Shown piece after piece: positions 1 to 63,903 of a DNA stretch of 63,903 nucleotides. The translations under genes and the position numbers were made by a program. Position 1 is the first letter of the stretch. Each line of letters begins with the position of its first letter. This DNA is from Bacteroidota bacterium (lineage in GTDB: Bacteria > Bacteroidota > Bacteroidia > Bacteroidales > VadinHA17), in the NCBI GenBank assembly GCA_003250475.1, contig QKGI01000052.1, positions 1 to 63,903 of the forward strand, written 5' to 3'. Below the pieces are notes generated by a model, which searched no databases, had not been told where the DNA came from, and worked only from the letters and a program-made list of their open reading frames with translations.

Positions 1-344
1 GGTATGTTGCCTATCAATATGCCCGTTCCTATCGGCACAAGCAATAAGGGCTCATACTCATATTTTATAGCGAGGAAGATAAATGTGAGTCCGATAGCTA
101 TCATTATCAGGTTGCCTGAAGTAGCATTCCTGAAGCCGGTGAAAGCCCAGAATTGTTTCAGCCCGTCAGCAAACCTGGATTCCTGCTGATCATTATACTG
201 GTAACCGGCTGTATAGGTGGCTGTATCAACCTCCTGCCCGGCCATTGCCAGCTTGCGTTCATGTTCAGGTTTCACAAATGCCGTCCATGCCAGTGAGACT
301 ATTACCAGCAGGCCGATCATTGTCCACATTTTTCTCTTTGCCAT
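1..344 (-). CDS. mmdB: Sodium-pumping decarboxylase beta subunit, N-terminal part (OadB/MmdB family)
   Basis: Only the first ~114 residues lie in the window; the gene runs off the left edge. The family is the integral-membrane subunit that decarboxylates carboxybiotin and pumps Na+ out of the cell. The visible part has an N-terminal hydrophobic segment (a signal-anchor type start MAKRKMWTMIGLL), a short polar stretch, then the family-typical run TSGNLIMIAIGLTFIFLAIK followed by YEYEPLLLVPIGTGILIGNIP-like residues that begin the conserved transporter core. Its ATG shares one base with the TGA of the biotin carrier gene upstream, so the two are probably translationally coupled. Membership in the methylmalonyl-CoA rather than the oxaloacetate system is inferred from the epimerase gene in the same operon. 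Confidence 0.85.
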   Translation of the reverse strand, partial: MAKRKMWTMIGLLVIVSLAWTAFVKPEHERKLAMAGQEVDTATYTAGYQYNDQQESRFADGLKQFWAFTGFRNATSGNLIMIAIGLTFIFLAIKYEYEPLLLVPIGTGILIGNI

Positions 345-769
345 CACTGGTTGATTACAATTAATACTTCATCCTGGAGAACAGACTGTCCGGGTGCTAT
401 ATTCACCGTGGAGACCTTACCGCCCTTCTCGGCTTTGATAGCATTCTCCATTTTCATTGTCTCAAGAGTACATACCGTCTGGCCGGCATTTACCTCATCG
501 CCGGGCCTGACTAGCACCTGAATAATCACTCCCGGCAGCGGTGCCCTTACATCGAGTGCCTTCCCGGTTGATTTGGCGGCTTCGGATTTGACCTCCTTAA
601 CCGCTTTTTGCTGTACCGGTGCGACGGACGGTTTGATCTTGGGTATCTCGCGCTGCATCTCAACATCATATACAGTGCCATTGACCTCTATCCTGGCCAT
701 ATTGCCTTCCACCTCAAGAACCTCAACCTCATACTGGTTCCCGTTTATCCTGAATTTGTAATTTTTCAT
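344..769 (-). CDS. mmdC: Biotin carboxyl carrier protein of the decarboxylase (MmdC-like)
   Basis: A 141-residue protein that carries the biotin on which CO2 travels from the carboxyltransferase subunit to the membrane beta subunit. The C-terminal biotinyl domain (about residues 75-141) contains ETMKMEN, with Lys106 as the expected biotinylated residue. The N-terminal half is a small beta domain and a charged/alanine-valine linker typical of these carriers. It sits between the gamma and beta subunit genes. Biotinylation is known for the family; the site is read from the motif. Confidence 0.93.
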   Translation of the reverse strand: MKNYKFRINGNQYEVEVLEVEGNMARIEVNGTVYDVEMQREIPKIKPSVAPVQQKAVKEVKSEAAKSTGKALDVRAPLPGVIIQVLVRPGDEVNAGQTVCTLETMKMENAIKAEKGGKVSTVNIAPGQSVLQDEVLIVINQ

Positions 770-792
770 TTCCGAATCTGATTATTCCCGAC

Positions 793-1158
793 TTAAAGGT
801 TTTTCATATTATAAAGTTTCGAACTCCATGGCGAGTAGTTTCTTGAGACGCGCCTGATAGTTATCACACCGCTCTCAATGTCATGCAGCTCGTTGAAATA
901 CTGATACAGAGCCATGGCAATCGCGGCATTCACTTCACCTGACTGTATTGTCCTGGCTGTCTGAACCTCTGCCGGATCAATACCCTTTTTCCTGGCAAAG
1001 CTGCGAAATCTGAAGTTCAGTATGAATGTGAGCACATACCTGAAAAACAGGTAAACGATAAGCAGTGCCAGGAATACAATCCCTATTCCCACCACCACTA
1101 TGGTCCAGGTGACCGGCTCCAGCACCGTGAGTAATCCTGCAATTAATAAATGATACAT
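793..1158 (-). CDS. mmdD: Decarboxylase gamma subunit (OadG/MmdD family)
   Basis: A 121-residue protein with one long transmembrane helix at about residues 15-46 and a basic cytoplasmic tail. This is the architecture of the small gamma/delta subunit that helps assemble sodium-pumping decarboxylases. The family is poorly conserved, so the call rests on size, topology and position between the carboxyltransferase and biotin carrier genes. The tail (after FRFRSFARKKG) contains a helical section that may contact the other subunits. It is 12 nt downstream of mmdA, consistent with one transcript. Confidence 0.8.
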   Translation of the reverse strand: MYHLLIAGLLTVLEPVTWTIVVVGIGIVFLALLIVYLFFRYVLTFILNFRFRSFARKKGIDPAEVQTARTIQSGEVNAAIAMALYQYFNELHDIESGVITIRRVSRNYSPWSSKLYNMKNL

Positions 1159-1170
1159 CGTCAGTAAGTA

Positions 1171-2730
1171 TTACAAAGGTATATTTCCATGTTTCTTCAT
1201 CGGTCCCGGGTCCTTCTTGGTTGAGAGAGTCCTCAGAGCTCTGATCACCCTGAACCTGGTATTACGCGGTTCGATCACGTCATCAAGGTAACCATATTTA
1301 GCTGCTTCATAGGGATTTGCAAATTTAGAACGATACTCGTCTTCCTTTTTGGTTACGTAATCCTTTCGTTCTGCCGGATCTGTGATACCGCTTATAGTCT
1401 TTCCTTCGAGCACCTCGATGGCTCCCTGGGGGCCCATCACGGCTATCTCTGCGGTAGGCCACGCATAGTTCAGGTCGCCGCGAAGCTGTTTTGATGACAT
1501 CACACAGTGGGCTCCTCCGTATGATTTACGAAGCGTAATGGTAATCTTCGGTACATTGGCTTCACCATAAGCGTACATCAGTTTGGCTCCATGGATGATG
1601 ATACCACCGTACTCCTGTATCGATCCCGGCATAAATCCCGGCACATCGACGAAAGTCACAATAGGGATGTTGAAAGCATCGCAGAAGCGTATGAACCGGG
1701 CTGCTTTCCGGGAGGCTTCGATATCGAGAACACCTGAAAGGTAAGCGGGCTGGTTAGCAACGATCCCCACCGGCATGCCGTCAAACTTGGCAAAACCGAC
1801 AACAATATTTTTAGCATAAGCTTCATGTACCTCGGTGAAATCATTATAGTCGACCACTCTCGAGATAACATCTTTTACATCATAAGGCTGGCTGGGACTC
1901 TCAGGTATGATCTCATTCAGATCATCCTCCATCCTGTCAATGGGATCATCGCACTCGGTCTGAGGTGGTTCCTCAAGGTTATTCTGAGGCATAAAACTCA
2001 GGAGCTTGCGTATCATTTCAAGACCTTCCTTCTCCTCTTCCACAGTAAAATGTGCCACGCCTGATTTTGAGGCATGCACAGAAGCGCCTCCCAGCTCATC
2101 GATTGTGATATCCTCACCGGTGACGGTCTTGGCAACCTTAGGACCGGTGACAAACATATAACTGCTCTTTCGGCTCATAATTATGAAGTCGGTCAGGGCG
2201 GGAGAATAGACTGCTCCTCCGGCACATGGTCCGAAGATGGCAGATATCTGTGGTATTACACCTGATGCAAGGATATTGCGCTCAAAAATCTCGGCATAAC
2301 CGGCAAGACTCCTCACACCTTCCTGTATTCGGGCGCCACCGGAGTCATTTATGCCTATGACAGGGGCTCCTGCCTTCATTGCCTGATCCATGATCTTGCA
2401 TATCTTCTGAGCAAAAGTCTCCGAGAGTGAGCCCCCGAATACCGTGAAGTCCTGTGCAAAAACATAAACCACGCGCCCGTCAATGGTACCGTGACCGGTA
2501 ATAACACCGTCGGAGAGGTACTTCTTGTCGGCAAGCCCAAAGTCTTCAGTACGGTGGGTCACGAACATATCGTACTCCTCGAAGCTGCCTTCGTCAAGCA
2601 GCAGAGTAATTCGTTCCCTGGCTGTCAGTTTGCCCTTTGAGTGCTGATCATCTATGCGTTTTTCTCCTCCGCCTTTACGTGCTTTCTCCCTGTAATCAAG
2701 GAGCTGTTTGATTCTTTCCTGACTGTTCAT
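1171..2730 (-). CDS. mmdA: Acyl-CoA carboxyltransferase subunit (methylmalonyl-CoA decarboxylase alpha)
   Basis: A 519-residue member of the biotin-dependent carboxyltransferase family, full length for MmdA/PccB proteins. It transfers the carboxyl group of (S)-methylmalonyl-CoA to biotin, giving propionyl-CoA, the last carbon step of the succinate-propionate pathway. Two crotonase-like halves are visible: the N half has [16 protein letters not shown] and a glycine-rich [18 protein letters not shown]; the C half has [10 protein letters not shown] and an acyl-CoA-binding region with [11 protein letters not shown]. Neighbours (epimerase before, biotin carrier and membrane subunits after) favour the Na+-pumping decarboxylase over an ATP-dependent propionyl-CoA carboxylase, as no biotin carboxylase gene is seen. 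Confidence 0.92.
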
Positions 2731-2741
2731 TGAACCTAAAA

Positions 2742-3164
2742 TTATTTATTGATTTTGCTCTTCTTGTCTTCACACAGTTCGGTAAGCACCCCGAAGGTGG
2801 ATTTAGGGTGGAGGAATGCAATGCTCAGTCCTTCTGCCCCGGTTCTCGGTGCCTGGTCAATAAGCCTGACACCCGCCTCCTCAGCCTCACGCAGTCTCTC
2901 TTCAAGACCGTCAACAGCAAAAGCGATATGATGTATTCCCTCTCCTCTTTTCTCAATGAATTTTCCCACCGGACCTTCAGGATCTGTTGACTCAAGCAGT
3001 TCAATTTTTGTCTGCCCTAGCATGAAAAATGCCGTCTTCACCTTTTGTTCAGCCACCTCCTCGATGTTGTAGCACTTGAGTCCCAGTACGTTCTCGTAAA
3101 ACGGTATGGCATCGGCTATTGAATTAACAGCTATACCAATGTGTTCAATATGTGTAGGCTTCAT
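2742..3164 (-). CDS. mce: Methylmalonyl-CoA epimerase
   Basis: A 140-residue vicinal-oxygen-chelate fold protein, the usual length for the family. It interconverts (R)- and (S)-methylmalonyl-CoA, linking the B12-dependent mutase to the decarboxylase encoded directly downstream. The N-terminal [12 protein letters not shown] (metal-binding His), KIELLE (metal-binding Glu region) and [13 protein letters not shown] (second metal His) are all present. It is first in the five-gene mce-mmdA-mmdD-mmdC-mmdB run, 11 nt ahead of mmdA. Confidence 0.93.
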
Positions 3165-3254
3165 GTAACAAACTATTTAATAAGCATGATAAAAGAGCAC
3201 GCAAGTTAATTCGAATTAACTCTGCCTCATAAGATAATTATCATGTTTTTGTTA

Positions 3255-4820
3255 CTAGAACGGGAAATCCGACGGCACGGCTTCTAGCTTTTCCGTCTCC
3301 GGTTTGAGTGCGGCTTCGTGGATGGCATTTCCGTCAACGAAGATTGCTTTATAGGGTTTTGTCGGACATGCATGTTCACAGGCTCCGCAGCCGATGCAAA
3401 TCTCATCCTTTATCTCAGGGATAAGCAGGTTTCCTTCAAAAGGTACCATATGACAGGCTTTTGTCGGGCAATGTTCAGAGCATGCTCCACAGGCTGTCTT
3501 TTCTGTGTTTACAACACAGTTATCCTTGATAAATACTGCCTTACCAATCTGTGTCAGCTTCTTGGCTTCGATCATCAGTGGCATTATGGCTCCGGTAGGA
3601 CACACATCGGTGCATCTGTTGCAATCATAGTTACAGAATCCGCTGTGAAAATCCATCCTCGGTTGCATTATGCCTGCAAATCCATATTCGTTAACAGATG
3701 GTTGAATGACATTTGTCGGGCAGGCGCTGACACAGAGAGAGCAGGCGGTGCACCTGGCAATAAATGACTCTATGCCAATTGACCCCGGGGGTGTTACCGG
3801 GTATAGCCTGTCTTCCTTTACTGTAGAATCTTTTGTTGGTGTGGGAGCTGTATTTTGTGCTCGCAGGAGCTGTGACCCTCCTGCCAGAAGAACCATCGAC
3901 CCGGCAATGAAGGTGCGCCTGGATGTGTCAGTGCCCGTCCCCTCCTGCTTATCCTTTTTCTTCAGTCTGACAAGACCATATGACATGCCATTTTCCTTGC
4001 AGGCATCAATACAGTTGAAACAGTTTACACACCTGCTTATATCCACATGTTTATTCAGAAAGTCTATACAGGATGATTTGCATGAAAGGGCGCACCTCCC
4101 GCATCGCGTGCAGTTGCTCTCCTCGAACCTGATCCTGAAGAGGGAGACCTTGCTGAGCAGCCCGAGCAATGTACCTACAGGGCATACCGTGTTACAGTAT
4201 AGCCTGCCATACCGGATGGCCAGCAACCCGATAAGCAGGAGAAAGGCAAAAGGCACTATATAAGCTGCAAGCTCAAAAGGCTTGATGCTAACCTTGTAAA
4301 GTGTATATATATCGAACTTACCAAGAAGGGAAGCGAGCAGGTTATTGATGAAGAGTGCTACAGGCTTGGCAAAGTAGGTCATGAACCTGCCGAAGATGCT
4401 GTACGGGTCAAGAATAGTAAGCGCGTAGACTCCCCCCAGCAGCAAAATACCTGCGGTGAGTACCAGGATAAAGTAGCGGAGGAAGGTATAAGGTTTCTTA
4501 TAGCCGTACTTGCGGAAGCGTCTTTTTATCAGACCTCCTACGCGGCTTACGGCATCCTGAAGTATCCCCAGAGGACACAGGAAAGAGCAATAGGTCCGGC
4601 CTGTGAGAAGAGTAAGAATGATGACCACAATGAACCCTGTGGCTGCTGCAACGCCGGCAATAAGGAACTTAAGCAGAGAAGGTACAAACTGAAGATAGAG
4701 TATAGGGCCGAAAGCTTTTTCACCAAGCGTTCCCCTGAAATCAATGAAGAGAAAGGCAAAAAGGAGCAGAACAAGTACAGCAAATACTGTACGGATATGT
4801 TTAAGAGCTGACGACTTCAT
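3255..4820 (-). CDS. Membrane polyferredoxin, NapH-like fused to periplasmic ferredoxin domains
   Basis: A 521-residue iron-sulfur membrane protein with unknown electron partners. The N half has about five transmembrane helices and two NapH/CcoG-type motifs, CSFLCPLGILQDA and CNTVCPVGTLLG. Two 4Fe-4S motifs follow (CTRCGRCALSC and CVNCFNCIDAC). Then comes SRRTFIAG with a hydrophobic stretch, which resembles a twin-arginine signal inside the protein. The last ~180 residues carry four more clusters (CTACSLCVSACP, CNRCTDVCP, CGACSEHCP, CIGCGACEHACP). It begins 6 nt after the DUF362 gene, so the two probably form an electron-transfer pair. It resembles a NapH plus NapG-type fusion; the substrate cannot be read from sequence. 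Confidence 0.85.
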   Translation of the reverse strand: MKSSALKHIRTVFAVLVLLLFAFLFIDFRGTLGEKAFGPILYLQFVPSLLKFLIAGVAAATGFIVVIILTLLTGRTYCSFLCPLGILQDAVSRVGGLIKRRFRKYGYKKPYTFLRYFILVLTAGILLLGGVYALTILDPYSIFGRFMTYFAKPVALFINNLLASLLGKFDIYTLYKVSIKPFELAAYIVPFAFLLLIGLLAIRYGRLYCNTVCPVGTLLGLLSKVSLFRIRFEESNCTRCGRCALSCKSSCIDFLNKHVDISRCVNCFNCIDACKENGMSYGLVRLKKKDKQEGTGTDTSRRTFIAGSMVLLAGGSQLLRAQNTAPTPTKDSTVKEDRLYPVTPPGSIGIESFIARCTACSLCVSACPTNVIQPSVNEYGFAGIMQPRMDFHSGFCNYDCNRCTDVCPTGAIMPLMIEAKKLTQIGKAVFIKDNCVVNTEKTACGACSEHCPTKACHMVPFEGNLLIPEIKDEICIGCGACEHACPTKPYKAIFVDGNAIHEAALKPETEKLEAVPSDFPF

Positions 4821-4826
4821 TGACAG

Positions 4827-5753
4827 CTACATTTTCATCCTGTGAATATTCATCGTTGATAGGTCCATCTTACCGATGCCCATGCCAGCAGCCAGAGCAA
4901 TATGTTCGATAGAACCCGGCTCTTTCCCCAACATTTTGGCGCCGGCGGCATCAATGGCTACCCAGTCGGTGGATAACATCAATGATTTCATATTGGAAAG
5001 GTCAGCTACGGAGACACCACGCGGTCCGTTACGCATCATGACATTATATGCATCCATCACGTTCAGGGCGGGCTTTTGCGGGAAGAGGGCATAGTCTGCA
5101 ATACACTGGTTGAGGTTGTTCCTGTGCCAGTAACCACGGTCCCACACCACACCCATCATATTTTTCAATGCACCGGTCATCCTCGCCGAGCTATGGTTTT
5201 TCAGTATCGGGACATTAATAAATACATCGCTTGAAAGCACCAGCTCATGAACCTTCGTACTGGTAAGCTTTTTCGCGTTGGGGATCGTCACCTCCTGGTA
5301 GTAACTCTCGGTGTTGCCGGGAACGATTTTGGCACCGGCATCCTTCACCGCCTGTTCAATACCTGAGTTCTTATAGCATTTGATCCAATTATCACATGTG
5401 TTGTCAAAAACATAAACCTCTTTGGCTCCGGCCCTGAAACAATGTTCAATTATCCTCTTGATAAGTGCCGGGTTCGTATTCGCACCCTTTTCGGGTACCA
5501 CGTCCCATCCTATGTTTGGTTTCACCAGCACTTTCTGTCCCTTGCTGACGAATGTCCCCATGCCTCCCATAGCCTGGATACCCATGTCGAACATTGCAGC
5601 GGGCTCACCGCCCATGACAGCTATAAGGTCATAATTGGCACCGGCAGGCACCGGTGTTCCTGCCAGTACTTTCTCCAATCTGCCAAAACTCATGAATGTT
5701 CCGGCTGCCAGTCCCGCACCAAGCGAACTGCGTAAAAAATTCCTTCTTTTCAT
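4827..5753 (-). CDS. DUF362 domain protein with twin-arginine-type signal
   Basis: A ~308-residue exported protein. The N-terminus MKRRNFLRSSLGAG has a twin-arginine pair followed by a hydrophobic segment, suggesting Tat export. The rest matches the DUF362 family (KVLVKPNIGWD, NVPILKNHSSARMTGALKNMMG, STDWVAIDAAGAKMLG). DUF362 proteins are often near ferredoxins and lack an assigned reaction. I chose the ATG three codons inside the longest frame because the longer form needs a TTG and spoils the Tat start. It is the promoter-proximal gene of a pair with the polyferredoxin and is divergent from larC. Confidence 0.85.
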   Translation of the reverse strand: MKRRNFLRSSLGAGLAAGTFMSFGRLEKVLAGTPVPAGANYDLIAVMGGEPAAMFDMGIQAMGGMGTFVSKGQKVLVKPNIGWDVVPEKGANTNPALIKRIIEHCFRAGAKEVYVFDNTCDNWIKCYKNSGIEQAVKDAGAKIVPGNTESYYQEVTIPNAKKLTSTKVHELVLSSDVFINVPILKNHSSARMTGALKNMMGVVWDRGYWHRNNLNQCIADYALFPQKPALNVMDAYNVMMRNGPRGVSVADLSNMKSLMLSTDWVAIDAAGAKMLGKEPGSIEHIALAAGMGIGKMDLSTMNIHRMKM

Positions 5754-5908
5754 TCCCTGCAATAACTAATATTACCCCAAAAACGAGAAGAGCAAAGTAA
5801 GCATTTTTTTTAATATATAGGCTTCTTATTCTTATATTCGCAGGCTGTGGAGCTGACCTCCCGCAGCTATGCGAGGAGATGAGAAAGTGTTAAAAAAAGT
5901 AAATTAAA

Positions 5909-7198
5909 ATGAGGATACTCTACTACGACTGTTTTTCAGGTATTAGCGGCGATATGAACCTTGGAGCAATGATCGACCTCGGGGTCAGTCGTGATTACCT
6001 GGTCGACAATCTGAAAAAACTCAATATAGATGGATGGAGGCTGGAGATAAGTAATGAACAGAGGCATGGGATTACAGGCACAAAGGTAACAGTGGTAACT
6101 GATGAGGGAAACACTCCTTTGCAGGGGCACAGCCATATGCATGACCACGACCGGGTGCATGACCATGTCCATGACCACAGCCATGAGGAGGACCATAAAA
6201 ACAGGGGTAACGCCCACCATGAAAGACCTGTACACAGGAACCTCTCAGACATTGAGGAGATAATAACCGGCAGCCAGCTGGCACCAAAGGTATCATCCCT
6301 GGCCCTGAAGATATTCAGAAGAATAGCCGAGGCCGAGGCTGCGGTACATAACAAGCCCCTGGATGAGATTCATTTTCATGAGGTGGGAGCTATCGATTCA
6401 ATTATTGATATTGTGGGTGCTGCAATTTGCCTTGATGTTCTCAGCATTGACAGGGTTTATGTGTCTGTGATAGAGCTGGGTAGCGGTATGGTCAGGTGCG
6501 AGCATGGTCTCCTGCCGGTACCTGCTCCAGCTACTGCACGCATCATAAGCGGATACCCTGTGCATACCGGTGGTGTGGACTTCGAAGCCACCACCCCTAC
6601 CGGTGCTGCTATTATTGCAGCCATCGCAGAGCCATTGCCCCTTGATATGACCTTAGTGATCGAAAAATCAGGGTATGGGATAGGTCAGAAACTGAACCCA
6701 TCGAGGCCAAACCTTCTCAGGGTATATCTGGCACAGGCAACGACACAGGAGAGACACGGGCACCAGGCCTGCCTGATCGAGTGCAATGTTGACGACATGA
6801 ATCCGGAAACCACGGAGTACATTATGTCAAAACTTTTTGCAGCAGGGGCAGGTGACGCCTGGATCACACCGGTGATAATGAAAAAGAGCAGGCCGGCCCT
6901 CACCCTCAGCGTCATCTGCGAGGAGGAGAATAAAGAGAATATCAGTGAGATACTTTTCACTGAATCAACCACCATTGGACTGAGGGTCACTCCCTTCGCC
7001 AAGGAGACACTCCAACGGGAGTTTGAAGAGATAGATACTCCTTACGGTAAGGTCATGATCAAGAAATCGTACTTCAACAACCGTCTTGTCTCTGCCAAGC
7101 CTGAGGCTGACCGTTGTGCGGAGATTGCAGGTAAAACAGGGCTGCCGATGAAACAGGTAATGCATGAGATCACATCACTGGCACTGAAAAAGTCATGA
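5909..7198 (+). CDS. larC: Nickel-pincer cofactor biosynthesis protein LarC
   Basis: A 429-residue LarC, the CTP-dependent cyclometallase that inserts nickel into the pyridinium dithiocarboxylate pincer cofactor. The start MRILYYDCFSGISGDM is the family signature. Residues 73-109 form a histidine-rich loop with about 13 His, typical of nickel-binding LarC proteins. Further family motifs include FHEVGAIDSIIDIVGA and CNVDDMNPE. In Lactobacillus plantarum the protein is made from two frames by programmed frameshifting; here it is one uninterrupted frame. Its last four bases overlap the start of larE. Confidence 0.95.
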   Translation: MRILYYDCFSGISGDMNLGAMIDLGVSRDYLVDNLKKLNIDGWRLEISNEQRHGITGTKVTVVTDEGNTPLQGHSHMHDHDRVHDHVHDHSHEEDHKNRGNAHHERPVHRNLSDIEEIITGSQLAPKVSSLALKIFRRIAEAEAAVHNKPLDEIHFHEVGAIDSIIDIVGAAICLDVLSIDRVYVSVIELGSGMVRCEHGLLPVPAPATARIISGYPVHTGGVDFEATTPTGAAIIAAIAEPLPLDMTLVIEKSGYGIGQKLNPSRPNLLRVYLAQATTQERHGHQACLIECNVDDMNPETTEYIMSKLFAAGAGDAWITPVIMKKSRPALTLSVICEEENKENISEILFTESTTIGLRVTPFAKETLQREFEEIDTPYGKVMIKKSYFNNRLVSAKPEADRCAEIAGKTGLPMKQVMHEITSLALKKS

Positions 7199-7983
7199 CA
7201 GAGCTATTGGGACAGGACAAACTGAGGGCTGTCATTACAGGAACAAAGTCAGCTGTCATTGCTCTCTCGGGGGGTACGGACAGCACATTCCTTGTGAGTT
7301 TCGCTGCCGGAATCAGCGGCCTGAGGCTGATGGCAGTGACTGTAAGCACTCCTTACATGTTTTCATCCGAAGTGGACGAAGCTGCATCCTTTTGCAGGAA
7401 AACAGGTGTTAAGCATAAGGTTATAACCATGGAAATGCCCCGGACTGTTATCTCCAACCCGCCTGACAGATGTTACCTGTGCAAGAGAGAGGTGATGAAA
7501 GCTGTTACTGCAGCAGCCTCCGAAGGAGACTATGAAGTTGTCTTTGACGGCACCAATACCGATGATCTTTCTGACTACAGGCCGGGCATGAGGGCTCTCA
7601 GGGAGATGGGAATAAGAAGTCCCCTTGCCGAAGCCGGGCTGACCAAAGCGCAGATACGTGCACTTGCGCGCCAGGCTGGTCTCGAGGTTAGTGACAGGCC
7701 GTCCAATACATGCCTCCTGACCAGGTTCCCTCATGATACGGTGATCACCACCGATATCCTTCGCAGGGCTGAAGCAGCAGAATCAATTGTGAAGCAGGCA
7801 GGATTCACCGGTGCGAGGGTAAGGATTCATGGGGACCTTGTTCGCATCGAGTGCAGAGACGAACAGTTTCCATCTCTTTTAAACAGGGAACTGAGGGAGA
7901 AACTGTCTGCCGCCATCAAAGAACTGGGTTTTAAGTACATAACGATTGACGCTGAAGGATACCGCAGCGGGAGTATGAAGTAA
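7195..7983 (+). CDS. larE: ATP-dependent sacrificial sulfur transferase LarE
   Basis: A 262-residue PP-loop enzyme that adenylates the carboxylates of the nickel-pincer precursor and donates sulfur. The PP-loop is SGGTDST at about residues 25-31 (commonly SGGVDST). A conserved PPDRCYLCK motif has Cys93 and Cys96, and Cys173 in SNTCLLTR is at the position expected for the sacrificial cysteine of the single-cysteine type. ATGA overlap with larC and an 11-nt gap to larB show co-transcription. Confidence 0.94.
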   Translation: MTELLGQDKLRAVITGTKSAVIALSGGTDSTFLVSFAAGISGLRLMAVTVSTPYMFSSEVDEAASFCRKTGVKHKVITMEMPRTVISNPPDRCYLCKREVMKAVTAAASEGDYEVVFDGTNTDDLSDYRPGMRALREMGIRSPLAEAGLTKAQIRALARQAGLEVSDRPSNTCLLTRFPHDTVITTDILRRAEAAESIVKQAGFTGARVRIHGDLVRIECRDEQFPSLLNRELREKLSAAIKELGFKYITIDAEGYRSGSMK

Positions 7984-7994
7984 AAACAGAGAAA

Positions 7995-8741
7995 ATGAAT
8001 ACCGCCGAGCTTAAAAAGCTGTTAAATAATCTAACCGAAGGGAGCGTCAGTGTCGACGAGGCCCTGGAGAAGCTTCGCGATTTCCCGTACACCGACCTGG
8101 GATTTGCACGTATTGATCATCACCGTGAATTACGGACAGGATATCCTGAGATCGTTTACTGTGCCGGCAAGACGGCAGAACAGGTTAAGGCAATATTTCA
8201 TGCCATGGAGGGTCATGATAACAATATTATCGGGACCAGGGCAGGTAAGGATATGTTCGATTATATAAGCGGCTCTTTTCCTGATGCAGTCTATTATGAG
8301 ACTGCCCGCATTATAAGCATAAGGAAGAAGGAGCTGTCAGCTCCGTCAACAAAGATTGCGGTTATCACGGCCGGCACTTCAGATATCCCGGTGGCTGAAG
8401 AAGCCGCAGTGACAGCTGAGCTTCTGGGCAATGATGTAGTAAGGATTTACGATGCAGGAGTAGCCGGCATACACAGGCTGGTTGACAAGCTTCCCGAGAT
8501 ACGCAACTGCAGGGTATCGATAGTGATAGCAGGTATGGAGGGAGCCCTGGCCAGTGTTGTCGGGGGACTGGTAAACATGCCGGTCATAGCCGTTCCGACA
8601 AGCGTGGGTTACGGAGCATCCTTCGGTGGTATATCTGCTCTTCTGGCAATGATGACAAGCTGCGCTGCCGGTGTGACGGTTGTAAATATTGACAATGGAT
8701 TCGGGGCAGGTTTTGCTGCCAGCAGGATAAACAGTATCTGA
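7995..8741 (+). CDS. larB: Nickel-pincer cofactor biosynthesis protein LarB
   Basis: A 248-residue LarB, which carboxylates and hydrolyses nicotinic acid adenine dinucleotide in the first step of pincer cofactor synthesis. The N-terminal third (DLGFARIDHHRELRTGYPE) is the LarB-specific region; the C-terminal part is AIR-carboxylase/PurE-like (ITAGTSDIPVAEEAA, VVGGLVNMPVIAVPTSVGYG). It completes larC-larE-larB. No larA-type racemase or other pincer-dependent enzyme is in the window. Confidence 0.95.
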   Translation: MNTAELKKLLNNLTEGSVSVDEALEKLRDFPYTDLGFARIDHHRELRTGYPEIVYCAGKTAEQVKAIFHAMEGHDNNIIGTRAGKDMFDYISGSFPDAVYYETARIISIRKKELSAPSTKIAVITAGTSDIPVAEEAAVTAELLGNDVVRIYDAGVAGIHRLVDKLPEIRNCRVSIVIAGMEGALASVVGGLVNMPVIAVPTSVGYGASFGGISALLAMMTSCAAGVTVVNIDNGFGAGFAASRINSI

Positions 8742-8746
8742 AAACA

Positions 8747-9388
8747 ATGAAAGAGGAGGTGCTACTATCTACAGCGTACTTTCCTCCGGCTGAGTATTTC
8801 TGCCTGGCGGCACACAGCCAACGGGTGATAATAGAGAAATACGAAAACTACATCAAACAGACATACCGTAACAGGTGTTTAATACTTGGGGCAAACGGTA
8901 CCCTTCCGCTGATCGTCCCGGTACTGCGTGGATCATTCCATAAGACGCCTTTAAGGGATCTCATGATAGACAACAACAGAAGATGGCGTGACCTCCATCT
9001 GAGGAGCATAGTGTCGGCATATGCTTCTGCTCCCTACTTTGAATATTACTATGACGTAATCAAAAACATCATCTCCAGGCCTTTCAAATTCCTGACAGAC
9101 CTGAACAGTGAGGCATTGACAGCAGTATGTGAGGCAATCGGACTTACAATTTCTCTTTCCTATACTTCCGGTTTCGCTCCGGCCGTTGAGGGTGGGAATG
9201 ACTTCAGGTACTCGATTTTGCCAAAGAGACCCTCATCTGTAAAAGGATACAGTGAGACACACTATACCCAGGTATTCAGCGAAAGATTCGGGTTCGTCAG
9301 CAGGCTGAGCATTATTGATGTGTTGCTAAATAACGGACCAGGGACCCGCTCTTTGTTGAACGAATCCCTGGCAGCAGACGTAAATTAA
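8747..9388 (+). CDS. WbqC family protein
   Basis: A 213-residue protein resembling the WbqC family (LLSTAYFPPAEYFCLAA, YENYIKQTYRNRC, HKTPLRDLMIDNNRRWRDLH, SAPYFEYYYD). WbqC-like proteins occur widely in Bacteroidota and in O-antigen clusters; their reaction is not settled. It follows larB by 5 nt and may share its transcript, but no functional link is evident. It converges with the porin gene on the other strand. Confidence 0.85.
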   Translation: MKEEVLLSTAYFPPAEYFCLAAHSQRVIIEKYENYIKQTYRNRCLILGANGTLPLIVPVLRGSFHKTPLRDLMIDNNRRWRDLHLRSIVSAYASAPYFEYYYDVIKNIISRPFKFLTDLNSEALTAVCEAIGLTISLSYTSGFAPAVEGGNDFRYSILPKRPSSVKGYSETHYTQVFSERFGFVSRLSIIDVLLNNGPGTRSLLNESLAADVN

Positions 9389-9395
9389 CCGATAA

Positions 9396-10910
9396 TCAAA
9401 ACTTAAGTCCTACCGTAACCGAGAGATAGGTGTCACTTGTATTCAGATCTGACGGCTCGCTGTTGTATAATGGTGACGGTCTCGGATCGTCGGGGAACAT
9501 CATATATGCCTCATAGCTGTTGAGCCATACCATCGACAGGTCAACATAAAACTTGTTCTGCCTGTATCCTATTCCCGCACTGTAACCATTTGACACGGCT
9601 TTCTCATTAAGTGTGCCTTCAACGAAAGCTGATCCGTAATGAGAGTACCCTCCGCGGAGATAAGCCTGGCCGAACCGTAGTTCAGCACCGAGCCTGAGGT
9701 TTCCCGCACTCCCGAATTCAGCCGCCAGGTCTTCATTCTCCGCACTGAAATCGTAACCGCCGGTTCCCCTGCTCAGCCTTGCTGATGAATAATCAATGTA
9801 CTCGTAATCAGCGCTCAGCAATGCAAAGGATCCTAACTGGTAGGCTATGCCGGCATTTATATGAAAAGGTGTGGTAACCCTGTAACGATAGGTCATGTCA
9901 TCCTGTTCGACAAGAGGATTGGCATCGTCATTAGGGTCTGATGGTGTGTCATTATCAAGCTTGGCTGACAGGTTACTAAAAAATACCTCATTGACTGTAT
10001 ATATTGTCGGTGTGGTAATGCCGAGACCGATACGAAGCGATTCAACAGGTCTCACGATAGCTCCTATCTTGAAGTTCCAGCCTGACCCCACAGCCTTAAA
10101 ATGGTCTGTATAGGTGAAATTCACAAAGTCAAAGACCCTTTCTGCCTCATCAATCTCCTGGTGAACATAGTGTCCTGTATATGAAATATTTGTAAAACCG
10201 AATCCACCGCCAAGATAAAGCTTGTCTCCAATATTTGCTCCCAGTGCTATTGTGTGCTCATTGCTGAATCCGGCATTGTCAATGGTTCTTTTTATCCGCT
10301 GGCCGTATACCGGGTCTGTTTCTCCGTAATATGAGAATATGGAGGCATACTGGTCATAGTATCCCGGCAGGGTATCTGTGAGATAAGCATCATATGCCAT
10401 CCAGGCTGTTCCTGACAGATCCCATGTATTGACCCCGTCGGCCTGAAGCGCCCAGAAATCTGCCATGGATCCGTCATTGCTTATCCCGTCTATGACGGAG
10501 TGTCTGTAGTAGTTGTTTGTACGGTTGAAGGTGTAGGCAATGCTGAGACTTGACAGTCCGGAGCCCGTACCGTTTCCGAAGGTAGAGACGAGACCCATCT
10601 GTCCGATGTTCATGCCTGAGTACCTGTCGTTGTTATTGTATCCGTTATAGTCAGTATTGAGGTCACGAAACATTACAACAGGTGTAATTGAAATTTCAGT
10701 AGACCTGAAGACGGCTGCGGCAGCAGGGTTCAGGGCAATTGCCGAGAGGTCGCCTCCAAGTGCTGTGAATGCTCCTCCCATGGCATTAAATCTCGCTGTA
10801 CCCTGGTAGAAAAGTTTTGAATAACGCAGGGCATCGTCCATATTCTGTCCGTGAACCCAGAGGGGAAAGAGCAGAATAAGTGCGGCTACAGGTAATATTT
10901 TTCTTTTCAT
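9396..10910 (-). CDS. OmpP1/FadL-type outer membrane protein
   Basis: A 504-residue predicted outer membrane beta-barrel with a signal peptide (MKRKILPVAALILLFPLWVHG). After it comes the family-typical start DALRYSKLFYQGTARFNAMGGAFTALGGDLSAIALNPAAAA, which is read across two stretches, and alternating amphipathic strands to a C-terminal phenylalanine (VGLKF), a barrel-insertion signal. Relatives include FadL-type transporters of hydrophobic compounds and the PorV-like proteins of type IX secretion; the exact role is not resolvable. It is the last of three minus-strand genes with two low-complexity secreted proteins. Confidence 0.85.
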   Translation of the reverse strand: MKRKILPVAALILLFPLWVHGQNMDDALRYSKLFYQGTARFNAMGGAFTALGGDLSAIALNPAAAAVFRSTEISITPVVMFRDLNTDYNGYNNNDRYSGMNIGQMGLVSTFGNGTGSGLSSLSIAYTFNRTNNYYRHSVIDGISNDGSMADFWALQADGVNTWDLSGTAWMAYDAYLTDTLPGYYDQYASIFSYYGETDPVYGQRIKRTIDNAGFSNEHTIALGANIGDKLYLGGGFGFTNISYTGHYVHQEIDEAERVFDFVNFTYTDHFKAVGSGWNFKIGAIVRPVESLRIGLGITTPTIYTVNEVFFSNLSAKLDNDTPSDPNDDANPLVEQDDMTYRYRVTTPFHINAGIAYQLGSFALLSADYEYIDYSSARLSRGTGGYDFSAENEDLAAEFGSAGNLRLGAELRFGQAYLRGGYSHYGSAFVEGTLNEKAVSNGYSAGIGYRQNKFYVDLSMVWLNSYEAYMMFPDDPRPSPLYNSEPSDLNTSDTYLSVTVGLKF

Positions 10911-10988
10911 TTTCTTGTTTTTTTGATATACAATCCCACTTGCTCCTGCTTTCAGCGGAACATAATCTTATAACATCATTACGATATG

Positions 10989-12416
10989 TTATCTCCTTCT
11001 GCCGCCTGACGATGAGGAGGAAGAGGATGAAGAAGACGATGAGGATGATGATCCTGAGCTACGGCCGCCACCGCCTGATGAGTACGACGACCCACCGGAG
11101 CTGTAGCTTCTTCCCGAGTATGATGACCCGCTGCTCCCTGACCCGGAATATGATGACCCGCTGCTGCTTCTGTTGTAGCTTGATGACGAGCTGCTGCGTG
11201 AGGGAGCTGAGTATTGCACCGGTGATGATGAGGAACGTGACGGGCTGTATCCCTGGGAGGTGTTGCTGCGTGACGGAGTGTTCTGGTTAACCGTGTTTCC
11301 ACGTGAAGAGGAGTTCTGGTTAATCGTTCCACTCTGCGTTGTGCCGCTACTGCGTGTTGTGTTATATGAAGGCCTTGAACTTACCCTCGGGTTGTTATAA
11401 CTTGGCGTGTATGTCCTCTGGGTAGTCTGATACTGCGGCCTGTTCACGCTCTGGGTCTGAGTCCTGTTCACGCTCTGGGTCTGCGTCCTGACGGGGTTCT
11501 GTGTCTGAGTCATTGTCTGGTTTTCAGTTCTCAGCTGAGACTGAGCCCTTGTCTGTGCCTGTGTCTGAACGGTAGTGCCCGATGTACTGCGGCGTGAATA
11601 TTCAGGCGTTGAAACAGTACCTGATCCTGCTTTGGTGTAGGTGCTGTTCTCCGGTGCCGTTCTCCGTGTGTCGGTGAGTGAGGTACCTGCATTTGAAGGA
11701 GAAGACGAGGTTATACGTCTGCTGGTGAATGTACCCGAAGGTGCATAGCCTGACTTGCTCCTGGTGTCGGAGCTTGAATACGAACCTCGTGACATCGTGC
11801 TGTAACCACCCCTGCGACCTACATTTGAGGTATAGTCATTACCCATATAATATGAGGGGTAGTAGTAGCCTGAATACCACGGATAATAGTTGTAATATCC
11901 CGTGTTATAGAATGGATAGCTGCCCCAGTATGAATAGTATGGTCTGTAATATGAATAGGGATAATACCAGTCATACATGAACGGATCATATCCCCAGCTA
12001 TACGGGTATCCGTATGAACCCCAGTAACCATACCCGAGGCTGAGTCTCATTGAAAAAGGTGAGAAATAGAACGGATCTCTCCAGTATGGATAAAAGAAAC
12101 CATCATTGAAGAGATATATACTTTCAGCAGCATCACCGTAGTAATTATTTACCACTGCTGCTTCGTTGCCGGCTGAATACTCCGCATATTCATTATCAGG
12201 TATATATTCATCGGCGATGAGCGTATCGGCGGCAAAGATATTATCATAGTAATATTGGTCAGTGCCCCTTGACTGAACCGTACCTTGCGTCACAGGAGCC
12301 GGATTTTCCGACGGCCTGTAGTAAAGGTCATCATTGGCAGACCCTGTGAAGCGCACTGTCGAGCACGAGCTTGTTATCACAAGTATTGCCGGAACTATGA
12401 ACCAAAACCTTTTCAT
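10989..12416 (-). CDS. Low-complexity lipoprotein, Tyr-rich core and Ser-rich tail
   Basis: A 475-residue protein of unknown function. The N-terminus MKRFWFIVPAILVITSSC is a lipoprotein signal with Cys18 as the lipidated residue. Residues ~90-200 are extremely rich in Tyr, Pro, Trp and Gly (repeating YWGSYGYPYSWGYDP-type units). The second half is Ser, Thr, Gln and Arg rich, with short NRTQTQSV repeats, and ends in a long polyserine run and GGRRR. It is probably a surface or periplasmic structural protein. Such proteins are sometimes labelled from their neighbours rather than homology. The next gene upstream has the same overall design. Confidence 0.7.
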   Translation of the reverse strand: MKRFWFIVPAILVITSSCSTVRFTGSANDDLYYRPSENPAPVTQGTVQSRGTDQYYYDNIFAADTLIADEYIPDNEYAEYSAGNEAAVVNNYYGDAAESIYLFNDGFFYPYWRDPFYFSPFSMRLSLGYGYWGSYGYPYSWGYDPFMYDWYYPYSYYRPYYSYWGSYPFYNTGYYNYYPWYSGYYYPSYYMGNDYTSNVGRRGGYSTMSRGSYSSSDTRSKSGYAPSGTFTSRRITSSSPSNAGTSLTDTRRTAPENSTYTKAGSGTVSTPEYSRRSTSGTTVQTQAQTRAQSQLRTENQTMTQTQNPVRTQTQSVNRTQTQSVNRPQYQTTQRTYTPSYNNPRVSSRPSYNTTRSSGTTQSGTINQNSSSRGNTVNQNTPSRSNTSQGYSPSRSSSSPVQYSAPSRSSSSSSYNRSSSGSSYSGSGSSGSSYSGRSYSSGGSSYSSGGGGRSSGSSSSSSSSSSSSSSSGGRRR

Positions 12417-12487
12417 TTTACCCTCCTATGGTTATCTTTCCAAAATTATACAAATTTCGTACCAATCTCAACAGGAGGGTAAGATAA

Positions 12488-13804
12488 TTATCGTTTTCGC
12501 TGCGAGGCGGCTGTTCTTTTTTTGGAATCTGTTCCTGAACCGGTTATCTCCGTTGTAGTTTCCTTGTTATTACTGCTCCCCTTGCTACTACCTGCTTCTT
12601 TTCCCGGGGAGGTTTGTGATTTGCTGTCGCGGCGCGATTGAGTCTGCTTTGCACGGGTGATTGTTTTAACGCTGCTCTGTGTCTGCCGGCGGTTTTTTGC
12701 GGTCTTTGCCGCTGAGACGTCAGCCGGGGTCCCGCTGCCGGCTGTTGTCCTGGTCCCGGTACCACGGTTCACGGTAGTGCTTTGCGTCGTACCCCGGACA
12801 TTACCCTGCGTTGTCCTGACCTGCTGCCCGGTGCCGGTACTTCTCTCCCCTGTTCCTGTCCTGGTGGTGTTGCCCTGTTCACGGCCAGGATCGGTCCGGT
12901 CATTTACGTTCGGATTTCTGGTCCGGGGCAATCCATTGTCACCGGGATTTACCGGGTCGGCTACCCCCCTCCTGTATTGTCCCATACGCAGGCCGTTATT
13001 ACTTTTGTCCCTGTTCCCATCAGGCTGTGTCGTTACGGTATTGCGAGACTCCCCGGTGCCTGTCCTTCCATAGTCCCTGGAACCCGTGGCAGTCCTGCCG
13101 CCGGTTGCAGTTGTCTGTGTTGTCCTCGTTTCAGAGCTTCTGCCGCCGGTGCTTGTATAGCCTGACCGGCGATCGGATGAATAGGGATGTGAAGGATTGT
13201 AGCCTGATGAGTTGCTCCTGTTCACGGTCCGCTTGTCCGAACCGTAGTAGTAATTATAAGTGTTGTGGTTGATGATGTTCACCGGACGACTGTAGCTCCA
13301 ACCTGCATAATGCTGCCACCGGTTCCATGCCATCGGATAGTGATAGTAGGGCCTGCCCAGGTAGAAGTTTACGCTAAAGCTTATACCCGGACTGTACCAT
13401 GAGTTCCATCTGTATCCCATCCACGGATCGTAGTCGCGCCAGGGATCATACCCCCACCAGTAGGAACCTCCGAAACCACTCCTCCATGTGTACCTCGAAA
13501 CTCCTGCACCGTAATAATACCAGTCGTCATAGATGGAGACACCCCAGGTATAAGGAGTATATCTGTACCAGTATGTTTCGGTATACATCGGTGAATAAAA
13601 ATCGAATGTCACAAATGTATTGTGGAACCGCCTGATCCTTGAGGCATAATCATATCCACTCTGGTAATAGTAGTTGTTCACCACAACCTGCTGACTGGCG
13701 CCGGAAGTGCTTCTCCCTTCGCCGGCAGGTGTCAGTTCAGCTGCAGGTAACATGGTTACCGCAGATGTAAAAGCTATTACAGTAAGTAAAAATTTCCTCT
13801 TCAT
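12488..13804 (-). CDS. Secreted Tyr/Trp-rich low-complexity protein
   Basis: A 438-residue protein of unknown function with a cleavable signal peptide (MKRKFLLTVIAFTSAVTMLPAA). After a VVVNNYYYQSG segment, residues ~60-180 are rich in Tyr, Trp and Pro (SYWWGYDPWRDYDPWMGY). The C-terminal half is disordered, Thr, Gly, Arg and Gln rich, and ends KKRTAASQRKR. The design mirrors its downstream neighbour, including a shared VVNNYY motif, which suggests an ancient duplication or a common selective pressure. A frame in an intact reading frame over 438 codons of biased composition supports it being real. Confidence 0.68.
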   Translation of the reverse strand: MKRKFLLTVIAFTSAVTMLPAAELTPAGEGRSTSGASQQVVVNNYYYQSGYDYASRIRRFHNTFVTFDFYSPMYTETYWYRYTPYTWGVSIYDDWYYYGAGVSRYTWRSGFGGSYWWGYDPWRDYDPWMGYRWNSWYSPGISFSVNFYLGRPYYHYPMAWNRWQHYAGWSYSRPVNIINHNTYNYYYGSDKRTVNRSNSSGYNPSHPYSSDRRSGYTSTGGRSSETRTTQTTATGGRTATGSRDYGRTGTGESRNTVTTQPDGNRDKSNNGLRMGQYRRGVADPVNPGDNGLPRTRNPNVNDRTDPGREQGNTTRTGTGERSTGTGQQVRTTQGNVRGTTQSTTVNRGTGTRTTAGSGTPADVSAAKTAKNRRQTQSSVKTITRAKQTQSRRDSKSQTSPGKEAGSSKGSSNNKETTTEITGSGTDSKKRTAASQRKR

Positions 13805-13893
13805 GGTTTGGCTTCCTTTTTGGTTCGCAAGTTTTGTCTATTTTTACGCAATCTTTTTTGCGATTTAATAAATATTAATATTATAACTGAGGA

Positions 13894-15369
13894 ATGGCCA
13901 AGTTTCTTACAAACAGGGAGGAAAATTATTCACAATGGTACAATGATCTGGTGATAAAAGCCGATATGGCTGAAAATTCAGCTGTGAGAGGATGCATGGT
14001 CATAAAACCGTATGGTTATGCCATATGGGAGAAGATACAGGCTGAGCTCGACCGGATGTTCAAAGCCACCGGGCATGTAAACGCCTATTTCCCGCTATTT
14101 ATCCCCAAGTCATTTTTTAGCAGGGAAGCTGCTCATGTTGAAGGATTTGCAAAGGAATGTGCAGTAGTGACCCACTATCGCCTTAAAAACTCTCCTGACG
14201 GGAAGGGCATCGTTGTAGACCCTGACGCCAGGCTGGAGGAGGAACTCATCGTGAGGCCAACCTCTGAGACTATCATCTGGAACACATACAAAGACTGGAT
14301 ACATTCATATCGTGATCTTCCCCTTCTGATCAACCAGTGGGCCAACGTGGTAAGATGGGAGATGCGTACGAGGCTCTTTCTCAGGACAACCGAATTTCTG
14401 TGGCAGGAGGGCCATACGGCCCATGCTACAAGGGAAGAGGCTCAGGAGGAGGCTCTCAGGATGCTCGATGTTTATACAGATTTCGTTGAGAACCACATGG
14501 GTGTTCCAGTAATAAGGGGCGTCAAGACAGAGAGTGAAAAGTTCGCCGGGGCAATAGACACTTATACTATTGAGATGCTGATGCAGGACGGGAAAGCGCT
14601 GCAGGGAGGCACAAGCCATTTCCTGGGCCAGAATTTTGCCAGGGCCTTTGATGTGCAGTTTACAAATCAGGAGGGTAAGCTTGACTATGTCTGGGCTACC
14701 TCATGGGGAGTCACCACACGTCTTATCGGTGCACTGATAATGGCTCATGCTGACAACAACGGACTGGTGCTTCCTCCCAGGCTGGCCCCCATACAGGTTG
14801 TGATTGTACCGATATACAAGGGCAACGATCAGCTTGATAAGATTTCTTCAATTGCACTGGAACTCAAGGCGAAGCTGGAAGAGGCAGGGCTGACAGTCAA
14901 ATATGATAACCGCGACACCCAGAAACCGGGATTCAAATTTGCCGAATATGAACTCAAGGGTGTCCCTGTAAGGCTTGCCATAGGCCCGCGCGATGCCGAG
15001 GAGGGAACAGTGGAGGTGGCACGCCGCGATACACTCACCAAGGAGACTATCAGAAAAGAGAATGTGGTACAGCATGTGCAGGCACTGATGGAAGAGATAC
15101 AGCAGAACATTTTCAGGAAAGCTGTTGAATTCAGGAATGCAAACACCTATAATGCAGACACATGGGATGAGTTCACGGATATAATCGAAAACAGAGGCGG
15201 ATTAGTGATGGCGCACTGGGATGGTACACCCGAGACCGAAGCAGAGATCAAGAATCTGACAAAAGCCACCATCAGGGCCATACCTTTCAATACACCTGCT
15301 GAAGAGGGTAAATGCATCCTCACGGGTAAACCGTCAGGCAGAAGAGTCCTGTTCGCAAGGGCTTACTGA
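13894..15369 (+). CDS. proS: Prolyl-tRNA synthetase (eukaryote/archaeon-like type)
   Basis: A 491-residue class II aminoacyl-tRNA synthetase that charges tRNA-Pro. Class II signatures are visible: [33 protein letters not shown] (motif 2 region with [14 protein letters not shown]) and a motif 3 region with [20 protein letters not shown]. The C-terminal anticodon-binding domain begins near [11 protein letters not shown]. The length and the absence of an editing insertion put it in the shorter, archaeal/eukaryotic-like ProS group common in Bacteroidota. Confidence 0.96.
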
Positions 15370-15400
15370 GAGATATTGAACTGCGGAGAGGCAGGTGCCC

Positions 15401-15434
15401 ATGAAGTGACAGGAGAGCTTCACTCTGTTTTTTG
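15401..15434 (+). terminator. Possible weak terminator after proS
   Basis: A short inverted repeat (TGAAG...CTTCA with an 11-base loop) is followed within a few bases by TTTTTT. The stem is only 5-6 bp, so this is a tentative call based on position 30 nt after the proS stop and the T run. Confidence 0.35.
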
Positions 15435-15500
15435 ATACAGGTCCGCTACTTATTTCATTAATAAACATTAATTTTAAACGATTGAGAAAAACCCGTTGAT

Positions 15501-16214
15501 ATGGCTGATGATACTGCCCAGAGAAAGGTAATGATAGTCGACACCTTAAAAAACAAGTCCGTACTCAAGGAAAAGGTGTTTGATAATACTGCAACCGCTT
15601 TCATGATGGTAAAGGAGATCCTCAAGAACCTGGCCAGGGAAGTGAACAGTAATCTTTCGGGAGTGGACTCCAGGATACGTATGGAATATACCGACAGGAG
15701 CAGCTTTGATGCGCAGCTTATGGTAGCGGCTGATATGCTGCTCTTCAGCATGCACTCGAACATCTTCCAGTTCGACCGTGAACACCCTGCATGGAAGACA
15801 GCCTATATACAAAAGAACAAATTCAATGCCTACAGCGGCATCATTAATATCTACAATTTCCTGGCAGACTCATTCAAATATTCGAGGCTCGATGACCTCG
15901 GTTACCTGATAGCCCGCATCTTTATCAATCATGAAAACCAGTATTTCGTGGAGGGCAAGAGGCAGATGGGAATGCTTTTTACAAACTTCGGCAACGAGGC
16001 TTTCAGCATAGAATCCCTTCAGAAGATCGTTTATACCGCTATCAACTACTCTCTCGAATTTGATCTGCTGGTTCCACCCTATGATACTGTCAAGATCGCT
16101 TCAGTGGGACAGGCTGAATCAAAGATACAGCATTCAAGGCTGATAACTGGAAAACGGCTGGGATTCCAGTTCAACTCTGACGATATACTGGATGCCAACT
16201 CAAAGTCACAGTGA
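15501..16214 (+). CDS. Uncharacterised conserved protein coupled to BamA-like gene
   Basis: A 237-residue predicted cytoplasmic protein with no signal peptide, no membrane segment and no motif I recognise. It is mostly helical with aromatic-rich stretches (MLLFSMHSNIFQFDREHPAW, IINIYNFLADSFKYSRLDDLG). It overlaps the start of the outer membrane protein gene downstream by 4 nt (GTGA), so the two are probably translationally coupled. I cannot assign a function. Confidence 0.75.
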   Translation: MADDTAQRKVMIVDTLKNKSVLKEKVFDNTATAFMMVKEILKNLAREVNSNLSGVDSRIRMEYTDRSSFDAQLMVAADMLLFSMHSNIFQFDREHPAWKTAYIQKNKFNAYSGIINIYNFLADSFKYSRLDDLGYLIARIFINHENQYFVEGKRQMGMLFTNFGNEAFSIESLQKIVYTAINYSLEFDLLVPPYDTVKIASVGQAESKIQHSRLITGKRLGFQFNSDDILDANSKSQ

Positions 16215-18034
16215 AGCCATGCAGCAATAAGACGCTCCTTCCCGGATCATTTTTCCTTGTCCTGCTTCTCCTGTTCACCACAGGCAACGTATCCTATGCC
16301 CAGGTGACACAACCCGATGATACGCTGTCGAAAGCATTCTATGACTCCCTGAGAGTAAGGGCTGAAAGACGAAAGCTGACCAGTCTCATTTATGATATGG
16401 TTGTTGTCACTCCGAACTTTGCATCCAATGCAAGAGTGAACATGACAAGCACATCACCCTTTGAGGAACATGAAGGAAAGATCATCCGTAACAGGGAGGT
16501 GATCAGGCTCAACGCCTTCGGCACCAATATTGATAATCCGGAACAATATGACCCTTCGCGAAGTGAAAAGATACTTAACTCTACCTATACAAAGACCAAG
16601 CGCTTTATCCTTAACCAGTATATTCTTTTCAGGGAAGGAGATACGATCTCCTCTCTGGAGATGTCCGACAACGAGCGCCTGCTCAGGCAACTCCCGTTCA
16701 TAGATGATGCACATATCACTGTTATTCCGGTAGACAGCACACACGCTGACATTGCAATTATCGTCAGGGAAAATTATCCCTACGGCCTTAACCTGGGGAT
16801 CAATAAGATTACCAGCGGATCGGTACGGATTTATGATAAAAACTTTGCGGGACTGGGACATGAGATGACCCTGTCTTTCCCATATAACTTCGACAAATAC
16901 GCATATCCCGGATTCGGGGCCCAATATTCGATCCGTAATATTGCGCGGTCCTTTTCAGATGTTGACCTGGAATTTGGGGACGGCCTCGGTTCGACAGTGA
17001 TAAAAGGAGCTTTCAGCAGGCGATTCGTCACCTCCGAAACAAAATATGCATGGTCTGCTTATTTGAAAATGATACGGACCACCGAGGATCTTGACACCAT
17101 GACTGTTCCCGCTCCCCTCAGCTATACGTGGCAGGATTACTGGGTTGCAAGGGCATTCATGCTTGACCGTACAAAAGTGACACGACTCATTATTACAGGG
17201 AGATACATTCGCAACAATGTCTTCAGCAGACCCGAGATAACAGACTTTTCATACTATCGTTTGCAGAATTACCAGATGGTCACGAGCAGTATGGCCCTTT
17301 CATCACAAAGATTTATAAACACCTCGCTTATATATAGTTACGGCCGGACAGAAGATATCCCCTATGGTTATATGATTGAAGTATGGGGCGGCAGGGAGAA
17401 GAATGAGTTCAAATGGAGGACCTATGCCGGGATGAAGGTGGCAATAGGAAACATTATCCCCAGGTTAGGTTATATATATGCAGGCGCCGGTATCTCATCA
17501 TTTATCAAGCAAGAGGGCACAGAGCAGGGGATGCTGGAGGCTGACTTCCGCTATTTCACCCCGCTTGTTCAAGCCGGCAGATCAAAAATAAGGACGTTTG
17601 TAAATCTTTATTACACAAGAGGTTTCAACCGCTACACCGATGAGAGTCTCTATCTTAACAACAACTCACTCATCAGGGGATTTCACAATGATTCAATCAG
17701 CGGAGGTACCCGCATCATCTGTTCTGTGGAACCCGTCCTGTTCATCCACAAACCGCTTGTGGGTTTCAGATTCGCACTTTTTGCCTTTGCTGATGCCGGC
17801 CTTCTGGTCAGGGATGGATTCAATGACGGTGGTTATTATACGGTACCTGCCCTGGGTGCAGGGATCAGGATACGGAATGATCAGCTTGTTCTTAACACGA
17901 TACAGATAAGACTGGCCTGGTATCCAAACTCGCCCCCCTATTCTGAGAAGTCATGGATCACTGCCGGGGGCATTGTAAGACTCCGGCCCCCGGGTTTTGA
18001 GCCTGATCCTCCCGGAGTGACACCGTACCAGTGA
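16211..18034 (+). CDS. BamA/TamA-like outer membrane protein with POTRA-type N-terminus
   Basis: A 607-residue predicted Omp85-family barrel protein with a signal peptide ending near VSYAQ. The segment around residues 115-200 (LFREGDTISSLEMSDNERLL, then RQLPFIDDAHITVIPVD) looks like a POTRA repeat that binds unfolded barrel proteins. The remainder is beta-rich and ends in an arginine/proline-rich tail rather than the usual aromatic residue. It starts with GTG inside the stop of the upstream gene. Single-POTRA members may act in outer membrane insertion or secretion; the substrate is unknown. Confidence 0.75.
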   Translation: MKPCSNKTLLPGSFFLVLLLLFTTGNVSYAQVTQPDDTLSKAFYDSLRVRAERRKLTSLIYDMVVVTPNFASNARVNMTSTSPFEEHEGKIIRNREVIRLNAFGTNIDNPEQYDPSRSEKILNSTYTKTKRFILNQYILFREGDTISSLEMSDNERLLRQLPFIDDAHITVIPVDSTHADIAIIVRENYPYGLNLGINKITSGSVRIYDKNFAGLGHEMTLSFPYNFDKYAYPGFGAQYSIRNIARSFSDVDLEFGDGLGSTVIKGAFSRRFVTSETKYAWSAYLKMIRTTEDLDTMTVPAPLSYTWQDYWVARAFMLDRTKVTRLIITGRYIRNNVFSRPEITDFSYYRLQNYQMVTSSMALSSQRFINTSLIYSYGRTEDIPYGYMIEVWGGREKNEFKWRTYAGMKVAIGNIIPRLGYIYAGAGISSFIKQEGTEQGMLEADFRYFTPLVQAGRSKIRTFVNLYYTRGFNRYTDESLYLNNNSLIRGFHNDSISGGTRIICSVEPVLFIHKPLVGFRFALFAFADAGLLVRDGFNDGGYYTVPALGAGIRIRNDQLVLNTIQIRLAWYPNSPPYSEKSWITAGGIVRLRPPGFEPDPPGVTPYQ

Positions 18035-18059
18035 CAGCACTGCCGTCACTCTCTTTTTA
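18030..18059 (+). terminator. Possible terminator after BamA-like gene
   Basis: AGTGAC and GTCACT form a 6-bp stem with a 9-base loop overlapping the stop codon, followed by CTCTTTTT. Modest stem strength, so tentative. Confidence 0.4.
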
Positions 18060-18095
18060 CAGGAACATTATTACGATTTTCTTAGGTACGATGCT

Positions 18096-18103
18096 TACCT
18101 TTG
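18096..18103 (+). promoter_or_regulatory. Bacteroidota -7 element upstream of tilS
   Basis: TACCTTTG matches the Bacteroidota promoter -7 consensus TAnnTTTG exactly and lies 16 nt before the tilS ATG, giving a very short leader. No clear -33 TTTG partner is visible at the expected spacing. Confidence 0.5.
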
Positions 18104-18119
18104 TGCAAAGCGTGGTGAT

Positions 18120-19436
18120 ATGCTTAAGAGTTTTTGGGATTTTGCAGAAAAGGAACGTTTGTTCAGTAACAACAGCAGGCTGTTGCTTGCCGTAAGCGGA
18201 GGTGTTGATTCTATGGTTATGGCCCGGCTTTTCAGGGATGCGGGCATAAAGCATTCAATAGCCCACTGCAATTTCTCACTCAGGGGTGATGAATCAGACG
18301 GTGATGAAGAATTTGTCGCTGAATATGCCCGTGTGAACAACATACCCTTTTTCAGTATGCGCTTTGATACACTGGGTTTTGCCGCCTCAAAAAAGATATC
18401 TGTGCAGATGGCTGCCCGGGAGCTGCGCTATGAATGGTTCGGAACAATAGTCAGGCGTGAAGGATTTGATGCCGTGGCAGTAGCTCATAATCTCAACGAT
18501 AATGTTGAGACTTTTCTTATTAACCTGTTGAGGGGGACCGGCCTCAGCGGGCTGACCGGTATGGACCGGCGCCATGATCCCGTCATAAGACCCCTGCTCT
18601 TTGCATCACGGGCTGAGATACTGGCATTTGCCTCCTCGAACGGTATTGAATATCGCGAAGACAGTTCAAACAGCGAGGTCAAATACACCCGTAACAGGAT
18701 AAGGCATAATGTCATTCCTGAAATGGAGAAGGTCAACCCGGCAGTGCTTAATGCCATAACCGACACTATGAAGCATCTCTCCTCAGCCTCCGGGATCATT
18801 GATGCATATCTGGACCGTGTGATGGAAGATATTTTCATTCCTGCACGCGGCGGGTTCGAGGTTGATATCAATGCTCTCACCTCCCTCAAACCATTTGTAC
18901 CGCACATCTATGAGCTGTTCCGCAGGTTCGGCATCTCCCCGAAACAGACAGATGAAGTAGTCTCACTGCTGGGTTCCCAGACCGGAAAATACATCTATAC
19001 CTCCACCCACCGCCTTTTGAATGACAGGGGAAGGATAATAATAACTGAAAAGACCGGAGAAGAGCCTGCCGTCTATGTATTCAGTTCGCTGGATGAAATG
19101 CGTATATCGGGAATATATACCGATATGCATATCGCCGAACCTTCCGGTGACCCCCTGCCGGTCACACCACTGACAGCCTCCCTCGATCTGGACAGGATCA
19201 CCTTTCCTGTCACTGTGAGGCACTGGGAACCAGGTGACAGGTTCATGCCTCTTGGCATGAAGCAGATGAAAAAGATCAGCGATTTCCTGATCGACCTGAA
19301 AGTTCCTGTGACAGCAAAGGAGAAAGTGCTTCTGATGCTTTCCGGGCAGGAGGTGATCTGGGTAATGGGTTACCGTATTGATGACAGGTTCAGGGTGACG
19401 AACAAGACGCTGAAGATGCTGGTCCTTACCGTCTGA
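18120..19436 (+). CDS. tilS: tRNA(Ile)-lysidine synthase
   Basis: A 438-residue N-type PP-loop ATPase that converts the wobble cytidine of the tRNA-Ile CAU anticodon to lysidine. The PP-loop is LAVSGGVDSMVMARL near residues 22-36. Other family motifs are AHCNFSLRGDESDGDE, VAVAHNLNDNVETFLINLLRGTGLSGL and RPLL..R.EI. The C-terminal TilS substrate-binding domain contains VRHWEPGDRFMPLGMKQMKK. Length is normal. It converges on aroC with a 25-nt gap. Confidence 0.96.
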   Translation: MLKSFWDFAEKERLFSNNSRLLLAVSGGVDSMVMARLFRDAGIKHSIAHCNFSLRGDESDGDEEFVAEYARVNNIPFFSMRFDTLGFAASKKISVQMAARELRYEWFGTIVRREGFDAVAVAHNLNDNVETFLINLLRGTGLSGLTGMDRRHDPVIRPLLFASRAEILAFASSNGIEYREDSSNSEVKYTRNRIRHNVIPEMEKVNPAVLNAITDTMKHLSSASGIIDAYLDRVMEDIFIPARGGFEVDINALTSLKPFVPHIYELFRRFGISPKQTDEVVSLLGSQTGKYIYTSTHRLLNDRGRIIITEKTGEEPAVYVFSSLDEMRISGIYTDMHIAEPSGDPLPVTPLTASLDLDRITFPVTVRHWEPGDRFMPLGMKQMKKISDFLIDLKVPVTAKEKVLLMLSGQEVIWVMGYRIDDRFRVTNKTLKMLVLTV

Positions 19437-19461
19437 TCCCCCAGTCACTCCGGTCCACGGT

Positions 19462-20457
19462 TCACCTTTCCCTCTGTCCGTTTATCGCCCTGTCAAGCAT
19501 GAGAAGGTCGGCCAGACCTATCGCCACTGCTGCCTCGAGTATAACAGGTATGCGCCTGGCGATGCAGGCATCATGTCTGCCTTTAACCTCCAGTTCTGTC
19601 ATCTCACCTGTGGCCGTGTCAAACGTAAGCTGTGGAACGCCCGTGCTTGCTGCCGGCTTCACCGAGACTCTCATGATCAGGTCATTGCTGTTTGTGATAC
19701 CGCCATTTATTCCCCCTGCATTATTTGTTGAGGTTTTCCCGCGTGCATCAATGAACGGGTCATTATGCAGGGAACCATAGCTCCTGGAGGATGCAAATCC
19801 TGCCCCAAACTCCACACCGTTGACGGCGGGTATACCGAAGGCAATCTGACCCAGGGCTGCCTCAACGGAGAAGTATGCCGGTTCCCCCAGTCCTTTTGGC
19901 ACATTTTTCACGATACACTCTACTACGCCTCCTACCGTGTCATTGGTCTCCATTGCCCTGGCTATTGCAGCGGTAGTGTCTTTCTCGCCCCCGGCCTCTA
20001 TCAGGCTTGCCGTTATGATGGCCGGTGAAACTATCTGACGTGCGAAGTAGCCGGCAGCCACAAGGCCCCATGTCAGACGTCCGGAGAAATGCCCTCCTCC
20101 TCTCATGTCGCTGAAACCTTTATATTTATAACCTGCAGTAAAATCTGCATGCCCCGGTCTCGGTATGCTGGTAAACTGCTCATAGTCTCCCGGGCGGAAT
20201 TCGCTGTTACGGGTACATAAAACCAGCGGCGCACCGGTGGTGAAGTTGTTGTATATGCCGCTGATAACTTCAGGCTCGTCAGACTCCCTCCTTGTTGTCG
20301 TTCCCGGCATCAGCCCCTTACGTCTGGAGAGGTCAGCCATCAGCTCCTCACGCCAGAACGGCAGTCCGGCCGGGCAGCCGTCAATAACCACCCCAACGGC
20401 TGAACCATGTGATTCGCCGAATATTGATACTCTGAATATTTTCCCAAGTGTGTTCAT
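19462..20457 (-). CDS. aroC: Chorismate synthase
   Basis: A 331-residue FMN-dependent enzyme that turns 5-enolpyruvylshikimate-3-phosphate into chorismate, the final common step of aromatic synthesis. Signatures are GESHGSAVGVVIDGCPAG at the N-terminus, RPGHADFTAGYKY and FSDMRGGGHFSGRLT in the middle, and GRHDACIARRIPVI near the C-terminus. It is slightly shorter than many homologues but shows no internal gap. It lies 9 nt downstream of aroB, in a shikimate pair. Confidence 0.97.
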   Translation of the reverse strand: MNTLGKIFRVSIFGESHGSAVGVVIDGCPAGLPFWREELMADLSRRKGLMPGTTTRRESDEPEVISGIYNNFTTGAPLVLCTRNSEFRPGDYEQFTSIPRPGHADFTAGYKYKGFSDMRGGGHFSGRLTWGLVAAGYFARQIVSPAIITASLIEAGGEKDTTAAIARAMETNDTVGGVVECIVKNVPKGLGEPAYFSVEAALGQIAFGIPAVNGVEFGAGFASSRSYGSLHNDPFIDARGKTSTNNAGGINGGITNSNDLIMRVSVKPAASTGVPQLTFDTATGEMTELEVKGRHDACIARRIPVILEAAVAIGLADLLMLDRAINGQRER

Positions 20458-20466
20458 TATCCCTCC

Positions 20467-21519
20467 TTATACTGATTGACTTCTATCTCTTCTCTCACGG
20501 TAATAATCAACAAAGGCACCCAGCTCTTTCAGCGGGATCCTCCGTATGATTGTTTTCCCCACCGATCGGAGAAGGACGAAATTTACTGAGCCTTTTTCGC
20601 TCTTTTTATCCCTGGATATCAGGTTTATAACATCAGCCGGCAGGTCATAATCACTCTCCATACCGCTTTCCGCAATGGCCACCTCCAGCATCCTGAGCTC
20701 TGAGTAGGGCATCTCCCCTTTCCACACCGACAGCCCGGCTGCGATGATCATTCCCCGTGCGACGGCTACTCCATGCGGGATCATGTAAAACGTTTCAAGG
20801 ACATGTCCGAATGTATGCCCGAAGTTAAGTACCCTCCTGGGGCCCTTTTCAAGAGGATCACGTCTGACCACGGCTGCTTTGATCTTCACTGCCCTGGTGA
20901 TAAGGTCACCCAGGACTACGGGGTCGCGATCATAAATCCTGCCCATAGAGGCGGTGATATCAAAAAACAGGTTTCTGTCTCCTATTGCCCCATGCTTAAC
21001 CAGTTCGCCAATGCCTGACTGCAGCTCCTCTTCAGGCAGTGTAGCGATCATCCTGTGGTCGCAAAGCACAAACTCGGGCTGGCTGAACGTACCGATTATG
21101 TTCTTGAAAGTCCCCAGGTTCACACCTGTCTTGCCACCAATACTTGCATCAACCTGTGAGAGCAGTGTCGTAGAGACAAAAGCGTGCCTCACCCCTCTCA
21201 TATATATCGATGCCACCATACCTGCCACATCGCACACCACCCCTCCTCCAAAGCCAAGGATAAACGACGAACGGTCAGCACCTGCCTCAAGCAGCTGCCT
21301 GCACAGATCGCCTGCCACCTCCAGTGTCTTGCTCTTTTCTCCAGGCTCAATCTCAAGCACGGTCGCCGGTGGAAATACTGATCCGTACAGTCTCTTCACG
21401 TTTGTGTCAGTGATGAGAAAGAGACCTGATGCAGGAAGCTTATCCCTTATATCATCAATTGTCCCGCCCATGATGAGAAGGGATGCTCCCTCAGCCGTAT
21501 TAATTTTGATACTTTGCAT
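20467..21519 (-). CDS. aroB: 3-dehydroquinate synthase
   Basis: A 350-residue NAD- and zinc-dependent enzyme of the shikimate pathway that closes DAHP to 3-dehydroquinate. It shows EPGEKSKTLEVAGDLCRQLL, the NAD-binding GFGGGVVCDVAGMVASIYMRG, and the metal-binding NFGHTFGHVLE. I chose the internal ATG (MQSIKINT) over the ATG six codons upstream because the extra residues have no counterpart in the family. The C-terminus runs slightly past the usual end (DYYRERRDRSQSV). Confidence 0.95.
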   Translation of the reverse strand: MQSIKINTAEGASLLIMGGTIDDIRDKLPASGLFLITDTNVKRLYGSVFPPATVLEIEPGEKSKTLEVAGDLCRQLLEAGADRSSFILGFGGGVVCDVAGMVASIYMRGVRHAFVSTTLLSQVDASIGGKTGVNLGTFKNIIGTFSQPEFVLCDHRMIATLPEEELQSGIGELVKHGAIGDRNLFFDITASMGRIYDRDPVVLGDLITRAVKIKAAVVRRDPLEKGPRRVLNFGHTFGHVLETFYMIPHGVAVARGMIIAAGLSVWKGEMPYSELRMLEVAIAESGMESDYDLPADVINLISRDKKSEKGSVNFVLLRSVGKTIIRRIPLKELGAFVDYYRERRDRSQSV

Positions 21520-21635
21520 TGTGGCGTAAAATAGCAAACAGAATAAACAATAAATATGATTAAATGCACGAAATGTACCTATTTCAGTAAAAAAATAAAA
21601 AATGTTATTTTCATAACCTGAAAAACAACGGAACG

Positions 21636-22286
21636 ATGAAGATCGGTGACAGGTATAAATACGTTCTGGATTGGTTTGCTGAGAATATGCCTGTTGCAGA
21701 GACGGAGCTCAGTTACGGTAATCCTTTCCAGCTGCTGGTGGCAGTTATTCTCTCGGCGCAGTGTACAGACAAACGTGTTAACATGATCACTCCTGTCATT
21801 TTTGAGAAGTTTCCTGACGCTGCCTCAATGGCTGTAGCCTCACGGGAAGAGATCTTCGATCTTATAAAGAGTTGCTCATACCCCAACAACAAGGCTAAAC
21901 ACCTTAAGGGCATGGCGGATATGATAACTCACCGTTTCGGTGGAGTAGTTCCCTCTGACAGGAACGACCTGATGCAGCTCCCGGGGGTTGGAAGGAAGAC
22001 TGCCAATGTGATCGCCTCGGTAGTCTGGAACAGGCCTGTTATAGCCGTAGATACTCATGTATTCAGGGTTGCCAGGCGCATCGGCCTTGCTCCCGGCGCA
22101 AAAAATCCGCTTGACGTCGAGATCAGGCTTACCCATGAGATCCCTGAAGAGATGCGGCCACGGGCTCATCACTGGCTCCTGCTGCACGGCAGATATATAT
22201 GTACTGCCCGGAAGCCTTTATGCTCAAAGTGCGGCCTGGCAGGGTGGTGTAACTGGTACCTACATCATGACGGGAAAATAAGTTGA
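21636..22286 (+). CDS. nth: Endonuclease III
   Basis: A 216-residue base-excision repair glycosylase/AP lyase that removes oxidised pyrimidines. The helix-hairpin-helix is LPGVGRKTANVI with the catalytic Lys, and the catalytic Asp is in AVDTHVFRVARRIG. The C-terminal 4Fe-4S cluster has the standard C-x6-C-x2-C-x5-C spacing (CTARKPLCSKCGLAGWC). It stands alone between divergent aroB and the hybrid kinase. Confidence 0.97.
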   Translation: MKIGDRYKYVLDWFAENMPVAETELSYGNPFQLLVAVILSAQCTDKRVNMITPVIFEKFPDAASMAVASREEIFDLIKSCSYPNNKAKHLKGMADMITHRFGGVVPSDRNDLMQLPGVGRKTANVIASVVWNRPVIAVDTHVFRVARRIGLAPGAKNPLDVEIRLTHEIPEEMRPRAHHWLLLHGRYICTARKPLCSKCGLAGWCNWYLHHDGKIS

Positions 22287-22358
22287 GGGTTCTCTCCGTT
22301 TTATTTAGAAGCATATAATTACATTTGTTAACCGAACCAACACCTCCTCTATAGAATA

Positions 22359-25300
22359 ATGTTCAAGCCTGGCAACAAGATGGAAAAAACCAAAGAGATT
22401 ACCAATGATCCTGACAATACACCTTCCTTCCTTACCTCTCTGAAACATCTTGCAGACATCCCTGAACTGGCTTTCAACTCAACCAACCAGCTGATAACGC
22501 TTAGCGATCTTGAGACCGAGAAATATATCGAGGTAAACCAGGCTTTCCTCGATACTACAGGATACTCCAAGGAGGAGATCATCGGCAAGAGCTCTGAAGA
22601 CATCCAGCTATATGTTGACCTGATCCAGAACAGGAAATACATGAGGCTGCTCTCGAAACTGAAGAAAGTATCCGATCTTGAGATCAACCTGCGTATGCGG
22701 TCAGGTGAGGAGCGGAAATTCTTATTCAGCGCCCGCACATTCTTCTTCGGCGAGGATGTATACCTCATCACCTACTACAATGATATAAGCGCACTGAACA
22801 ACGGTTATGCCCGGGCTGAGTCTGAGAAGATTCTGAAAGAGATTTTCGACTCTATGAGCAGTTACGCAGTCATCCTGCGGCGGGAAGATGAGAACAGGTA
22901 CTTCATAATCGATTTTAACTTCAGGGCAGAGGACGTTGAGGAGGTGGAAAGGAAGGATGTCATTGGCAAGGAGATAGATGAAACACCTTTTGCTGAAAAC
23001 GATTCCTTTCTCTCTCTGCTTGAAAATATTGAAACCGGGGCTGGACCCTACAAGGTACCCGTATCATCCGATGGAACGGACGAAGGAGGATATTACATAG
23101 GACTGTTGCTTTCATCCGGTGACATTGTCATCACCTGGGAGCCCGGAAAGCTTCAGAAAGAGAGGGAGAGCGAGATACTGAAACAGGGTATTGTCTTTGA
23201 GACTTTTGCAGAGCTTCTCCCGGAAATGATAATGGAGATTGATATTGCCGGTCATGTTACCTTTATGAATACCCAGGGGATGATGACCCTCGGATTTGAT
23301 AATAATGATCTCACCAGGGGGATTTCCCTCTCTGACCTTTTCCTCCCGGAGGATCTTGACAGGCTGATGCGGGAGCTCTCCGATCTGACCAGACCCGGGC
23401 AGATCACCTTTGATGAGTATGTCCTTGTCAACAAGCAGAAGCAGAAGGTATCGGTACTCTTTCATTCCGGCCCGATCATTATCCGGAACAGGGTGACAGG
23501 CTACAGGTGTGTCCTTACCGATGTGAGCAAGCACAAGGATTTCGAGCATAAGCTGTCAAACGAGAAAGCTCTTCTGGAGCACCTCATCGATGCGGCACCC
23601 GAAGCGATAGTCCTGACTGATTTTGACGGTCGGATAATGAGGATCAACAAGGGATTTACCCAGTTATTCGGTTATGAGGCTGATGAAGCCATGAACAGGA
23701 TGATAGATGACCTGGTGGTGCCCGATGAGTTGCGTGACGAGGCAATTACTATCGATGAGACCGCCCTGGCTAACGGTACCGGCTTCCTGGAGACAATAAG
23801 GATGGATAAGCTGGGAAACAGGATCAATGTCTCACTTATTGCCTCATCTGTAATCTCCAATGACCGGACAATAGCCTTCCTGGGTATCTACCGCGACATT
23901 TCGCTTGAAATAAAAAGCCGCCTCATGCAGGAGATCCAGTATAATATATCTACTGTAGCACTGCAAGACTCGGATATTTTTGATATTTACCCAACTATTG
24001 TTCATGAGATAGGGAAATTATGGAACGTGAACAATTTCTTCATTGCCCTTTACAACCGTGAAAAAGACACTCTGACATTCCCGTTCTTTGCGGATGAGCG
24101 TGATCATTTCCAGGAGACGGCAGCGAAGAATACGCTTACAGGATGGGTCATTAAGAATAATAAAGCCGTATTGCTCGATGAGAATGACATACTGAAGATT
24201 GAAAAGACCGGTGCCATCAGTCTTGTAGGCTCTCCATGCAAGATCTGGATGGGAGTGCCACTTAAGATGGAAGATGAAGTCATCGGGGCCATCTGTCTGC
24301 AGGACTATAAGGCCATTGATGCCTTTAACAATGACGACCTCCTGGTGTTTGAATTCATTGCAAACCAGATAGTACTCACCCTGCAGCGTCGCAGGATGCT
24401 TGACAATCTAATCACAGCCCGGAAAAGAGCAGAGGAGGCTGCATTCTCAAAGCAGCAGTTCATGTCGACCATGAGTCATGAGATACGTACGCCGCTCAAT
24501 GAGGTGATAGGTATCACCAACCTGCTCTACCAGAGCAATCCGCGCGAAGACCAGATGGAGTACATAGAGACACTGCGCTTCTCCGCCAACCATCTCCTGA
24601 CCCTGGTCAATGACATCCTTGACTATAACAAGATGGAGGCCGGCAAGATAGTATTTGAGAAGACCGAGTTTGATCTTTCAAGTATGCTTGACGACATTAA
24701 ACGGTCATACAGCCACAGGGCACAGGAGAAAGGTATCTCCTTTGCAATTGAGAAGTCACCTGACCTGCCGGTTTCACTTATCGGCGATCCCATAAGACTT
24801 AACCAGATCATATCCAACCTTCTGTCAAATGCCATGAAGTTCACCTCCGAGGGAGGCGTCACCCTGAAAGCCATCGTAAAGGAACGACAGGCCGGCAGGG
24901 CTCTTCTTGAGTTCTCTGTAGCTGACACAGGTATCGGCATTGCCAGGGAAAAGTTCAACGAGATCTTCGAAAGCTATGCCCAGGCCTCAGCTGACACCAC
25001 ACGAAAATATGGAGGTACCGGACTCGGACTGGCCATATGCAAGAGACTTGTCGATCTCCAGGGAGGCAATATAACGGTGATGAGTGAACTTAACAAAGGA
25101 TCGGTTTTCACTTTCTCCATAGAATATACTGTGCCTGCCACCGAGGTAAAAGCTGCCGAACAGGGCGGGTCGGAATCGATGAAAGAGCTGTCAGGCAAGA
25201 GGATTCTCGTTGCCGAGGACAATAAGATCAACTTCTTCGTTGCAAACAAATTCCTTGAGAGCTGGGGGGTGAAGGTAACTCATGTGGAGAACGGCAGCCT

Positions 25301-25562
25301 TGCCCTGGAGGAGATTGAGAAGCAGGAATTTGACCTGGTACTTATGGACCTGCATATGCCTGTCATGGATGGCATTGAGGCGACAAGGATCATCCGGAGC
25401 TCGCCTGATACTAAGATATCCCGGATACCAATTGTTGCACTTACCGCTGCGGTGATGTCGGAGGCCCAGGACAAGATAGAGAACCTGGCCATCAACGACT
25501 ACGTGCTTAAGCCCTTCAAGCCCAAGGACCTGTATGACAGAATACTGAAGAATGTAAGATAG
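22359..25562 (+). CDS. Soluble hybrid histidine kinase with PAS and GAF sensors and receiver
   Basis: A 1067-residue signal-transduction kinase without membrane helices or signal peptide, so it senses in the cytoplasm. In order: a PAS domain (~35-130), a divergent PAS-like segment (~150-255), two PAS domains (~280-390 and ~400-520), a GAF domain (~530-680), HisKA with MSTMSHEIRTPLNEVIG (phosphorylated His707), HATPase with NLLSNAMKFTSEGG, DTGIGIA and GGTGLGLAI, then a C-terminal receiver with Asp997 in LVLMDLHMPVMDG. There is no separate response regulator or phosphotransfer protein adjacent. The ligand is unknown; no haem or flavin motif is clear. Confidence 0.92.
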   Translation: MFKPGNKMEKTKEITNDPDNTPSFLTSLKHLADIPELAFNSTNQLITLSDLETEKYIEVNQAFLDTTGYSKEEIIGKSSEDIQLYVDLIQNRKYMRLLSKLKKVSDLEINLRMRSGEERKFLFSARTFFFGEDVYLITYYNDISALNNGYARAESEKILKEIFDSMSSYAVILRREDENRYFIIDFNFRAEDVEEVERKDVIGKEIDETPFAENDSFLSLLENIETGAGPYKVPVSSDGTDEGGYYIGLLLSSGDIVITWEPGKLQKERESEILKQGIVFETFAELLPEMIMEIDIAGHVTFMNTQGMMTLGFDNNDLTRGISLSDLFLPEDLDRLMRELSDLTRPGQITFDEYVLVNKQKQKVSVLFHSGPIIIRNRVTGYRCVLTDVSKHKDFEHKLSNEKALLEHLIDAAPEAIVLTDFDGRIMRINKGFTQLFGYEADEAMNRMIDDLVVPDELRDEAITIDETALANGTGFLETIRMDKLGNRINVSLIASSVISNDRTIAFLGIYRDISLEIKSRLMQEIQYNISTVALQDSDIFDIYPTIVHEIGKLWNVNNFFIALYNREKDTLTFPFFADERDHFQETAAKNTLTGWVIKNNKAVLLDENDILKIEKTGAISLVGSPCKIWMGVPLKMEDEVIGAICLQDYKAIDAFNNDDLLVFEFIANQIVLTLQRRRMLDNLITARKRAEEAAFSKQQFMSTMSHEIRTPLNEVIGITNLLYQSNPREDQMEYIETLRFSANHLLTLVNDILDYNKMEAGKIVFEKTEFDLSSMLDDIKRSYSHRAQEKGISFAIEKSPDLPVSLIGDPIRLNQIISNLLSNAMKFTSEGGVTLKAIVKERQAGRALLEFSVADTGIGIAREKFNEIFESYAQASADTTRKYGGTGLGLAICKRLVDLQGGNITVMSELNKGSVFTFSIEYTVPATEVKAAEQGGSESMKELSGKRILVAEDNKINFFVANKFLESWGVKVTHVENGSLALEEIEKQEFDLVLMDLHMPVMDGIEATRIIRSSPDTKISRIPIVALTAAVMSEAQDKIENLAINDYVLKPFKPKDLYDRILKNVR

Positions 25563-25584
25563 CCCTGCTTACAGGAGAGTGCAT

Positions 25585-26787
25585 TTATCTAATACAGTAT
25601 TTCGCCAGATACTCCGTCGCCCCTTTTTCTCCCAGGCTCTTTGCCCTGCGCAGGTAATGACAGGCATCTTCAGCTTTGCCACTGTTGATCAGTGCAATAC
25701 CAAGGTTAAGGTTCACCGGCCCGTTTGCCGGGTCCAGATCAAGGCTCATTGTATAATCCTCTGCTGCTCTTTCCCACGATTTTGCTGCCATCCATGCATC
25801 ACCACGCAACCGGAAAGCTGAAGGTTCGCCGGGGTGTTTCTCCACGTTCGAATTAAGATAGGGCAATGCTTCATAAATGGCGCCCTCCTCAGCATAGGTC
25901 TTACCAATCAGACCGAGTGCCTCAGTGTTATCGGGGTCTATTGAGATATAGGCCTCAAGGTCACGCTTGGCTGCTTCCCTGTCACCCGACTTAAGCAGCA
26001 TCGATGACCTGCGCAGGAGAAGCTGTGGATCGGGATAACCTGCATCTAACAGCCTGGTCAGTGCAGCGGCCGCAGCATAATAGCTGCCTTCCCCTGCGCG
26101 GGCTTCTGCCAGGGTAAATAACCATGCCCGGGGAATATCTTTCTGTTCGGTAAGACGGGCAAGGATGTCAGCAGCATCGCGAAACCTCCCGTTACTTATC
26201 ATAATCCTTGCGTTACAGTATTCAGTAACAGGCATATCCGGATAGAGACCTGCCAGTTGGTTCCATACTTCCTGTGCAAGGTCTGCACGGCCGGATTTCA
26301 GGTAATGATCTATCTCCCAGCTCTTTCTCTCGTAACCCTTATACCAGTCCCTCTTCCAGAGCGTTTTCCATTCAGAGGAGGATGTCACAGGCCTGAAAGC
26401 ATCGTCAAGCACTATCTCCGGTTCACTCTTCCTGTACGGTGACTGCAGGTGTGCTGTCAGGTACGAGACAGTCGCCCGTGCATCTCCTTCGGCAGCGGCA
26501 CATGTTGCCAGACCGTACATACCCGAGCCGGGACGCAGGTTCTCAGCAGCCATGAAATCGCTCTTCGCCTCCCTGATCATGCCTGCTTTACGATAAATAT
26601 CACCTCTCAGAAGCAGCAGGTCAGCATCGGTCCTTATCTCTCCGGCGGCCGCAAGCAGGCCGGCAGCCTCATCTTCCTCTCCCCTCTCCGAAAGAGAAAC
26701 TGCCCTGAGAATGGTCTCGTAGCCTTTCTGGCTTGTGGCGACGTGCGCTGCCAATATTAATACCAGGCACAGTAGTATCTTTTTCAT
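25585..26787 (-). CDS. Secreted tetratricopeptide-repeat protein
   Basis: A 400-residue protein with a signal peptide (MKKILLCLVLILAAHVATSQ) and a string of TPR-type helix pairs throughout (LLLRGDIYRKAGMIREAKSD, YISIDPDNTEALGLIGKTYA, YTMSLDLDPANGPVNLNLGI). TPR proteins are scaffolds for other proteins; here the setting is downstream of a type IX secretion substrate by 5 nt, which suggests a periplasmic or outer-membrane accessory role. No enzymatic domain is visible. Confidence 0.82.
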   Translation of the reverse strand: MKKILLCLVLILAAHVATSQKGYETILRAVSLSERGEEDEAAGLLAAAGEIRTDADLLLLRGDIYRKAGMIREAKSDFMAAENLRPGSGMYGLATCAAAEGDARATVSYLTAHLQSPYRKSEPEIVLDDAFRPVTSSSEWKTLWKRDWYKGYERKSWEIDHYLKSGRADLAQEVWNQLAGLYPDMPVTEYCNARIMISNGRFRDAADILARLTEQKDIPRAWLFTLAEARAGEGSYYAAAAALTRLLDAGYPDPQLLLRRSSMLLKSGDREAAKRDLEAYISIDPDNTEALGLIGKTYAEEGAIYEALPYLNSNVEKHPGEPSAFRLRGDAWMAAKSWERAAEDYTMSLDLDPANGPVNLNLGIALINSGKAEDACHYLRRAKSLGEKGATEYLAKYCIR

Positions 26788-26792
26788 TGCAT

Positions 26793-29420
26793 CTATTTTT
26801 TACCTTCAATCACTCCGGGTCCGGCACCTTTCTCAGTAATCACATGTACGAAACCGCTCAGGTGGAATTGTTCGATACCGCTGATCCTTCGCTCGAAGAC
26901 CTCACAGTCATAATAATAAACACCTGTCGGCACCACCTTTCCTTTATATGTTCCATCCCAGTTTATCTTCGGTTCGGTAGTTGTGAAAATCATGACCCCT
27001 GCCCTGTTAAAGAGTCTGAACTCCACCCTGTCGACAAGTGCCGAAGCTTTGGCTACCAGCCAGTCATTAAAGTCGTCACCGTTGGGAGTGAAAACATTAG
27101 GTATTTCGTAGAAGTTGCAGGAGTCAACGCATATCATTGCTGACAGGGGACTCTCATTACCGTGGGCGTCAAATGCTGAAATAGCGTAACATCCTGCTAC
27201 ATAGTCAGGAAGCGAATGTATGTACCTGTTTGCCTCCCTGTCATTAAAAGTGACAAGTAAGCCAAGCTGTTCCTCGGATGTCTGCTTATAGTATAGATTG
27301 TAGCCCGCCACATCTTCATAGCAGACCGGGTCTTCAACAGTCCAGCGCACAGTATTATAGAGGCTGTCACACTGTGATGACACATACAGGTCGGGGGGGC
27401 AGGGGGGCTCATTATCTACTGGCACGGCGCAGGTTCGTTGCGAGAGATTAACAAGGTCTTTAGGTGTTCCCGGTCCCTGGTACCCTCCATAAGAGACAAC
27501 GTAATAGCAGTATTCCGTCCCGTTTTCAAGGTTCTCGTCTGCCCAGGTAAGCTGATTTGTTGTACCTACTGACTGCCAGGATGAACCGTTGAACCTGAAA
27601 AACTCATATGAGGTGTTGATCCATGGAACGTTACGGTTAAGGGTAAATCTCACCTTCCTGTCGCCGGGTGCTGCTGTGAGATAGACCGAGGAGGCAATGC
27701 CGGGGTCACCGATCATGAACCTGTCACCCGGAGCATCATTATAAAGTTCAATCTTGTATACCCAGCCTTTGTCGAGGGTGTTGATAAGAGTATCAACATA
27801 AACCGTATCGTTGAGGTCTGCAGTCGCCAGCGTATGAATGAGCTGGTAATCGGTCCCGGCAATCCCTTCAGCCCTGTATATCAGATATTCGTACGGTCCG
27901 TTTGCAGGTATGGTGTCTAGACTGCGCGGTTTCTGCCATGCAAGGGTAAGTGATCCGTTGACCGCATCGGTATTACGGATTGAGACATTGGTTATTAAAG
28001 GCAAACCGGTGATAAGTGACGTCACTATCTCATTTGACGGTTTGCTCTCCGTCCCGTTGGGATATACGGCAACAATCCTGTATGCATATTCAACGCCAGC
28101 ATCCAGCCCGTTTCCGTTGTCGGTATCGGTAAATGTCAATGCATTGTAGCCTGATACGTATCCGACCTTGGCAAATCCTGCCGAGGGAGGTATCCCGTCA
28201 TAGCATGTGTCAGCCACCAGTGATGAGGCCCCTTCACGCCTGTAAATACTGAATCCGGAAATAGCCCCGGTACCATAATCCACCCATGAAAGCTGAACGA
28301 ACTTACCCTGGGGTACCGCCGAGAGCAGAACCGGGGAAGGACCCAGCACCTTGATACTCATGTTGTCAATATCTACAAGCTGAAGGTCATCATTGTTGTC
28401 TTCAGCTTTAATGATAATATCATACGGCTGGTGCCTGACACTGGTATGACATGGAGTCCATGTAAGTTGTGCAGTGGCTGTTCCCGGCACTGAGCTCAGT
28501 GTTGTGAAGCTGGCAGCGCACTCAGATGAGGTGAATATCCCCGAGGTTGCAATCAACGTCAGGGAGTCAAGGTCAATATCCGTGGCATCAACGTTAACCG
28601 TTACCGGCTGGCCGGCCTCCACACACAGGTCGGGCAACGGACCGGTGACGGGCGGGTTGTTGTCGGTCTCATAGACCTCTATCTGCATATCCCTGACCAC
28701 AACACCGATCTTTATACCTGCACGCCATTCCTGTATCTCCATGGCAACATTATAGATGCCTGTTGCAGTAGGCGCATCCCACACAAGGTCGCCTGAAATG
28801 GAGTCTACATAGAATTTATTGGAGGCAGGAGGAAGTGTGTAATTAAGTATGGGTTTACCATCCTCCCTTGTGCACACTGTCAGTTTATATGAGAGGCTGT
28901 CACCATCAGGATCATATGCTGCCGGGTTATGAATAAAGACATGTCCCAGCGCCGCCTTATCATACGGGGGATTGAGAAGCACGGGTGTACTGTTCAGTCC
29001 TACGGCTGTATTGACTATAAGTATCGTGGAGATTGAAAAGACCACATTGACAGAATTGGGTATGTTCTCAACACCAAAGTTCCTGTTAGGATCCTGTACG
29101 ACAATTTTATAGACACCAGGGCCCGGGTAGGTGTGCTGTGATACATACACATTTTTCTTGTAGTTGTTGGGCAGGTATGTCTCAGATACCCTTGCCACGT
29201 TCGTTATTGAGTTGTCTCCCCACTCTATGTCAAGCGAAGGCCTGTCAGCCTTGCTGAGGGTATAGGTGAAAGTGGTAACCGTCACCTCGAACGTGAGCTC
29301 TGATATCTGCCGGTAGGTAATTTCCCCGGCGCGGTTATGAGTCCCCGTTGCGGCTGAGGCAACAACAAACATGAGAATGAATGCCGCAGTAACTCTTTTT
29401 ATCATTTCAGTCGCTTTCAT
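26793..29420 (-). CDS. Large secreted protein with fibronectin-like repeats and CHU_C (type B) sorting domain
   Basis: An 875-residue exported protein. It has a signal peptide, an N-terminal PKD/cadherin-like beta region (residues ~30-360, with VFIHNPAAYDPDGDSLSYKL), several fibronectin type III-like repeats (~370-760) and a C-terminal gliding-motility-associated CHU_C domain beginning FYEIPNVFTPNGDDFNDWLV and ending in a conserved PTGVYYYDCEVFE. CHU_C marks type IX secretion cargo of sorting type B. It overlaps the upstream gene by 4 nt (ATGA), fixing the start. It is likely a surface adhesin or matrix protein. Confidence 0.88.
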   Translation of the reverse strand: MKATEMIKRVTAAFILMFVVASAATGTHNRAGEITYRQISELTFEVTVTTFTYTLSKADRPSLDIEWGDNSITNVARVSETYLPNNYKKNVYVSQHTYPGPGVYKIVVQDPNRNFGVENIPNSVNVVFSISTILIVNTAVGLNSTPVLLNPPYDKAALGHVFIHNPAAYDPDGDSLSYKLTVCTREDGKPILNYTLPPASNKFYVDSISGDLVWDAPTATGIYNVAMEIQEWRAGIKIGVVVRDMQIEVYETDNNPPVTGPLPDLCVEAGQPVTVNVDATDIDLDSLTLIATSGIFTSSECAASFTTLSSVPGTATAQLTWTPCHTSVRHQPYDIIIKAEDNNDDLQLVDIDNMSIKVLGPSPVLLSAVPQGKFVQLSWVDYGTGAISGFSIYRREGASSLVADTCYDGIPPSAGFAKVGYVSGYNALTFTDTDNGNGLDAGVEYAYRIVAVYPNGTESKPSNEIVTSLITGLPLITNVSIRNTDAVNGSLTLAWQKPRSLDTIPANGPYEYLIYRAEGIAGTDYQLIHTLATADLNDTVYVDTLINTLDKGWVYKIELYNDAPGDRFMIGDPGIASSVYLTAAPGDRKVRFTLNRNVPWINTSYEFFRFNGSSWQSVGTTNQLTWADENLENGTEYCYYVVSYGGYQGPGTPKDLVNLSQRTCAVPVDNEPPCPPDLYVSSQCDSLYNTVRWTVEDPVCYEDVAGYNLYYKQTSEEQLGLLVTFNDREANRYIHSLPDYVAGCYAISAFDAHGNESPLSAMICVDSCNFYEIPNVFTPNGDDFNDWLVAKASALVDRVEFRLFNRAGVMIFTTTEPKINWDGTYKGKVVPTGVYYYDCEVFERRISGIEQFHLSGFVHVITEKGAGPGVIEGKK

Positions 29421-29878
29421 TTGACTTTATATATCTTCATAGTGTCTGCCGGGGTGAACCTGTATCCGTCCTCTATCCCGTCAAAGCTGAAGAGGACCAT
29501 GTTTGCCTGGTCATCGTGCAGTCTTGTCATTATCCGGTTTATGACTGTAACATTTTCAACCCTTTTTCCTCCTTCAGCCCTGAGAGTGAACCTGTGTTCA
29601 GGCCCGTCGGTTACTATATCCGTCAGTTTCATCTCGAGCTGTCTGCCGTCTTCCATAATCACAACACGGTCGGAAAGATATTGAAAAAATCTATCCTTCT
29701 CCTCACCGGATATCTCTCCTCCGGCCGATCTGCCCAGTCTCATGTCAGCTTCAAGGTCATCACTGTACACCTTAACAAACAGAGACCAGCATCTGTTCGT
29801 GGTGTCATATTCAATTCCGGTGAGTGACACGTGAACTGGATGAATAAGGAGAAATATGACTAGTGACAATATCTTCAT
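29417..29878 (-). CDS. Small exported protein, DUF6702-like
   Basis: A 153-residue protein with a signal peptide (MKILSLVIFLLIHPVHVSLTG). The segments HPVHVSLTGIEYD and WSLFVKVYSDDLEADM resemble a small Bacteroidota family I know as DUF6702, whose role is undescribed. It is translationally coupled to the CHU_C protein downstream, so a role in that protein's export or display is possible. Confidence 0.7.
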   Translation of the reverse strand: MKILSLVIFLLIHPVHVSLTGIEYDTTNRCWSLFVKVYSDDLEADMRLGRSAGGEISGEEKDRFFQYLSDRVVIMEDGRQLEMKLTDIVTDGPEHRFTLRAEGGKRVENVTVINRIMTRLHDDQANMVLFSFDGIEDGYRFTPADTMKIYKVK

Positions 29879-29906
29879 GCCGGCACAAATGGTTTTACAG
29901 CAAAAA

Positions 29907-31364
29907 TCAAGCCATCAGATCGCTCTGGCTTATCCTTACTCTTTCCTTGAGATATTCCACTGTTCCTACCTCAATAAACGAGAAACCTGTCCCCCGTGAG
30001 AAGTTACCGGCAAGGACCACGACTATATCATCGTCTTTCAGGTTGTGGTTCCTGAGAAGATCTGAGAGAGACACGCGGATAAACTCATCTACCGACATTT
30101 TCTTTTCCATAAACACGGGTATCACACCGTATGACAGCGCCAGCTCCCTCATGGTACGGTATGAGTAGCACTGTGCAATCACAGGATTGATACCCCGGAA
30201 GGCTGCCATGTTTCTGATAGCAGTGCCGTTGAGAGTGTCTGCCAGGATGGCTTTTCCCTTGATCCTTACCGATGTCTTTACCGCCACCTTTGCCAGGTAG
30301 GCTGATACCGGACCGCTCAGCGAGCCTGCCGGCATCTCTATGTACTGGTCCTTTTCCTTCTCTGTCTCTGCTGCTATCCTGCTCATGGTCTTCACCGCCT
30401 CAAGAGGGTACCTGCCGGATGCTGTCTCGCCGCTGAGCATCAGGGCATCGGTCTGGCTGTAGACGGCATTTGCCACGTCGCTCACCTCTGCCCTCGTGGG
30501 CCTGGGGTTAAGAATCATCGAATGAAGCATCTGGGTAGCCACTATCACCGGTTTGCGTTTTTCAATGCATCTGCCGATAATCATTCTCTGTATGCCGGGT
30601 ATCTTTTCAAAGGGCACTTCGATGGCCAGGTCGCCACGTGCAACCATTATGCCATATGAGTGTTCCATGATCTCCTCCAGGTTATCAACACCCTGCTGGT
30701 TTTCGATCTTGGAGATGATCTTTATCCCGCTCGATTGCCTGTCAAGCAGCCTCTGAACAGCAAGCACATCCTCCTTCGATCTCACAAAGGAATGGGCTAT
30801 AAACTCAAGGTCAAGCTTCACAGCCAGGTCAATGAAAATAAGGTCACGCTGACTTACCGACGGGAGGTTGATCCTTATCTGGGGAATATTAACCGTTTTC
30901 CGGGAGCCCAGGACGCCGTCATTCTCAATTCTTCCGGTAAGAGCTTCGCCTTCCGCACCGGTAATCTTAATCTCCAGCTCACCGTCGTCGATGAGTATTG
31001 TAGCTCCCACGGGTACAAACTGTGCTATCTCGGGGTAATTGACATTTATTACGTTGTGAGTTGTCTTTTCATCAACTTTTCCCGCTACCCTCACTTTGTC
31101 ACCCTTGAGATAACTTACAGGCTCATCACAGGCTGTGGTCCTTATCTCAGGACCCTTGGTATCAAGTAAGATGGCTATCTTATCTGAAACACTCCTGACA
31201 TTGCTGACAATCTTCTTTACTCCCTCCGGATCAAGATGGGCGGAATTTATCCTGACCACATCCATGCCGGCATCATAGAGCCTTCTCAGAAACTGTGGCT
31301 GACAGTTCCTGTCAGAGATGGTTGCCACAATCTTGGTTCTCTTTTTCAGAAGACCTTTTGCCAT
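29907..31364 (-). CDS. pyk: Pyruvate kinase
   Basis: A 485-residue glycolytic enzyme making pyruvate and ATP from PEP and ADP. Present are TKIVATISDRN and the substrate-binding MDVVRINSAHLD at the N-terminus, LLDTKGPEIRTT, the active-site KIENQQGVDNLEEI and IMVARGDLAIEVP, and the nucleotide-binding KPVIVATQMLHSMI. The C-terminal allosteric domain is present. It lies 8 nt downstream of aroQ. Together with ppdK and pckA nearby it places much of the PEP-pyruvate-oxaloacetate node within 11 kb. Confidence 0.96.
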   Translation of the reverse strand: MAKGLLKKRTKIVATISDRNCQPQFLRRLYDAGMDVVRINSAHLDPEGVKKIVSNVRSVSDKIAILLDTKGPEIRTTACDEPVSYLKGDKVRVAGKVDEKTTHNVINVNYPEIAQFVPVGATILIDDGELEIKITGAEGEALTGRIENDGVLGSRKTVNIPQIRINLPSVSQRDLIFIDLAVKLDLEFIAHSFVRSKEDVLAVQRLLDRQSSGIKIISKIENQQGVDNLEEIMEHSYGIMVARGDLAIEVPFEKIPGIQRMIIGRCIEKRKPVIVATQMLHSMILNPRPTRAEVSDVANAVYSQTDALMLSGETASGRYPLEAVKTMSRIAAETEKEKDQYIEMPAGSLSGPVSAYLAKVAVKTSVRIKGKAILADTLNGTAIRNMAAFRGINPVIAQCYSYRTMRELALSYGVIPVFMEKKMSVDEFIRVSLSDLLRNHNLKDDDIVVVLAGNFSRGTGFSFIEVGTVEYLKERVRISQSDLMA

Positions 31365-31372
31365 ACCCTATC

Positions 31373-31801
31373 CTATTTCTTGACTATCTCAATGAGAGCC
31401 TCCACAGCAAGCCTGTATCCGTCCAGGCCAAGTCCCATAATTGTCCCCCGGCAGTAACGACCTGTCAGGCTTGTATGACGAAATGCCTCCCTGGTAAGAA
31501 TATTTGATATGTGCACCTCTATCACAGGGATACCTATGGCAGCTATGGCATCAGCGATGGCTACCGATGTGTGGGTGTATCCGCCGGGATTGAGAATAAC
31601 CCCTTCGGACCGTGACCCGGCAGTTTGGATCATGCTTACAAGTTCACCTTCAACATTCGACTGCGAATAGGAGAAAGTAATCTCCGGATAAAGTGCTTGC
31701 AGTCTGTTTATTACGGTTTCAAATCCTTCCGTTCCATAAACATCCGGCTCCCTGGAACCGAGAAGGTTAAGATTTGGACCATTAATTATCTCTATATTCA
31801 T
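31373..31801 (-). CDS. aroQ: Type II 3-dehydroquinate dehydratase
   Basis: A 142-residue type II enzyme that dehydrates 3-dehydroquinate to 3-dehydroshikimate. It shows the N-terminal INGPNLNLLGSREPDVYG with the catalytic Tyr loop, SNVEGELVSMIQ, NPGGYTHTSVAIADAI and VEVHISNILTREAFRH. The internal ATG (MNIEIINGPN) is preferred because the longer frame adds 13 residues without counterpart. Typical length is about 140-150. Confidence 0.95.
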   Translation of the reverse strand: MNIEIINGPNLNLLGSREPDVYGTEGFETVINRLQALYPEITFSYSQSNVEGELVSMIQTAGSRSEGVILNPGGYTHTSVAIADAIAAIGIPVIEVHISNILTREAFRHTSLTGRYCRGTIMGLGLDGYRLAVEALIEIVKK

Positions 31802-31880
31802 ACTGTTAACCGAGTGAATTGGTTGTTGCCGGCAGTACAAAAATAAAAGAAATGAGTGGATTTATGAATGTTAAATGATA

Positions 31881-31888
31881 TAACTTTG
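31881..31888 (+). promoter_or_regulatory. Bacteroidota -7 element upstream of xerD
   Basis: TAACTTTG fits TAnnTTTG exactly, 19 nt before the GTG start, with a GAGGAGGAG purine run between. No clear -33 box is seen. Confidence 0.5.
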
Positions 31889-31907
31889 ACACACAGAGGA
31901 GGAGCCG

Positions 31908-32813
31908 GTGACAATATCATGGACAGAGGCAATAATGGGGTTTGGAAGATACCTCCGGATAGAGCGATCACTGTCGCCTAACAGTGTTGAGGCATATCTC
32001 AATGATGTCCGTAAGTTGCACGAATATATCTCTAAGCACAAAGAGGAGATTAACCCAGCCGATCTGACCTATGCAGACCTGTCAGATTTTATTATGTTCA
32101 TTGCCGGGAGTGATGATGCTCCACGCACCCAGGCCAGGCTCGTTTCAGGTATTAGATCCTTCTGTCGTTATATGCTTACGGAAAACATTATCACAGAAGA
32201 TCCCTCTGTGCTTATCGAGTCGCCCAGGACAGGGATGAAGCTGCCCGAGGTACTGTCGGTTGCGGAGATAGACAGGATGGTGAATTCTATAGATCTCAGC
32301 ACACCGGAGGGACACCGTAACAGGGCTATAATAGAGACAATGTACGGATGCGGACTGCGGGTCTCCGAGCTGGTAAGCATGAGACTTACAGATATACACC
32401 GCAAGGAAGGATTCGTCAGCGTCACCGGCAAAGGGAACAAGCAGCGGCTTGTGCCTCTGGGCTCCGTGGCACTAAAAGAGATCGACAACTATATGCAGAG
32501 GCGGATGACTCTTCCGGTTATCACCGATGTCAATATCCTCTTTCTTAACAGACGCGGAAAGAGGCTTACAAGAGTGATGGTGTTCAAGATTATCCGTAGT
32601 ACAGCTGCCGCCGCAGGTATAAAAAAGAAGATCAGTCCTCATACCCTCCGTCACTCCTTCGCCACACACCTTGTGGAAGGAGGTGCCGACCTGCGGGCAG
32701 TGCAGGAGATGCTGGGGCACGAATCCATCACAACCACTGAGATTTATACTCACCTTGACCGCAGTTATCTTCGTGATACAATGATGATGTATCACCCACG
32801 GGCAAAACATTAA
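31908..32813 (+). CDS. xerD: Tyrosine recombinase XerD-like
   Basis: A 301-residue site-specific recombinase of the chromosome-dimer resolution type. The N-terminal SAM-like DNA-binding domain (SPNSVEAYLNDVRKL) is followed by the catalytic domain with Arg in YGCGLRVSELVSM, Lys in GKGNKQRLVPLG, HTLRHSFATHL, LGHESITTTEIYTH with the nucleophile Tyr. The GTG start is supported by an upstream -7 box and purine run. Size and lack of adjacent mobile genes favour a housekeeping Xer protein over an integrase. Confidence 0.92.
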   Translation: MTISWTEAIMGFGRYLRIERSLSPNSVEAYLNDVRKLHEYISKHKEEINPADLTYADLSDFIMFIAGSDDAPRTQARLVSGIRSFCRYMLTENIITEDPSVLIESPRTGMKLPEVLSVAEIDRMVNSIDLSTPEGHRNRAIIETMYGCGLRVSELVSMRLTDIHRKEGFVSVTGKGNKQRLVPLGSVALKEIDNYMQRRMTLPVITDVNILFLNRRGKRLTRVMVFKIIRSTAAAAGIKKKISPHTLRHSFATHLVEGGADLRAVQEMLGHESITTTEIYTHLDRSYLRDTMMMYHPRAKH

Positions 32814-32821
32814 GGAAAGTC

Positions 32822-32853
32822 TTTCAGAATCTCCACTTTTTTACTTAGTTTTG
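32822..32853 (+). promoter_or_regulatory. Candidate promoter of ppdK
   Basis: TAGTTTTG (-7, exact TAnnTTTG) is preceded by TTTC 20 nt upstream (one base from the -33 TTTG). It lies about 47 nt before the ppdK ATG, with an A-rich leader between. Confidence 0.5.
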
Positions 32854-32899
32854 CGGTTCGAAAAAAAAGAAGATTTTTTTAATTAATAACCTATTAAAG

Positions 32900-35626
32900 A
32901 TGTCAAAAATTAAGCGTGTTTATTCCTTCGGTAATAAGACGGCTGAGGGCAGAACAGATATGAAGAATCTGCTCGGCGGCAAAGGAGCCAACCTGGCTGA
33001 GATGTGTCTCCTTGGTCTTCCGGTACCTGCCGGTTTTACAATCACCACTGATGTATGTACTGAGTATTACGAAAATAATCATCAACTTCCTGCCGAACTC
33101 ATGCCTGAGGTATGGGACGCCATGAAGAAGACTGAAGAGGCGATGGGTTTGAAGTATGGCGACAAGGAGAATGCACTCCTGGTCTCCTGCCGCTCAGGTG
33201 CCCGCAGCTCCATGCCCGGCATGATGGATACGGTCCTCAACATAGGTCTCTGTTCGGATACCATCCCCGGTCTTATTGCCAAGACAGGCAATCCGCGTTT
33301 TGTATGGGACTCGTACCGCAGGCTTATTATGATGTATGCTGACGTTGTCATGGAGAAGGCTGAAGGTATCGAACCGGCTGACGGAAAAGGTATCCGCAAA
33401 CAGCTTGACGAAATGCTTGATGAGTTCAAACAGAGTAAGGGTTACAAGTCTGACACCGACCTTACAGCCGACGAGCTGAAGAAGCTTGCGGAAGATTTTA
33501 AGCAGAAGATCAAAGAATCTATCGGCAAGGAGTTTCCTGATGACGCCCGCGAACAGCTTGAAGGTGGTATCAAGGCCGTATTCAAGAGCTGGAACGGCAA
33601 GAAAGCCGTCTCATACAGGCGTATTGAAGGAATTCCCGACTCATGGGGCACAGCAGTAAACGTCCAGGCAATGGTATTCGGTAACATGGGTGACTCATCA
33701 GCCACCGGCGTTGCCTTTACGCGTAACCCGGCAACAGGCGATAACCTGTTCTATGGCGAGTGGCTGGTAAATGCACAGGGTGAGGATGTTGTTGCAGGTA
33801 TACGTACCCCGAACCCTCTTAACGACGACACCAAGAACGAGCAGAACAATCACCTGCACAGCATGCAGGAGTCAATGCCATCCACCTATGGTGAACTGGT
33901 TGATATAAGGAACATACTTGAGAAGTCATTCCATGATATGCTTGATATAGAGTTCACTATCCAGGAAGGCAAGCTGTACATGCTGCAGTGCCGTACCGGA
34001 AAGCGGACCGGTACTGCTGCCCTCAACATGGCAATGGATATGCTCCAGGAAGGTCTTATAGACGAGAAAACAGCTGTCATGAGGGTTGATCCTGCACAGC
34101 TTGATGAGCTTCTTCATCCTATATGTGATCCTTCTGAAGAAAAGAAGGTAACACCGCTGGTAAAAGGCCTCCCGGCCGGACCGGGCGCTGCTGTGGGCAA
34201 GATAGTCTTCACTGCTGAAGACGCCGTTGCCTGGAACCGCAAAGGTGAGAAGGTTATACTCGTACGAGAAGAGACCAACCCCGAGGATGTGGAAGGTATG
34301 CGCGCCGCCGAGGGTATCCTTACCGCACGCGGAGGGATGACCTCACACGCTGCCCTCGTGGCACGCGGCTGGGGTAAGTGCTGCATCGTCGGTGCAGGCG
34401 GACTCCATGTCGATGTGAAGAACAAGAAAGCCAGGGTGAGCGGATCAGACGTGGTGCTGGGCGAAGGCGATATCATCACCCTCAATGGTACAAGAGGAAA
34501 TGTATACAACGGCGCCCTGGCGCTTATGGATGCCACCGAGAACCCCAGGTTCCAGACATTCATGAAACTGGTTGACAAGAACCGTACAATGGGAGTACGC
34601 ACCAATTGCGACAACCCTGAGGATGCAAAAATAGCACGTGAATTCGGGGCAGAAGGCATCGGCCTTTTCCGTACCGAACACATGTTCTATGGCAAAGGAT
34701 CTGAACAGCCTCTGTTTATCCTCCGCAAGATGATCCTCAGTGAGGGTGAGAAAGAGAGAAGGACTGCCCTTGAGGAGCTGTTCCCGTACGTGAAGAAAGA
34801 TATGAAGGGGACCCTGGAAGCTATGGACGGCCTGCCCGTTACCTTCCGTCTTCTCGATCCGCCGCTGCATGAATTCGTGCCGCAGGGTGCCGAGAAACAG
34901 GCAGAATTGGCCAAGGCACTGGGTATCAGCGTTGAAGCTATTGCCAAACGCGGCGAGACCCTCCATGAGTCAAACCCGATGATGGGCCACCGTGGCGTAA
35001 GACTGGGAATTACCTATCCCGAAGTGAGCGAGATGCAGATAAGGGCAATGTTCGAAGCCGCTGCGGAGCTGCTGAAGGAAGGCAAGACCCCGGTCCCGGA
35101 ACTGATGGTACCTGTGACCTGCGATGTATCTGAACTGGATGTCACCAAGAAGATATTTGACAGGGTATACAGTGAGGTATGCAGTAAGTTCGGCCTCAGT
35201 AAGATAGACTACAAATACGGTACTATGATCGAGATTCCCCGTGCCACACTCCTTGCCGACCGTATGGCAAAGACAGCCGAGTTCTTCTCCTTCGGCACCA
35301 ACGACCTGACACAGATGACCTTCGGCTTCAGCCGTGATGACATCGGCGGCTTCCTTAATGAATACCTCGACAAGAAGATGCTTGCCTCCGATCCGTTCCA
35401 GACAATCGACCAGGACGGTGTCGGTCAGCTCATCACCATGGCATGCGAGAAAGGACGTGCTACACGCCCGAACCTGAAGATCGGCATCTGCGGGGAGCAG
35501 GGCGGTGACCCGGCTTCAGTGGAGTTCTGCTTCAAGAACGGTCTGACATATGTCAGCTGTTCACCCTTCAGGGTTCCTATAGCCAGACTGGCAGCAGCAC
35601 AATCTGCCATCAGAGCGACAAAGTAA
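32900..35626 (+). CDS. ppdK: Pyruvate, phosphate dikinase
   Basis: A 908-residue enzyme interconverting pyruvate, ATP and phosphate with PEP, AMP and pyrophosphate. The N-terminal nucleotide domain starts with GGKGANLAEMCLLGLPVPAG. The swivelling phosphohistidine domain has GGMTSHAALVARGWG with His483. The C-terminal TIM barrel has EIPRATLLADRMA and Cys864 in GICGEQGGDP. Length is full. In this fermentative setting it can run toward PEP or toward pyruvate with PPi. Confidence 0.97.
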   Translation: MSKIKRVYSFGNKTAEGRTDMKNLLGGKGANLAEMCLLGLPVPAGFTITTDVCTEYYENNHQLPAELMPEVWDAMKKTEEAMGLKYGDKENALLVSCRSGARSSMPGMMDTVLNIGLCSDTIPGLIAKTGNPRFVWDSYRRLIMMYADVVMEKAEGIEPADGKGIRKQLDEMLDEFKQSKGYKSDTDLTADELKKLAEDFKQKIKESIGKEFPDDAREQLEGGIKAVFKSWNGKKAVSYRRIEGIPDSWGTAVNVQAMVFGNMGDSSATGVAFTRNPATGDNLFYGEWLVNAQGEDVVAGIRTPNPLNDDTKNEQNNHLHSMQESMPSTYGELVDIRNILEKSFHDMLDIEFTIQEGKLYMLQCRTGKRTGTAALNMAMDMLQEGLIDEKTAVMRVDPAQLDELLHPICDPSEEKKVTPLVKGLPAGPGAAVGKIVFTAEDAVAWNRKGEKVILVREETNPEDVEGMRAAEGILTARGGMTSHAALVARGWGKCCIVGAGGLHVDVKNKKARVSGSDVVLGEGDIITLNGTRGNVYNGALALMDATENPRFQTFMKLVDKNRTMGVRTNCDNPEDAKIAREFGAEGIGLFRTEHMFYGKGSEQPLFILRKMILSEGEKERRTALEELFPYVKKDMKGTLEAMDGLPVTFRLLDPPLHEFVPQGAEKQAELAKALGISVEAIAKRGETLHESNPMMGHRGVRLGITYPEVSEMQIRAMFEAAAELLKEGKTPVPELMVPVTCDVSELDVTKKIFDRVYSEVCSKFGLSKIDYKYGTMIEIPRATLLADRMAKTAEFFSFGTNDLTQMTFGFSRDDIGGFLNEYLDKKMLASDPFQTIDQDGVGQLITMACEKGRATRPNLKIGICGEQGGDPASVEFCFKNGLTYVSCSPFRVPIARLAAAQSAIRATK

Positions 35627-35654
35627 TCTGAACAATAAGATCAGACATAAACGA

Positions 35655-35684
35655 AGAGGCCGGATATTCCGGCCTCTGTTTTTT
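35655..35684 (+). terminator. Intrinsic terminator of ppdK
   Basis: A 10-bp GC-rich perfect stem (AGAGGCCGGA / TCCGGCCTCT, 3-base loop) is followed by TTTTTT, 29 nt after the ppdK stop. Confidence 0.9.
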
Positions 35685-35700
35685 GTCATCCCCCTCCGAT

Positions 35701-35774
35701 CTTCAGACTCCAGACCTTCAGACCCCAGACCTTCAGACTCCGACCTTCAGACCCCAGACCTTCAGACTTCAGAC
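35701..35774. repeat. Five tandem copies of a ~15-bp repeat
   Basis: Units of CTTCAGACYCCAGAC, with small variations (one copy is 14 bp), run head to tail between the ppdK terminator and the amidase stop codon. Each unit itself consists of two related heptamer-like halves. It is noncoding. Confidence 0.9.
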
Positions 35775-35775
35775 C

Positions 35776-38202
35776 CTATTTCACCACCACCCACCGTTGT
35801 GAGCTGTGGTGCCAGGTCGATTGCCCTTCCCTGCGGATGCTTAACCTGAGTGTATAAACTCCTGGCGGCAGCGATGGTGAAGGGCTCCATTCAACTGCCT
35901 GTGATCCCGGTGCCCGGTATCCGTTGAAGAGGCTGGCAGCGAGACTACCGTCTGATGAATAGAGGTTGATCTCCACATAAGAGGGCGACTCAAGGGAGAA
36001 CGTGACTCTCCCCTCAGCCTGAACCGGATTGGGATAAAGGAGCATGGCTGCAGCATCAGGTTCCTCCTCCGTGATACCTGTAAGAGTGATGACTGTGGCA
36101 TCATCAAAGTACATGGTACCCGATTTCTGAGCACCGGCAGCCTGTCTTACCACAATACTGTGGTACTGCCACGGGCCGCTGCCGCCGATGGCACTGAAGG
36201 GAATGGTTATAAGATCCCAGCCCGCCCAGTCAATCTCATCAGCAACCACTATCTGGTTGACCGTACCGGGCGCATAGAACCAGTATTCAAGCTGATTATG
36301 GCTGAGATCGCCGTAGACCCACATACCGAACACCAGGCTGGTGTTACTGCCAATCAGCGGTTTGCTTGTATCAAAAACCCTGCATACACCTCCACCGTCA
36401 CCGGTGAAAACATAATCGAGCCTGCCGGCTGTCGTTCCCGATCTGATGATATTGTACGAAGGTGTGAAGGTTGTCAGCGGGTTGTCTGTTCCTATCGTGC
36501 TGCCACTGGTCTCAGGATCCCAGAAAGTTGAGATATTTTCAAAATTTTCAATGATATTTCCACTCTGGTAAGATCCGGCGCGGGTTGTAAATGTCACCTC
36601 CGATGCAGTCCCGGTTGTCACTCCGGCTATGTCCTTTACCGTTGCATCAAGCACTATGCGGTACTGGCTGTTAAGCTGCAGTGCCTGCGACAGTTCAAAG
36701 CTGTAGGTCCCCTTGCCCCCGGCGGAGGTGAACGTCTCCCGCAGTTTACCCAATACCTCCGACTGACTGTTGAGTAGTCTGATGCCCCCGGTGGCAGATG
36801 CCTGGTCAAGGGGAGCGTCAAACTTCAGTGTAATCCTGGGATAGAGTGTGACGGCTGTCATCCCTGACGAGGGCCAGATCATCTCTGTCACCAGCTTTGT
36901 CCTCGACTTTGTCACGAAGGATACCTGGTAATCCGAGCTGAGCGGCACATTCCAGAATGAGTGCGCTGCCGTTGTGAGGCTCATTGTATAGTCTGTCTTG
37001 CTTGCAAATCCTGTTTCAGGCTTCACGGTCATAACCTTACCCTTTTCGTCCCATTCATAAAGCAGTCCCGCTGAGGGCTCTATAACAAGAGCTGCCTCCA
37101 CCGCACTCATGTCCATAGGCACATTGAAGGTAAAGGTAAAGACCTGGTTGAAAGGAAGGCTGTCGGTAATCACAGGCTGGAAGCCGGTCACCACAGGGAC
37201 TCTCGCTGTGTCGAAAGATGGCAGCAGGTCAACCAGCGTCGTTTTACCGGCAATGACTGTTGCAGTGAGGGTATCGTTATAAAAATCGGCCATCCCGCTG
37301 CAGATGACCTGGTAATCACCCGGAGCCACTGAGTCAAACAGGAAGAAGCCGTTGTTCAGGTTGTCAATCGTAACAGACCTGTTGACAGGCAGCAGTGTGA
37401 CCACAGCTCCGTTTATTGGCATATTCTCATCTTTTGAGCCGGGTTTGAAATAGTATTCAGGAGTAGTAAGCTCGTCCCTGACGGTTCCGGCAACGATCCC
37501 TGTCTGTTCGGGCACCACATTTTTGAACTCCTCCAGCGCCCTGAGCATGGCCCATGCTTCATGGTGAAGGTGGTTATTGTTTCTTAAGCGCCATCCTTCG
37601 GCAACATAATCGTGAAACGATCCTTCTGAAAGCACTCCCGGCATAGAGAGGGTCCGGAGAACACCCAAACCGACCTGATCACCCCAGTCAGGGTAAAAGG
37701 TCCAGTCACCCTTGACCCATTCGGATGTGTGTGTCCAGCAGTTTCCCTTTTCAAAAAGCTTACCCCATAGTATCAGCGCCATGGTCTTTGCTGCAGGGTA
37801 AACAGGCTGGTCATCATAGCCCCTGAAAAGAACGAGGGGCTGGTTACGTGTACCGTCATAACCGTTGCTGTGGATGGATAAAAAGAAGTCGGCGTTGAAC
37901 GTGTTGGCCATCTCAGCAATGGTAGCCAGCGGCAGGTCATCAGATGTATAATTCGTTGTACGTGACATGGCCACGGTGGCATTTCTGGCCTCCAGCAGCT
38001 CCCTCAGAAACAATCCCTTCTCCAGATTCCCGTCTGACTCCCAGAAATCCGTGGTCAGCATATGCCTGTCATTACTGTCATGCCCACCATGACCAGGATT
38101 AATAAAAATACGTATCCCCGAGAAATCAGCATTCTGACCATACTGGGCTGCAGGGCACAATATCATTGCAGCTGACAGCCCCCATCTGACCCACCTCTTC
38201 AT
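35776..38202 (-). CDS. Secreted N-acetylmuramoyl-L-alanine amidase with type IX sorting domain
   Basis: An 808-residue exported enzyme. After a signal peptide, an Amidase_3 domain (~28-235) shows zinc ligands His38 (NPGHGG), Glu55 (WESDGNLEKG), a His in SIHSNG and the catalytic Glu in VLSEGSFHDY. A carboxypeptidase-regulatory-type beta domain follows (~250-345), then two Ig-like bacterial domains (~350-560), a carbohydrate-binding-like region with an acidic metal ligand (~560-715) and a type A T9SS tail (LLYPNPVQAEGRVTF ... GVYTLRL). It cleaves peptide stems from glycan strands in peptidoglycan; the accessory domains suggest a surface or secreted role. It overlaps the stop of the PD40-type gene by 4 nt. 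Confidence 0.88.
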   Translation of the reverse strand: MKRWVRWGLSAAMILCPAAQYGQNADFSGIRIFINPGHGGHDSNDRHMLTTDFWESDGNLEKGLFLRELLEARNATVAMSRTTNYTSDDLPLATIAEMANTFNADFFLSIHSNGYDGTRNQPLVLFRGYDDQPVYPAAKTMALILWGKLFEKGNCWTHTSEWVKGDWTFYPDWGDQVGLGVLRTLSMPGVLSEGSFHDYVAEGWRLRNNNHLHHEAWAMLRALEEFKNVVPEQTGIVAGTVRDELTTPEYYFKPGSKDENMPINGAVVTLLPVNRSVTIDNLNNGFFLFDSVAPGDYQVICSGMADFYNDTLTATVIAGKTTLVDLLPSFDTARVPVVTGFQPVITDSLPFNQVFTFTFNVPMDMSAVEAALVIEPSAGLLYEWDEKGKVMTVKPETGFASKTDYTMSLTTAAHSFWNVPLSSDYQVSFVTKSRTKLVTEMIWPSSGMTAVTLYPRITLKFDAPLDQASATGGIRLLNSQSEVLGKLRETFTSAGGKGTYSFELSQALQLNSQYRIVLDATVKDIAGVTTGTASEVTFTTRAGSYQSGNIIENFENISTFWDPETSGSTIGTDNPLTTFTPSYNIIRSGTTAGRLDYVFTGDGGGVCRVFDTSKPLIGSNTSLVFGMWVYGDLSHNQLEYWFYAPGTVNQIVVADEIDWAGWDLITIPFSAIGGSGPWQYHSIVVRQAAGAQKSGTMYFDDATVITLTGITEEEPDAAAMLLYPNPVQAEGRVTFSLESPSYVEINLYSSDGSLAASLFNGYRAPGSQAVEWSPSPSLPPGVYTLRLSIRREGQSTWHHSSQRWVVVK

Positions 38203-39113
38203 CTTATCCTGACTTTCATAATATATATTTTCCCTTCGTCTGTGCTGAAGGCAATTTTCCTGTTACCAAATGGAAAGGGAAACATCTCCGTTCTCCCTTC
38301 AGTATTTGTCAGGATCTTTCTTTTTCCGTCAGCCAGCGAATAGTAAACCAGCTCTGACGATGTGATCCTGTAACCGTCATCATGTTCATCCATGCCTATT
38401 ACCAGCCGGTCGTCGAACCACCTGGGTGCATCGATCTTTCCCAGGTCATAAAGAACCCTGCCCTCCGTATCACATATATACGCACCCCTGCCCTGGTAAT
38501 TATAAAGTATCATCGACCTGTCAGGAGAGAGGGAGACCCATATGTAAAAGCCTTCGCCGTTGGGCATCAGTGGTGTTCTCTCCTCGCCACGGTAGATGAC
38601 AGGCATCATATCCTCTATCACGACGAAAGGCTCCACGCCGGCACTCTTAAGAGTTGCCAGGCCATAGTCCTCAACCCGTTTGCCTCTTTCTGACTTAAGA
38701 AACACCCTGTTGCCTGATACAACGGGCGGCAGAACCTCTCTCTCCTTTTCAACCAGGAGCTTCCTGTCGTGTGTCTCAATGTCATAAACATAGACGGAGG
38801 AGTATTTCCTGTTGTCTGAATAACTGCCCGATCTGTAAATCACCTTCCTGCCGTCAGCAGTCACTGCAGGGCTGTAACCTGCCCCTTCATCACTGCTGAC
38901 GAGACTGACTTTCCCGGTCCGTGTATCCACGATCGATAATCCTTTATAGCCTTCACCTGCAACAAGCAGATTACGTGACCCCGGCACAACACCTGAGAGG
39001 ATATATGAACCGGTGTCGGAGGGCATGATCTCCTTCACTCGCTTTACCTTGATTTCCTGTGAGTAAAGAGTGAGTGGAAGGAGTAAAACAATATACAGAA
39101 ATGTCGTTCTCAT
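38199..39113 (-). CDS. Secreted PD40/beta-propeller-like protein
   Basis: A ~304-residue protein with a signal peptide (MRTTFLYIVLLLPLTLYSQ). It contains repeated motifs of WD40/TolB-like propellers (GYSPAVTADGRKVIYRSGS, WVSLSPDRSMILYNY, RKIAFSTDEGKIYIMKV). I chose the ATG six codons inside the longer frame because it gives a clean signal peptide. It is translationally coupled to the amidase and may help its localisation; its function is unknown. Confidence 0.75.
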   Translation of the reverse strand: MRTTFLYIVLLLPLTLYSQEIKVKRVKEIMPSDTGSYILSGVVPGSRNLLVAGEGYKGLSIVDTRTGKVSLVSSDEGAGYSPAVTADGRKVIYRSGSYSDNRKYSSVYVYDIETHDRKLLVEKEREVLPPVVSGNRVFLKSERGKRVEDYGLATLKSAGVEPFVVIEDMMPVIYRGEERTPLMPNGEGFYIWVSLSPDRSMILYNYQGRGAYICDTEGRVLYDLGKIDAPRWFDDRLVIGMDEHDDGYRITSSELVYYSLADGKRKILTNTEGRTEMFPFPFGNRKIAFSTDEGKIYIMKVRIR

Positions 39114-39218
39114 TATGTCATCTATTGCCATCTAAAGATAATTATTTGCATATAACCGCCGGAGAGTTTTTTGACAAGCTGTTAATTTTTATTGAGCTGT
39201 TTTAATTCTTAATATTAT

Positions 39219-39226
39219 TAACTTTG
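39219..39226 (+). promoter_or_regulatory. Bacteroidota -7 element that decides the pckA start
   Basis: TAACTTTG fits TAnnTTTG exactly. It overlaps the first possible start codons (TTG and ATG) of the pckA frame, so if it is the promoter the transcript begins inside them and the downstream ATG of MSQEIL is used. No -33 box is clear. Confidence 0.5.
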
Positions 39227-39253
39227 ATGGACATCTTAACCATGATCATGATG

Positions 39254-40870
39254 ATGTCACAAGAAATTTTACAGAAGTACGGGATCTCGGATGCCAGAGA
39301 GATAATCTATAACCCCTCTTTTGAACTTCTTTTTGAGCATGAGCTTTCGCCCGATCTGGAGGGCTTTGAGAAAGGAACACTGACGGAAACAGGTGCGGTG
39401 GCTGTCGACACCGGCATTTTCACCGGACGATCTCCCAAAGACAAGTATGTGGTGCTGGATGAAGAGACAGAGAAGACTATCTGGTGGAAGTCGGATGACT
39501 CCCCTGTCTCGGATAACAAAGTCCTTTCAACTGAGGCCTGGGAGCACTGCCGGAAGATTGCTGCGGAGCAGCTCTCTGCAAAGAAGCTTTATGTCGTTGA
39601 CTGTTTCAGCGGCGCCAACAAGGAGACGAGGCTCTGCGTGAGGTTCGTCATGGAGGTGGCATGGCAGGCCCATTTTGTAAAGAATATGTTCATCCGCCCC
39701 ACAGAGGAGGAGGTGAATGATTTTGAGCCTGACTTTGTGGTGCTGATGGCCTCCAGGGCTGTCAACGCTGAGTATGCCCGGTTTGGGATGAACTCTGAGA
39801 ACTTCGTGCTTTTCAACCTTACCGAGAGGATGATGCTGGTAGGCGGGACCTGGTACGGGGGTGAGATGAAGAAGGGGATCTTTTCAGTAATGAACTATTA
39901 CCTGCCGCTGAAGAGGATAGCCTCCATGCACTGTTCGGCCAATGTAGGGAAGAATAACGATGTTGCAATCTTCTTCGGACTCTCAGGAACAGGTAAGACA
40001 ACCCTCTCGACAGACCCTGAGAGGGCGCTGATAGGCGATGATGAACACGGGTGGGATGATGAAGGCATCTTCAACTTCGAGGGTGGCTGTTATGCCAAAA
40101 CAATAAACCTGAGCAGGGAGAATGAGCCTGACATATTCAGGGCTATAAGACGTGACGCTCTTCTGGAGAATGTAGTTGTAAATGAGAAAGGTGAGATAGA
40201 CTTCAGCAGTGCTGCCAAGACAGAGAACACCAGGGTATCCTACCCTATCTACCACATTGACAACATCGTCAGGCCTGTATCCAGGGCCGGGCATGCGTCA
40301 ACTGTGATCTTCCTCAGTGCCGATGCCTTCGGTGTACTCCCTCCTGTTGCCAGGCTCACGGAAGAGCAGACACAATATTACTTTCTCAGCGGCTACACAG
40401 CAAAGGTAGCGGGTACAGAATGCGGGATAAAAGAGCCCGTGCCTTCGTTCTCTGCCTGTTTCGGCGCTGCCTTCCTGATGCTTGATCCTATTATATATGC
40501 ACGCGAGCTTACCCGTAAGATGAAAGCCCATAATGCTGATGCCTGGCTCGTTAATACCGGGTGGATGGGCGGATCCTACGGCACCGGTAAGCGTATCGAC
40601 CTGCCATCTACCAGGAAAATAATCAATGCCATCCTGAACGGATCCCTCAAAGAAGTCCCGTATAACTCCCTGCCTGTCTTTAACCTGAGTATTCCCCTCT
40701 CGGTGCCGGGGGTTCCCTCAGACCTTCTTGATCCAAGGAAGAAATGGTCAGACAGCCGGGAGTGGACCAGAGCCGCTGAGGCACTGGCAGAAAAGTTCAT
40801 CAGGAACTTCAGCAAGTTTACTTCGAACACCGAGACAGCAAAACTTGTATCTTCGGGGCCAAAGCCATAA
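39254..40870 (+). CDS. pckA: Phosphoenolpyruvate carboxykinase (ATP)
   Basis: A 538-residue enzyme converting PEP plus CO2 to oxaloacetate with ATP gain, the fermentative anaplerotic step toward succinate in this lifestyle. Motifs are [14 protein letters not shown], the kinase-1a P-loop [28 protein letters not shown] (kinase-2) and a C-terminal [10 protein letters not shown] region. The frame can be read from an earlier TTG or ATG, but a -7 element covers that site and the MSQEIL start gives the usual family length. Confidence 0.96.
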
Positions 40871-40880
40871 CAGTTGAACC

Positions 40881-41513
40881 ATGATCATTTCTTTATCGAT
40901 AATAGCAATAACCGTGGCCTATCTTGCGGGGTCAATACCCAGCGCCGTCTGGGCAAGCAGGTTATTTCACAAGATCGACATCAGGGAACATGGCAGTGGA
41001 AATGCCGGTGCCACGAATACCATAAGAGTCCTGGGATGGAAAACAGGTATCCCTGTTTTACTCTTTGACCTCTTCAAAGGATGGCTGGCAGCTTCCATGC
41101 CAAACCTCCTTGATGCTGCACCGGCCGGCTCTGAGCAGATGATGGCACTACAGATAGCCTGTGGCATGGCTGCAATACTCGGACATGTCTTCCCGATATT
41201 TGCCGGCTTCCATGGAGGCAAGGGCGTGGCAACCACCTTCGGTGTGCTCCTGGCATTGCACCCCTTGCTGACACTTACCTGCTCAGGCATCTTTCTCATA
41301 GTGCTGCTCATAAGCGGTTACGTATCTCTCAGCTCAATGACGGCGGTGTCAATGTTCCCCGTGCTCCTGGTGACGCTTTTTCATGCACGTTCCGTTATTT
41401 TCATTGTCTTCTCCGTCATAGTGGCCCTGGCTGTCATCATCACCCATATCCCGAATATCAAAAGACTGCTTAAGGGCGAAGAGAAGAAGTTCCTGCGACG
41501 TAAGAAGGAGTGA
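40881..41513 (+). CDS. plsY: Acyl-phosphate:glycerol-3-phosphate acyltransferase
   Basis: A 210-residue multi-pass membrane enzyme that starts phospholipid synthesis from acyl phosphate. Family motifs are YLAGSIPSAVWASRLF, IREHGSGNAGATNTIR and FAGFHGGKGVATTFGVLL. It starts 10 nt after pckA, apparently in the same transcript. Confidence 0.95.
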   Translation: MIISLSIIAITVAYLAGSIPSAVWASRLFHKIDIREHGSGNAGATNTIRVLGWKTGIPVLLFDLFKGWLAASMPNLLDAAPAGSEQMMALQIACGMAAILGHVFPIFAGFHGGKGVATTFGVLLALHPLLTLTCSGIFLIVLLISGYVSLSSMTAVSMFPVLLVTLFHARSVIFIVFSVIVALAVIITHIPNIKRLLKGEEKKFLRRKKE

Positions 41514-41585
41514 CAGCACTGCCGGTTGTGCATGTCAGGGCTCTTCGCACGTCGTTAATTAATGATACCAGCGAATAGAATTTTA

Positions 41586-41599
41586 TGCTATTTTTAGCA
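41586..41599. promoter_or_regulatory. Dyad upstream of rubrerythrin
   Basis: TGCTA-TTTT-TAGCA is a perfect 5-bp dyad in an AT-rich region 35 nt before the rubrerythrin ATG. It could be an operator for a redox regulator, but it does not match a box I can name. Confidence 0.25.
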
Positions 41600-41634
41600 A
41601 AATATTACTTTAAACACAACCTAAAAAGAATCAT

Positions 41635-42210
41635 ATGGAAAGTATAAAAGGTACCCGTACGGAGAAGAACCTCCTCAAGGCCTTTGCAGGTGAGTCACAG
41701 GCAAAGAACCGTTATGAATTTGCAGCCAAGGTGGCAAAGGAGGAGGGTTATGAGCAGATAGCCGCTATCTTCCTTGAGACGGCAATGCAGGAACAGCAGC
41801 ACGCCAAACGCTTTTTCAAGTTTCTTGAAGGAGGTATGGTAGAGATCACTGCCGCCTATCCGGCAGGAAAGATCTCAACCACCGGTGACAACCTGGCCGC
41901 GGCGGCTGACGGCGAGCATGAGGAGTGGTCTGAGCTATACCCGGAATTTGCCAGAGTGGCAGAGGAAGAAGGGTTTAAGGAGGTAGCCACTGCTTTCAAG
42001 GCCATATCAGCAGCAGAGAAGATACATGAGGAACGTTACCGCAAGCTCCTGGCCAATGTCATGGGAAACAAGGTCTTTGAACGTGAGGAGAAAGTATTCT
42101 GGTATTGCCGTAAATGCGGCTATGTGCATTTCGGAACCAAACCCCTGAAGAATTGTCCCGCCTGCCTGCACCCGTTCAGCTACAGTGAGGTATTTGCCCA
42201 GAACTATTGA
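41635..42210 (+). CDS. rbr: Rubrerythrin
   Basis: A 191-residue diiron peroxidase of anaerobes. The ferritin-like domain has AGESQAKNRYEFAAKVA and EQQHAKRFFKFL, plus EEGFKEVATAF and EKIHEERYRKL, giving the expected Glu and His ligands. The C-terminal rubredoxin domain has CRKCGY and CPAC. It reduces H2O2 using reduced rubredoxin or NADH-linked donors. It stands apart from plsY and shares direction with the nitroreductase 15 nt downstream. Confidence 0.95.
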   Translation: MESIKGTRTEKNLLKAFAGESQAKNRYEFAAKVAKEEGYEQIAAIFLETAMQEQQHAKRFFKFLEGGMVEITAAYPAGKISTTGDNLAAAADGEHEEWSELYPEFARVAEEEGFKEVATAFKAISAAEKIHEERYRKLLANVMGNKVFEREEKVFWYCRKCGYVHFGTKPLKNCPACLHPFSYSEVFAQNY

Positions 42211-42225
42211 TCAGCTGATTATTTT

Positions 42226-42777
42226 ATGATTGATGGCAACGGAATGCTCGGCCTGGTACAGGGAAGACAGAGCGACAGGAAGTATCTTGACAGGCCTGTT
42301 GAGAAGGAGAAGATTGAAAGGATAACCGAGGCAGGACGCCTTTCACCGTCAGCCTGCAATGGCCAGCCATGGAGGTTTATTGTAGTTGATGACCCGGTCG
42401 TCCGCCACGCTGTGGCCCAGGCATCCGAGTCGGAGGTACTTCGTATGAATACCTTCGTCAGCCAGGCTCCCGTGCTGATTGTAGTCGTCAGGGAAAAGTC
42501 CAATTTCACCTCCAGGGCCGGTGATCTGATTAAGAGAAAGGATTATTCCCTGATAGATATCGGCATAGCCGCTGCCTCGATAGTCTACCAGGCTACGGCA
42601 GAAGGACTGGGAAGCTGTATCATAGGATGGTTTGATGAGAAGAAGATAAAGGAGCTGCTGGGCATACCTAAATCCAGGAGGGTTGAGCTTGTTATTTCCG
42701 TCGGTTACTCTGACAGCCAGCACAGGATCAAATCACGTAAGCCTGCCGGTGATGTCATTTCTTTCAACAGGTATTAA
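42226..42777 (+). CDS. Nitroreductase-family flavoprotein
   Basis: A 183-residue FMN enzyme of the nitroreductase superfamily (QGRQSDRKYLDRPVEKEKIE, RLSPSACNGQPWRFIVVDDP, YQATAEGLGSCIIGWFDEK). These use NAD(P)H to reduce nitro compounds, quinones or other substrates; the natural substrate here is unknown. Its location next to rubrerythrin suggests an oxidative-stress transcript. The start may be a few codons later (MLGLVQGRQS). Confidence 0.88.
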   Translation: MIDGNGMLGLVQGRQSDRKYLDRPVEKEKIERITEAGRLSPSACNGQPWRFIVVDDPVVRHAVAQASESEVLRMNTFVSQAPVLIVVVREKSNFTSRAGDLIKRKDYSLIDIGIAAASIVYQATAEGLGSCIIGWFDEKKIKELLGIPKSRRVELVISVGYSDSQHRIKSRKPAGDVISFNRY

Positions 42778-42785
42778 TATAATCA

Positions 42786-42810
42786 GGGCTGCATCATGAT
42801 GCAGCCCTTT
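42786..42810. terminator. Terminator between nitroreductase and aminotransferase
   Basis: An uninterrupted 22-base perfect palindrome centred on ATCATGAT, with GGGCTGC arms, is followed by TTT. It lies between convergent genes and may serve the plus-strand gene, possibly both. Confidence 0.75.
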
Positions 42811-42887
42811 GTGCAGAATATCCCAGCCTGGTCTTCCGGGTATGGGAAATTTTCCTTTTCCTTTCACCGGCGCTGGCTGACCTGGTC

Positions 42888-44081
42888 TCAGGCCAGTTTC
42901 CCCAACGCCTCCCTGATTCTCTTCACTGCCTCGGTGATCCTCTCATCCGAAGTGGCATAAGAGATCCTGATACAGTTATCAGCTCCGAAAGCACTGCCGC
43001 TGACCACCGCAACTCTTGCCTCCTCAAGTATGAAGAAGGTGATATCGTCAGCGTTTCTCATTGTCTTTCCGTTATAACTCATGCCAACAAAGTTGCTTAT
43101 ATCAGGCATGACATAAAAAGCGCCCTGCGGCACCCTTACCTTAAGTCCGGGTATCTCATCAAGCAGCCTGCAGATAAGGTCCCTGCGACGAAGAAACGCC
43201 TCGCGCATCTTAACCCTTGCGTCGCTCTTTGATGTGACTGCTGCCAGAGCTGCCCTCTGTGCTATCGAACAGACCCCCGAGGTAAACTGTCCCTGGAGCT
43301 TGTTACAGGCTTTGGCCAGCCACAGCGGGGCACCCATATAGCCTATTCTCCATCCTGTCATGGCATAACCCTTGGAGACACCGTTAACCGTCACCACCCT
43401 GTCGGTTATTGAGCTGAACGTAGCAAGACTTATGTGCTCTCCGGAGAATGTTATGTGCTCATATATCTCATCAGATATAATTATTACCTCCGGATACTTT
43501 TCAAGCACCCTGACCAGGCCGGCCATCTCGTCACGCGTATAAACCATACCCGTGGGGTTTGACGGTGAATTGAAGATCAGAACGCGTGTACGCGGAGTAA
43601 TGGCAGCCTCGAGCTGTTCAGGCGTGACTTTGAAGTCACTGTCAATGGTAGTCTGTATGATCACCGGCTTGCCTTCGGAAAAGGTGACATGATCAAGATA
43701 ACTGACCCAGTAAGGGGCAAGCAGAATAACCTCGTCACCCGGGTCAACCACAGAGATCAGGATATTGATAAGGGTATGCTTCCCTCCTGCTGACACAATT
43801 ATTTGCTCCGGAGAGTAATCCAGCCCGTTCTCTTCCCTGAACTTATTTGCTATAGCCTGTCTCAGGTCACCATAACCAGGGACAGGAGGATAGAACGAGT
43901 AATTGTCATCAATAGCTTTCTTGGCAGCCTCCTTGATATCGTCTGGTGTATTGAAGTCGGGCTCACCCAGACTGAGACTGATCACGTCTATACCCTGTTC
44001 CTTCAGCTCACGGCTCTTTTGTGCCATGGCCAGTGTCTGTGATACTGAGAGTGCCTGCACCCTCCTGCTGATATGCTCCAT
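42888..44081 (-). CDS. aspC: Aspartate aminotransferase (class I/II)
   Basis: A 397-residue PLP enzyme. It shows ISLSLGEPDFNTPDDIKEAA, the substrate/PLP region FNSPSNPTGMVYTRDEM, the catalytic lysine in VNGVSKGYAMTGWRIGYMG and the C-terminal CIRISYATSDE with the arginine that binds the carboxylate. It links aspartate and oxaloacetate to glutamate. The internal ATG (MEHISRRV) is chosen because the first 13 residues of the longer frame have no counterpart. Confidence 0.92.
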   Translation of the reverse strand: MEHISRRVQALSVSQTLAMAQKSRELKEQGIDVISLSLGEPDFNTPDDIKEAAKKAIDDNYSFYPPVPGYGDLRQAIANKFREENGLDYSPEQIIVSAGGKHTLINILISVVDPGDEVILLAPYWVSYLDHVTFSEGKPVIIQTTIDSDFKVTPEQLEAAITPRTRVLIFNSPSNPTGMVYTRDEMAGLVRVLEKYPEVIIISDEIYEHITFSGEHISLATFSSITDRVVTVNGVSKGYAMTGWRIGYMGAPLWLAKACNKLQGQFTSGVCSIAQRAALAAVTSKSDARVKMREAFLRRRDLICRLLDEIPGLKVRVPQGAFYVMPDISNFVGMSYNGKTMRNADDITFFILEEARVAVVSGSAFGADNCIRISYATSDERITEAVKRIREALGKLA

Positions 44082-44234
44082 AGGATAAATATTGTCTCTG
44101 TTTTGTAAAGAAAAGGCCAAATGTAGTTTTTATAACTGAAAAAGAAAAGGGTTTATAACAGGCTATAAACCGGTATTGTGCCATGAAAAAATGATTAATT
44201 TGCGTACAGAAACCTTGCGATAACATAAAATAAG

Positions 44235-44759
44235 ATGGAAACAGTATATGAGCTTCTAAAAATCTCTTTGCCGGCAGTGCTGGTGATGCTGACCGCATGG
44301 GCAGTGATACGCAATATGCTGCAGAATGACCAGGAAAAGAGGAGGCAGGAGCTTCTCCTGCAGACAGTGAAGACTGTCACACCGGTTAAATTGCAGGCCT
44401 ACGAACGTGTCGTGCTCTTCCTTGAGAGAATATCGCCGGAGTCTCTTATCATGCGCACGGCAAAGCAGGATATGACATCGCAGCAGCTTCATTCGGCTCT
44501 TGTCAGCAGCGTGAGAAGCGAATATGAACACAATCTTTCGCAGCAGATATATATGAGCAATGAGGCATGGGAGATGGTGAAGAACGCACGAGGCACAGTT
44601 GTAAGGCTGATTAATGCTGTTGCCACCCAGCTGCCGCCGGCAGCCACCGGGGAAGAGCTGTCGCGACTGCTGCTGGAGGAGGTTATGGAAATGGAAACAG
44701 AACCATGCCGGGTAGCAATCAACTACCTGAAATCTGAGCTGGCCCGGATAATGGGATAA
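44235..44759 (+). CDS. Membrane-anchored uncharacterised protein
   Basis: A 174-residue protein with one N-terminal transmembrane helix (~residues 9-30) and a soluble helical remainder. Pattern RLEISLQ-like charged repeats and LQAYERVVLFLERISPESL, SEYEHNLSQQIYMSNEAW suggest a coiled-coil or helical bundle facing the cytoplasm. I do not recognise a function. It lies between divergent aspC and convergent htpG. Confidence 0.75.
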   Translation: METVYELLKISLPAVLVMLTAWAVIRNMLQNDQEKRRQELLLQTVKTVTPVKLQAYERVVLFLERISPESLIMRTAKQDMTSQQLHSALVSSVRSEYEHNLSQQIYMSNEAWEMVKNARGTVVRLINAVATQLPPAATGEELSRLLLEEVMEMETEPCRVAINYLKSELARIMG

Positions 44760-44786
44760 AAAAAAGGACGCCCGCTGAGGGCGTCC
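44758..44786 (-). terminator. Intrinsic terminator of htpG
   Basis: On the minus strand an 8-bp perfect stem (GGACGCCC / GGGCGTCC, 5-base loop) is followed by eight T. It is 10 nt after the htpG stop; the plus strand lacks a T run, so it acts for the minus-strand gene. Confidence 0.9.
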
Positions 44787-44796
44787 GGTGTAGTCT

Positions 44797-46848
44797 TTAC
44801 AAAAGACTGATGCTTCGCTTAACGAAAGCGCTGAGCGCCTCTCCCTTAAGCATATTGTTTGCCAGCATGGCAAGATCGATGAGCTGCTTCACCGCCTGAT
44901 GCCCGGCACCGAAATCTTCCAGTATTGTTTTTCTCTTTTCTTCAAGCTGGCTAACCTCACCCCTGAGCCGCTCAAGATCATCCTTCTCAAATGTCGAAAC
45001 CTCCTCAGGCTTCTTACTGGCATGCTCTTTCTCCATGAACTCAATCTCAACCCTGGTCTTCTCTATGCCAGCACTGTTTTTCTTCAGTTCATCGGCATGT
45101 TCCTTGTCGAGGTCTTCCGCCAGAGCGATCACAAGAGGGTGATTGGTGTTCAGCACCAGGTCAAAGCTGTCGGGCATCTCACCGTAGAATGAGTACCCTC
45201 CGCCGAACTGGGCCATATCCTTCATCCTGCGCATAAACTCGCTCTGGGTGATCACCAGCGGCAGGTCACCCTCATCAAGGTTCTCGGTCCTTACATTAAA
45301 GCGGGCCTTGTCACTCTCTGACACCTGGCTGCGGAACACCTGTGTAAGATCATCTGACTGTGACTGCGTTAGTTTGGATACATGATCCTCATCCTTTTTG
45401 ATGAGCTTCTCGATAACATCACTGTCAACCCTTACAAATTTCGATTCCTGGTTTTTGGACTCAATGGTGTTTATCAGGTGGGTATCAAGCTGGCCGTCGA
45501 GCACCAGGACATCATAGCCCTTCTCCGATGCCTTGGCCACATAGGTGTGCTGGGCAACCGGATCGGTAGTATAGAGATGCACAAGAGACTTATCCTTGTC
45601 TGTCTGATTCTCCCTGATAATATTGTCATACTCCTCAAGAGTGAAGTATTTGCCATCCGTGTTCTTGTAAAGCGTAAATTTTGAAGCTTTCTCAAAGAAC
45701 TTCTCTTCAGTGATCATACCATATTCAATGAAGAGCTTAAGATCATCCCATTTCTTTTCGAAGTTTTCCCTGTCCTTTTTGAAAATGTCGGCCAGCCTGT
45801 CAGCCACCTTCTTTGTTATGTGACCTGAAATCTTCCTGACATTGGAATCGCTCTGCAGGTAGCTTCTCGAGACATTCAGCGGTATATCGGGGGAGTCGAT
45901 CACTCCGTGAAGCAGAGTCAGGAAGTCAGGCACGATCCCTTCAACGGAGTCTGTTACAAAGACCTGGTTACAGTACAGTTGTATCTTGTTCTTCTGTATC
46001 TCAAAGTTATTCCTGATTTTCGGGAAATAGAGTATACCCGTCAGCTTGAAGGGATAATCGACGTTAAGATGAATATGGAACAACGGCTCTTCACCCATGG
46101 GATAAAGCTCGCGGTAAAATGCGGCATAGTCCTCGTCCTTAAGCTCTGACGGCTTGCGGGTCCAGGCCGGGTGGGTGTTGTTGATAATCCTCGGTTTGCC
46201 TGTGTCAGCCATCTTGCCGTCCTTCCACTCCTTCTCATTACCGAATTGTACGGCTACAGGAAGAAAGCTGCAATACTTCTTCAGCAGGCCTTCTATTCTC
46301 TGTTCATTGAGAAACTCCTTGGAGTCCTTATCTATATAGAGAATCACATCCGTTCCGCGTTCTTCCCTTACTGTCTCCTCCAGGGAATACTCGGGACTGC
46401 CGTCGCATGTCCACCTGACAGCCGCAACACCGTCACGGTATGACCTTGAGACTACTTCCACCTTGTCTGAGACCATAAATGCTGAATAGAACCCCAGGCC
46501 AAACTGCCCTATGATGGCACTTGCCTGATCCTTGTATTTGTCAAGGAATTCATTGGCACTTGAGAAAGCTATCTGGTTGAGGTATTTGTCTATCTCCTCA
46601 GCACTCATGCCAACACCGTTGTCAGAGACAGTGATAGTCTTCTTTTTAGGGTCAAACGATACTTTAACCTGCATTTCGCCCAGCTCGCCCTTAAACTCTC
46701 CTGCCGAGGCCAGTGTCTTCAGTTTCTGGGTGGCATCTGCCGCATTTGAGACCAGTTCCCTGAGGAAGATCTCATGATCCGAATAGAGGAATTTCTTGAT
46801 GATTGGAAAGATGTTCTCTGTAGTAACTCCGATTTTACCCTTTTCCAT
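44797..46848 (-). CDS. htpG: Molecular chaperone HtpG (Hsp90)
   Basis: A 683-residue Hsp90 homologue that folds or stabilises client proteins with ATP. The N-terminal ATPase has LRELVSNAADATQKLK, SDNGVGMSAEEI and GQFGLGFYSAFMV. The middle domain shows GIVPDFLTLLHGVIDSPDIPLNVSRSYLQ. The C-terminal dimerisation domain is complete. I start at MEKGKIGVTTEN, not the longer frame, because this matches the family start. Confidence 0.95.
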   Translation of the reverse strand: MEKGKIGVTTENIFPIIKKFLYSDHEIFLRELVSNAADATQKLKTLASAGEFKGELGEMQVKVSFDPKKKTITVSDNGVGMSAEEIDKYLNQIAFSSANEFLDKYKDQASAIIGQFGLGFYSAFMVSDKVEVVSRSYRDGVAAVRWTCDGSPEYSLEETVREERGTDVILYIDKDSKEFLNEQRIEGLLKKYCSFLPVAVQFGNEKEWKDGKMADTGKPRIINNTHPAWTRKPSELKDEDYAAFYRELYPMGEEPLFHIHLNVDYPFKLTGILYFPKIRNNFEIQKNKIQLYCNQVFVTDSVEGIVPDFLTLLHGVIDSPDIPLNVSRSYLQSDSNVRKISGHITKKVADRLADIFKKDRENFEKKWDDLKLFIEYGMITEEKFFEKASKFTLYKNTDGKYFTLEEYDNIIRENQTDKDKSLVHLYTTDPVAQHTYVAKASEKGYDVLVLDGQLDTHLINTIESKNQESKFVRVDSDVIEKLIKKDEDHVSKLTQSQSDDLTQVFRSQVSESDKARFNVRTENLDEGDLPLVITQSEFMRRMKDMAQFGGGYSFYGEMPDSFDLVLNTNHPLVIALAEDLDKEHADELKKNSAGIEKTRVEIEFMEKEHASKKPEEVSTFEKDDLERLRGEVSQLEEKRKTILEDFGAGHQAVKQLIDLAMLANNMLKGEALSAFVKRSISLL

Positions 46849-46930
46849 TTTATATAGTTTTCTGATTAATCTGCCCCTGATCTTCAAAGTGTGTGCCGGA
46901 GGCAGCAAGTATGACAGAGTGTCAGTCGGA

Positions 46931-48118
46931 TCAGGCTACGGTTTCTGCCAGGGCCCTGAGACGCTGACATGCGGTATCAATTTCGTCAGGTGAAATTGTC
47001 AGTGGGGGTGCAATACGGAACGCCTCATCACAGAAGAGAAAATAGTCGAGCAACAGTCCGTGTTCAGGGGCTTTTGACACAAGTGCGGGTATGATGTCCT
47101 TTTTTTCCGGTACTACGGCCAGGAGAAGACCCTCTCCCCTGACCTCTCCGAACGGCAACTGAGAGAGTCTCTCCCTGAAGAGCCGTTCATTCTCACGTGC
47201 TTTTGCTGCAAGGTTACCGGCCACGATCACATCGAGTGAAGCAAGGCCGGCAGCGCAACATACGGGATGACCTCCAAAGGTGGTAATATGTCCGAGCACC
47301 GGGTCATGGGCCAGTGATGACATTATCCCGGGTGACGAGATAAATGCCCCCAGTGGCATGCCTCCGCCCAGGGCTTTTGCCAGGACGAGTATGTCAGGGA
47401 CAACGTTGTACCTGAACAGTGAGAACAGGCTGCCGGTCCGGCCAAAGCCTGTCTGCACCTCATCGAAGATAAGCATGGCACCATGCCGGTCACAGGCGTC
47501 ACGCAAACCGGAGAGGAAACCATCAGCAGGCTGTACCACACCGGCCTCTGCCTGGACCGGTTCTACCAGCACAGCAGCAGTGTCATCTGTCACCATACCG
47601 GCCGCCTCCGGTGAATTGAACTCTGCCATTGTTGTCGACGGCATCAACGGCCTGAAAGCGTTCCGGTAGTGTTCCGAGCCCTGGACACTCAGGGCTCCTG
47701 TGGTCGACCCGTGGTATGCATTACGGAAATAGATGATCTCCTTTCTGCCTGTATATCTCCTGGCGAGCTTGATGGCACCCTCGATAGCTTCGCTTCCCGA
47801 GTTAACAAAGTACACCGACCCGAGGGACTCAGGCAGTAATGATGCAAGGCGTGCGGCATATTGTACCTGGGGACTCTGGATAACCTCCCCGTAGACCATA
47901 AGATGCATATACCTGTCAGCCTGCTCCTTCACGGCCGAGACCACGGCCGGATGACGGTGACCGGTATTGCTGACGGAGACCCCGGAAATAAGATCAAGAT
48001 AATCCTTTCCGTTCCTGTCATAAAGGAACGAACCCTCGGCCCTCTCGATCTCGAGCATAAGCGGTGATGGAGTGGTCTGTCCGAGATGATCAAGGAAGAG
48101 CTGCCTCTGCGACGGCAT
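46931..48118 (-). CDS. Class III (ornithine-type) aminotransferase
   Basis: A 395-residue fold-type I PLP aminotransferase of the acetylornithine/ornithine/GABA class. It shows GKDYLDLISGVSVSNTGHRH, VYFVNSGSEAIEGAIKLARR, AYHGSTTGALSV, the Asp/Gln pair in LIFDEVQTGFGRTG and the Schiff-base lysine in LVLAKALGGGMPLGAF. It likely uses glutamate/2-oxoglutarate. It starts directly at the end of the LytTR regulator gene with no gap, suggesting the regulator and enzyme are co-transcribed. The exact substrate is not assignable. Confidence 0.85.
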   Translation of the reverse strand: MPSQRQLFLDHLGQTTPSPLMLEIERAEGSFLYDRNGKDYLDLISGVSVSNTGHRHPAVVSAVKEQADRYMHLMVYGEVIQSPQVQYAARLASLLPESLGSVYFVNSGSEAIEGAIKLARRYTGRKEIIYFRNAYHGSTTGALSVQGSEHYRNAFRPLMPSTTMAEFNSPEAAGMVTDDTAAVLVEPVQAEAGVVQPADGFLSGLRDACDRHGAMLIFDEVQTGFGRTGSLFSLFRYNVVPDILVLAKALGGGMPLGAFISSPGIMSSLAHDPVLGHITTFGGHPVCCAAGLASLDVIVAGNLAAKARENERLFRERLSQLPFGEVRGEGLLLAVVPEKKDIIPALVSKAPEHGLLLDYFLFCDEAFRIAPPLTISPDEIDTACQRLRALAETVA

Positions 48119-48829
48119 TCAACGCTGCATTATGTTGATATAGTTCATGATCCCGTCACGGTAAGATTTTCCTACGGGAAGGATCTTGGGGTTGTTCCCG
48201 ACAAAGATGGTGAGACTGTTCTCGCTGATAGACCTTATGGAGCTCTTGTTAACAAGGTAGGAACGGTGTATCCTCACAAAAAGGCTTGAAGGGAGCTGCT
48301 GCTCAATAGCCCTCATTGTAAAATGAATGGTATATTTCTCGTCCCTTGTTATGACACTTACATAATTCTCAAGGGCTTCAACATAGAGTATCTCTTTCAG
48401 CTTGAGGCGTACAAGAGAGGAGGCTTTCTTGATGAATATCTCCTCTTCACCGGCGGTGGAAGGAATGGCCCTCGGAGCATAATACTTCATGATCTTCTCC
48501 ACAGCCCTGCAGAAGCGCGGGTAGGTTATGGGCTTGAGAAGATAATCAATACCGTTGTAGTTAAAAGCTTTGAAAGCATGCTCTTCACTCCCGGAAACGA
48601 AAATAATATGCGGTGGATTCTCAAGACTTGAGAGAAAGTCGAAACCGTCCATTTCAGGCATCTGAATATCGAGGAAAATCAGTTCGATATCACCTCGTGA
48701 CATCAGCAGGTTACGCGCAGACAGGGAATCAGTATAGCTTCCGACCAGTGACAGAGCGGCCGACTTACCCACGAATTCTTCAAGGGTTCTGATCCAAACA
48801 GGGTCATCATCAACAATAATACAATTCAT
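48119..48829 (-). CDS. LytTR-family response regulator
   Basis: A 236-residue two-component regulator. The N-terminal receiver has VDDDP and the phosphoacceptor Asp54 in LIFLDIQMPEMDGF; the C-terminal half is a LytTR DNA-binding domain (ILYVEALENYVSVITRDEKY, FVRIHRSYLVNKSSI). No sensor kinase is adjacent, so its partner is elsewhere. It is followed without a gap by the class III aminotransferase. A promoter box lies ~145 nt upstream. Confidence 0.93.
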   Translation of the reverse strand: MNCIIVDDDPVWIRTLEEFVGKSAALSLVGSYTDSLSARNLLMSRGDIELIFLDIQMPEMDGFDFLSSLENPPHIIFVSGSEEHAFKAFNYNGIDYLLKPITYPRFCRAVEKIMKYYAPRAIPSTAGEEEIFIKKASSLVRLKLKEILYVEALENYVSVITRDEKYTIHFTMRAIEQQLPSSLFVRIHRSYLVNKSSIRSISENSLTIFVGNNPKILPVGKSYRDGIMNYINIMQR

Positions 48830-48972
48830 CTCAAGCTTCAGGATTGAATTTCTTAAGCAGGTAACAGAAATATTCTAACAACTTTCGTCTCAATTTATCA
48901 GGTTGAAGAAAAGCCAGTTCAATATAAGAATAACAGTTGATTCTCTTTGAAATAACCATACTCCGTCTAACA

Positions 48973-48980
48973 CAAAGTTA
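48973..48980 (-). promoter_or_regulatory. Promoter -7 element of the LytTR regulator, with dyad
   Basis: On the minus strand TAACTTTG fits TAnnTTTG, with TTG about 22 nt upstream. A CTAAC-ACAAA-GTTAG inverted repeat overlaps the box and could be an operator. The box is ~145 nt from the ATG, leaving a long leader. Confidence 0.5.
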
Positions 48981-49056
48981 GTGTAAATATACTAATTAAT
49001 TTCAAGGAAAAAATATACGCGGTTTACAAATTTATATGCACGGAAGGTCTCCGGCG

Positions 49057-50022
49057 CTATTTATTCCCGGCATCGCCTGTTTCCGTAAAATCAGAATCCG
49101 GGAAATAATGGAACCTCAGATATTCCACCAGCAGACGTGACAGATCGGTGATTAGTTTTTCACGTTTTGCCTGAACTGTTCTGACATCAAGATCGAGCTC
49201 AATCTGGATGCCGTCAATTGTACCACCGCCCGAAGAGCCATGGCGTGTGGTGTTATATCCACCGCTGAAGTAGGGTTCTCCCGGAGCCGGGAATGGGATC
49301 TCAGGACCGGGCACAGTTGGATATCCCATTTTGCTCAGCATACTGCCAAGACTCGACGGGCCTCTTATAAGCTGTGAAAATGACAACGTCCCTGATTGTG
49401 TCTCAACAAGGTTTCTGATGCTGCTGTATTCAACAAAAGTACCCAGGTCAAGCATGTCATCCTCAAACTGAAGCTCATCGCCGGAGAGCAGATATCCCAG
49501 CTCTGTCCTTTTTATCTGGTGCCTGTGACCGTGAAGATCAATGTAAAGGCCTTTTCCAAATTTTTCTGTCACATCGGCTGCTGCACTATCGATATAATCC
49601 TGAAAATGATGCCACGCCTCCTCAGCATATATATTACCGGCTGCAGCCTCTTCAATATTGCGGTTTGGATCAAGCCTTGTACGGTGAAGATTGTTGATTA
49701 TGACATACGGGTAATACCCTGTCAGGCTGTGAATAGTATCACGTATGCCTATACCAATTTCCAGGGTATACACATCCTGGTTCTTAGAGCAGTTAGTACA
49801 TGATCGCTCGGGAATGTTATCAGGCAACAGATAACCGCCATGGGGTATTGAGATCACCAGCGGCATATTACCTGGCAGATATGTTATGTAACTTCCGTCA
49901 CCCGCTGAAACTCCGGCTTCTGATTGCCTCTGTGCCGGAACAATTTGAGTTATGGATAATATAAAGGCCAGGAATAAGAATTTGACAAGCTTCATCATTA
50001 CATTTTTTTCATGAAATCCCAA
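49057..50022 (-). CDS. Secreted N-formylglutamate amidohydrolase-like protein
   Basis: A 321-residue exported hydrolase-like protein with a signal peptide. It contains the features of the N-formylglutamate amidohydrolase family: PLVISIPHGGYLLPDNIP, NNLHRTRLDPNRN, LYIDLHGHRHQIKRTELGYLL (zinc-binding His and catalytic region) and TIDGIQIELDLDVRTVQ with the conserved Glu. Such zinc enzymes remove N-formyl or similar groups from glutamate; here, export suggests an extracytoplasmic gamma- or N-acyl-glutamate substrate, but that is inference. It is divergent from the poly-gamma-glutamate operon. Confidence 0.7.
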   Translation of the reverse strand: MGFHEKNVMMKLVKFLFLAFILSITQIVPAQRQSEAGVSAGDGSYITYLPGNMPLVISIPHGGYLLPDNIPERSCTNCSKNQDVYTLEIGIGIRDTIHSLTGYYPYVIINNLHRTRLDPNRNIEEAAAGNIYAEEAWHHFQDYIDSAAADVTEKFGKGLYIDLHGHRHQIKRTELGYLLSGDELQFEDDMLDLGTFVEYSSIRNLVETQSGTLSFSQLIRGPSSLGSMLSKMGYPTVPGPEIPFPAPGEPYFSGGYNTTRHGSSGGGTIDGIQIELDLDVRTVQAKREKLITDLSRLLVEYLRFHYFPDSDFTETGDAGNK

Positions 50023-50202
50023 TCTGTCGCGCAGAACAGGAAAACACCCGGTTTACAATCAAGTAAATAAAAACAGTGCGGACCCTGGTGATTCACAGCA
50101 ACCGGGTAATCAAAAAACAGGCCAACAAATTTCCGTGACCCCGGCATTAACAAAATTTAAACCTTCAGATATCCACAATACCCAATATCTTATTTAGCAT
50201 CA

Positions 50203-50286
50203 ATGGAAACAGAAGTATCATCCCCGGGAAAAAAATCTATCCTCTCTCTCCTGTCCAGCCTGTTCCATCACCCTGATATGTGCTGA
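50203..50286 (+). CDS. Possible 27-residue leader peptide
   Basis: ATG to TGA encodes METEVSSPGKKSILSLLSSL and a short end FHHPDMC. Its stop codon falls inside the first arm of an alternative hairpin that competes with the terminator 17 nt downstream. This arrangement resembles an attenuator, but the ORF is too short to be sure it is translated. Confidence 0.3.
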   Translation: METEVSSPGKKSILSLLSSLFHHPDMC

Positions 50287-50302
50287 AACATCTCAGTCAA
50301 CC

Positions 50303-50322
50303 GGGCTGTTTCAGCCCTTTTT
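50303..50322 (+). terminator. Terminator in the leader of the DctM gene
   Basis: GGGCTG-TTT-CAGCCC is a perfect 6-bp stem with a 3-base loop followed by TTTTT, about 100 nt before the DctM start. The right arm also pairs with GCTGAAAC starting at 50282, giving an alternative structure. Confidence 0.75.
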
Positions 50323-50423
50323 AACTGTAAAACAGAGATGCCGGGGCTCCTACCATACTATTAATCAATAGCTTGAAATGCTGGCATGGCTTTTGGAAAC
50401 TGCTTTCGGAATAACTTTCATTT

Positions 50424-51689
50424 ATGAGTATTGAATTAATCATTTTCATTTGCATGCTTGCGACTTTTGCGCTAAGCATATTTCTTTTCAAAATGCCTGC
50501 AGGTGTCTCCCTTATGCTGGCAGCAGTCGTGGGAGCACTCATTGGCGGTGAGGGTCTGCCGGTAAGGCATCTTGTTGAAGGTGGTTTCGGTTTTCTTGAA
50601 GCTATACTGATAATCTCAACGGCAATGATTTTCATGCGGGTGATGCAGGAGACCGGGGCTCTTGCCGGAGTAAGCAGAGGTATACTCAGGCTTTTTTACC
50701 GCCAGCCCACACTCCTTATCATTGTCATTACCGTTTTTGTTATGTTCCCCGGTATGCTTACCGGTTTGTCGTCAACATGCATACTGACAACCGGGGCTCT
50801 TGTTGCACCGATACTGATAAACATAGGTATGCAGAGACTTGCTGTCGGGGCGCTTATTGCCATGGCAGCCGTTTTCGGCGAGGTGGCCCCTCCCATCAGC
50901 ATACCGGTTATGATCATCGGCGGCGGGGTTGACATGCCATATATAGGTTTTGGAATACCCCTCCTCCTCGTCTCATTACCTCCTGCACTTATTACTGCAC
51001 TATACTTCCGGTACAGGTACCTTCCTGACTATAATGTGGACAGGGTGAAGGAATACCTTGATTCTACCGATGGCGAAAAATACGGGGTAATCCTGTATCT
51101 GCCGATAGTCTTCGTCATCCTTTATATGATCGGCGAGATACGGTTTCATGAATATGTACCTCACCTGGGTGTCCCGTTGATCTTTATTATAGGTACCATT
51201 CTGGGACTATTGACACGGAAGGGGGTAAAAATAATTGACGTCTCCAGAAAGGCGCTGAGAAGTGCAATGCCTGTGATGGCCATCCTTGTTGGTGTAGGGA
51301 TGTTCCTTCAGATTCTGGCTCTGACCGGTGTACGTGGATACCTTGCTGTCACAGCACTTGGCCTTCCTGAGGGTATCAGATACCTTGCCGCAGGGCTGAT
51401 GCCTTTCATGGGATCTGCCTACGGCTCAGCGTCAATCATAGGCGTTCCGCTTGTTTATGTGTTCATTGGAAAAAGTACACTGGTGGTAACTGCTGTTCTT
51501 GTACTGATGGCCGCCCTCGGGGACCTTATGCCGCCCCCTGCCCTGCTCTGTGCATATTCATCACAAATAATCGAAGAGAAAAACCACTTCAGAATACTTA
51601 AGACCTGTCTTATCCCCATAGCCATCTCAATGACAATAGGGATATTGATACTTGTTTTCGCACAGGAAATCTCGAACCTAATACTATAA
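50424..51689 (+). CDS. Orphan TRAP-type large permease (DctM-like)
   Basis: A 421-residue integral membrane protein with about 11-12 transmembrane segments, matching the DctM/ion-transporter superfamily (LLIIVITVFVMFPGMLTG, GEVAPPISIPVMIIGGGVD, IVFVILYMIGEIRF). TRAP transporters normally have a DctP solute-binding protein and a DctQ small subunit; neither is present, although the 48-residue protein that follows 9 nt later could substitute. As first gene of the poly-gamma-glutamate operon it may move glutamate, a polymer, or a counter-ion. The substrate is not readable from sequence. Confidence 0.85.
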   Translation: MSIELIIFICMLATFALSIFLFKMPAGVSLMLAAVVGALIGGEGLPVRHLVEGGFGFLEAILIISTAMIFMRVMQETGALAGVSRGILRLFYRQPTLLIIVITVFVMFPGMLTGLSSTCILTTGALVAPILINIGMQRLAVGALIAMAAVFGEVAPPISIPVMIIGGGVDMPYIGFGIPLLLVSLPPALITALYFRYRYLPDYNVDRVKEYLDSTDGEKYGVILYLPIVFVILYMIGEIRFHEYVPHLGVPLIFIIGTILGLLTRKGVKIIDVSRKALRSAMPVMAILVGVGMFLQILALTGVRGYLAVTALGLPEGIRYLAAGLMPFMGSAYGSASIIGVPLVYVFIGKSTLVVTAVLVLMAALGDLMPPPALLCAYSSQIIEEKNHFRILKTCLIPIAISMTIGILILVFAQEISNLIL

Positions 51690-51698
51690 CCTGCGACT

Positions 51699-51845
51699 AT
51701 GTTATACTACATATATACACTTATCCTTGCCTATGTAACCTTCGTGGTAGTCATTGAATTTCTTAAGGAAAAGAAATGGAGGAATCAGGTGGCAATGGCG
51801 ATGGTGTTGCTCATTTTCATTTTACGTATTCTGCAAATCAAGTAA
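51699..51845 (+). CDS. 48-residue two-helix membrane protein (possible PgsE/CapE or DctQ stand-in)
   Basis: ATG to TAA encodes MLYYIYTLILAYVTFVVVIE, a basic turn (FLKEKKWRNQ) and VAMAMVLLIFILRILQIK. Two hydrophobic helices are clear. It is 9 nt after the DctM gene and ends 5 nt before the ATG of the M14-type hydrolase gene, so it is a natural member of the operon. The longest form of the hydrolase frame overlaps it, which argues that the hydrolase really starts after it. Small hydrophobic proteins of this size (CapE, PgsE) are required for poly-gamma-glutamate synthesis in Bacillus; homology to them cannot be judged by eye. Confidence 0.75.
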   Translation: MLYYIYTLILAYVTFVVVIEFLKEKKWRNQVAMAMVLLIFILRILQIK

Positions 51846-51850
51846 TAACG

Positions 51851-52975
51851 ATGATCAGGAACCATCTGTCCACCATAATAATCTTTCTTGTCACAGCCGC
51901 GGCGGGTGTCATAGCTGCAATCTCTTTCGGTAAAATGCATCACCCGGAAGAACTGTATCCCAGTACCTTCCTGACAAAAAAAGGAATGCTGAGTGATTAT
52001 TTCGACGGTATAAAAGGTACCAACGGCGACACTGAGGTCTACCTGTTCGACAGTGGCGTAGAAGGGGGAACGGCTCTTCTGGGAGGTGGAACCCACGCCA
52101 ATGAGGCAGCCTCCTTCCTGGCTTCTGTGGTGATCCTTGAGAACCTCAAAGTAACACAAGGCCGTGTGATAATAATACCGAGGATGAATAACAGCGCCTT
52201 CACCTGCTCGGATCCGATGGAAGGATTCCCGGAATACTTCGGTATACCTACGGATAATGGCACGCGGACCTTCAGACTTGGCTCAAGGGTAACAAATCCT
52301 CTCGATCAATGGCCCGATCCGCTGGTATTTGCCCAGTATCCATCTAACCAGCAGCTGTCAGGATTCGAAACGAGAAACCTGAACCGTGCATACCCTGGCA
52401 GGCCCGACGGAAATCTGACTGAGAAGGTGGCATACGCAATCATACAGCTTATCGATAAGGAGAATGTAAACATAGCCTTCGATCTGCATGAGTCTTCCCC
52501 TGAAGTCCCGATAGTAAATGTAATAGTCTACCATGAAAAATATGAGGATATAGCCATGGGGGCAGTACTGGGACTTGAGATGGCAGGTCTCCAGTTCTCA
52601 CCCGAGACCTCCCCGAAGAATTTTCATGGCCTTAGCCACAGGGAATGGGGAGACTTTACAAACGCAGTGCCATTCCTTATGGAGACCAGCAATCCTTCCA
52701 TGGGAAGGCTCAGGGGCAAAACCGATGTTGACCTCGTTCTGAGAGGTTATTGTGACAACTACAAAAAAGCCAAAGAGACCGGAGCACTTAGAATTGCCTA
52801 CAGGGAGGATACCGGCGAACCTATTGAACACCGGGTCGGCAGGCATATCATGGGATTCAAGGAACTTATCAATTCATATAATTATTACTATCCCGAGAAC
52901 CAAATCGTAATTGAAAACCTGCCCGACTATGATTTGATGATGGAAAACGGTGTGGGTAAATACTTAAACAACTAA
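51851..52975 (+). CDS. Exported M14-type zinc hydrolase (succinylglutamate desuccinylase/aspartoacylase-like)
   Basis: A 374-residue protein with an N-terminal hydrophobic signal or anchor (MIRNHLSTIIIFLVTAAAGV). The zinc site of the AspA/AstE and carboxypeptidase superfamily is visible as His82 and Glu85 (GGTHANEA), then His213 (FDLHESSPE). NLNRAYPG matches the substrate-binding NR motif. I start at the ATG after the small protein's stop, since the longer form overlaps it and spoils the signal. Family members cleave acyl-amino acids or C-terminal residues; in this locus a gamma-glutamyl or polyglutamate substrate is plausible. Confidence 0.8.
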   Translation: MIRNHLSTIIIFLVTAAAGVIAAISFGKMHHPEELYPSTFLTKKGMLSDYFDGIKGTNGDTEVYLFDSGVEGGTALLGGGTHANEAASFLASVVILENLKVTQGRVIIIPRMNNSAFTCSDPMEGFPEYFGIPTDNGTRTFRLGSRVTNPLDQWPDPLVFAQYPSNQQLSGFETRNLNRAYPGRPDGNLTEKVAYAIIQLIDKENVNIAFDLHESSPEVPIVNVIVYHEKYEDIAMGAVLGLEMAGLQFSPETSPKNFHGLSHREWGDFTNAVPFLMETSNPSMGRLRGKTDVDLVLRGYCDNYKKAKETGALRIAYREDTGEPIEHRVGRHIMGFKELINSYNYYYPENQIVIENLPDYDLMMENGVGKYLNN

Positions 52976-52986
52976 AAACCAAAAAT

Positions 52987-53529
52987 ATGAAAGCAAGGAT
53001 CTCAACAATCGTAACCATACTGATCTTTTTCTTTACCGTATCAGTACAAGCTCAGACATTTGAACAACCTGTATTAATCTCATCTGCCGGCCAGAGCGCC
53101 GATGTAAAGCTCGTAAAGATGCTGGCCCAGAGACAGGGGCTCGATGCTACAACCATCCTGATGGCCAAACCTGCAGACCTCACAGGTTTCAAGACATTGA
53201 TCATCGTTCCGGGATTCAGTTCAAAGGGACTGGGAGCTGCCGGTATAAGCCAGCAGGAGGAGATGGAACGGGTTCAGACACTCATAAAATCAGCAAATGA
53301 TCTTAAGATCCCGATAGTGATGCTTCACATTGGCGGTAATGCCCGCAGAAAAGGACAGTCGGATGCATTTAACCAGATTGTGGCTGAAAACTCAAAAGCA
53401 ATGGTAGTGGTCAGGCAGGGCGACGAGGATGGGTTCTTCACAGGTATTTCCAAAGCAAAGAACATCCCTCTTACGCTTGTTGATAAAATAGCGGAGACAG
53501 CAACTCCGCTTGGTAACCTGTTCAAATAA
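52987..53529 (+). CDS. Small exported protein, DUF6305-like
   Basis: A 180-residue protein with a signal peptide ending near VSVQA. The mature part (PVLISSAGQSADVKLVKMLA, LIIVPGFSSKGLGAAGI, IPIVMLHIGGNARRKGQ) is an alpha/beta fold and resembles a family I know as DUF6305, with no assigned role. It lies between the M14-type hydrolase and the gamma-glutamyltransferase in the same direction with short gaps, so it is likely a periplasmic component of the same system. Confidence 0.72.
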   Translation: MKARISTIVTILIFFFTVSVQAQTFEQPVLISSAGQSADVKLVKMLAQRQGLDATTILMAKPADLTGFKTLIIVPGFSSKGLGAAGISQQEEMERVQTLIKSANDLKIPIVMLHIGGNARRKGQSDAFNQIVAENSKAMVVVRQGDEDGFFTGISKAKNIPLTLVDKIAETATPLGNLFK

Positions 53530-53573
53530 TTGATTGATATTCAGAAATAGTCAGACCCGAAATAGCAGATGCC

Positions 53574-55274
53574 ATGAGAAAACTAACTCTATACCTGATT
53601 CTATTTCTCGTATTAATAGTTAATACGGGTGTCCGGGGACAGTCGATGTCCCCGACAACAGGTCGGAACGGTATGGTTGCTACGGCCCATCCGTTGGCCT
53701 CAGCTGCTGCCGTTGAAATGTTAAAAAGCGGTGGTAATGCTGTTGACGCTGCCGTGGCAGCCGCCTTTACCATAGGTGTGGTTGAACCTGACGGATCAGG
53801 TCTTGGTGGTGGCGGGGGAATGGTAATATATCTGAAGGACCAGCAGAAATCCATCTTCATCAATTATTACGGAAGGAGCTCTGAAAATGCCTCGCAGGTT
53901 GATTTCAAGTCAGGCAGGGACAGTTATACGGCAAAGGCTATAGAGGTGCCCGGTACCGTTGCCGGTCTCCTCCTTGCTCATGAGAAGTTCGGTAGCCTGC
54001 CGCTGAAAAAGATCATGGAGCCGGCAATAAAGCATGCCGAGGATGGCTTCGCCATCGACCAGACACTGGCAAAACTTATTCTTGATAATATCGACAACAT
54101 AATGAGTGACTCTGTCACAGCATCTGTTTTCCTTGATGACGGGTTCCCAAGGATGGAGGGTGAGACACTCGTTCAGAAAGAGCTGGCCAGGGTACTGCGC
54201 GGCATAGCTGAAAAGGGCAGGAAAGGATTCTACGAAGGAAAGCAGGCCGAGGCTTTTGTTGAGGGTATCCAAGCACGCGGAGGAGTCCTCACCCTGAAAG
54301 ACTTTTCCTCCTACCAGGCAGAGATCACCTCGCCGATGAAAGGGACCTACAGGGGTTATGACGTGCTGACATCCAATGTGCCCCAGTCAGGCATAAGCCT
54401 TGTTGAAGGACTGAACATGCTCGAGAACTTTGACCTTAAAGCCAGCGGTCATTTCAGCGAGTCGGCCAGGACATTGCATATCATGGCTGAGGTGGATAAG
54501 CTTATCTATGCCGACAGATATCAATACCTTGGTGATCCTGACTTTGTGACTGTACCTGTAAAAGGACTTTCTTCCAAGGAGTACGCCCTGCAAAGGTTTA
54601 ACAGCATCAACCAGTCAAAGCTCGATCCCCCAAGATACAGGGATGCCGAATATGGTGATCCCGGGGTGTACGAAAATAACCTGACCAGGGAGACGGTACG
54701 CGAACCGGAACCGGCAGAAGGCCACACCACCCACCTGTCTGTGATAGATAAAGACGGCAATGCCGTGGCACTGACACAGACACTGGGACTGTTTTTCGGT
54801 TCCGGCCAGACAGTGTCAGGCGTGCTGTTCAATAACGCTATGACAAACTTCTCATATAATGTTGAGAACGTCAATTATATACAGAACAGTAAACGATGCA
54901 GGACATCTATCACACCAACAATAATCCTTAAAAATGGAGATCCGTTCCTGATACTTGGCAGCCCCGGCGCAAGCCGCATAATAACAACCCTTATCGAACT
55001 GGTGGTTAATGTAATTGACTTTGGGATGAATGTAAATGAAGCCAACCTGGCCCCGAGGTTTTACTGCCAGAAATTTGAAGATTACCTTCATGTAGAATCC
55101 GGGATCAAGCCTGAAGTATGCGAAGAGCTTGAGAAGATGGGACATGCAATAAAGATCTACAAAGGGATAGACCTCTTTTTCGGGGGAGCCCAGATTATAA
55201 TGGTTGACCCCGTCACAGGTGAGTACTCGGGATCTGCGGATAAACGAAGAGGAGGTATTGCCATGGGTTACTGA
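53574..55274 (+). CDS. ggt: Exported gamma-glutamyltransferase
   Basis: A 566-residue N-terminal-nucleophile enzyme with a signal peptide. It matures by self-cleavage before Thr385 in GHTTHLSVIDKDGNAVAL, giving a large and a small subunit. Other family marks are NAVDAAVAAAFTIGVVEPDGSG, GLGGGGGMVIY, ILVP-type and SPTIILKNGDPFLILGSPG-type regions. These enzymes hydrolyse or transfer gamma-glutamyl groups from glutathione or gamma-glutamyl polymers; CapD of Bacillus anthracis, a relative, attaches poly-gamma-glutamate to peptidoglycan. Position directly before pgsB makes a polymer role likely here. The stop is 25 nt before the pgsB start. Confidence 0.93.
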   Translation: MRKLTLYLILFLVLIVNTGVRGQSMSPTTGRNGMVATAHPLASAAAVEMLKSGGNAVDAAVAAAFTIGVVEPDGSGLGGGGGMVIYLKDQQKSIFINYYGRSSENASQVDFKSGRDSYTAKAIEVPGTVAGLLLAHEKFGSLPLKKIMEPAIKHAEDGFAIDQTLAKLILDNIDNIMSDSVTASVFLDDGFPRMEGETLVQKELARVLRGIAEKGRKGFYEGKQAEAFVEGIQARGGVLTLKDFSSYQAEITSPMKGTYRGYDVLTSNVPQSGISLVEGLNMLENFDLKASGHFSESARTLHIMAEVDKLIYADRYQYLGDPDFVTVPVKGLSSKEYALQRFNSINQSKLDPPRYRDAEYGDPGVYENNLTRETVREPEPAEGHTTHLSVIDKDGNAVALTQTLGLFFGSGQTVSGVLFNNAMTNFSYNVENVNYIQNSKRCRTSITPTIILKNGDPFLILGSPGASRIITTLIELVVNVIDFGMNVNEANLAPRFYCQKFEDYLHVESGIKPEVCEELEKMGHAIKIYKGIDLFFGGAQIIMVDPVTGEYSGSADKRRGGIAMGY

Positions 55275-55299
55275 TCACCAGGGAAGAAATGCCCTGTTA

Positions 55300-56463
55300 A
55301 TGAAATCATTTCAAACGCTTAAAATGCTGATAACAACCATTACACTGATTTTAATATTTAGTCTTTTAATCGTTGAAAAGCGGATGATACAAAAAAGCAT
55401 CCGCTTTATGTCGTTGAGAATCCAGGTCAACGGAACAAGGGGAAAATCGTCAGTGACCGAATATGTTGCTGCCGGTATCCTGGCTTCGGGGCATGAGGTG
55501 ATGGCAAAGGTGACAGGTATAACACCAACAATAATCCATAACGGTTTCAAAAAGCCAATTGACAGGCCGGGCTCAGCACGGGTGCAGGAGCAGGTGAACG
55601 TCATAAATTCAGCCTTCAGGAAAAAAGTGAAAATAATGGTCCTGGAGTGTATGTCAATCGCACCCGAACTCCAAAGACTAGAAGGATTCATATTTAAACC
55701 CCATATCTATGTAATCACCAACATCAGGGATGATCACCGTGAGGCGATGGGGAAAGATGTTGAAGCACAGGCAGAAGCCATCTGCAATGCCATACCGGCT
55801 AACTGCAAAGTCATTACCAATGAGGTACATTATCTGAACAAAATAATAGAAAAGGCCTCTGCAAACAACAGTACTGTCATAACGGCCGGGGTGCTCGAAG
55901 AACGCCTGAGAAGAAATCTTCCCGACACCGTCTTTGACGAGAACCTGGCTCTGGCCCTCACTGTTTGTCACGAAGCAGGGATGAATACGGATCTGTCAGA
56001 GGAAGGAATCATGAAGTGGATATCACAGGGTGATTCCCCTCTCTCAACAGTGCAGGCCGGCAGGAAGAATATCAGGTTCCTCAATGCCTTTGCTGCAAAC
56101 GACATAGATTCCACAAACACCTTTATTGAACACTGGAAGAACGTCTCAGGCCATGCCGGCAAAGTGTCGCTGATCCTTAATACACGAGCAGACAGGCCTT
56201 TCAGAACCGGTTTGTTTGCAGACTGGATATCAGAAAACTCTCAAATGTTCGAAAAGATAATACTGGCCGGCAACCACCAGGGAAGAGCAAGATACACCCT
56301 GTCAAGGTCCGGCATTGCAAGGCAGAATATCAGGAGCTGCAGGAGAAAAGACAGGGGTAGCATGAAAAGCCTGCTTTCAGATACTGTCAATGACGGTGCA
56401 TTTGTTGCAGGTGTGGGTAACATTGGCGGGGAAGGTTTTCACATTCTTAATGAATTAAGATGA
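55300..56463 (+). CDS. pgsB: Poly-gamma-glutamate synthase ATPase subunit PgsB/CapB
   Basis: A 387-residue Mur-ligase-type amide ligase that joins glutamates through the gamma-carboxyl using ATP. After an N-terminal transmembrane segment, the ATP site is NGTRGKSS (Asn44-Ser51). Other Mur-ligase and PgsB features include ITPTIIHNGF, VLECMSIAPELQ and VITNIRDDHREAMG. The length agrees with Bacillus PgsB (~393). I start at MKSFQTLKML, after the GGT stop; the longer frame overlaps GGT. The ATGA overlap with pgsC indicates translational coupling. Confidence 0.93.
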   Translation: MKSFQTLKMLITTITLILIFSLLIVEKRMIQKSIRFMSLRIQVNGTRGKSSVTEYVAAGILASGHEVMAKVTGITPTIIHNGFKKPIDRPGSARVQEQVNVINSAFRKKVKIMVLECMSIAPELQRLEGFIFKPHIYVITNIRDDHREAMGKDVEAQAEAICNAIPANCKVITNEVHYLNKIIEKASANNSTVITAGVLEERLRRNLPDTVFDENLALALTVCHEAGMNTDLSEEGIMKWISQGDSPLSTVQAGRKNIRFLNAFAANDIDSTNTFIEHWKNVSGHAGKVSLILNTRADRPFRTGLFADWISENSQMFEKIILAGNHQGRARYTLSRSGIARQNIRSCRRKDRGSMKSLLSDTVNDGAFVAGVGNIGGEGFHILNELR

Positions 56464-56888
56464 TACTTCAGCTATTCGTCATAGGACTGGTTGTCGGATT
56501 TATCTTCTATGAGATTACAGGGATATCGCCTGGCGGGGTGATAGCTCCCGCATATTTCGCTCTGTTTATTTATGAGCCTGACAGAATAATCATGACTCTC
56601 ATAATTGCCCTGATTGTCTACGGTATAATCAGGTTGTCGTCACAGTATCTGATCATATATGGCAGAAGGAGGTTCCTGCTTGCCGTACTGCTCAGCTTCT
56701 TCCTGAAACTGCTGATTGACTATCTGATCCAGCCGGCAGACTTCATGAAGCTTGACCTGCAGTCCATCGGTTATATCATTCCCGGGCTGATAGCCAACGA
56801 GATGGGCAGGCAGAAGGTAACCCCCACGCTCCTCAGTCTGGGTATCGTGACACTCATCATCTTCCAGATATCATTGTTTCTGCCATGA
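56460..56888 (+). CDS. pgsC: Poly-gamma-glutamate synthase membrane subunit PgsC/CapC
   Basis: A 142-residue multi-pass membrane protein with four or five helices. It begins MILQLFVIGLVVGFIFYEIT and has GISPGGVIAPAYFAL, the signature of CapC proteins that form the synthesis/export complex with PgsB. Bacillus PgsC is ~149 residues. It overlaps both neighbours by 4 nt, the usual way these genes are arranged. Confidence 0.93.
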   Translation: MILQLFVIGLVVGFIFYEITGISPGGVIAPAYFALFIYEPDRIIMTLIIALIVYGIIRLSSQYLIIYGRRRFLLAVLLSFFLKLLIDYLIQPADFMKLDLQSIGYIIPGLIANEMGRQKVTPTLLSLGIVTLIIFQISLFLP

Positions 56889-57931
56889 AGCGCCCGTCTA
56901 CAAATATCAGACTCCTTGTTGCCTTCCTGGTTCTTATGGCAGGAACAGCATTTTCAGTCACCTTTGTACGGAAACAGCAACCCCTGCCTTACAGTGATGC
57001 CATGGAAGCATCTGTCGGACTGACGAAAAGAATGTTCGGGGTTATTGAGCTATTGAAGAAGGAGCGGAATATCATATCCGATGCTCACTCTAACGTGCCA
57101 TATAATTTCATGATAGGTGATGAGTGGAGCGAGATTACTACGACACTCGGTTCCCTGGAGGCAAAAGAGACCTCGACAAACCCGGATTTCTCAGCACTCA
57201 TCGTCAGGCTACTGCATGAAGCCGGCATATCCCACGGAGACAAGGTGGGGGTGATCCTCTCAGGCTCCTTCCCTTCACTGGCCATATCCGTACTCGCTGC
57301 CCTCCAGACAATGGATATTGAAGCTGTTGTTATGAGCTCACTGGGTGCATCTACCTACGGAGCCAACCAGCCGGGTGCTACCTGGATCGATATGGAAACC
57401 GCGCTGAAGGGTAACGGACTGAAAGTTCAATCGGTTCTTGTTTCAGCCGGGGCAGGAAATGACTCCGGTGAAGGACTCTCCCCGGAAGGCCTGTCAATAA
57501 TCAGCAATGCAGCCTACAGGAACGGGGTCGATCTCTATATTCCGGCCACCCTGCACGAGTCTATTATCAAACGCTCGGAAATCTTCAGGGAGGCAGACAT
57601 CAAGCTCCTGATAAATATCGGGGGAAATGAGACAGCTCTCGGAAATTGCACCCATTCCACCACAATACCGAACGGGCTCCAGCATGGGATGACCTGGTGC
57701 AACGACTGGGACAGGGGCCTGATCTCAATATTGAATGAGTCCGGCATCCCGTTTATCAACATGCTTGATATCAAAGATCTGGCCAGCAGATATGGAATGG
57801 CTGTCTCCCCTGGAAAAGAATACTCAGCATCAACAAACCTGTATAATACCACTATCACAAATAAAATACTCCTCGCAATCGTCCTGGCAGCCTCCCTTAT
57901 ACCATTGTTTTTTTTGATAAGGAGATCATGA
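56885..57931 (+). CDS. pgsW: Poly-gamma-glutamate system protein PgsW-like
   Basis: A 348-residue protein with a transmembrane segment at each end (NIRLLVAFLVLMAGTAFS near the N-terminus; NKILLAIVLAASLIPLFFLI near the C-terminus) and a periplasmic alpha/beta domain between (VGVILSGSFPSLAISVLAAL, LLINIGGNETALGNCTHS). It corresponds to the family called poly-gamma-glutamate system protein, found beside pgsB and pgsC in bacteria that lack a Bacillus-style PgsA. Biochemical role not established. Confidence 0.9.
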   Translation: MKRPSTNIRLLVAFLVLMAGTAFSVTFVRKQQPLPYSDAMEASVGLTKRMFGVIELLKKERNIISDAHSNVPYNFMIGDEWSEITTTLGSLEAKETSTNPDFSALIVRLLHEAGISHGDKVGVILSGSFPSLAISVLAALQTMDIEAVVMSSLGASTYGANQPGATWIDMETALKGNGLKVQSVLVSAGAGNDSGEGLSPEGLSIISNAAYRNGVDLYIPATLHESIIKRSEIFREADIKLLINIGGNETALGNCTHSTTIPNGLQHGMTWCNDWDRGLISILNESGIPFINMLDIKDLASRYGMAVSPGKEYSASTNLYNTTITNKILLAIVLAASLIPLFFLIRRS

Positions 57932-58045
57932 TGATAAGGCAATTGAATAAACTAATTAAAAACATTAAACATTAAACATGAAGATATAGAATGAAATAAG
58001 ATTGAATATTTTTTAACCATTATCCCTAAACTAAATCATGCTAGT

Positions 58046-61000
58046 ATGAAAAAAACACTTCTTTTATTTGCCATTTTGGCCTTCACCGGCATACAGGTGT
58101 TTGGTCAAAGAGTGGTTACGGGAAAAGTTACGGATCCTGATGGCAATCCGTTACCTTTTCTGACAGTGTCAGTCAAGGGAACGACGACAGGTACTGTAAC
58201 AAATGATCAGGGGACGTATTCGATTACCGTTCCCGAAGGACATGATGTCCTTTCGTTCTCCTTCATAGGTATGGAACCGCAGGAGGTAAAGATCACAGGT
58301 AGTGTTCTCGACCTTGTAATGCAGCCAAGTGCCTATGCCCTGGGAGATGTTGTTGTCACTGCTCTCGGCATAACAAGGGAGAAAAAGGCTCTTGGTTATA
58401 CCGTTCAGGAGGTGACAGGAACGGAGCTGAACAAAAGAGGCAACAGTGATATTGTCTCTTCTCTTGCTGCAAAAGCGGCAGGCCTACAGGTGACAAGCTC
58501 CTCGAGCAACGCCGGAGCCTCCTCTTATATGACAATCAGGGGTGCTGCCTCTCTGACAGGAAACAACCAGCCGTTGTTCGTTATCGACGGTATGCCAATG
58601 AGCACTGAGCCATCCTATCGTGGAAGCACGGGCCAGTCAGGGGTCTACTCATCTTCGAGAAGTATAGACCTTAACCCTGATGATATAGCATCGGTTACGG
58701 TACTGAAAGGTGGAGCGGCTACAGCCCTCTACGGCCTCCAGGCTTCAAACGGTGTTATTGTCATTACCACGAAAAAGGGACCACAGGATCAGAAGATGAA
58801 GGTGAGCATTCACTCTTCGGTAGGGATAAAGGAACTTGGCAGGCACATAGAACTCCAGAACGAATACGGGCAGGGACTGAATGGTGGCTGGAGGAGCAAA
58901 TACAACGGGGCATGGGGACCAAAACTTGATACCTGCAGCTATTCACTCGACCCGGCACTGTGGCAAAACCCACTGCTTGACGTTGACGGTGCTATAGTCA
59001 GCAACAACAGCACCTACGTACCCTCCAATACCGGTGAACCGGTCAGGACATATGACCAGTTTGACTTTTTCCAGACAGGCATATCCTATAATAACAATGT
59101 GAGCATTGAAGCCGGGAACAAGAACTCATCCTATTTCTTCTCCATAGGCAATCTCAATGAGGAGGGAATTGTTCCGAACAATACCTTCGGAAGACTGACG
59201 ATCAGGCTGAATGCCGACACCAAACTCACACAGAAGATCACGACAGGTACAAATGTGATGTATGCACACACCACCAACAACCTGATTCGTGAAGGAGGAA
59301 CAAGTTCGGGTATCGGGATAGGATTGTACAGAACACCGGCTACCTTCAATAATGCTGCCGGTTATATGCTTCCTGACGGGACCCAGCGTACATACACAGG
59401 TGTCAACGGCACCTACAACAACCCTTACTGGACCGTCAATGAACAGTTCTTCAAAGACCTGAATGACAGGTTCGTGGGAAGTACCTTCCTTAAAGCAGAG
59501 TTGCTCGACTGGCTTACCATCTCCTATAATATAGGCGTCGACTGGTATGTAAGAAGATTCCAGGATGTCTATAACTGGAACAGTGTCGGCCACAGGGATG
59601 GTTACCTGAGGGAGAGATCTGAATTCCATTCGCTCTTCAATTCCGACCTGATAGTCAACATTAACAAGAAGATCAGCAGTGATATCGGGTTCAACCTTAA
59701 CCTGGGCCAGAACATGTTCCAGAAGGATTACAGGTACCTCACAGGTTATACCGATGATCTCTCAATACCTGAATTGTATAACCTTGATAATACAAGTAAG
59801 CAGACAGCAGGAAATGGTGCAACCAGTTACCGTACCGCGGCAGTCTATGCCGATCTGAGCATCGACTTCAGGAATATGCTTTACCTGGGTGCAACGCTTA
59901 GAAACGAATGGTCAACCACCATGCCCGAAGATAACCTCTCAGCCCTGTTCCCCTCATTCAGTGCATCATTCATACTGACTGAACTGGCTCCGCTGAATCA
60001 CAACAAGATACTATCTTTCGGAAAGATAAGGGCTTCATGGGGTAAGACAGCCAACATTGCTGACCCGTATATGACTTCATCTTACTACGGTTCAGGAAGT
60101 GCCGATGACTATTACACTGCAGGTATCTCTTTCCCATTCCTGGGTGTATCAGGATACACTGTAGGCAATACGGTCGGAAACCCGAACCTGAGGCATGAGA
60201 CACAGACAGCTTTCGAGGTGGGAACAGAGTTGAAATTCCTGCAGGACAGGCTGGGAATCGATTTCTCCTATTTTAACAACAAGAATATCGATCTTCTGCT
60301 TTCAGTGCCTATTGCTGCCTCCTCGGGATTTTCTTCATCTTACATGAATGCAGCATCGATGGAGAGCAAGGGGATAGAGCTCAGTGTATCAGCCATGCCT
60401 GTTAAAACCAAGAACTTCACCTGGGACATAAGGGCAAACTTCACAAAGATGAAGAACCCTGTTACCGCCCTGGCAAAAGATATAGATTATGTCCTGCTTA
60501 ACGGTGACACCAAGGCACAGATAAATGCTGCCGTAGGTTATGACTATGCAACAATATTCGGCTTTGACTGGTGGAGAGATGCCGACGGGAATATACTCAT
60601 CAACGACGACCCGACAGACTCTCATCCTGACGGATTCCCATGGACCAATAATACAAAGACAGTTGCCCTCGGCAAAGTCAGTCCCGACTGGACCATGAAC
60701 ATCTATAATACCTTCACTTACAAAGGTTTCTCTCTTACCGCGCTTGTTGACATCAAAAAAGGCGGATATGTTAATAACGGAACCCGCTTCAACCTCAACT
60801 ACTATGGCCAGACCGTCGAGACACTTGACAGAAACACACCGACTGTCTTTGAAGGCGTCTACGGACACCTCGATGCAAGCGGCAATGTTGTATCTGCCGG
60901 TGTGGAGAATACCACCGAGGTTATCAAGGATCAGTCATGGTACAGGGGTGAAAACAGCTTCACCAGCGGTGGAGCGGCTACGCAGGCTGTTGAAGATGCA

Positions 61001-61240
61001 AGCTGGGTGAAACTCAGGGAAATAACTCTCTCTTATGTCTTTGGCAATGACATCCTGTCGAAGATAAAACTGAAGGGACTGGAGCTCTATGCAACCGGTA
61101 ATAACCTGATTGTTTCCACTCCTTATAAAGGCGGAGACCCCGAGGTAAGTGTTTATGGCGCCACAAACGGACAGGGATTTGACTATTTTGCCAGCCCTGG
61201 TGTGAAATCATATATTTTTGGCGTAAAACTATCATTCTAA
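58046..61240 (+). CDS. SusC/RagA-family TonB-dependent transporter
   Basis: A 1064-residue outer membrane importer. It has a signal peptide, an N-terminal carboxypeptidase-regulatory-like beta domain (~22-100: VVTGKVTDPDGNPLPFLTVSV), a plug domain with VVVTALGITREKKALGYTVQ and TIRGAASLTGNNQPLFVIDGM, and a long beta barrel ending in aromatic GVKLSF. SusC proteins pair with a SusD lipoprotein to take up glycans or peptides with TonB energy. The partner is directly downstream. The best-known peptide user is RagAB, and the setting here suggests gamma-glutamyl or polyglutamate material. Confidence 0.95.
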   Translation: MKKTLLLFAILAFTGIQVFGQRVVTGKVTDPDGNPLPFLTVSVKGTTTGTVTNDQGTYSITVPEGHDVLSFSFIGMEPQEVKITGSVLDLVMQPSAYALGDVVVTALGITREKKALGYTVQEVTGTELNKRGNSDIVSSLAAKAAGLQVTSSSSNAGASSYMTIRGAASLTGNNQPLFVIDGMPMSTEPSYRGSTGQSGVYSSSRSIDLNPDDIASVTVLKGGAATALYGLQASNGVIVITTKKGPQDQKMKVSIHSSVGIKELGRHIELQNEYGQGLNGGWRSKYNGAWGPKLDTCSYSLDPALWQNPLLDVDGAIVSNNSTYVPSNTGEPVRTYDQFDFFQTGISYNNNVSIEAGNKNSSYFFSIGNLNEEGIVPNNTFGRLTIRLNADTKLTQKITTGTNVMYAHTTNNLIREGGTSSGIGIGLYRTPATFNNAAGYMLPDGTQRTYTGVNGTYNNPYWTVNEQFFKDLNDRFVGSTFLKAELLDWLTISYNIGVDWYVRRFQDVYNWNSVGHRDGYLRERSEFHSLFNSDLIVNINKKISSDIGFNLNLGQNMFQKDYRYLTGYTDDLSIPELYNLDNTSKQTAGNGATSYRTAAVYADLSIDFRNMLYLGATLRNEWSTTMPEDNLSALFPSFSASFILTELAPLNHNKILSFGKIRASWGKTANIADPYMTSSYYGSGSADDYYTAGISFPFLGVSGYTVGNTVGNPNLRHETQTAFEVGTELKFLQDRLGIDFSYFNNKNIDLLLSVPIAASSGFSSSYMNAASMESKGIELSVSAMPVKTKNFTWDIRANFTKMKNPVTALAKDIDYVLLNGDTKAQINAAVGYDYATIFGFDWWRDADGNILINDDPTDSHPDGFPWTNNTKTVALGKVSPDWTMNIYNTFTYKGFSLTALVDIKKGGYVNNGTRFNLNYYGQTVETLDRNTPTVFEGVYGHLDASGNVVSAGVENTTEVIKDQSWYRGENSFTSGGAATQAVEDASWVKLREITLSYVFGNDILSKIKLKGLELYATGNNLIVSTPYKGGDPEVSVYGATNGQGFDYFASPGVKSYIFGVKLSF

Positions 61241-61263
61241 GCTGTTCAAGGAACTAAAAAAAT

Positions 61264-62640
61264 ATGCAAATGAAGAGTTTATATAAATCGAATATTGCAA
61301 TACTGGCAATATTTCTCCTGTTTTTCACGGGATGTGAAAAATGGATAGATACGGACATGAACATCGATCCGGATGTGCCCTCTGATGTTCCGATGGATCT
61401 GCTTGTTCCTACCATGGAGCTGTCAATGTCATACCAGATAGGCGGTATCAGAGCCGTTAAAACGACCAATATCTATATGCAGTACCTCAATGGCGTTGCC
61501 AGGCAGTCATACGGTGAATCAAACTATATTCTTTCAACCACTGACGTTGATGATCTCTGGAGGAGAATGTACTATCAACCTATGATGGATGCCAGCAAAC
61601 TCATTCAGAAGGCCGCTGAGCAGAACTCTCCGCATTATGCAGGTGTTGCAAAGGTGTGCATGGCACTATGCCTGGGAACTATGACCAACCTTTTTGGTGA
61701 TATCCCCTATTCAGAAGCCTTCATGGGTGACCTTGGAGTCCTGAAGCCGGTCTTTGACTCCCAGGAGGATATCTATAATACAATCGAGGATCTTCTTGAT
61801 GAGGCCATTATCGACCTTAGCTCTACGCAGAACACCATGGCGCTGGCCGGTGACATGATCTTCTCCAACAACCGGACATCATGGACCAAAGCTGCCTACG
61901 CTCTCAAGGCAAGGTATGCACTCAACAGGGGTGATTATGCAAATGCACGGTCATACGCGGGCAATGCCTTCTCTGCGACAGATAAATTTGAGTTGACCTT
62001 CGGTACTGCCAATACCGAAGCAGGGCCGATATATCAGTATGCGACAGTTTCGTCATACAAGAATGACATAAAGATGTGTTCGACCTTTATTGACAAACTG
62101 AATGCTACCACTGACCCCAGGCGCTCTTTCTATGCAAAGACTGTCGGGGGAGCCTATGTAGGAAGCACACCAGGGTCAGAGGAGACGAATGCCTCAGGAC
62201 TGGGTACATACAATAATTCAGCTTCTGCCCCTGTCGTTCTCAGCTCATACCCGGAGATGCAGTTTATAATAGCCGAGTGCCTGCTGAGACAGGCAGTACC
62301 GGACAGTGATGCTGCCGCTGAAGCATACAAAACAGCTGTGGCAGCGTCGGTTCTTGCAGTTACTGGAGCCGATAATACCGCCTGGCTTGATGCAAATATC
62401 AATATTGAAACAGGCGCAACCATCACTCTTGAGAAAATTATCGAGCAGAAATACCTGGCAATGTATTCAACTGTTGTTCCCTACGATGATTACAGGAGGA
62501 CAGGATACCCGGCACTCACCCCTGTGGCAGGAGCCGGTGCTATCCCGGAGAGATTTCCTTATCCTCAGACAGAAATCTCCTATAACTCAAACTGTCCTGT
62601 AGTAACCAGTACAAGCCAGAAACTCTGGATATTCGAATAG
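61264..62640 (+). CDS. SusD/RagB-family outer membrane lipoprotein
   Basis: A 458-residue surface lipoprotein that acts as a lid for the SusC channel. Cys24 follows LLFFTG, a lipobox. TPR-like helical content typical of SusD and the segments MDASKLIQKAAEQNSPHYAG, LCLGTMTNLFGDIPYSEAF and LKARYALNRGDYANARSYAG place it in the smaller SusD-like group. It is 23 nt after susC. The start may be the second Met (MKSLYKSN). Confidence 0.92.
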   Translation: MQMKSLYKSNIAILAIFLLFFTGCEKWIDTDMNIDPDVPSDVPMDLLVPTMELSMSYQIGGIRAVKTTNIYMQYLNGVARQSYGESNYILSTTDVDDLWRRMYYQPMMDASKLIQKAAEQNSPHYAGVAKVCMALCLGTMTNLFGDIPYSEAFMGDLGVLKPVFDSQEDIYNTIEDLLDEAIIDLSSTQNTMALAGDMIFSNNRTSWTKAAYALKARYALNRGDYANARSYAGNAFSATDKFELTFGTANTEAGPIYQYATVSSYKNDIKMCSTFIDKLNATTDPRRSFYAKTVGGAYVGSTPGSEETNASGLGTYNNSASAPVVLSSYPEMQFIIAECLLRQAVPDSDAAAEAYKTAVAASVLAVTGADNTAWLDANINIETGATITLEKIIEQKYLAMYSTVVPYDDYRRTGYPALTPVAGAGAIPERFPYPQTEISYNSNCPVVTSTSQKLWIFE

Positions 62641-62700
62641 ATGGGCTTAATACCTGCCCTGACTGAATATATTTTAGACTTTTAGACCAGATTATCTATC

Positions 62701-62749
62701 CCGGGAAGAAAATCATAACATAGTAATGAATTTTCTTCCCGGTTTTTTT
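62701..62749 (+). terminator. Intrinsic terminator after SusD
   Basis: A 13-bp perfect stem (CCGGGAAGAAAAT / ATTTTCTTCCCGG) with a 16-base loop is followed by seven T. It ends the SusC/SusD unit and separates it from the racemase homologue. Confidence 0.92.
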
Positions 62750-62823
62750 ATGTCGTATAATCCTGATTTGCATCGGCACATTTAATATAATATCTGTAAA
62801 AAACTTAAGTACCACATGTCATT

Positions 62824-63807
62824 ATGAATAAGGTAATTGCCTTTCTCTTAGTGATTTCAGTCTCCTGGTGCCACAACATGAAAATGAGTGCACAGGAGCC
62901 AACTGACCCGGGCAGCCTTTCCGGAAGGAAGGAAATCACTCTTGTTATCACAGACTCAGGTCTCGGGGGCATATCAGTCATGGAGGATATTGCTGTTAAA
63001 CTGAAAGAATCCGGATGCTATAAAAAAGTAAACCTGGTATTTGTAAATGCCCTTTTTGATGAGAACACCGGCTACAACTCTTTTCAGACAAAGAAAGAAA
63101 AGACCGCGATGTTTGACAGGGTCCTGACAGCGATTGACAACAGATACCATCCTGATGCCATTCTCATTGGCTGCAATACCCTTTCCGTTATCTATGACGA
63201 AACAGCTTTTTCCGGTTTGTCAAAAACGCCGGTCATAGGAATTGTTGAAGCCGGTATCGGGCTGATCAGCAACAGGCTGAAAGCAGACCCCTTGTCCAGG
63301 GTGATAATCTTTGGAACTGAGACCACCATCGAAGAAGACAGTCACAGGGAGGGTTTATTGAAGCTTGGCATCGATGGGGAGAGGATAGTCACCAAAGCAT
63401 GCCCCCAGCTTCAGTCTTATATTGAACAGGACCCGGCATCAGAACAGACAGAAATGCTTATTTCTGTGTACATTAACGAAGCCCTGGAGGAGTTGGAGAG
63501 CAATGACGGAAGTGTTTACCTAAGCCTCAATTGCAGCCATTTCGGGTATTCGGAGAAGCTATGGATGAAAGCGGCCGGGGAGACATCGTTCAGGATAGGC
63601 GGAATACTCGATCCAAACAGCTCCATGGGCGATATTATAACAGAACAGAAGTGCCACGGCAGAAAAAACCATACCAGGTTCTCATTCCTTGTTATTTCCA
63701 GGGTAAAAATGCCCAATGCTGCAACAATAGCCGGTTACTTTGAGGAGAGCTCTCCCGAAATTGCCGATGCCCTGAGGAACTACAAACTTATTCCGGACCT
63801 TTTCTAA
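62824..63807 (+). CDS. Exported glutamate/aspartate racemase homologue
   Basis: A 327-residue protein with a probable signal peptide (MNKVIAFLLVISVSWCHNMK to SAQ), unlike the cytoplasmic MurI of cell-wall synthesis. Both catalytic cysteines of the MurI family are kept: Cys117 in IGCNTLSV and Cys237 in LNCSHFGY, and the conserved Asp44 in ITDSGLGG. Other motifs match (PVIGIVEAGIG, IFGTETTIEEDSH). Signal peptide plus intact active site suggest racemisation of free or peptide-bound glutamate outside the cytoplasm. It is co-directional with the PgsBCW-SusCD group but follows a terminator. Confidence 0.85.
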   Translation: MNKVIAFLLVISVSWCHNMKMSAQEPTDPGSLSGRKEITLVITDSGLGGISVMEDIAVKLKESGCYKKVNLVFVNALFDENTGYNSFQTKKEKTAMFDRVLTAIDNRYHPDAILIGCNTLSVIYDETAFSGLSKTPVIGIVEAGIGLISNRLKADPLSRVIIFGTETTIEEDSHREGLLKLGIDGERIVTKACPQLQSYIEQDPASEQTEMLISVYINEALEELESNDGSVYLSLNCSHFGYSEKLWMKAAGETSFRIGGILDPNSSMGDIITEQKCHGRKNHTRFSFLVISRVKMPNAATIAGYFEESSPEIADALRNYKLIPDLF

Positions 63808-63903
63808 GAAAGAAAAACCGGTCCTGACACATGTATAAACAAAGTAAGCTTTTCCCTTTTGTCGCGAATGACTAAGTTTACATCATAAAGAAAGATATTG
63901 AGA

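Follow-up and report, generated by a model that had tools for sequence, protein, structure and literature searches.

A poly-gamma-glutamate synthase locus with exported hydrolases and a permease in Bacteroidota and other phyla

Genes and features of the locus

The window (the whole stretch of DNA analysed) is an entire contig of 63903 bases, so the downstream edge of the locus is the contig end and does not imply that the system ends there. Eleven genes, all on the + strand, were found at the positions given in the original prediction, which was made from the sequence alone and which missed a divergent upstream gene (FG1) and further genes past the contig end. The features are as follows.

49057..49998, - strand: exported FGase-family (PF05013) hydrolase, FG1, divergent from the operon
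50382..50397, + strand: tentative sigma-54-like promoter element, 42 nt upstream of DctM
50424..51689, + strand: DctM-like permease, 421 aa (PF06808)
51699..51845, + strand: sm48, 48-residue protein with two hydrophobic segments
51851..52975, + strand: M14-type AstE/AspA-like zinc hydrolase (PF24827, AstE_AspA_cat)
52987..53529, + strand: exported DUF6305 protein (PF19823)
53574..55274, + strand: exported gamma-glutamyltransferase, GGT (TIGR00066)
55300..56463, + strand: PgsB, gamma-glutamyl ligase (TIGR04012)
56460..56888, + strand: PgsC membrane subunit (TIGR04011)
56885..57931, + strand: PgsW (TIGR04332)
58046..61240, + strand: SusC-type TonB-dependent transporter (SusC plug)
61264..62640, + strand: SusD-type protein (PF12771, SusD-like_2)
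62824..63807, + strand: exported racemase homologue (Asp_Glu_race)

The gaps between DctM, sm48, M14, DUF6305, GGT and PgsB are 9, 5, 11, 44 and 25 nt, PgsB/PgsC and PgsC/PgsW overlap by 4 nt each as predicted, and PgsW, SusC, SusD and the racemase homologue are separated by 114, 23 and 183 nt. The M14-type gene is placed from 51851, its mechanical ORF starting at 51776; the mechanical ORF of PgsB starts at TTG 55204. Past the contig end come genes for a sensor kinase and an NtrC-type regulator and for another FGase-type protein (FG2), whose T9SS tail (Por_Secre_tail, seen in 4 of 15 aligned FGase-type members) makes a cell-surface location probable. The order racemase-kinase-regulator-FG2 was seen in 5/5 relatives examined there, with SusC-SusD preceding it in their loci. 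A scan with a sigma-54 consensus (maximum 24) gave 21/24 for the element before DctM, a score reached by a fraction 0.0025 of shuffles, and elements are similarly placed in L034 (24/24) and L055 (21); in the group set as NtrC-linked 6 of 16 upstream regions score below 20. The operon is perhaps under sigma-54-type control.

When the synthase was checked against curated profiles, PgsB (244.7 bits against TIGR04012, cut-off 222.7), PgsC (129.3 bits against TIGR04011, cut-off 96.45) and PgsW (274.2 bits against TIGR04332, subfamily cut-off 100) all passed the NCBIfam cut-offs, and GGT (478.3 bits against TIGR00066, cut-off 357.85) likewise passed its curated cut-off. The Mur-ligase/CapB similarity of PgsB, on which the prediction was staked, is also borne out by G45, R47, G48, K49, E116, N141, D145 and H146, each conserved in 95% or more of 49 rows, which we take to be Mur-ligase-type ATP-site and catalytic positions. 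On this family membership PgsBCW would synthesize a gamma-glutamyl polymer. PgsW is modelled as an alpha/beta domain flanked by two terminal hydrophobic helices (mean pLDDT 93.7). In alignments Thr385 of GGT falls on residue 1 of the small subunits of solved structures; a simple nucleophile-region motif is absent from 7 of 69 long GGT frames.

The permease has 12 hydrophobic segments and scores 33.9 bits against PF06808 (cut-off 23.8), matching profile positions 217-380 of 413 only; when its profile was compared with solved chains, none matched at E up to 1. The adjoining sm48 has no match in Pfam or NCBIfam, and its Y6, L42, R43 and K48 are each conserved in 95% or more of 78 rows. The M14-type protein (33 bits against PF24827, cut-off 25) has a hydrophobic anchor at its N-terminus and belongs to a conserved family of its own of about 374 aa, with H82, E85 and H213 in 81/81 rows and E278 in 80/81. 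Among solved sequences it comes closest to DoeB-type deacetylases and to desuccinylase-like proteins, that is, N-acyl-amino-acid deacylase types and not gamma-PGA hydrolases; this and the partial-profile match of DctM were counted against the cycle proposed below. The DUF6305 protein (169 bits against PF19823, cut-off 25) gave a confident alpha/beta structure model.

FG1 has a hydrophobic N-terminus and scores 31.0 bits against PF05013 (gathering score 28.9), whereas against the HutG equivalog it reaches just 18.5 of 278.75 bits. The racemase homologue passes Asp_Glu_race (35.9 bits, cut-off 31) and reaches 57.6 bits against TIGR00067, under the glutamate-racemase cut-off of 146.65, so that 'homologue', the word already chosen in the prediction, is the right term. 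Its closest solved relatives are glutamate racemases, and C117 and C237, presumably the two catalytic cysteines of that enzyme, are invariant in 12 rows. Eleven linked full-length homologues have signal-like N-termini (judged by eye), and the window's own genome has a separate MurI above the cut-off. The SusC plug scores 62.2 bits (cut-off 23.9) and SusD 219.2 bits against PF12771 (cut-off 27).

Conservation of the gene set

The original prediction had joined these genes into one system, for which conserved order of at least five genes was to speak. A unit of eight (DctM, sm48, M14, DUF6305, GGT, PgsB, PgsC and PgsW) is arranged as in the window in 6 of 13 other sampled genomes of the phylum with a PgsW match. 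A scan with M14 retained 80 loci from 12 labelled phyla; 22 have the exact eight-gene order (5 of these apparently being the same contigs as 5 of the six phylum genomes) and 40, from 8 labelled phyla, have all eight genes in the stretch. These full loci are distributed as Bacteroidota 13, Bacillota 9, Ignavibacteriota 7, Calditrichota 4, Fidelibacterota 2, Zixiibacteriota, Myxococcota and Fusobacteriota 1 each, and unlabelled 2, with a different gene order in Bacillota and others. The description as a Bacteroidota locus was therefore right as to presence there and too narrow in that 7 other labelled phyla carry the full set. Carriers from the scan include Clostridium tetanomorphum DSM 4474 (a glutamate fermenter), C. 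pascui DSM 10365 and Rectinema subterraneum. Among 41 well-flanked loci DctM, sm48 and DUF6305 are present in all 41 and GGT in 40.

Co-occurrence across genomes points the same way. Strong M14 matches and DUF6305 over its cut-off pick out the identical 8 of 395 genomes (Fisher 7e-17), 7 of which have PgsW (Fisher 5e-11), and in a Fusobacteriaceae sample of 61 genomes all 16 with PgsW fall within the 17 with DUF6305 (8e-14). M14 distances are also correlated with the DctM, GGT, PgsB and PgsW distances (Mantel r 0.77-0.86). PgsW shares the stretch with other markers in 46 of the 80 M14 loci and is absent from it in 34; of 12 such genomes tested, 10 have PgsW elsewhere and 2 have an M14 locus with neither PgsW nor PgsC. 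Conversely, of 13 genomes that exceed the PgsW cut-off, a set to which the window's genome belongs, 6 have PgsBCW without DctM, M14 and DUF6305, so the modules are separable.

The racemase homologue and SusC/SusD, which the prediction listed on a par with the other genes, and the FGase-type genes recur less regularly. FG1 homologues are found in 20 of 80 M14 loci and the family in 5 of 8 cassette genomes versus 2 of 58 others, no FGase-type protein being found in the other 3 of the 8. The racemase family occurs in 7 of 8 cassette genomes versus 8 of 387 others; when 25 cassette genomes were tested it could not be found in 11, which include all six that are labelled Bacillota, Fusobacteriota or Spirochaetota, and it did not adjoin the cassette in the 13 stretches of the first sample. 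SusC lies at the equivalent position in L029-L033, L039 and L040 and SusD in L029-L031, L033, L039 and L040, the pair being confined, among the loci seen, to those labelled Bacteroidales. We conclude that the locus is genuine and a single system, with DctM, sm48, M14, DUF6305, GGT and PgsBCW as its core, and the racemase and FGase-type hydrolases recurring in part of the loci.

A proposed gamma-polyglutamate cycle and its alternatives

Gene content, order and co-occurrence, the family membership of PgsB, PgsC, PgsW and GGT and the kept catalytic-type residues lead us to favour, with moderate confidence, a dedicated gamma-polyglutamate cycle in which polymer would be made and exported and glutamate released and re-imported under two-component control. 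In the cytoplasm PgsB with PgsC would link glutamate via the gamma-carboxyl, giving a chain that we infer to be gamma-polyglutamate and that would be exported with PgsW, a folded domain between two membrane helices, as the putative replacement of Bacillus CapA/PgsA. Outside the inner membrane GGT would carry out exo-cleavage or transfer on the chain, which would also be the substrate of the membrane-anchored M14/AstE-like zinc hydrolase and of the FGase-type hydrolases (one exported, one T9SS-tailed and probably at the cell surface), and the exported racemase homologue would interconvert D-glutamate and L-glutamate. Released glutamate or a short gamma-glutamyl product may re-enter via the DctM-like permease, presumably working inwards, together with sm48, and in Bacteroidales SusCD would return fragments across the outer membrane. 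A two-component system, with an NtrC-type regulator here and perhaps a sigma-54 promoter, would switch the operon. The places given to PgsW, sm48 and the regulatory genes, and the inclusion of DUF6305, are provisional. The prediction had treated making versus recycling as a matter of inference, and so do we. A review describes GGTs as freeing glutamate from gamma-PGA as a carbon and nitrogen source (PMC4928254).

More tentatively, the cycle might be widespread, with glutamate banked outside the cell as gamma-polyglutamate and drawn in by a new kind of import module, in which the tethered zinc hydrolase would pass its product straight to DctM by way of sm48 with no binding protein; the exported racemase would then make D-glutamate usable, and the switch would be two-component, sigma-54-type and nitrogen-like.

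It is somewhat doubtful that the locus serves only to make and tailor a capsule or matrix, with no recycling. The hydrolases and GGT would then fix the length of the chains or join them to the envelope, like Bacillus CapD, and DctM would provide glutamate for synthesis or couple ions to export. CapD, in the review a GGT-family protein anchoring the polymer (PMC4928254), is among the matches of the locus GGT, ranked below ordinary GGTs, and for a Cloacimonadota enrichment DAPI staining is reported to show cells lying within polymer (PMC13082233). However, tailoring would seem to call for less than three kinds of exported hydrolase, a racemase homologue that is exported too and (in Bacteroidales) SusCD, and DctM-sm48-M14 keep closely together in 66 of 71 loci, even in genomes where PgsW sits elsewhere. 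We think it unlikely that, in place of a glutamate homopolymer, the locus makes a gamma-glutamylated conjugate or a capped oligomer, with M14 as a cap-removing N-deacylase: M14 does fall in the AstE/AspA/DoeB group, whose known substrates are N-acylated glutamate, aspartate and diaminobutyrate, but the equivalog cut-offs that PgsB and PgsC exceed are those of the polymer synthase. A scavenging role, directed at gamma-PGA or gamma-glutamyl peptides of foreign origin and with PgsBCW an unrelated neighbour or used for storage, would suit SusCD, the permease, the surface-type hydrolase with its T9SS tail and the glutamate fermentation of C. tetanomorphum, and GGT-freed glutamate can nourish cells according to the same review (PMC4928254), but it is very improbable given that PgsW co-occurs with the other markers in 7/8 and 16/17 genomes and in one stretch in 46/80 loci.

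No description of the extended cassette was found in a literature search. Gamma-PGA has been studied mainly as a Bacillus capsule or slime; here, in several phyla, its synthase travels with fixed exported hydrolases, a permease and sm48, joined in many loci by an exported racemase homologue. Bacteria with the cassette may both make the polymer and take the glutamate back, and recycling of their own gamma-PGA becomes directly testable in cultured carriers. The locus also offers functional leads for DUF6305, TIGR04332 and sm48 and raises the question of racemization outside the cytoplasm.

Comparison with known systems

The locus resembles Bacillus pgsBCA(E)/capBCADE in its PgsB and PgsC, both over curated cut-offs, and in having GGT nearby, as with capD in the review (PMC4928254). 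It differs in having PgsW, with no Pfam or NCBIfam match to CapA/PgsA among the ten cassette proteins scanned, and in adding the permease, sm48, M14, DUF6305, the exported racemase homologue, FGase-type hydrolases and two-component genes. Loci with PgsBC(W) only (L016-L019) likewise have ligase, PgsC and a third protein consecutively; DctM, sm48, M14 and DUF6305 were not found in the 20-kb stretches of L016-L021, six loci that share two other neighbour genes. The same series of ligase, PgsC and third protein is seen in the Cloacimonadota PGA operon, described as three genes, CapB, CapC and CapA (PMC13082233). In a table of a Francisella paper, capA bears the name 'hypothetical poly-gamma-glutamate system protein' (PMC5362203), and the PgsW name is thus in use there too. 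Gamma-PGA production by Fusobacterium nucleatum is cited in a review (PMC3815933), and our Fusobacteriaceae sample has DUF6305 in 17/61 genomes and PgsW in 16, with GGT-DUF6305 in 12 contexts, where the adjoining gene is DctM (11) or GGT (1). M14 shares fold family and metal-type residues with the AstE/AspA/DoeB zinc deacylases but has an N-terminal anchor, forms a separate conserved family and lies far under the DoeB cut-off (44.8 of 402.7 bits). Like TRAP transporters (DctPQM) the locus has a DctM-family permease, but it stands alone, with no match to DctP or DctQ among the ten cassette proteins scanned, and beside it lie a 48-residue protein and an anchored hydrolase.

The locus and its gene order in other genomes

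The eleven plus-strand genes of the original prediction were all recovered where it had placed them (50424..63807), and its naming of pgsB, pgsC and pgsW was borne out by a curated-model search in which the products passed the cut-offs of TIGR04012, TIGR04011 and TIGR04332, as the gamma-glutamyltransferase (GGT) passed that of TIGR00066. Pfam gathering scores were passed by the DUF6305, DctM, AstE_AspA_cat (the exported zinc hydrolase, M14), SusD and Asp_Glu_race (the racemase homologue) proteins of the window; SusC carries plug and carboxypeptidase-regulatory domains, and neither Pfam nor NCBIfam gave a match for the 48-residue membrane protein (sm48). Gaps within the first eight genes are at most 44 nt, and those between PgsW and SusC and between SusD and the racemase homologue are 114 and 183 nt. 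The predicted gene list stopped short, missing members past the end of the contig (one of 168 in an assembly of 3.47 Mb, spanned in full by the window) and an upstream gene, FG1:

49057-49998, divergent, exported FGase-family protein (FG1)

Genes for a LytTR response regulator and for a class III aminotransferase also lie upstream (46931-48829, minus strand); among the loci, strong matches to them (E <1e-40) are confined to the close relatives L029, L031, L032 and L033.

In a sample of the phylum (395 genomes, the window's own counted in) PgsW is matched in 14 genomes, 13 of them above cut-off. The conserved order sought for the predicted system, DctM-sm48-M14-DUF6305-GGT-PgsB-PgsC-PgsW, was found complete at 6 of the 13 other PgsW loci, the remainder having GGT-PgsBCW (2), PgsBCW alone (4) or a decayed locus (1). 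L028 is a decayed locus copy with GGT, PgsB and PgsW fragments and a stop inside the PgsW match. Named contigs were scanned with an M14 alignment, and the best 80 loci among the 502 relatives obtained were retained without dereplication (Bacillota 19, Bacteroidota 18, Ignavibacteriota 13, Calditrichota 5, Fidelibacterota 3, Spirochaetota 3, Fusobacteriota 2, single loci from Zixiibacteriota, Acidobacteriota, Myxococcota, Atribacterota and Gemmatimonadota, and 12 unlabelled; L046 and L024, L047 and L022, L048 and L026, L057 and L023, and L058 and L025 are likely the same contigs). Within these best 80 of 502, all eight genes are present in 40 stretches from eight labelled phyla, and the exact order of the window, on one strand, in 22 (Bacteroidota 11, Ignavibacteriota 6, Calditrichota 2, Zixiibacteriota 1, unlabelled 2). 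DctM-sm48-M14 is uninterrupted in 66 of the 71 loci having at least 1.9 kb upstream, and in two of the five with a broken triad the racemase sits between sm48 and M14. When the 39 loci with less than 6 kb on one side of M14 were omitted, the 41 well-flanked loci (at least 6 kb on each side) contained DctM (41), sm48 (41), DUF6305 (41) and GGT (40) almost throughout; PgsB, PgsC and PgsW each occur in 29 on the same strand and in 4 on the opposite strand, the racemase in 12, SusD in 5 and SusC in 8, a tally that takes in L034 and L055, whose match is an upstream and not a downstream gene. No gene fusions joining cassette families appeared in the printed output.

Bacillota loci commonly run GGT-DUF6305-DctM-sm48-M14-M14'-PgsB-PgsC-PgsW, with kinase and regulator genes next in line. 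Many Bacillota and some other loci (L070, L102, L082, L092 and others) encode a second, shorter M14-type protein, that of L070 and L102 being AspA/DoeB-like, and the short contigs L103 and L104 carry a tandem pair of DctM-sm48-M14-type sets or M14 copies. A second pgsBCW type (L016-L021) has no DctM, M14 or DUF6305; common to its loci are two other genes nearby (median lengths 384 and 311 aa), which could be an export route.

Co-occurrence of the cassette families

DUF6305 is above cut-off in 8 of the 395 genomes, and strong M14 matches fall in the identical eight (M14 is matched in 33 genomes, the 25 excluded being partial with best E >1e-8). PgsW is present in seven of these eight and in six others. 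Fisher values for marker co-occurrence are 7e-17 and 5e-11, or 4e-15 and 1e-9 leaving out the window's genome; two matches below cut-off, PgsW in G310 (73 bits, a broken gene) and DUF6305 in G074 (20 bits), were excluded before counting. Across the family of a Fusobacteriaceae carrier DUF6305 is found in 17 of 61 genomes and PgsW in 16, all inside the 17 (8e-14). At 11 of 12 fetched loci DUF6305 is flanked by GGT and DctM; the remaining one has a second GGT in that position. PgsW is absent from 34 of the best 80 M14 stretches (of 502 relatives); when 12 of the genomes concerned were tested, 10 had PgsW elsewhere and the other two were without PgsC too. In the genome of L068 PgsBCW is separate from the M14 locus and has its own racemase and M14-type neighbours (L114), and in that of L051 with its own DUF6305 and DctM neighbours (L115). 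Gene order and co-occurrence together rule out chance neighbours. Protein distances of M14 and its neighbours are correlated (r 0.69-0.86; 0 of 500 permutations as high), shared ancestry explaining part of this, and phyla are interleaved in the M14 tree (18 label changes vs a minimum of 11), which is no proof of transfer.

SusCD, racemase, FGase-type and regulatory genes

A single-sequence search found no SusC, SusD or racemase in the 13 other phylum-sample stretches, as would be expected of an accidental tail; that reading was rejected when the genes were later found in close relatives and in L039/L040. The racemase occurs without SusCD at nine other well-flanked loci and at L066 and L100. 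A looser single-linkage cluster containing SusC is present at 20 of 88 loci from five phyla; proteins resembling TonB receptors may therefore be more widespread near the cassette than SusCD.

The racemase family is found in 15 of the 395 genomes, comprising seven of the eight with the cassette and 8 of the 387 others, and in these last eight the stretches around it hold no other cassette family. Assessment of signal peptides was by eye and with a hydropathy script. All 11 linked homologues printed in full have both cysteines and, by eye, signal-like or lipobox-like N-termini. Six N-termini were printed for cassette-less racemases: L140-L142 look exported, L145 is ambiguous, and L143 and L144, with no obvious signal peptide, may represent a cytoplasmic branch of the family. 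In a whole-genome test of 25 cassette genomes (a chosen set in which all loci except L029, L031 and L033 had no racemase match in the stretch) the racemase was present in 14, within about 20 kb of M14 in nine (one on the opposite strand), 36 kb off in one and on other contigs in four, with contigs paired by their lengths; it was found in none of the six Bacillota, Fusobacteriota or Spirochaetota genomes of the set. The window's genome has a separate MurI above cut-off, and another of its contigs encodes a protein of roughly 500 aa that looks exported and is weakly similar to glutamate racemase (L161, 7331-8842).

FG1 homologues occur at 20 of the best 80 M14 loci of 502, L044 having two. Among 80 genomes searched they are present in 5 of the 8 that carry the cassette, in none of the 6 that have only PgsBCW or the 8 that have only the racemase, and in 2 of the remaining 58. 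FGase is matched by each of the 15 members aligned, four of which have a T9SS sorting tail. The window ends shortly past the racemase, and another contig of the same genome (L160) starts with the 3' end of that gene; window 63496-63903 and L160 1-408 overlap by 408 bases at 96.8% identity, so the second contig is the continuation or a near copy, and the mismatch may reflect a mixture of strains in the assembly. After the racemase end this contig has genes for a sensor kinase and an NtrC-type sigma-54 regulator, then one for a second FGase-type protein, FG2 (Por_Secre_tail 28.7 bits, cut-off 27). All five relatives fetched over this point have the order racemase-kinase-regulator-FG2, with SusD directly before it in three of the stretches, and each of the five parent loci contains SusC-SusD; SusC-SusD-racemase-kinase-regulator-FG2 is therefore very likely also the order in the window's genome, as judged from these sequences.

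In L036, L037, L038, L043, L044 and L058 the same kinase and regulator are found ahead of the cassette in divergent orientation, and 20 of the 88 loci examined have a kinase from the broader cluster. DctM is preceded, at a distance of 42 nt, by a sigma-54-like element, which recurs at about the same position in L034 (perfect by our own scoring) and L055. The scan used a sigma-54 consensus and our own weights, picked after the site in the window was known. Of the 16 upstream regions set as NtrC-linked (a group which takes in L030, L032, L034 and L055, with no kinase pair seen, and whose closest rows are not independent), 10 reached a score of at least 20, vs 3 of 56 others; as a putative promoter signal the element is suggestive only.

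A proposed gamma-PGA cycle and its relation to known systems

From the cited papers and the gene content, a make-and-reclaim cycle of poly-gamma-glutamate (gamma-PGA) is most likely. PgsBCW would synthesize the polymer, GGT, M14 and the FGase-type enzymes would cleave it outside the cell, where racemisation would also occur, and DctM-sm48 would return the products, SusCD being a probable Bacteroidales addition. The near-constant DctM-sm48-M14 triad suggests that the hydrolase hands its product to the permease. H82, E85 and H213 of M14 are conserved in 81 of 81 rows and E278 in 80, and the protein has a single N-terminal hydrophobic segment. Thr385 of GGT aligns with residue 1 of solved small subunits; the GGT conservation alignment kept only 19 rows and was set aside. 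Models of PgsW (an alpha/beta domain flanked by helices 6-28 and 327-347) and DUF6305 (alpha/beta) are confident, and Foldseek gave neither a clear structural relative; its top matches, aminotransferases for PgsW and SGNH esterases for DUF6305, have TM-scores of about 0.2-0.3 and are not believed. DUF6305 sequence matches in the PDB to a designed repeat protein (E 9e-5) and to dihydropteroate synthases (E 6e-4, 46 residues) were judged to be chance.

No literature matches were obtained for DUF6305, for poly-gamma-glutamate with PgsW, for polyglutamate with pgsB in Bacteroidetes, or for poly-gamma-glutamate and TRAP transporter with either Clostridium or gamma-glutamyltransferase; the phrase 'poly-gamma-glutamate system protein' occurs in one Francisella paper. 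The closest solved relatives of M14 are DoeB and succinylglutamate-desuccinylase-like proteins. Passages of PMC4497714 describe the phage gamma-PGA hydrolase PghP as a zinc metallopeptidase related to carboxypeptidase A, a precedent for a zinc hydrolase of this bond, and passages of PMC4928254 state that GGTs release glutamate from gamma-PGA and that CapD anchors the polymer. PgsB and PgsC are conserved synthase parts, reported as pairs in 250 species of 58 genera (passages of PMC4497714), so occurrence outside Bacillus is not new; excerpts of other sources report gamma-PGA in F. nucleatum (review PMC3815933) and a CapB-CapC-CapA operon with stained polymer in Cloacimonadota (PMC13082233). We found no paper describing the extended cassette in the literature searched, subscription papers and supplements aside, and to that extent it is a new setting for the known PgsB and PgsC.
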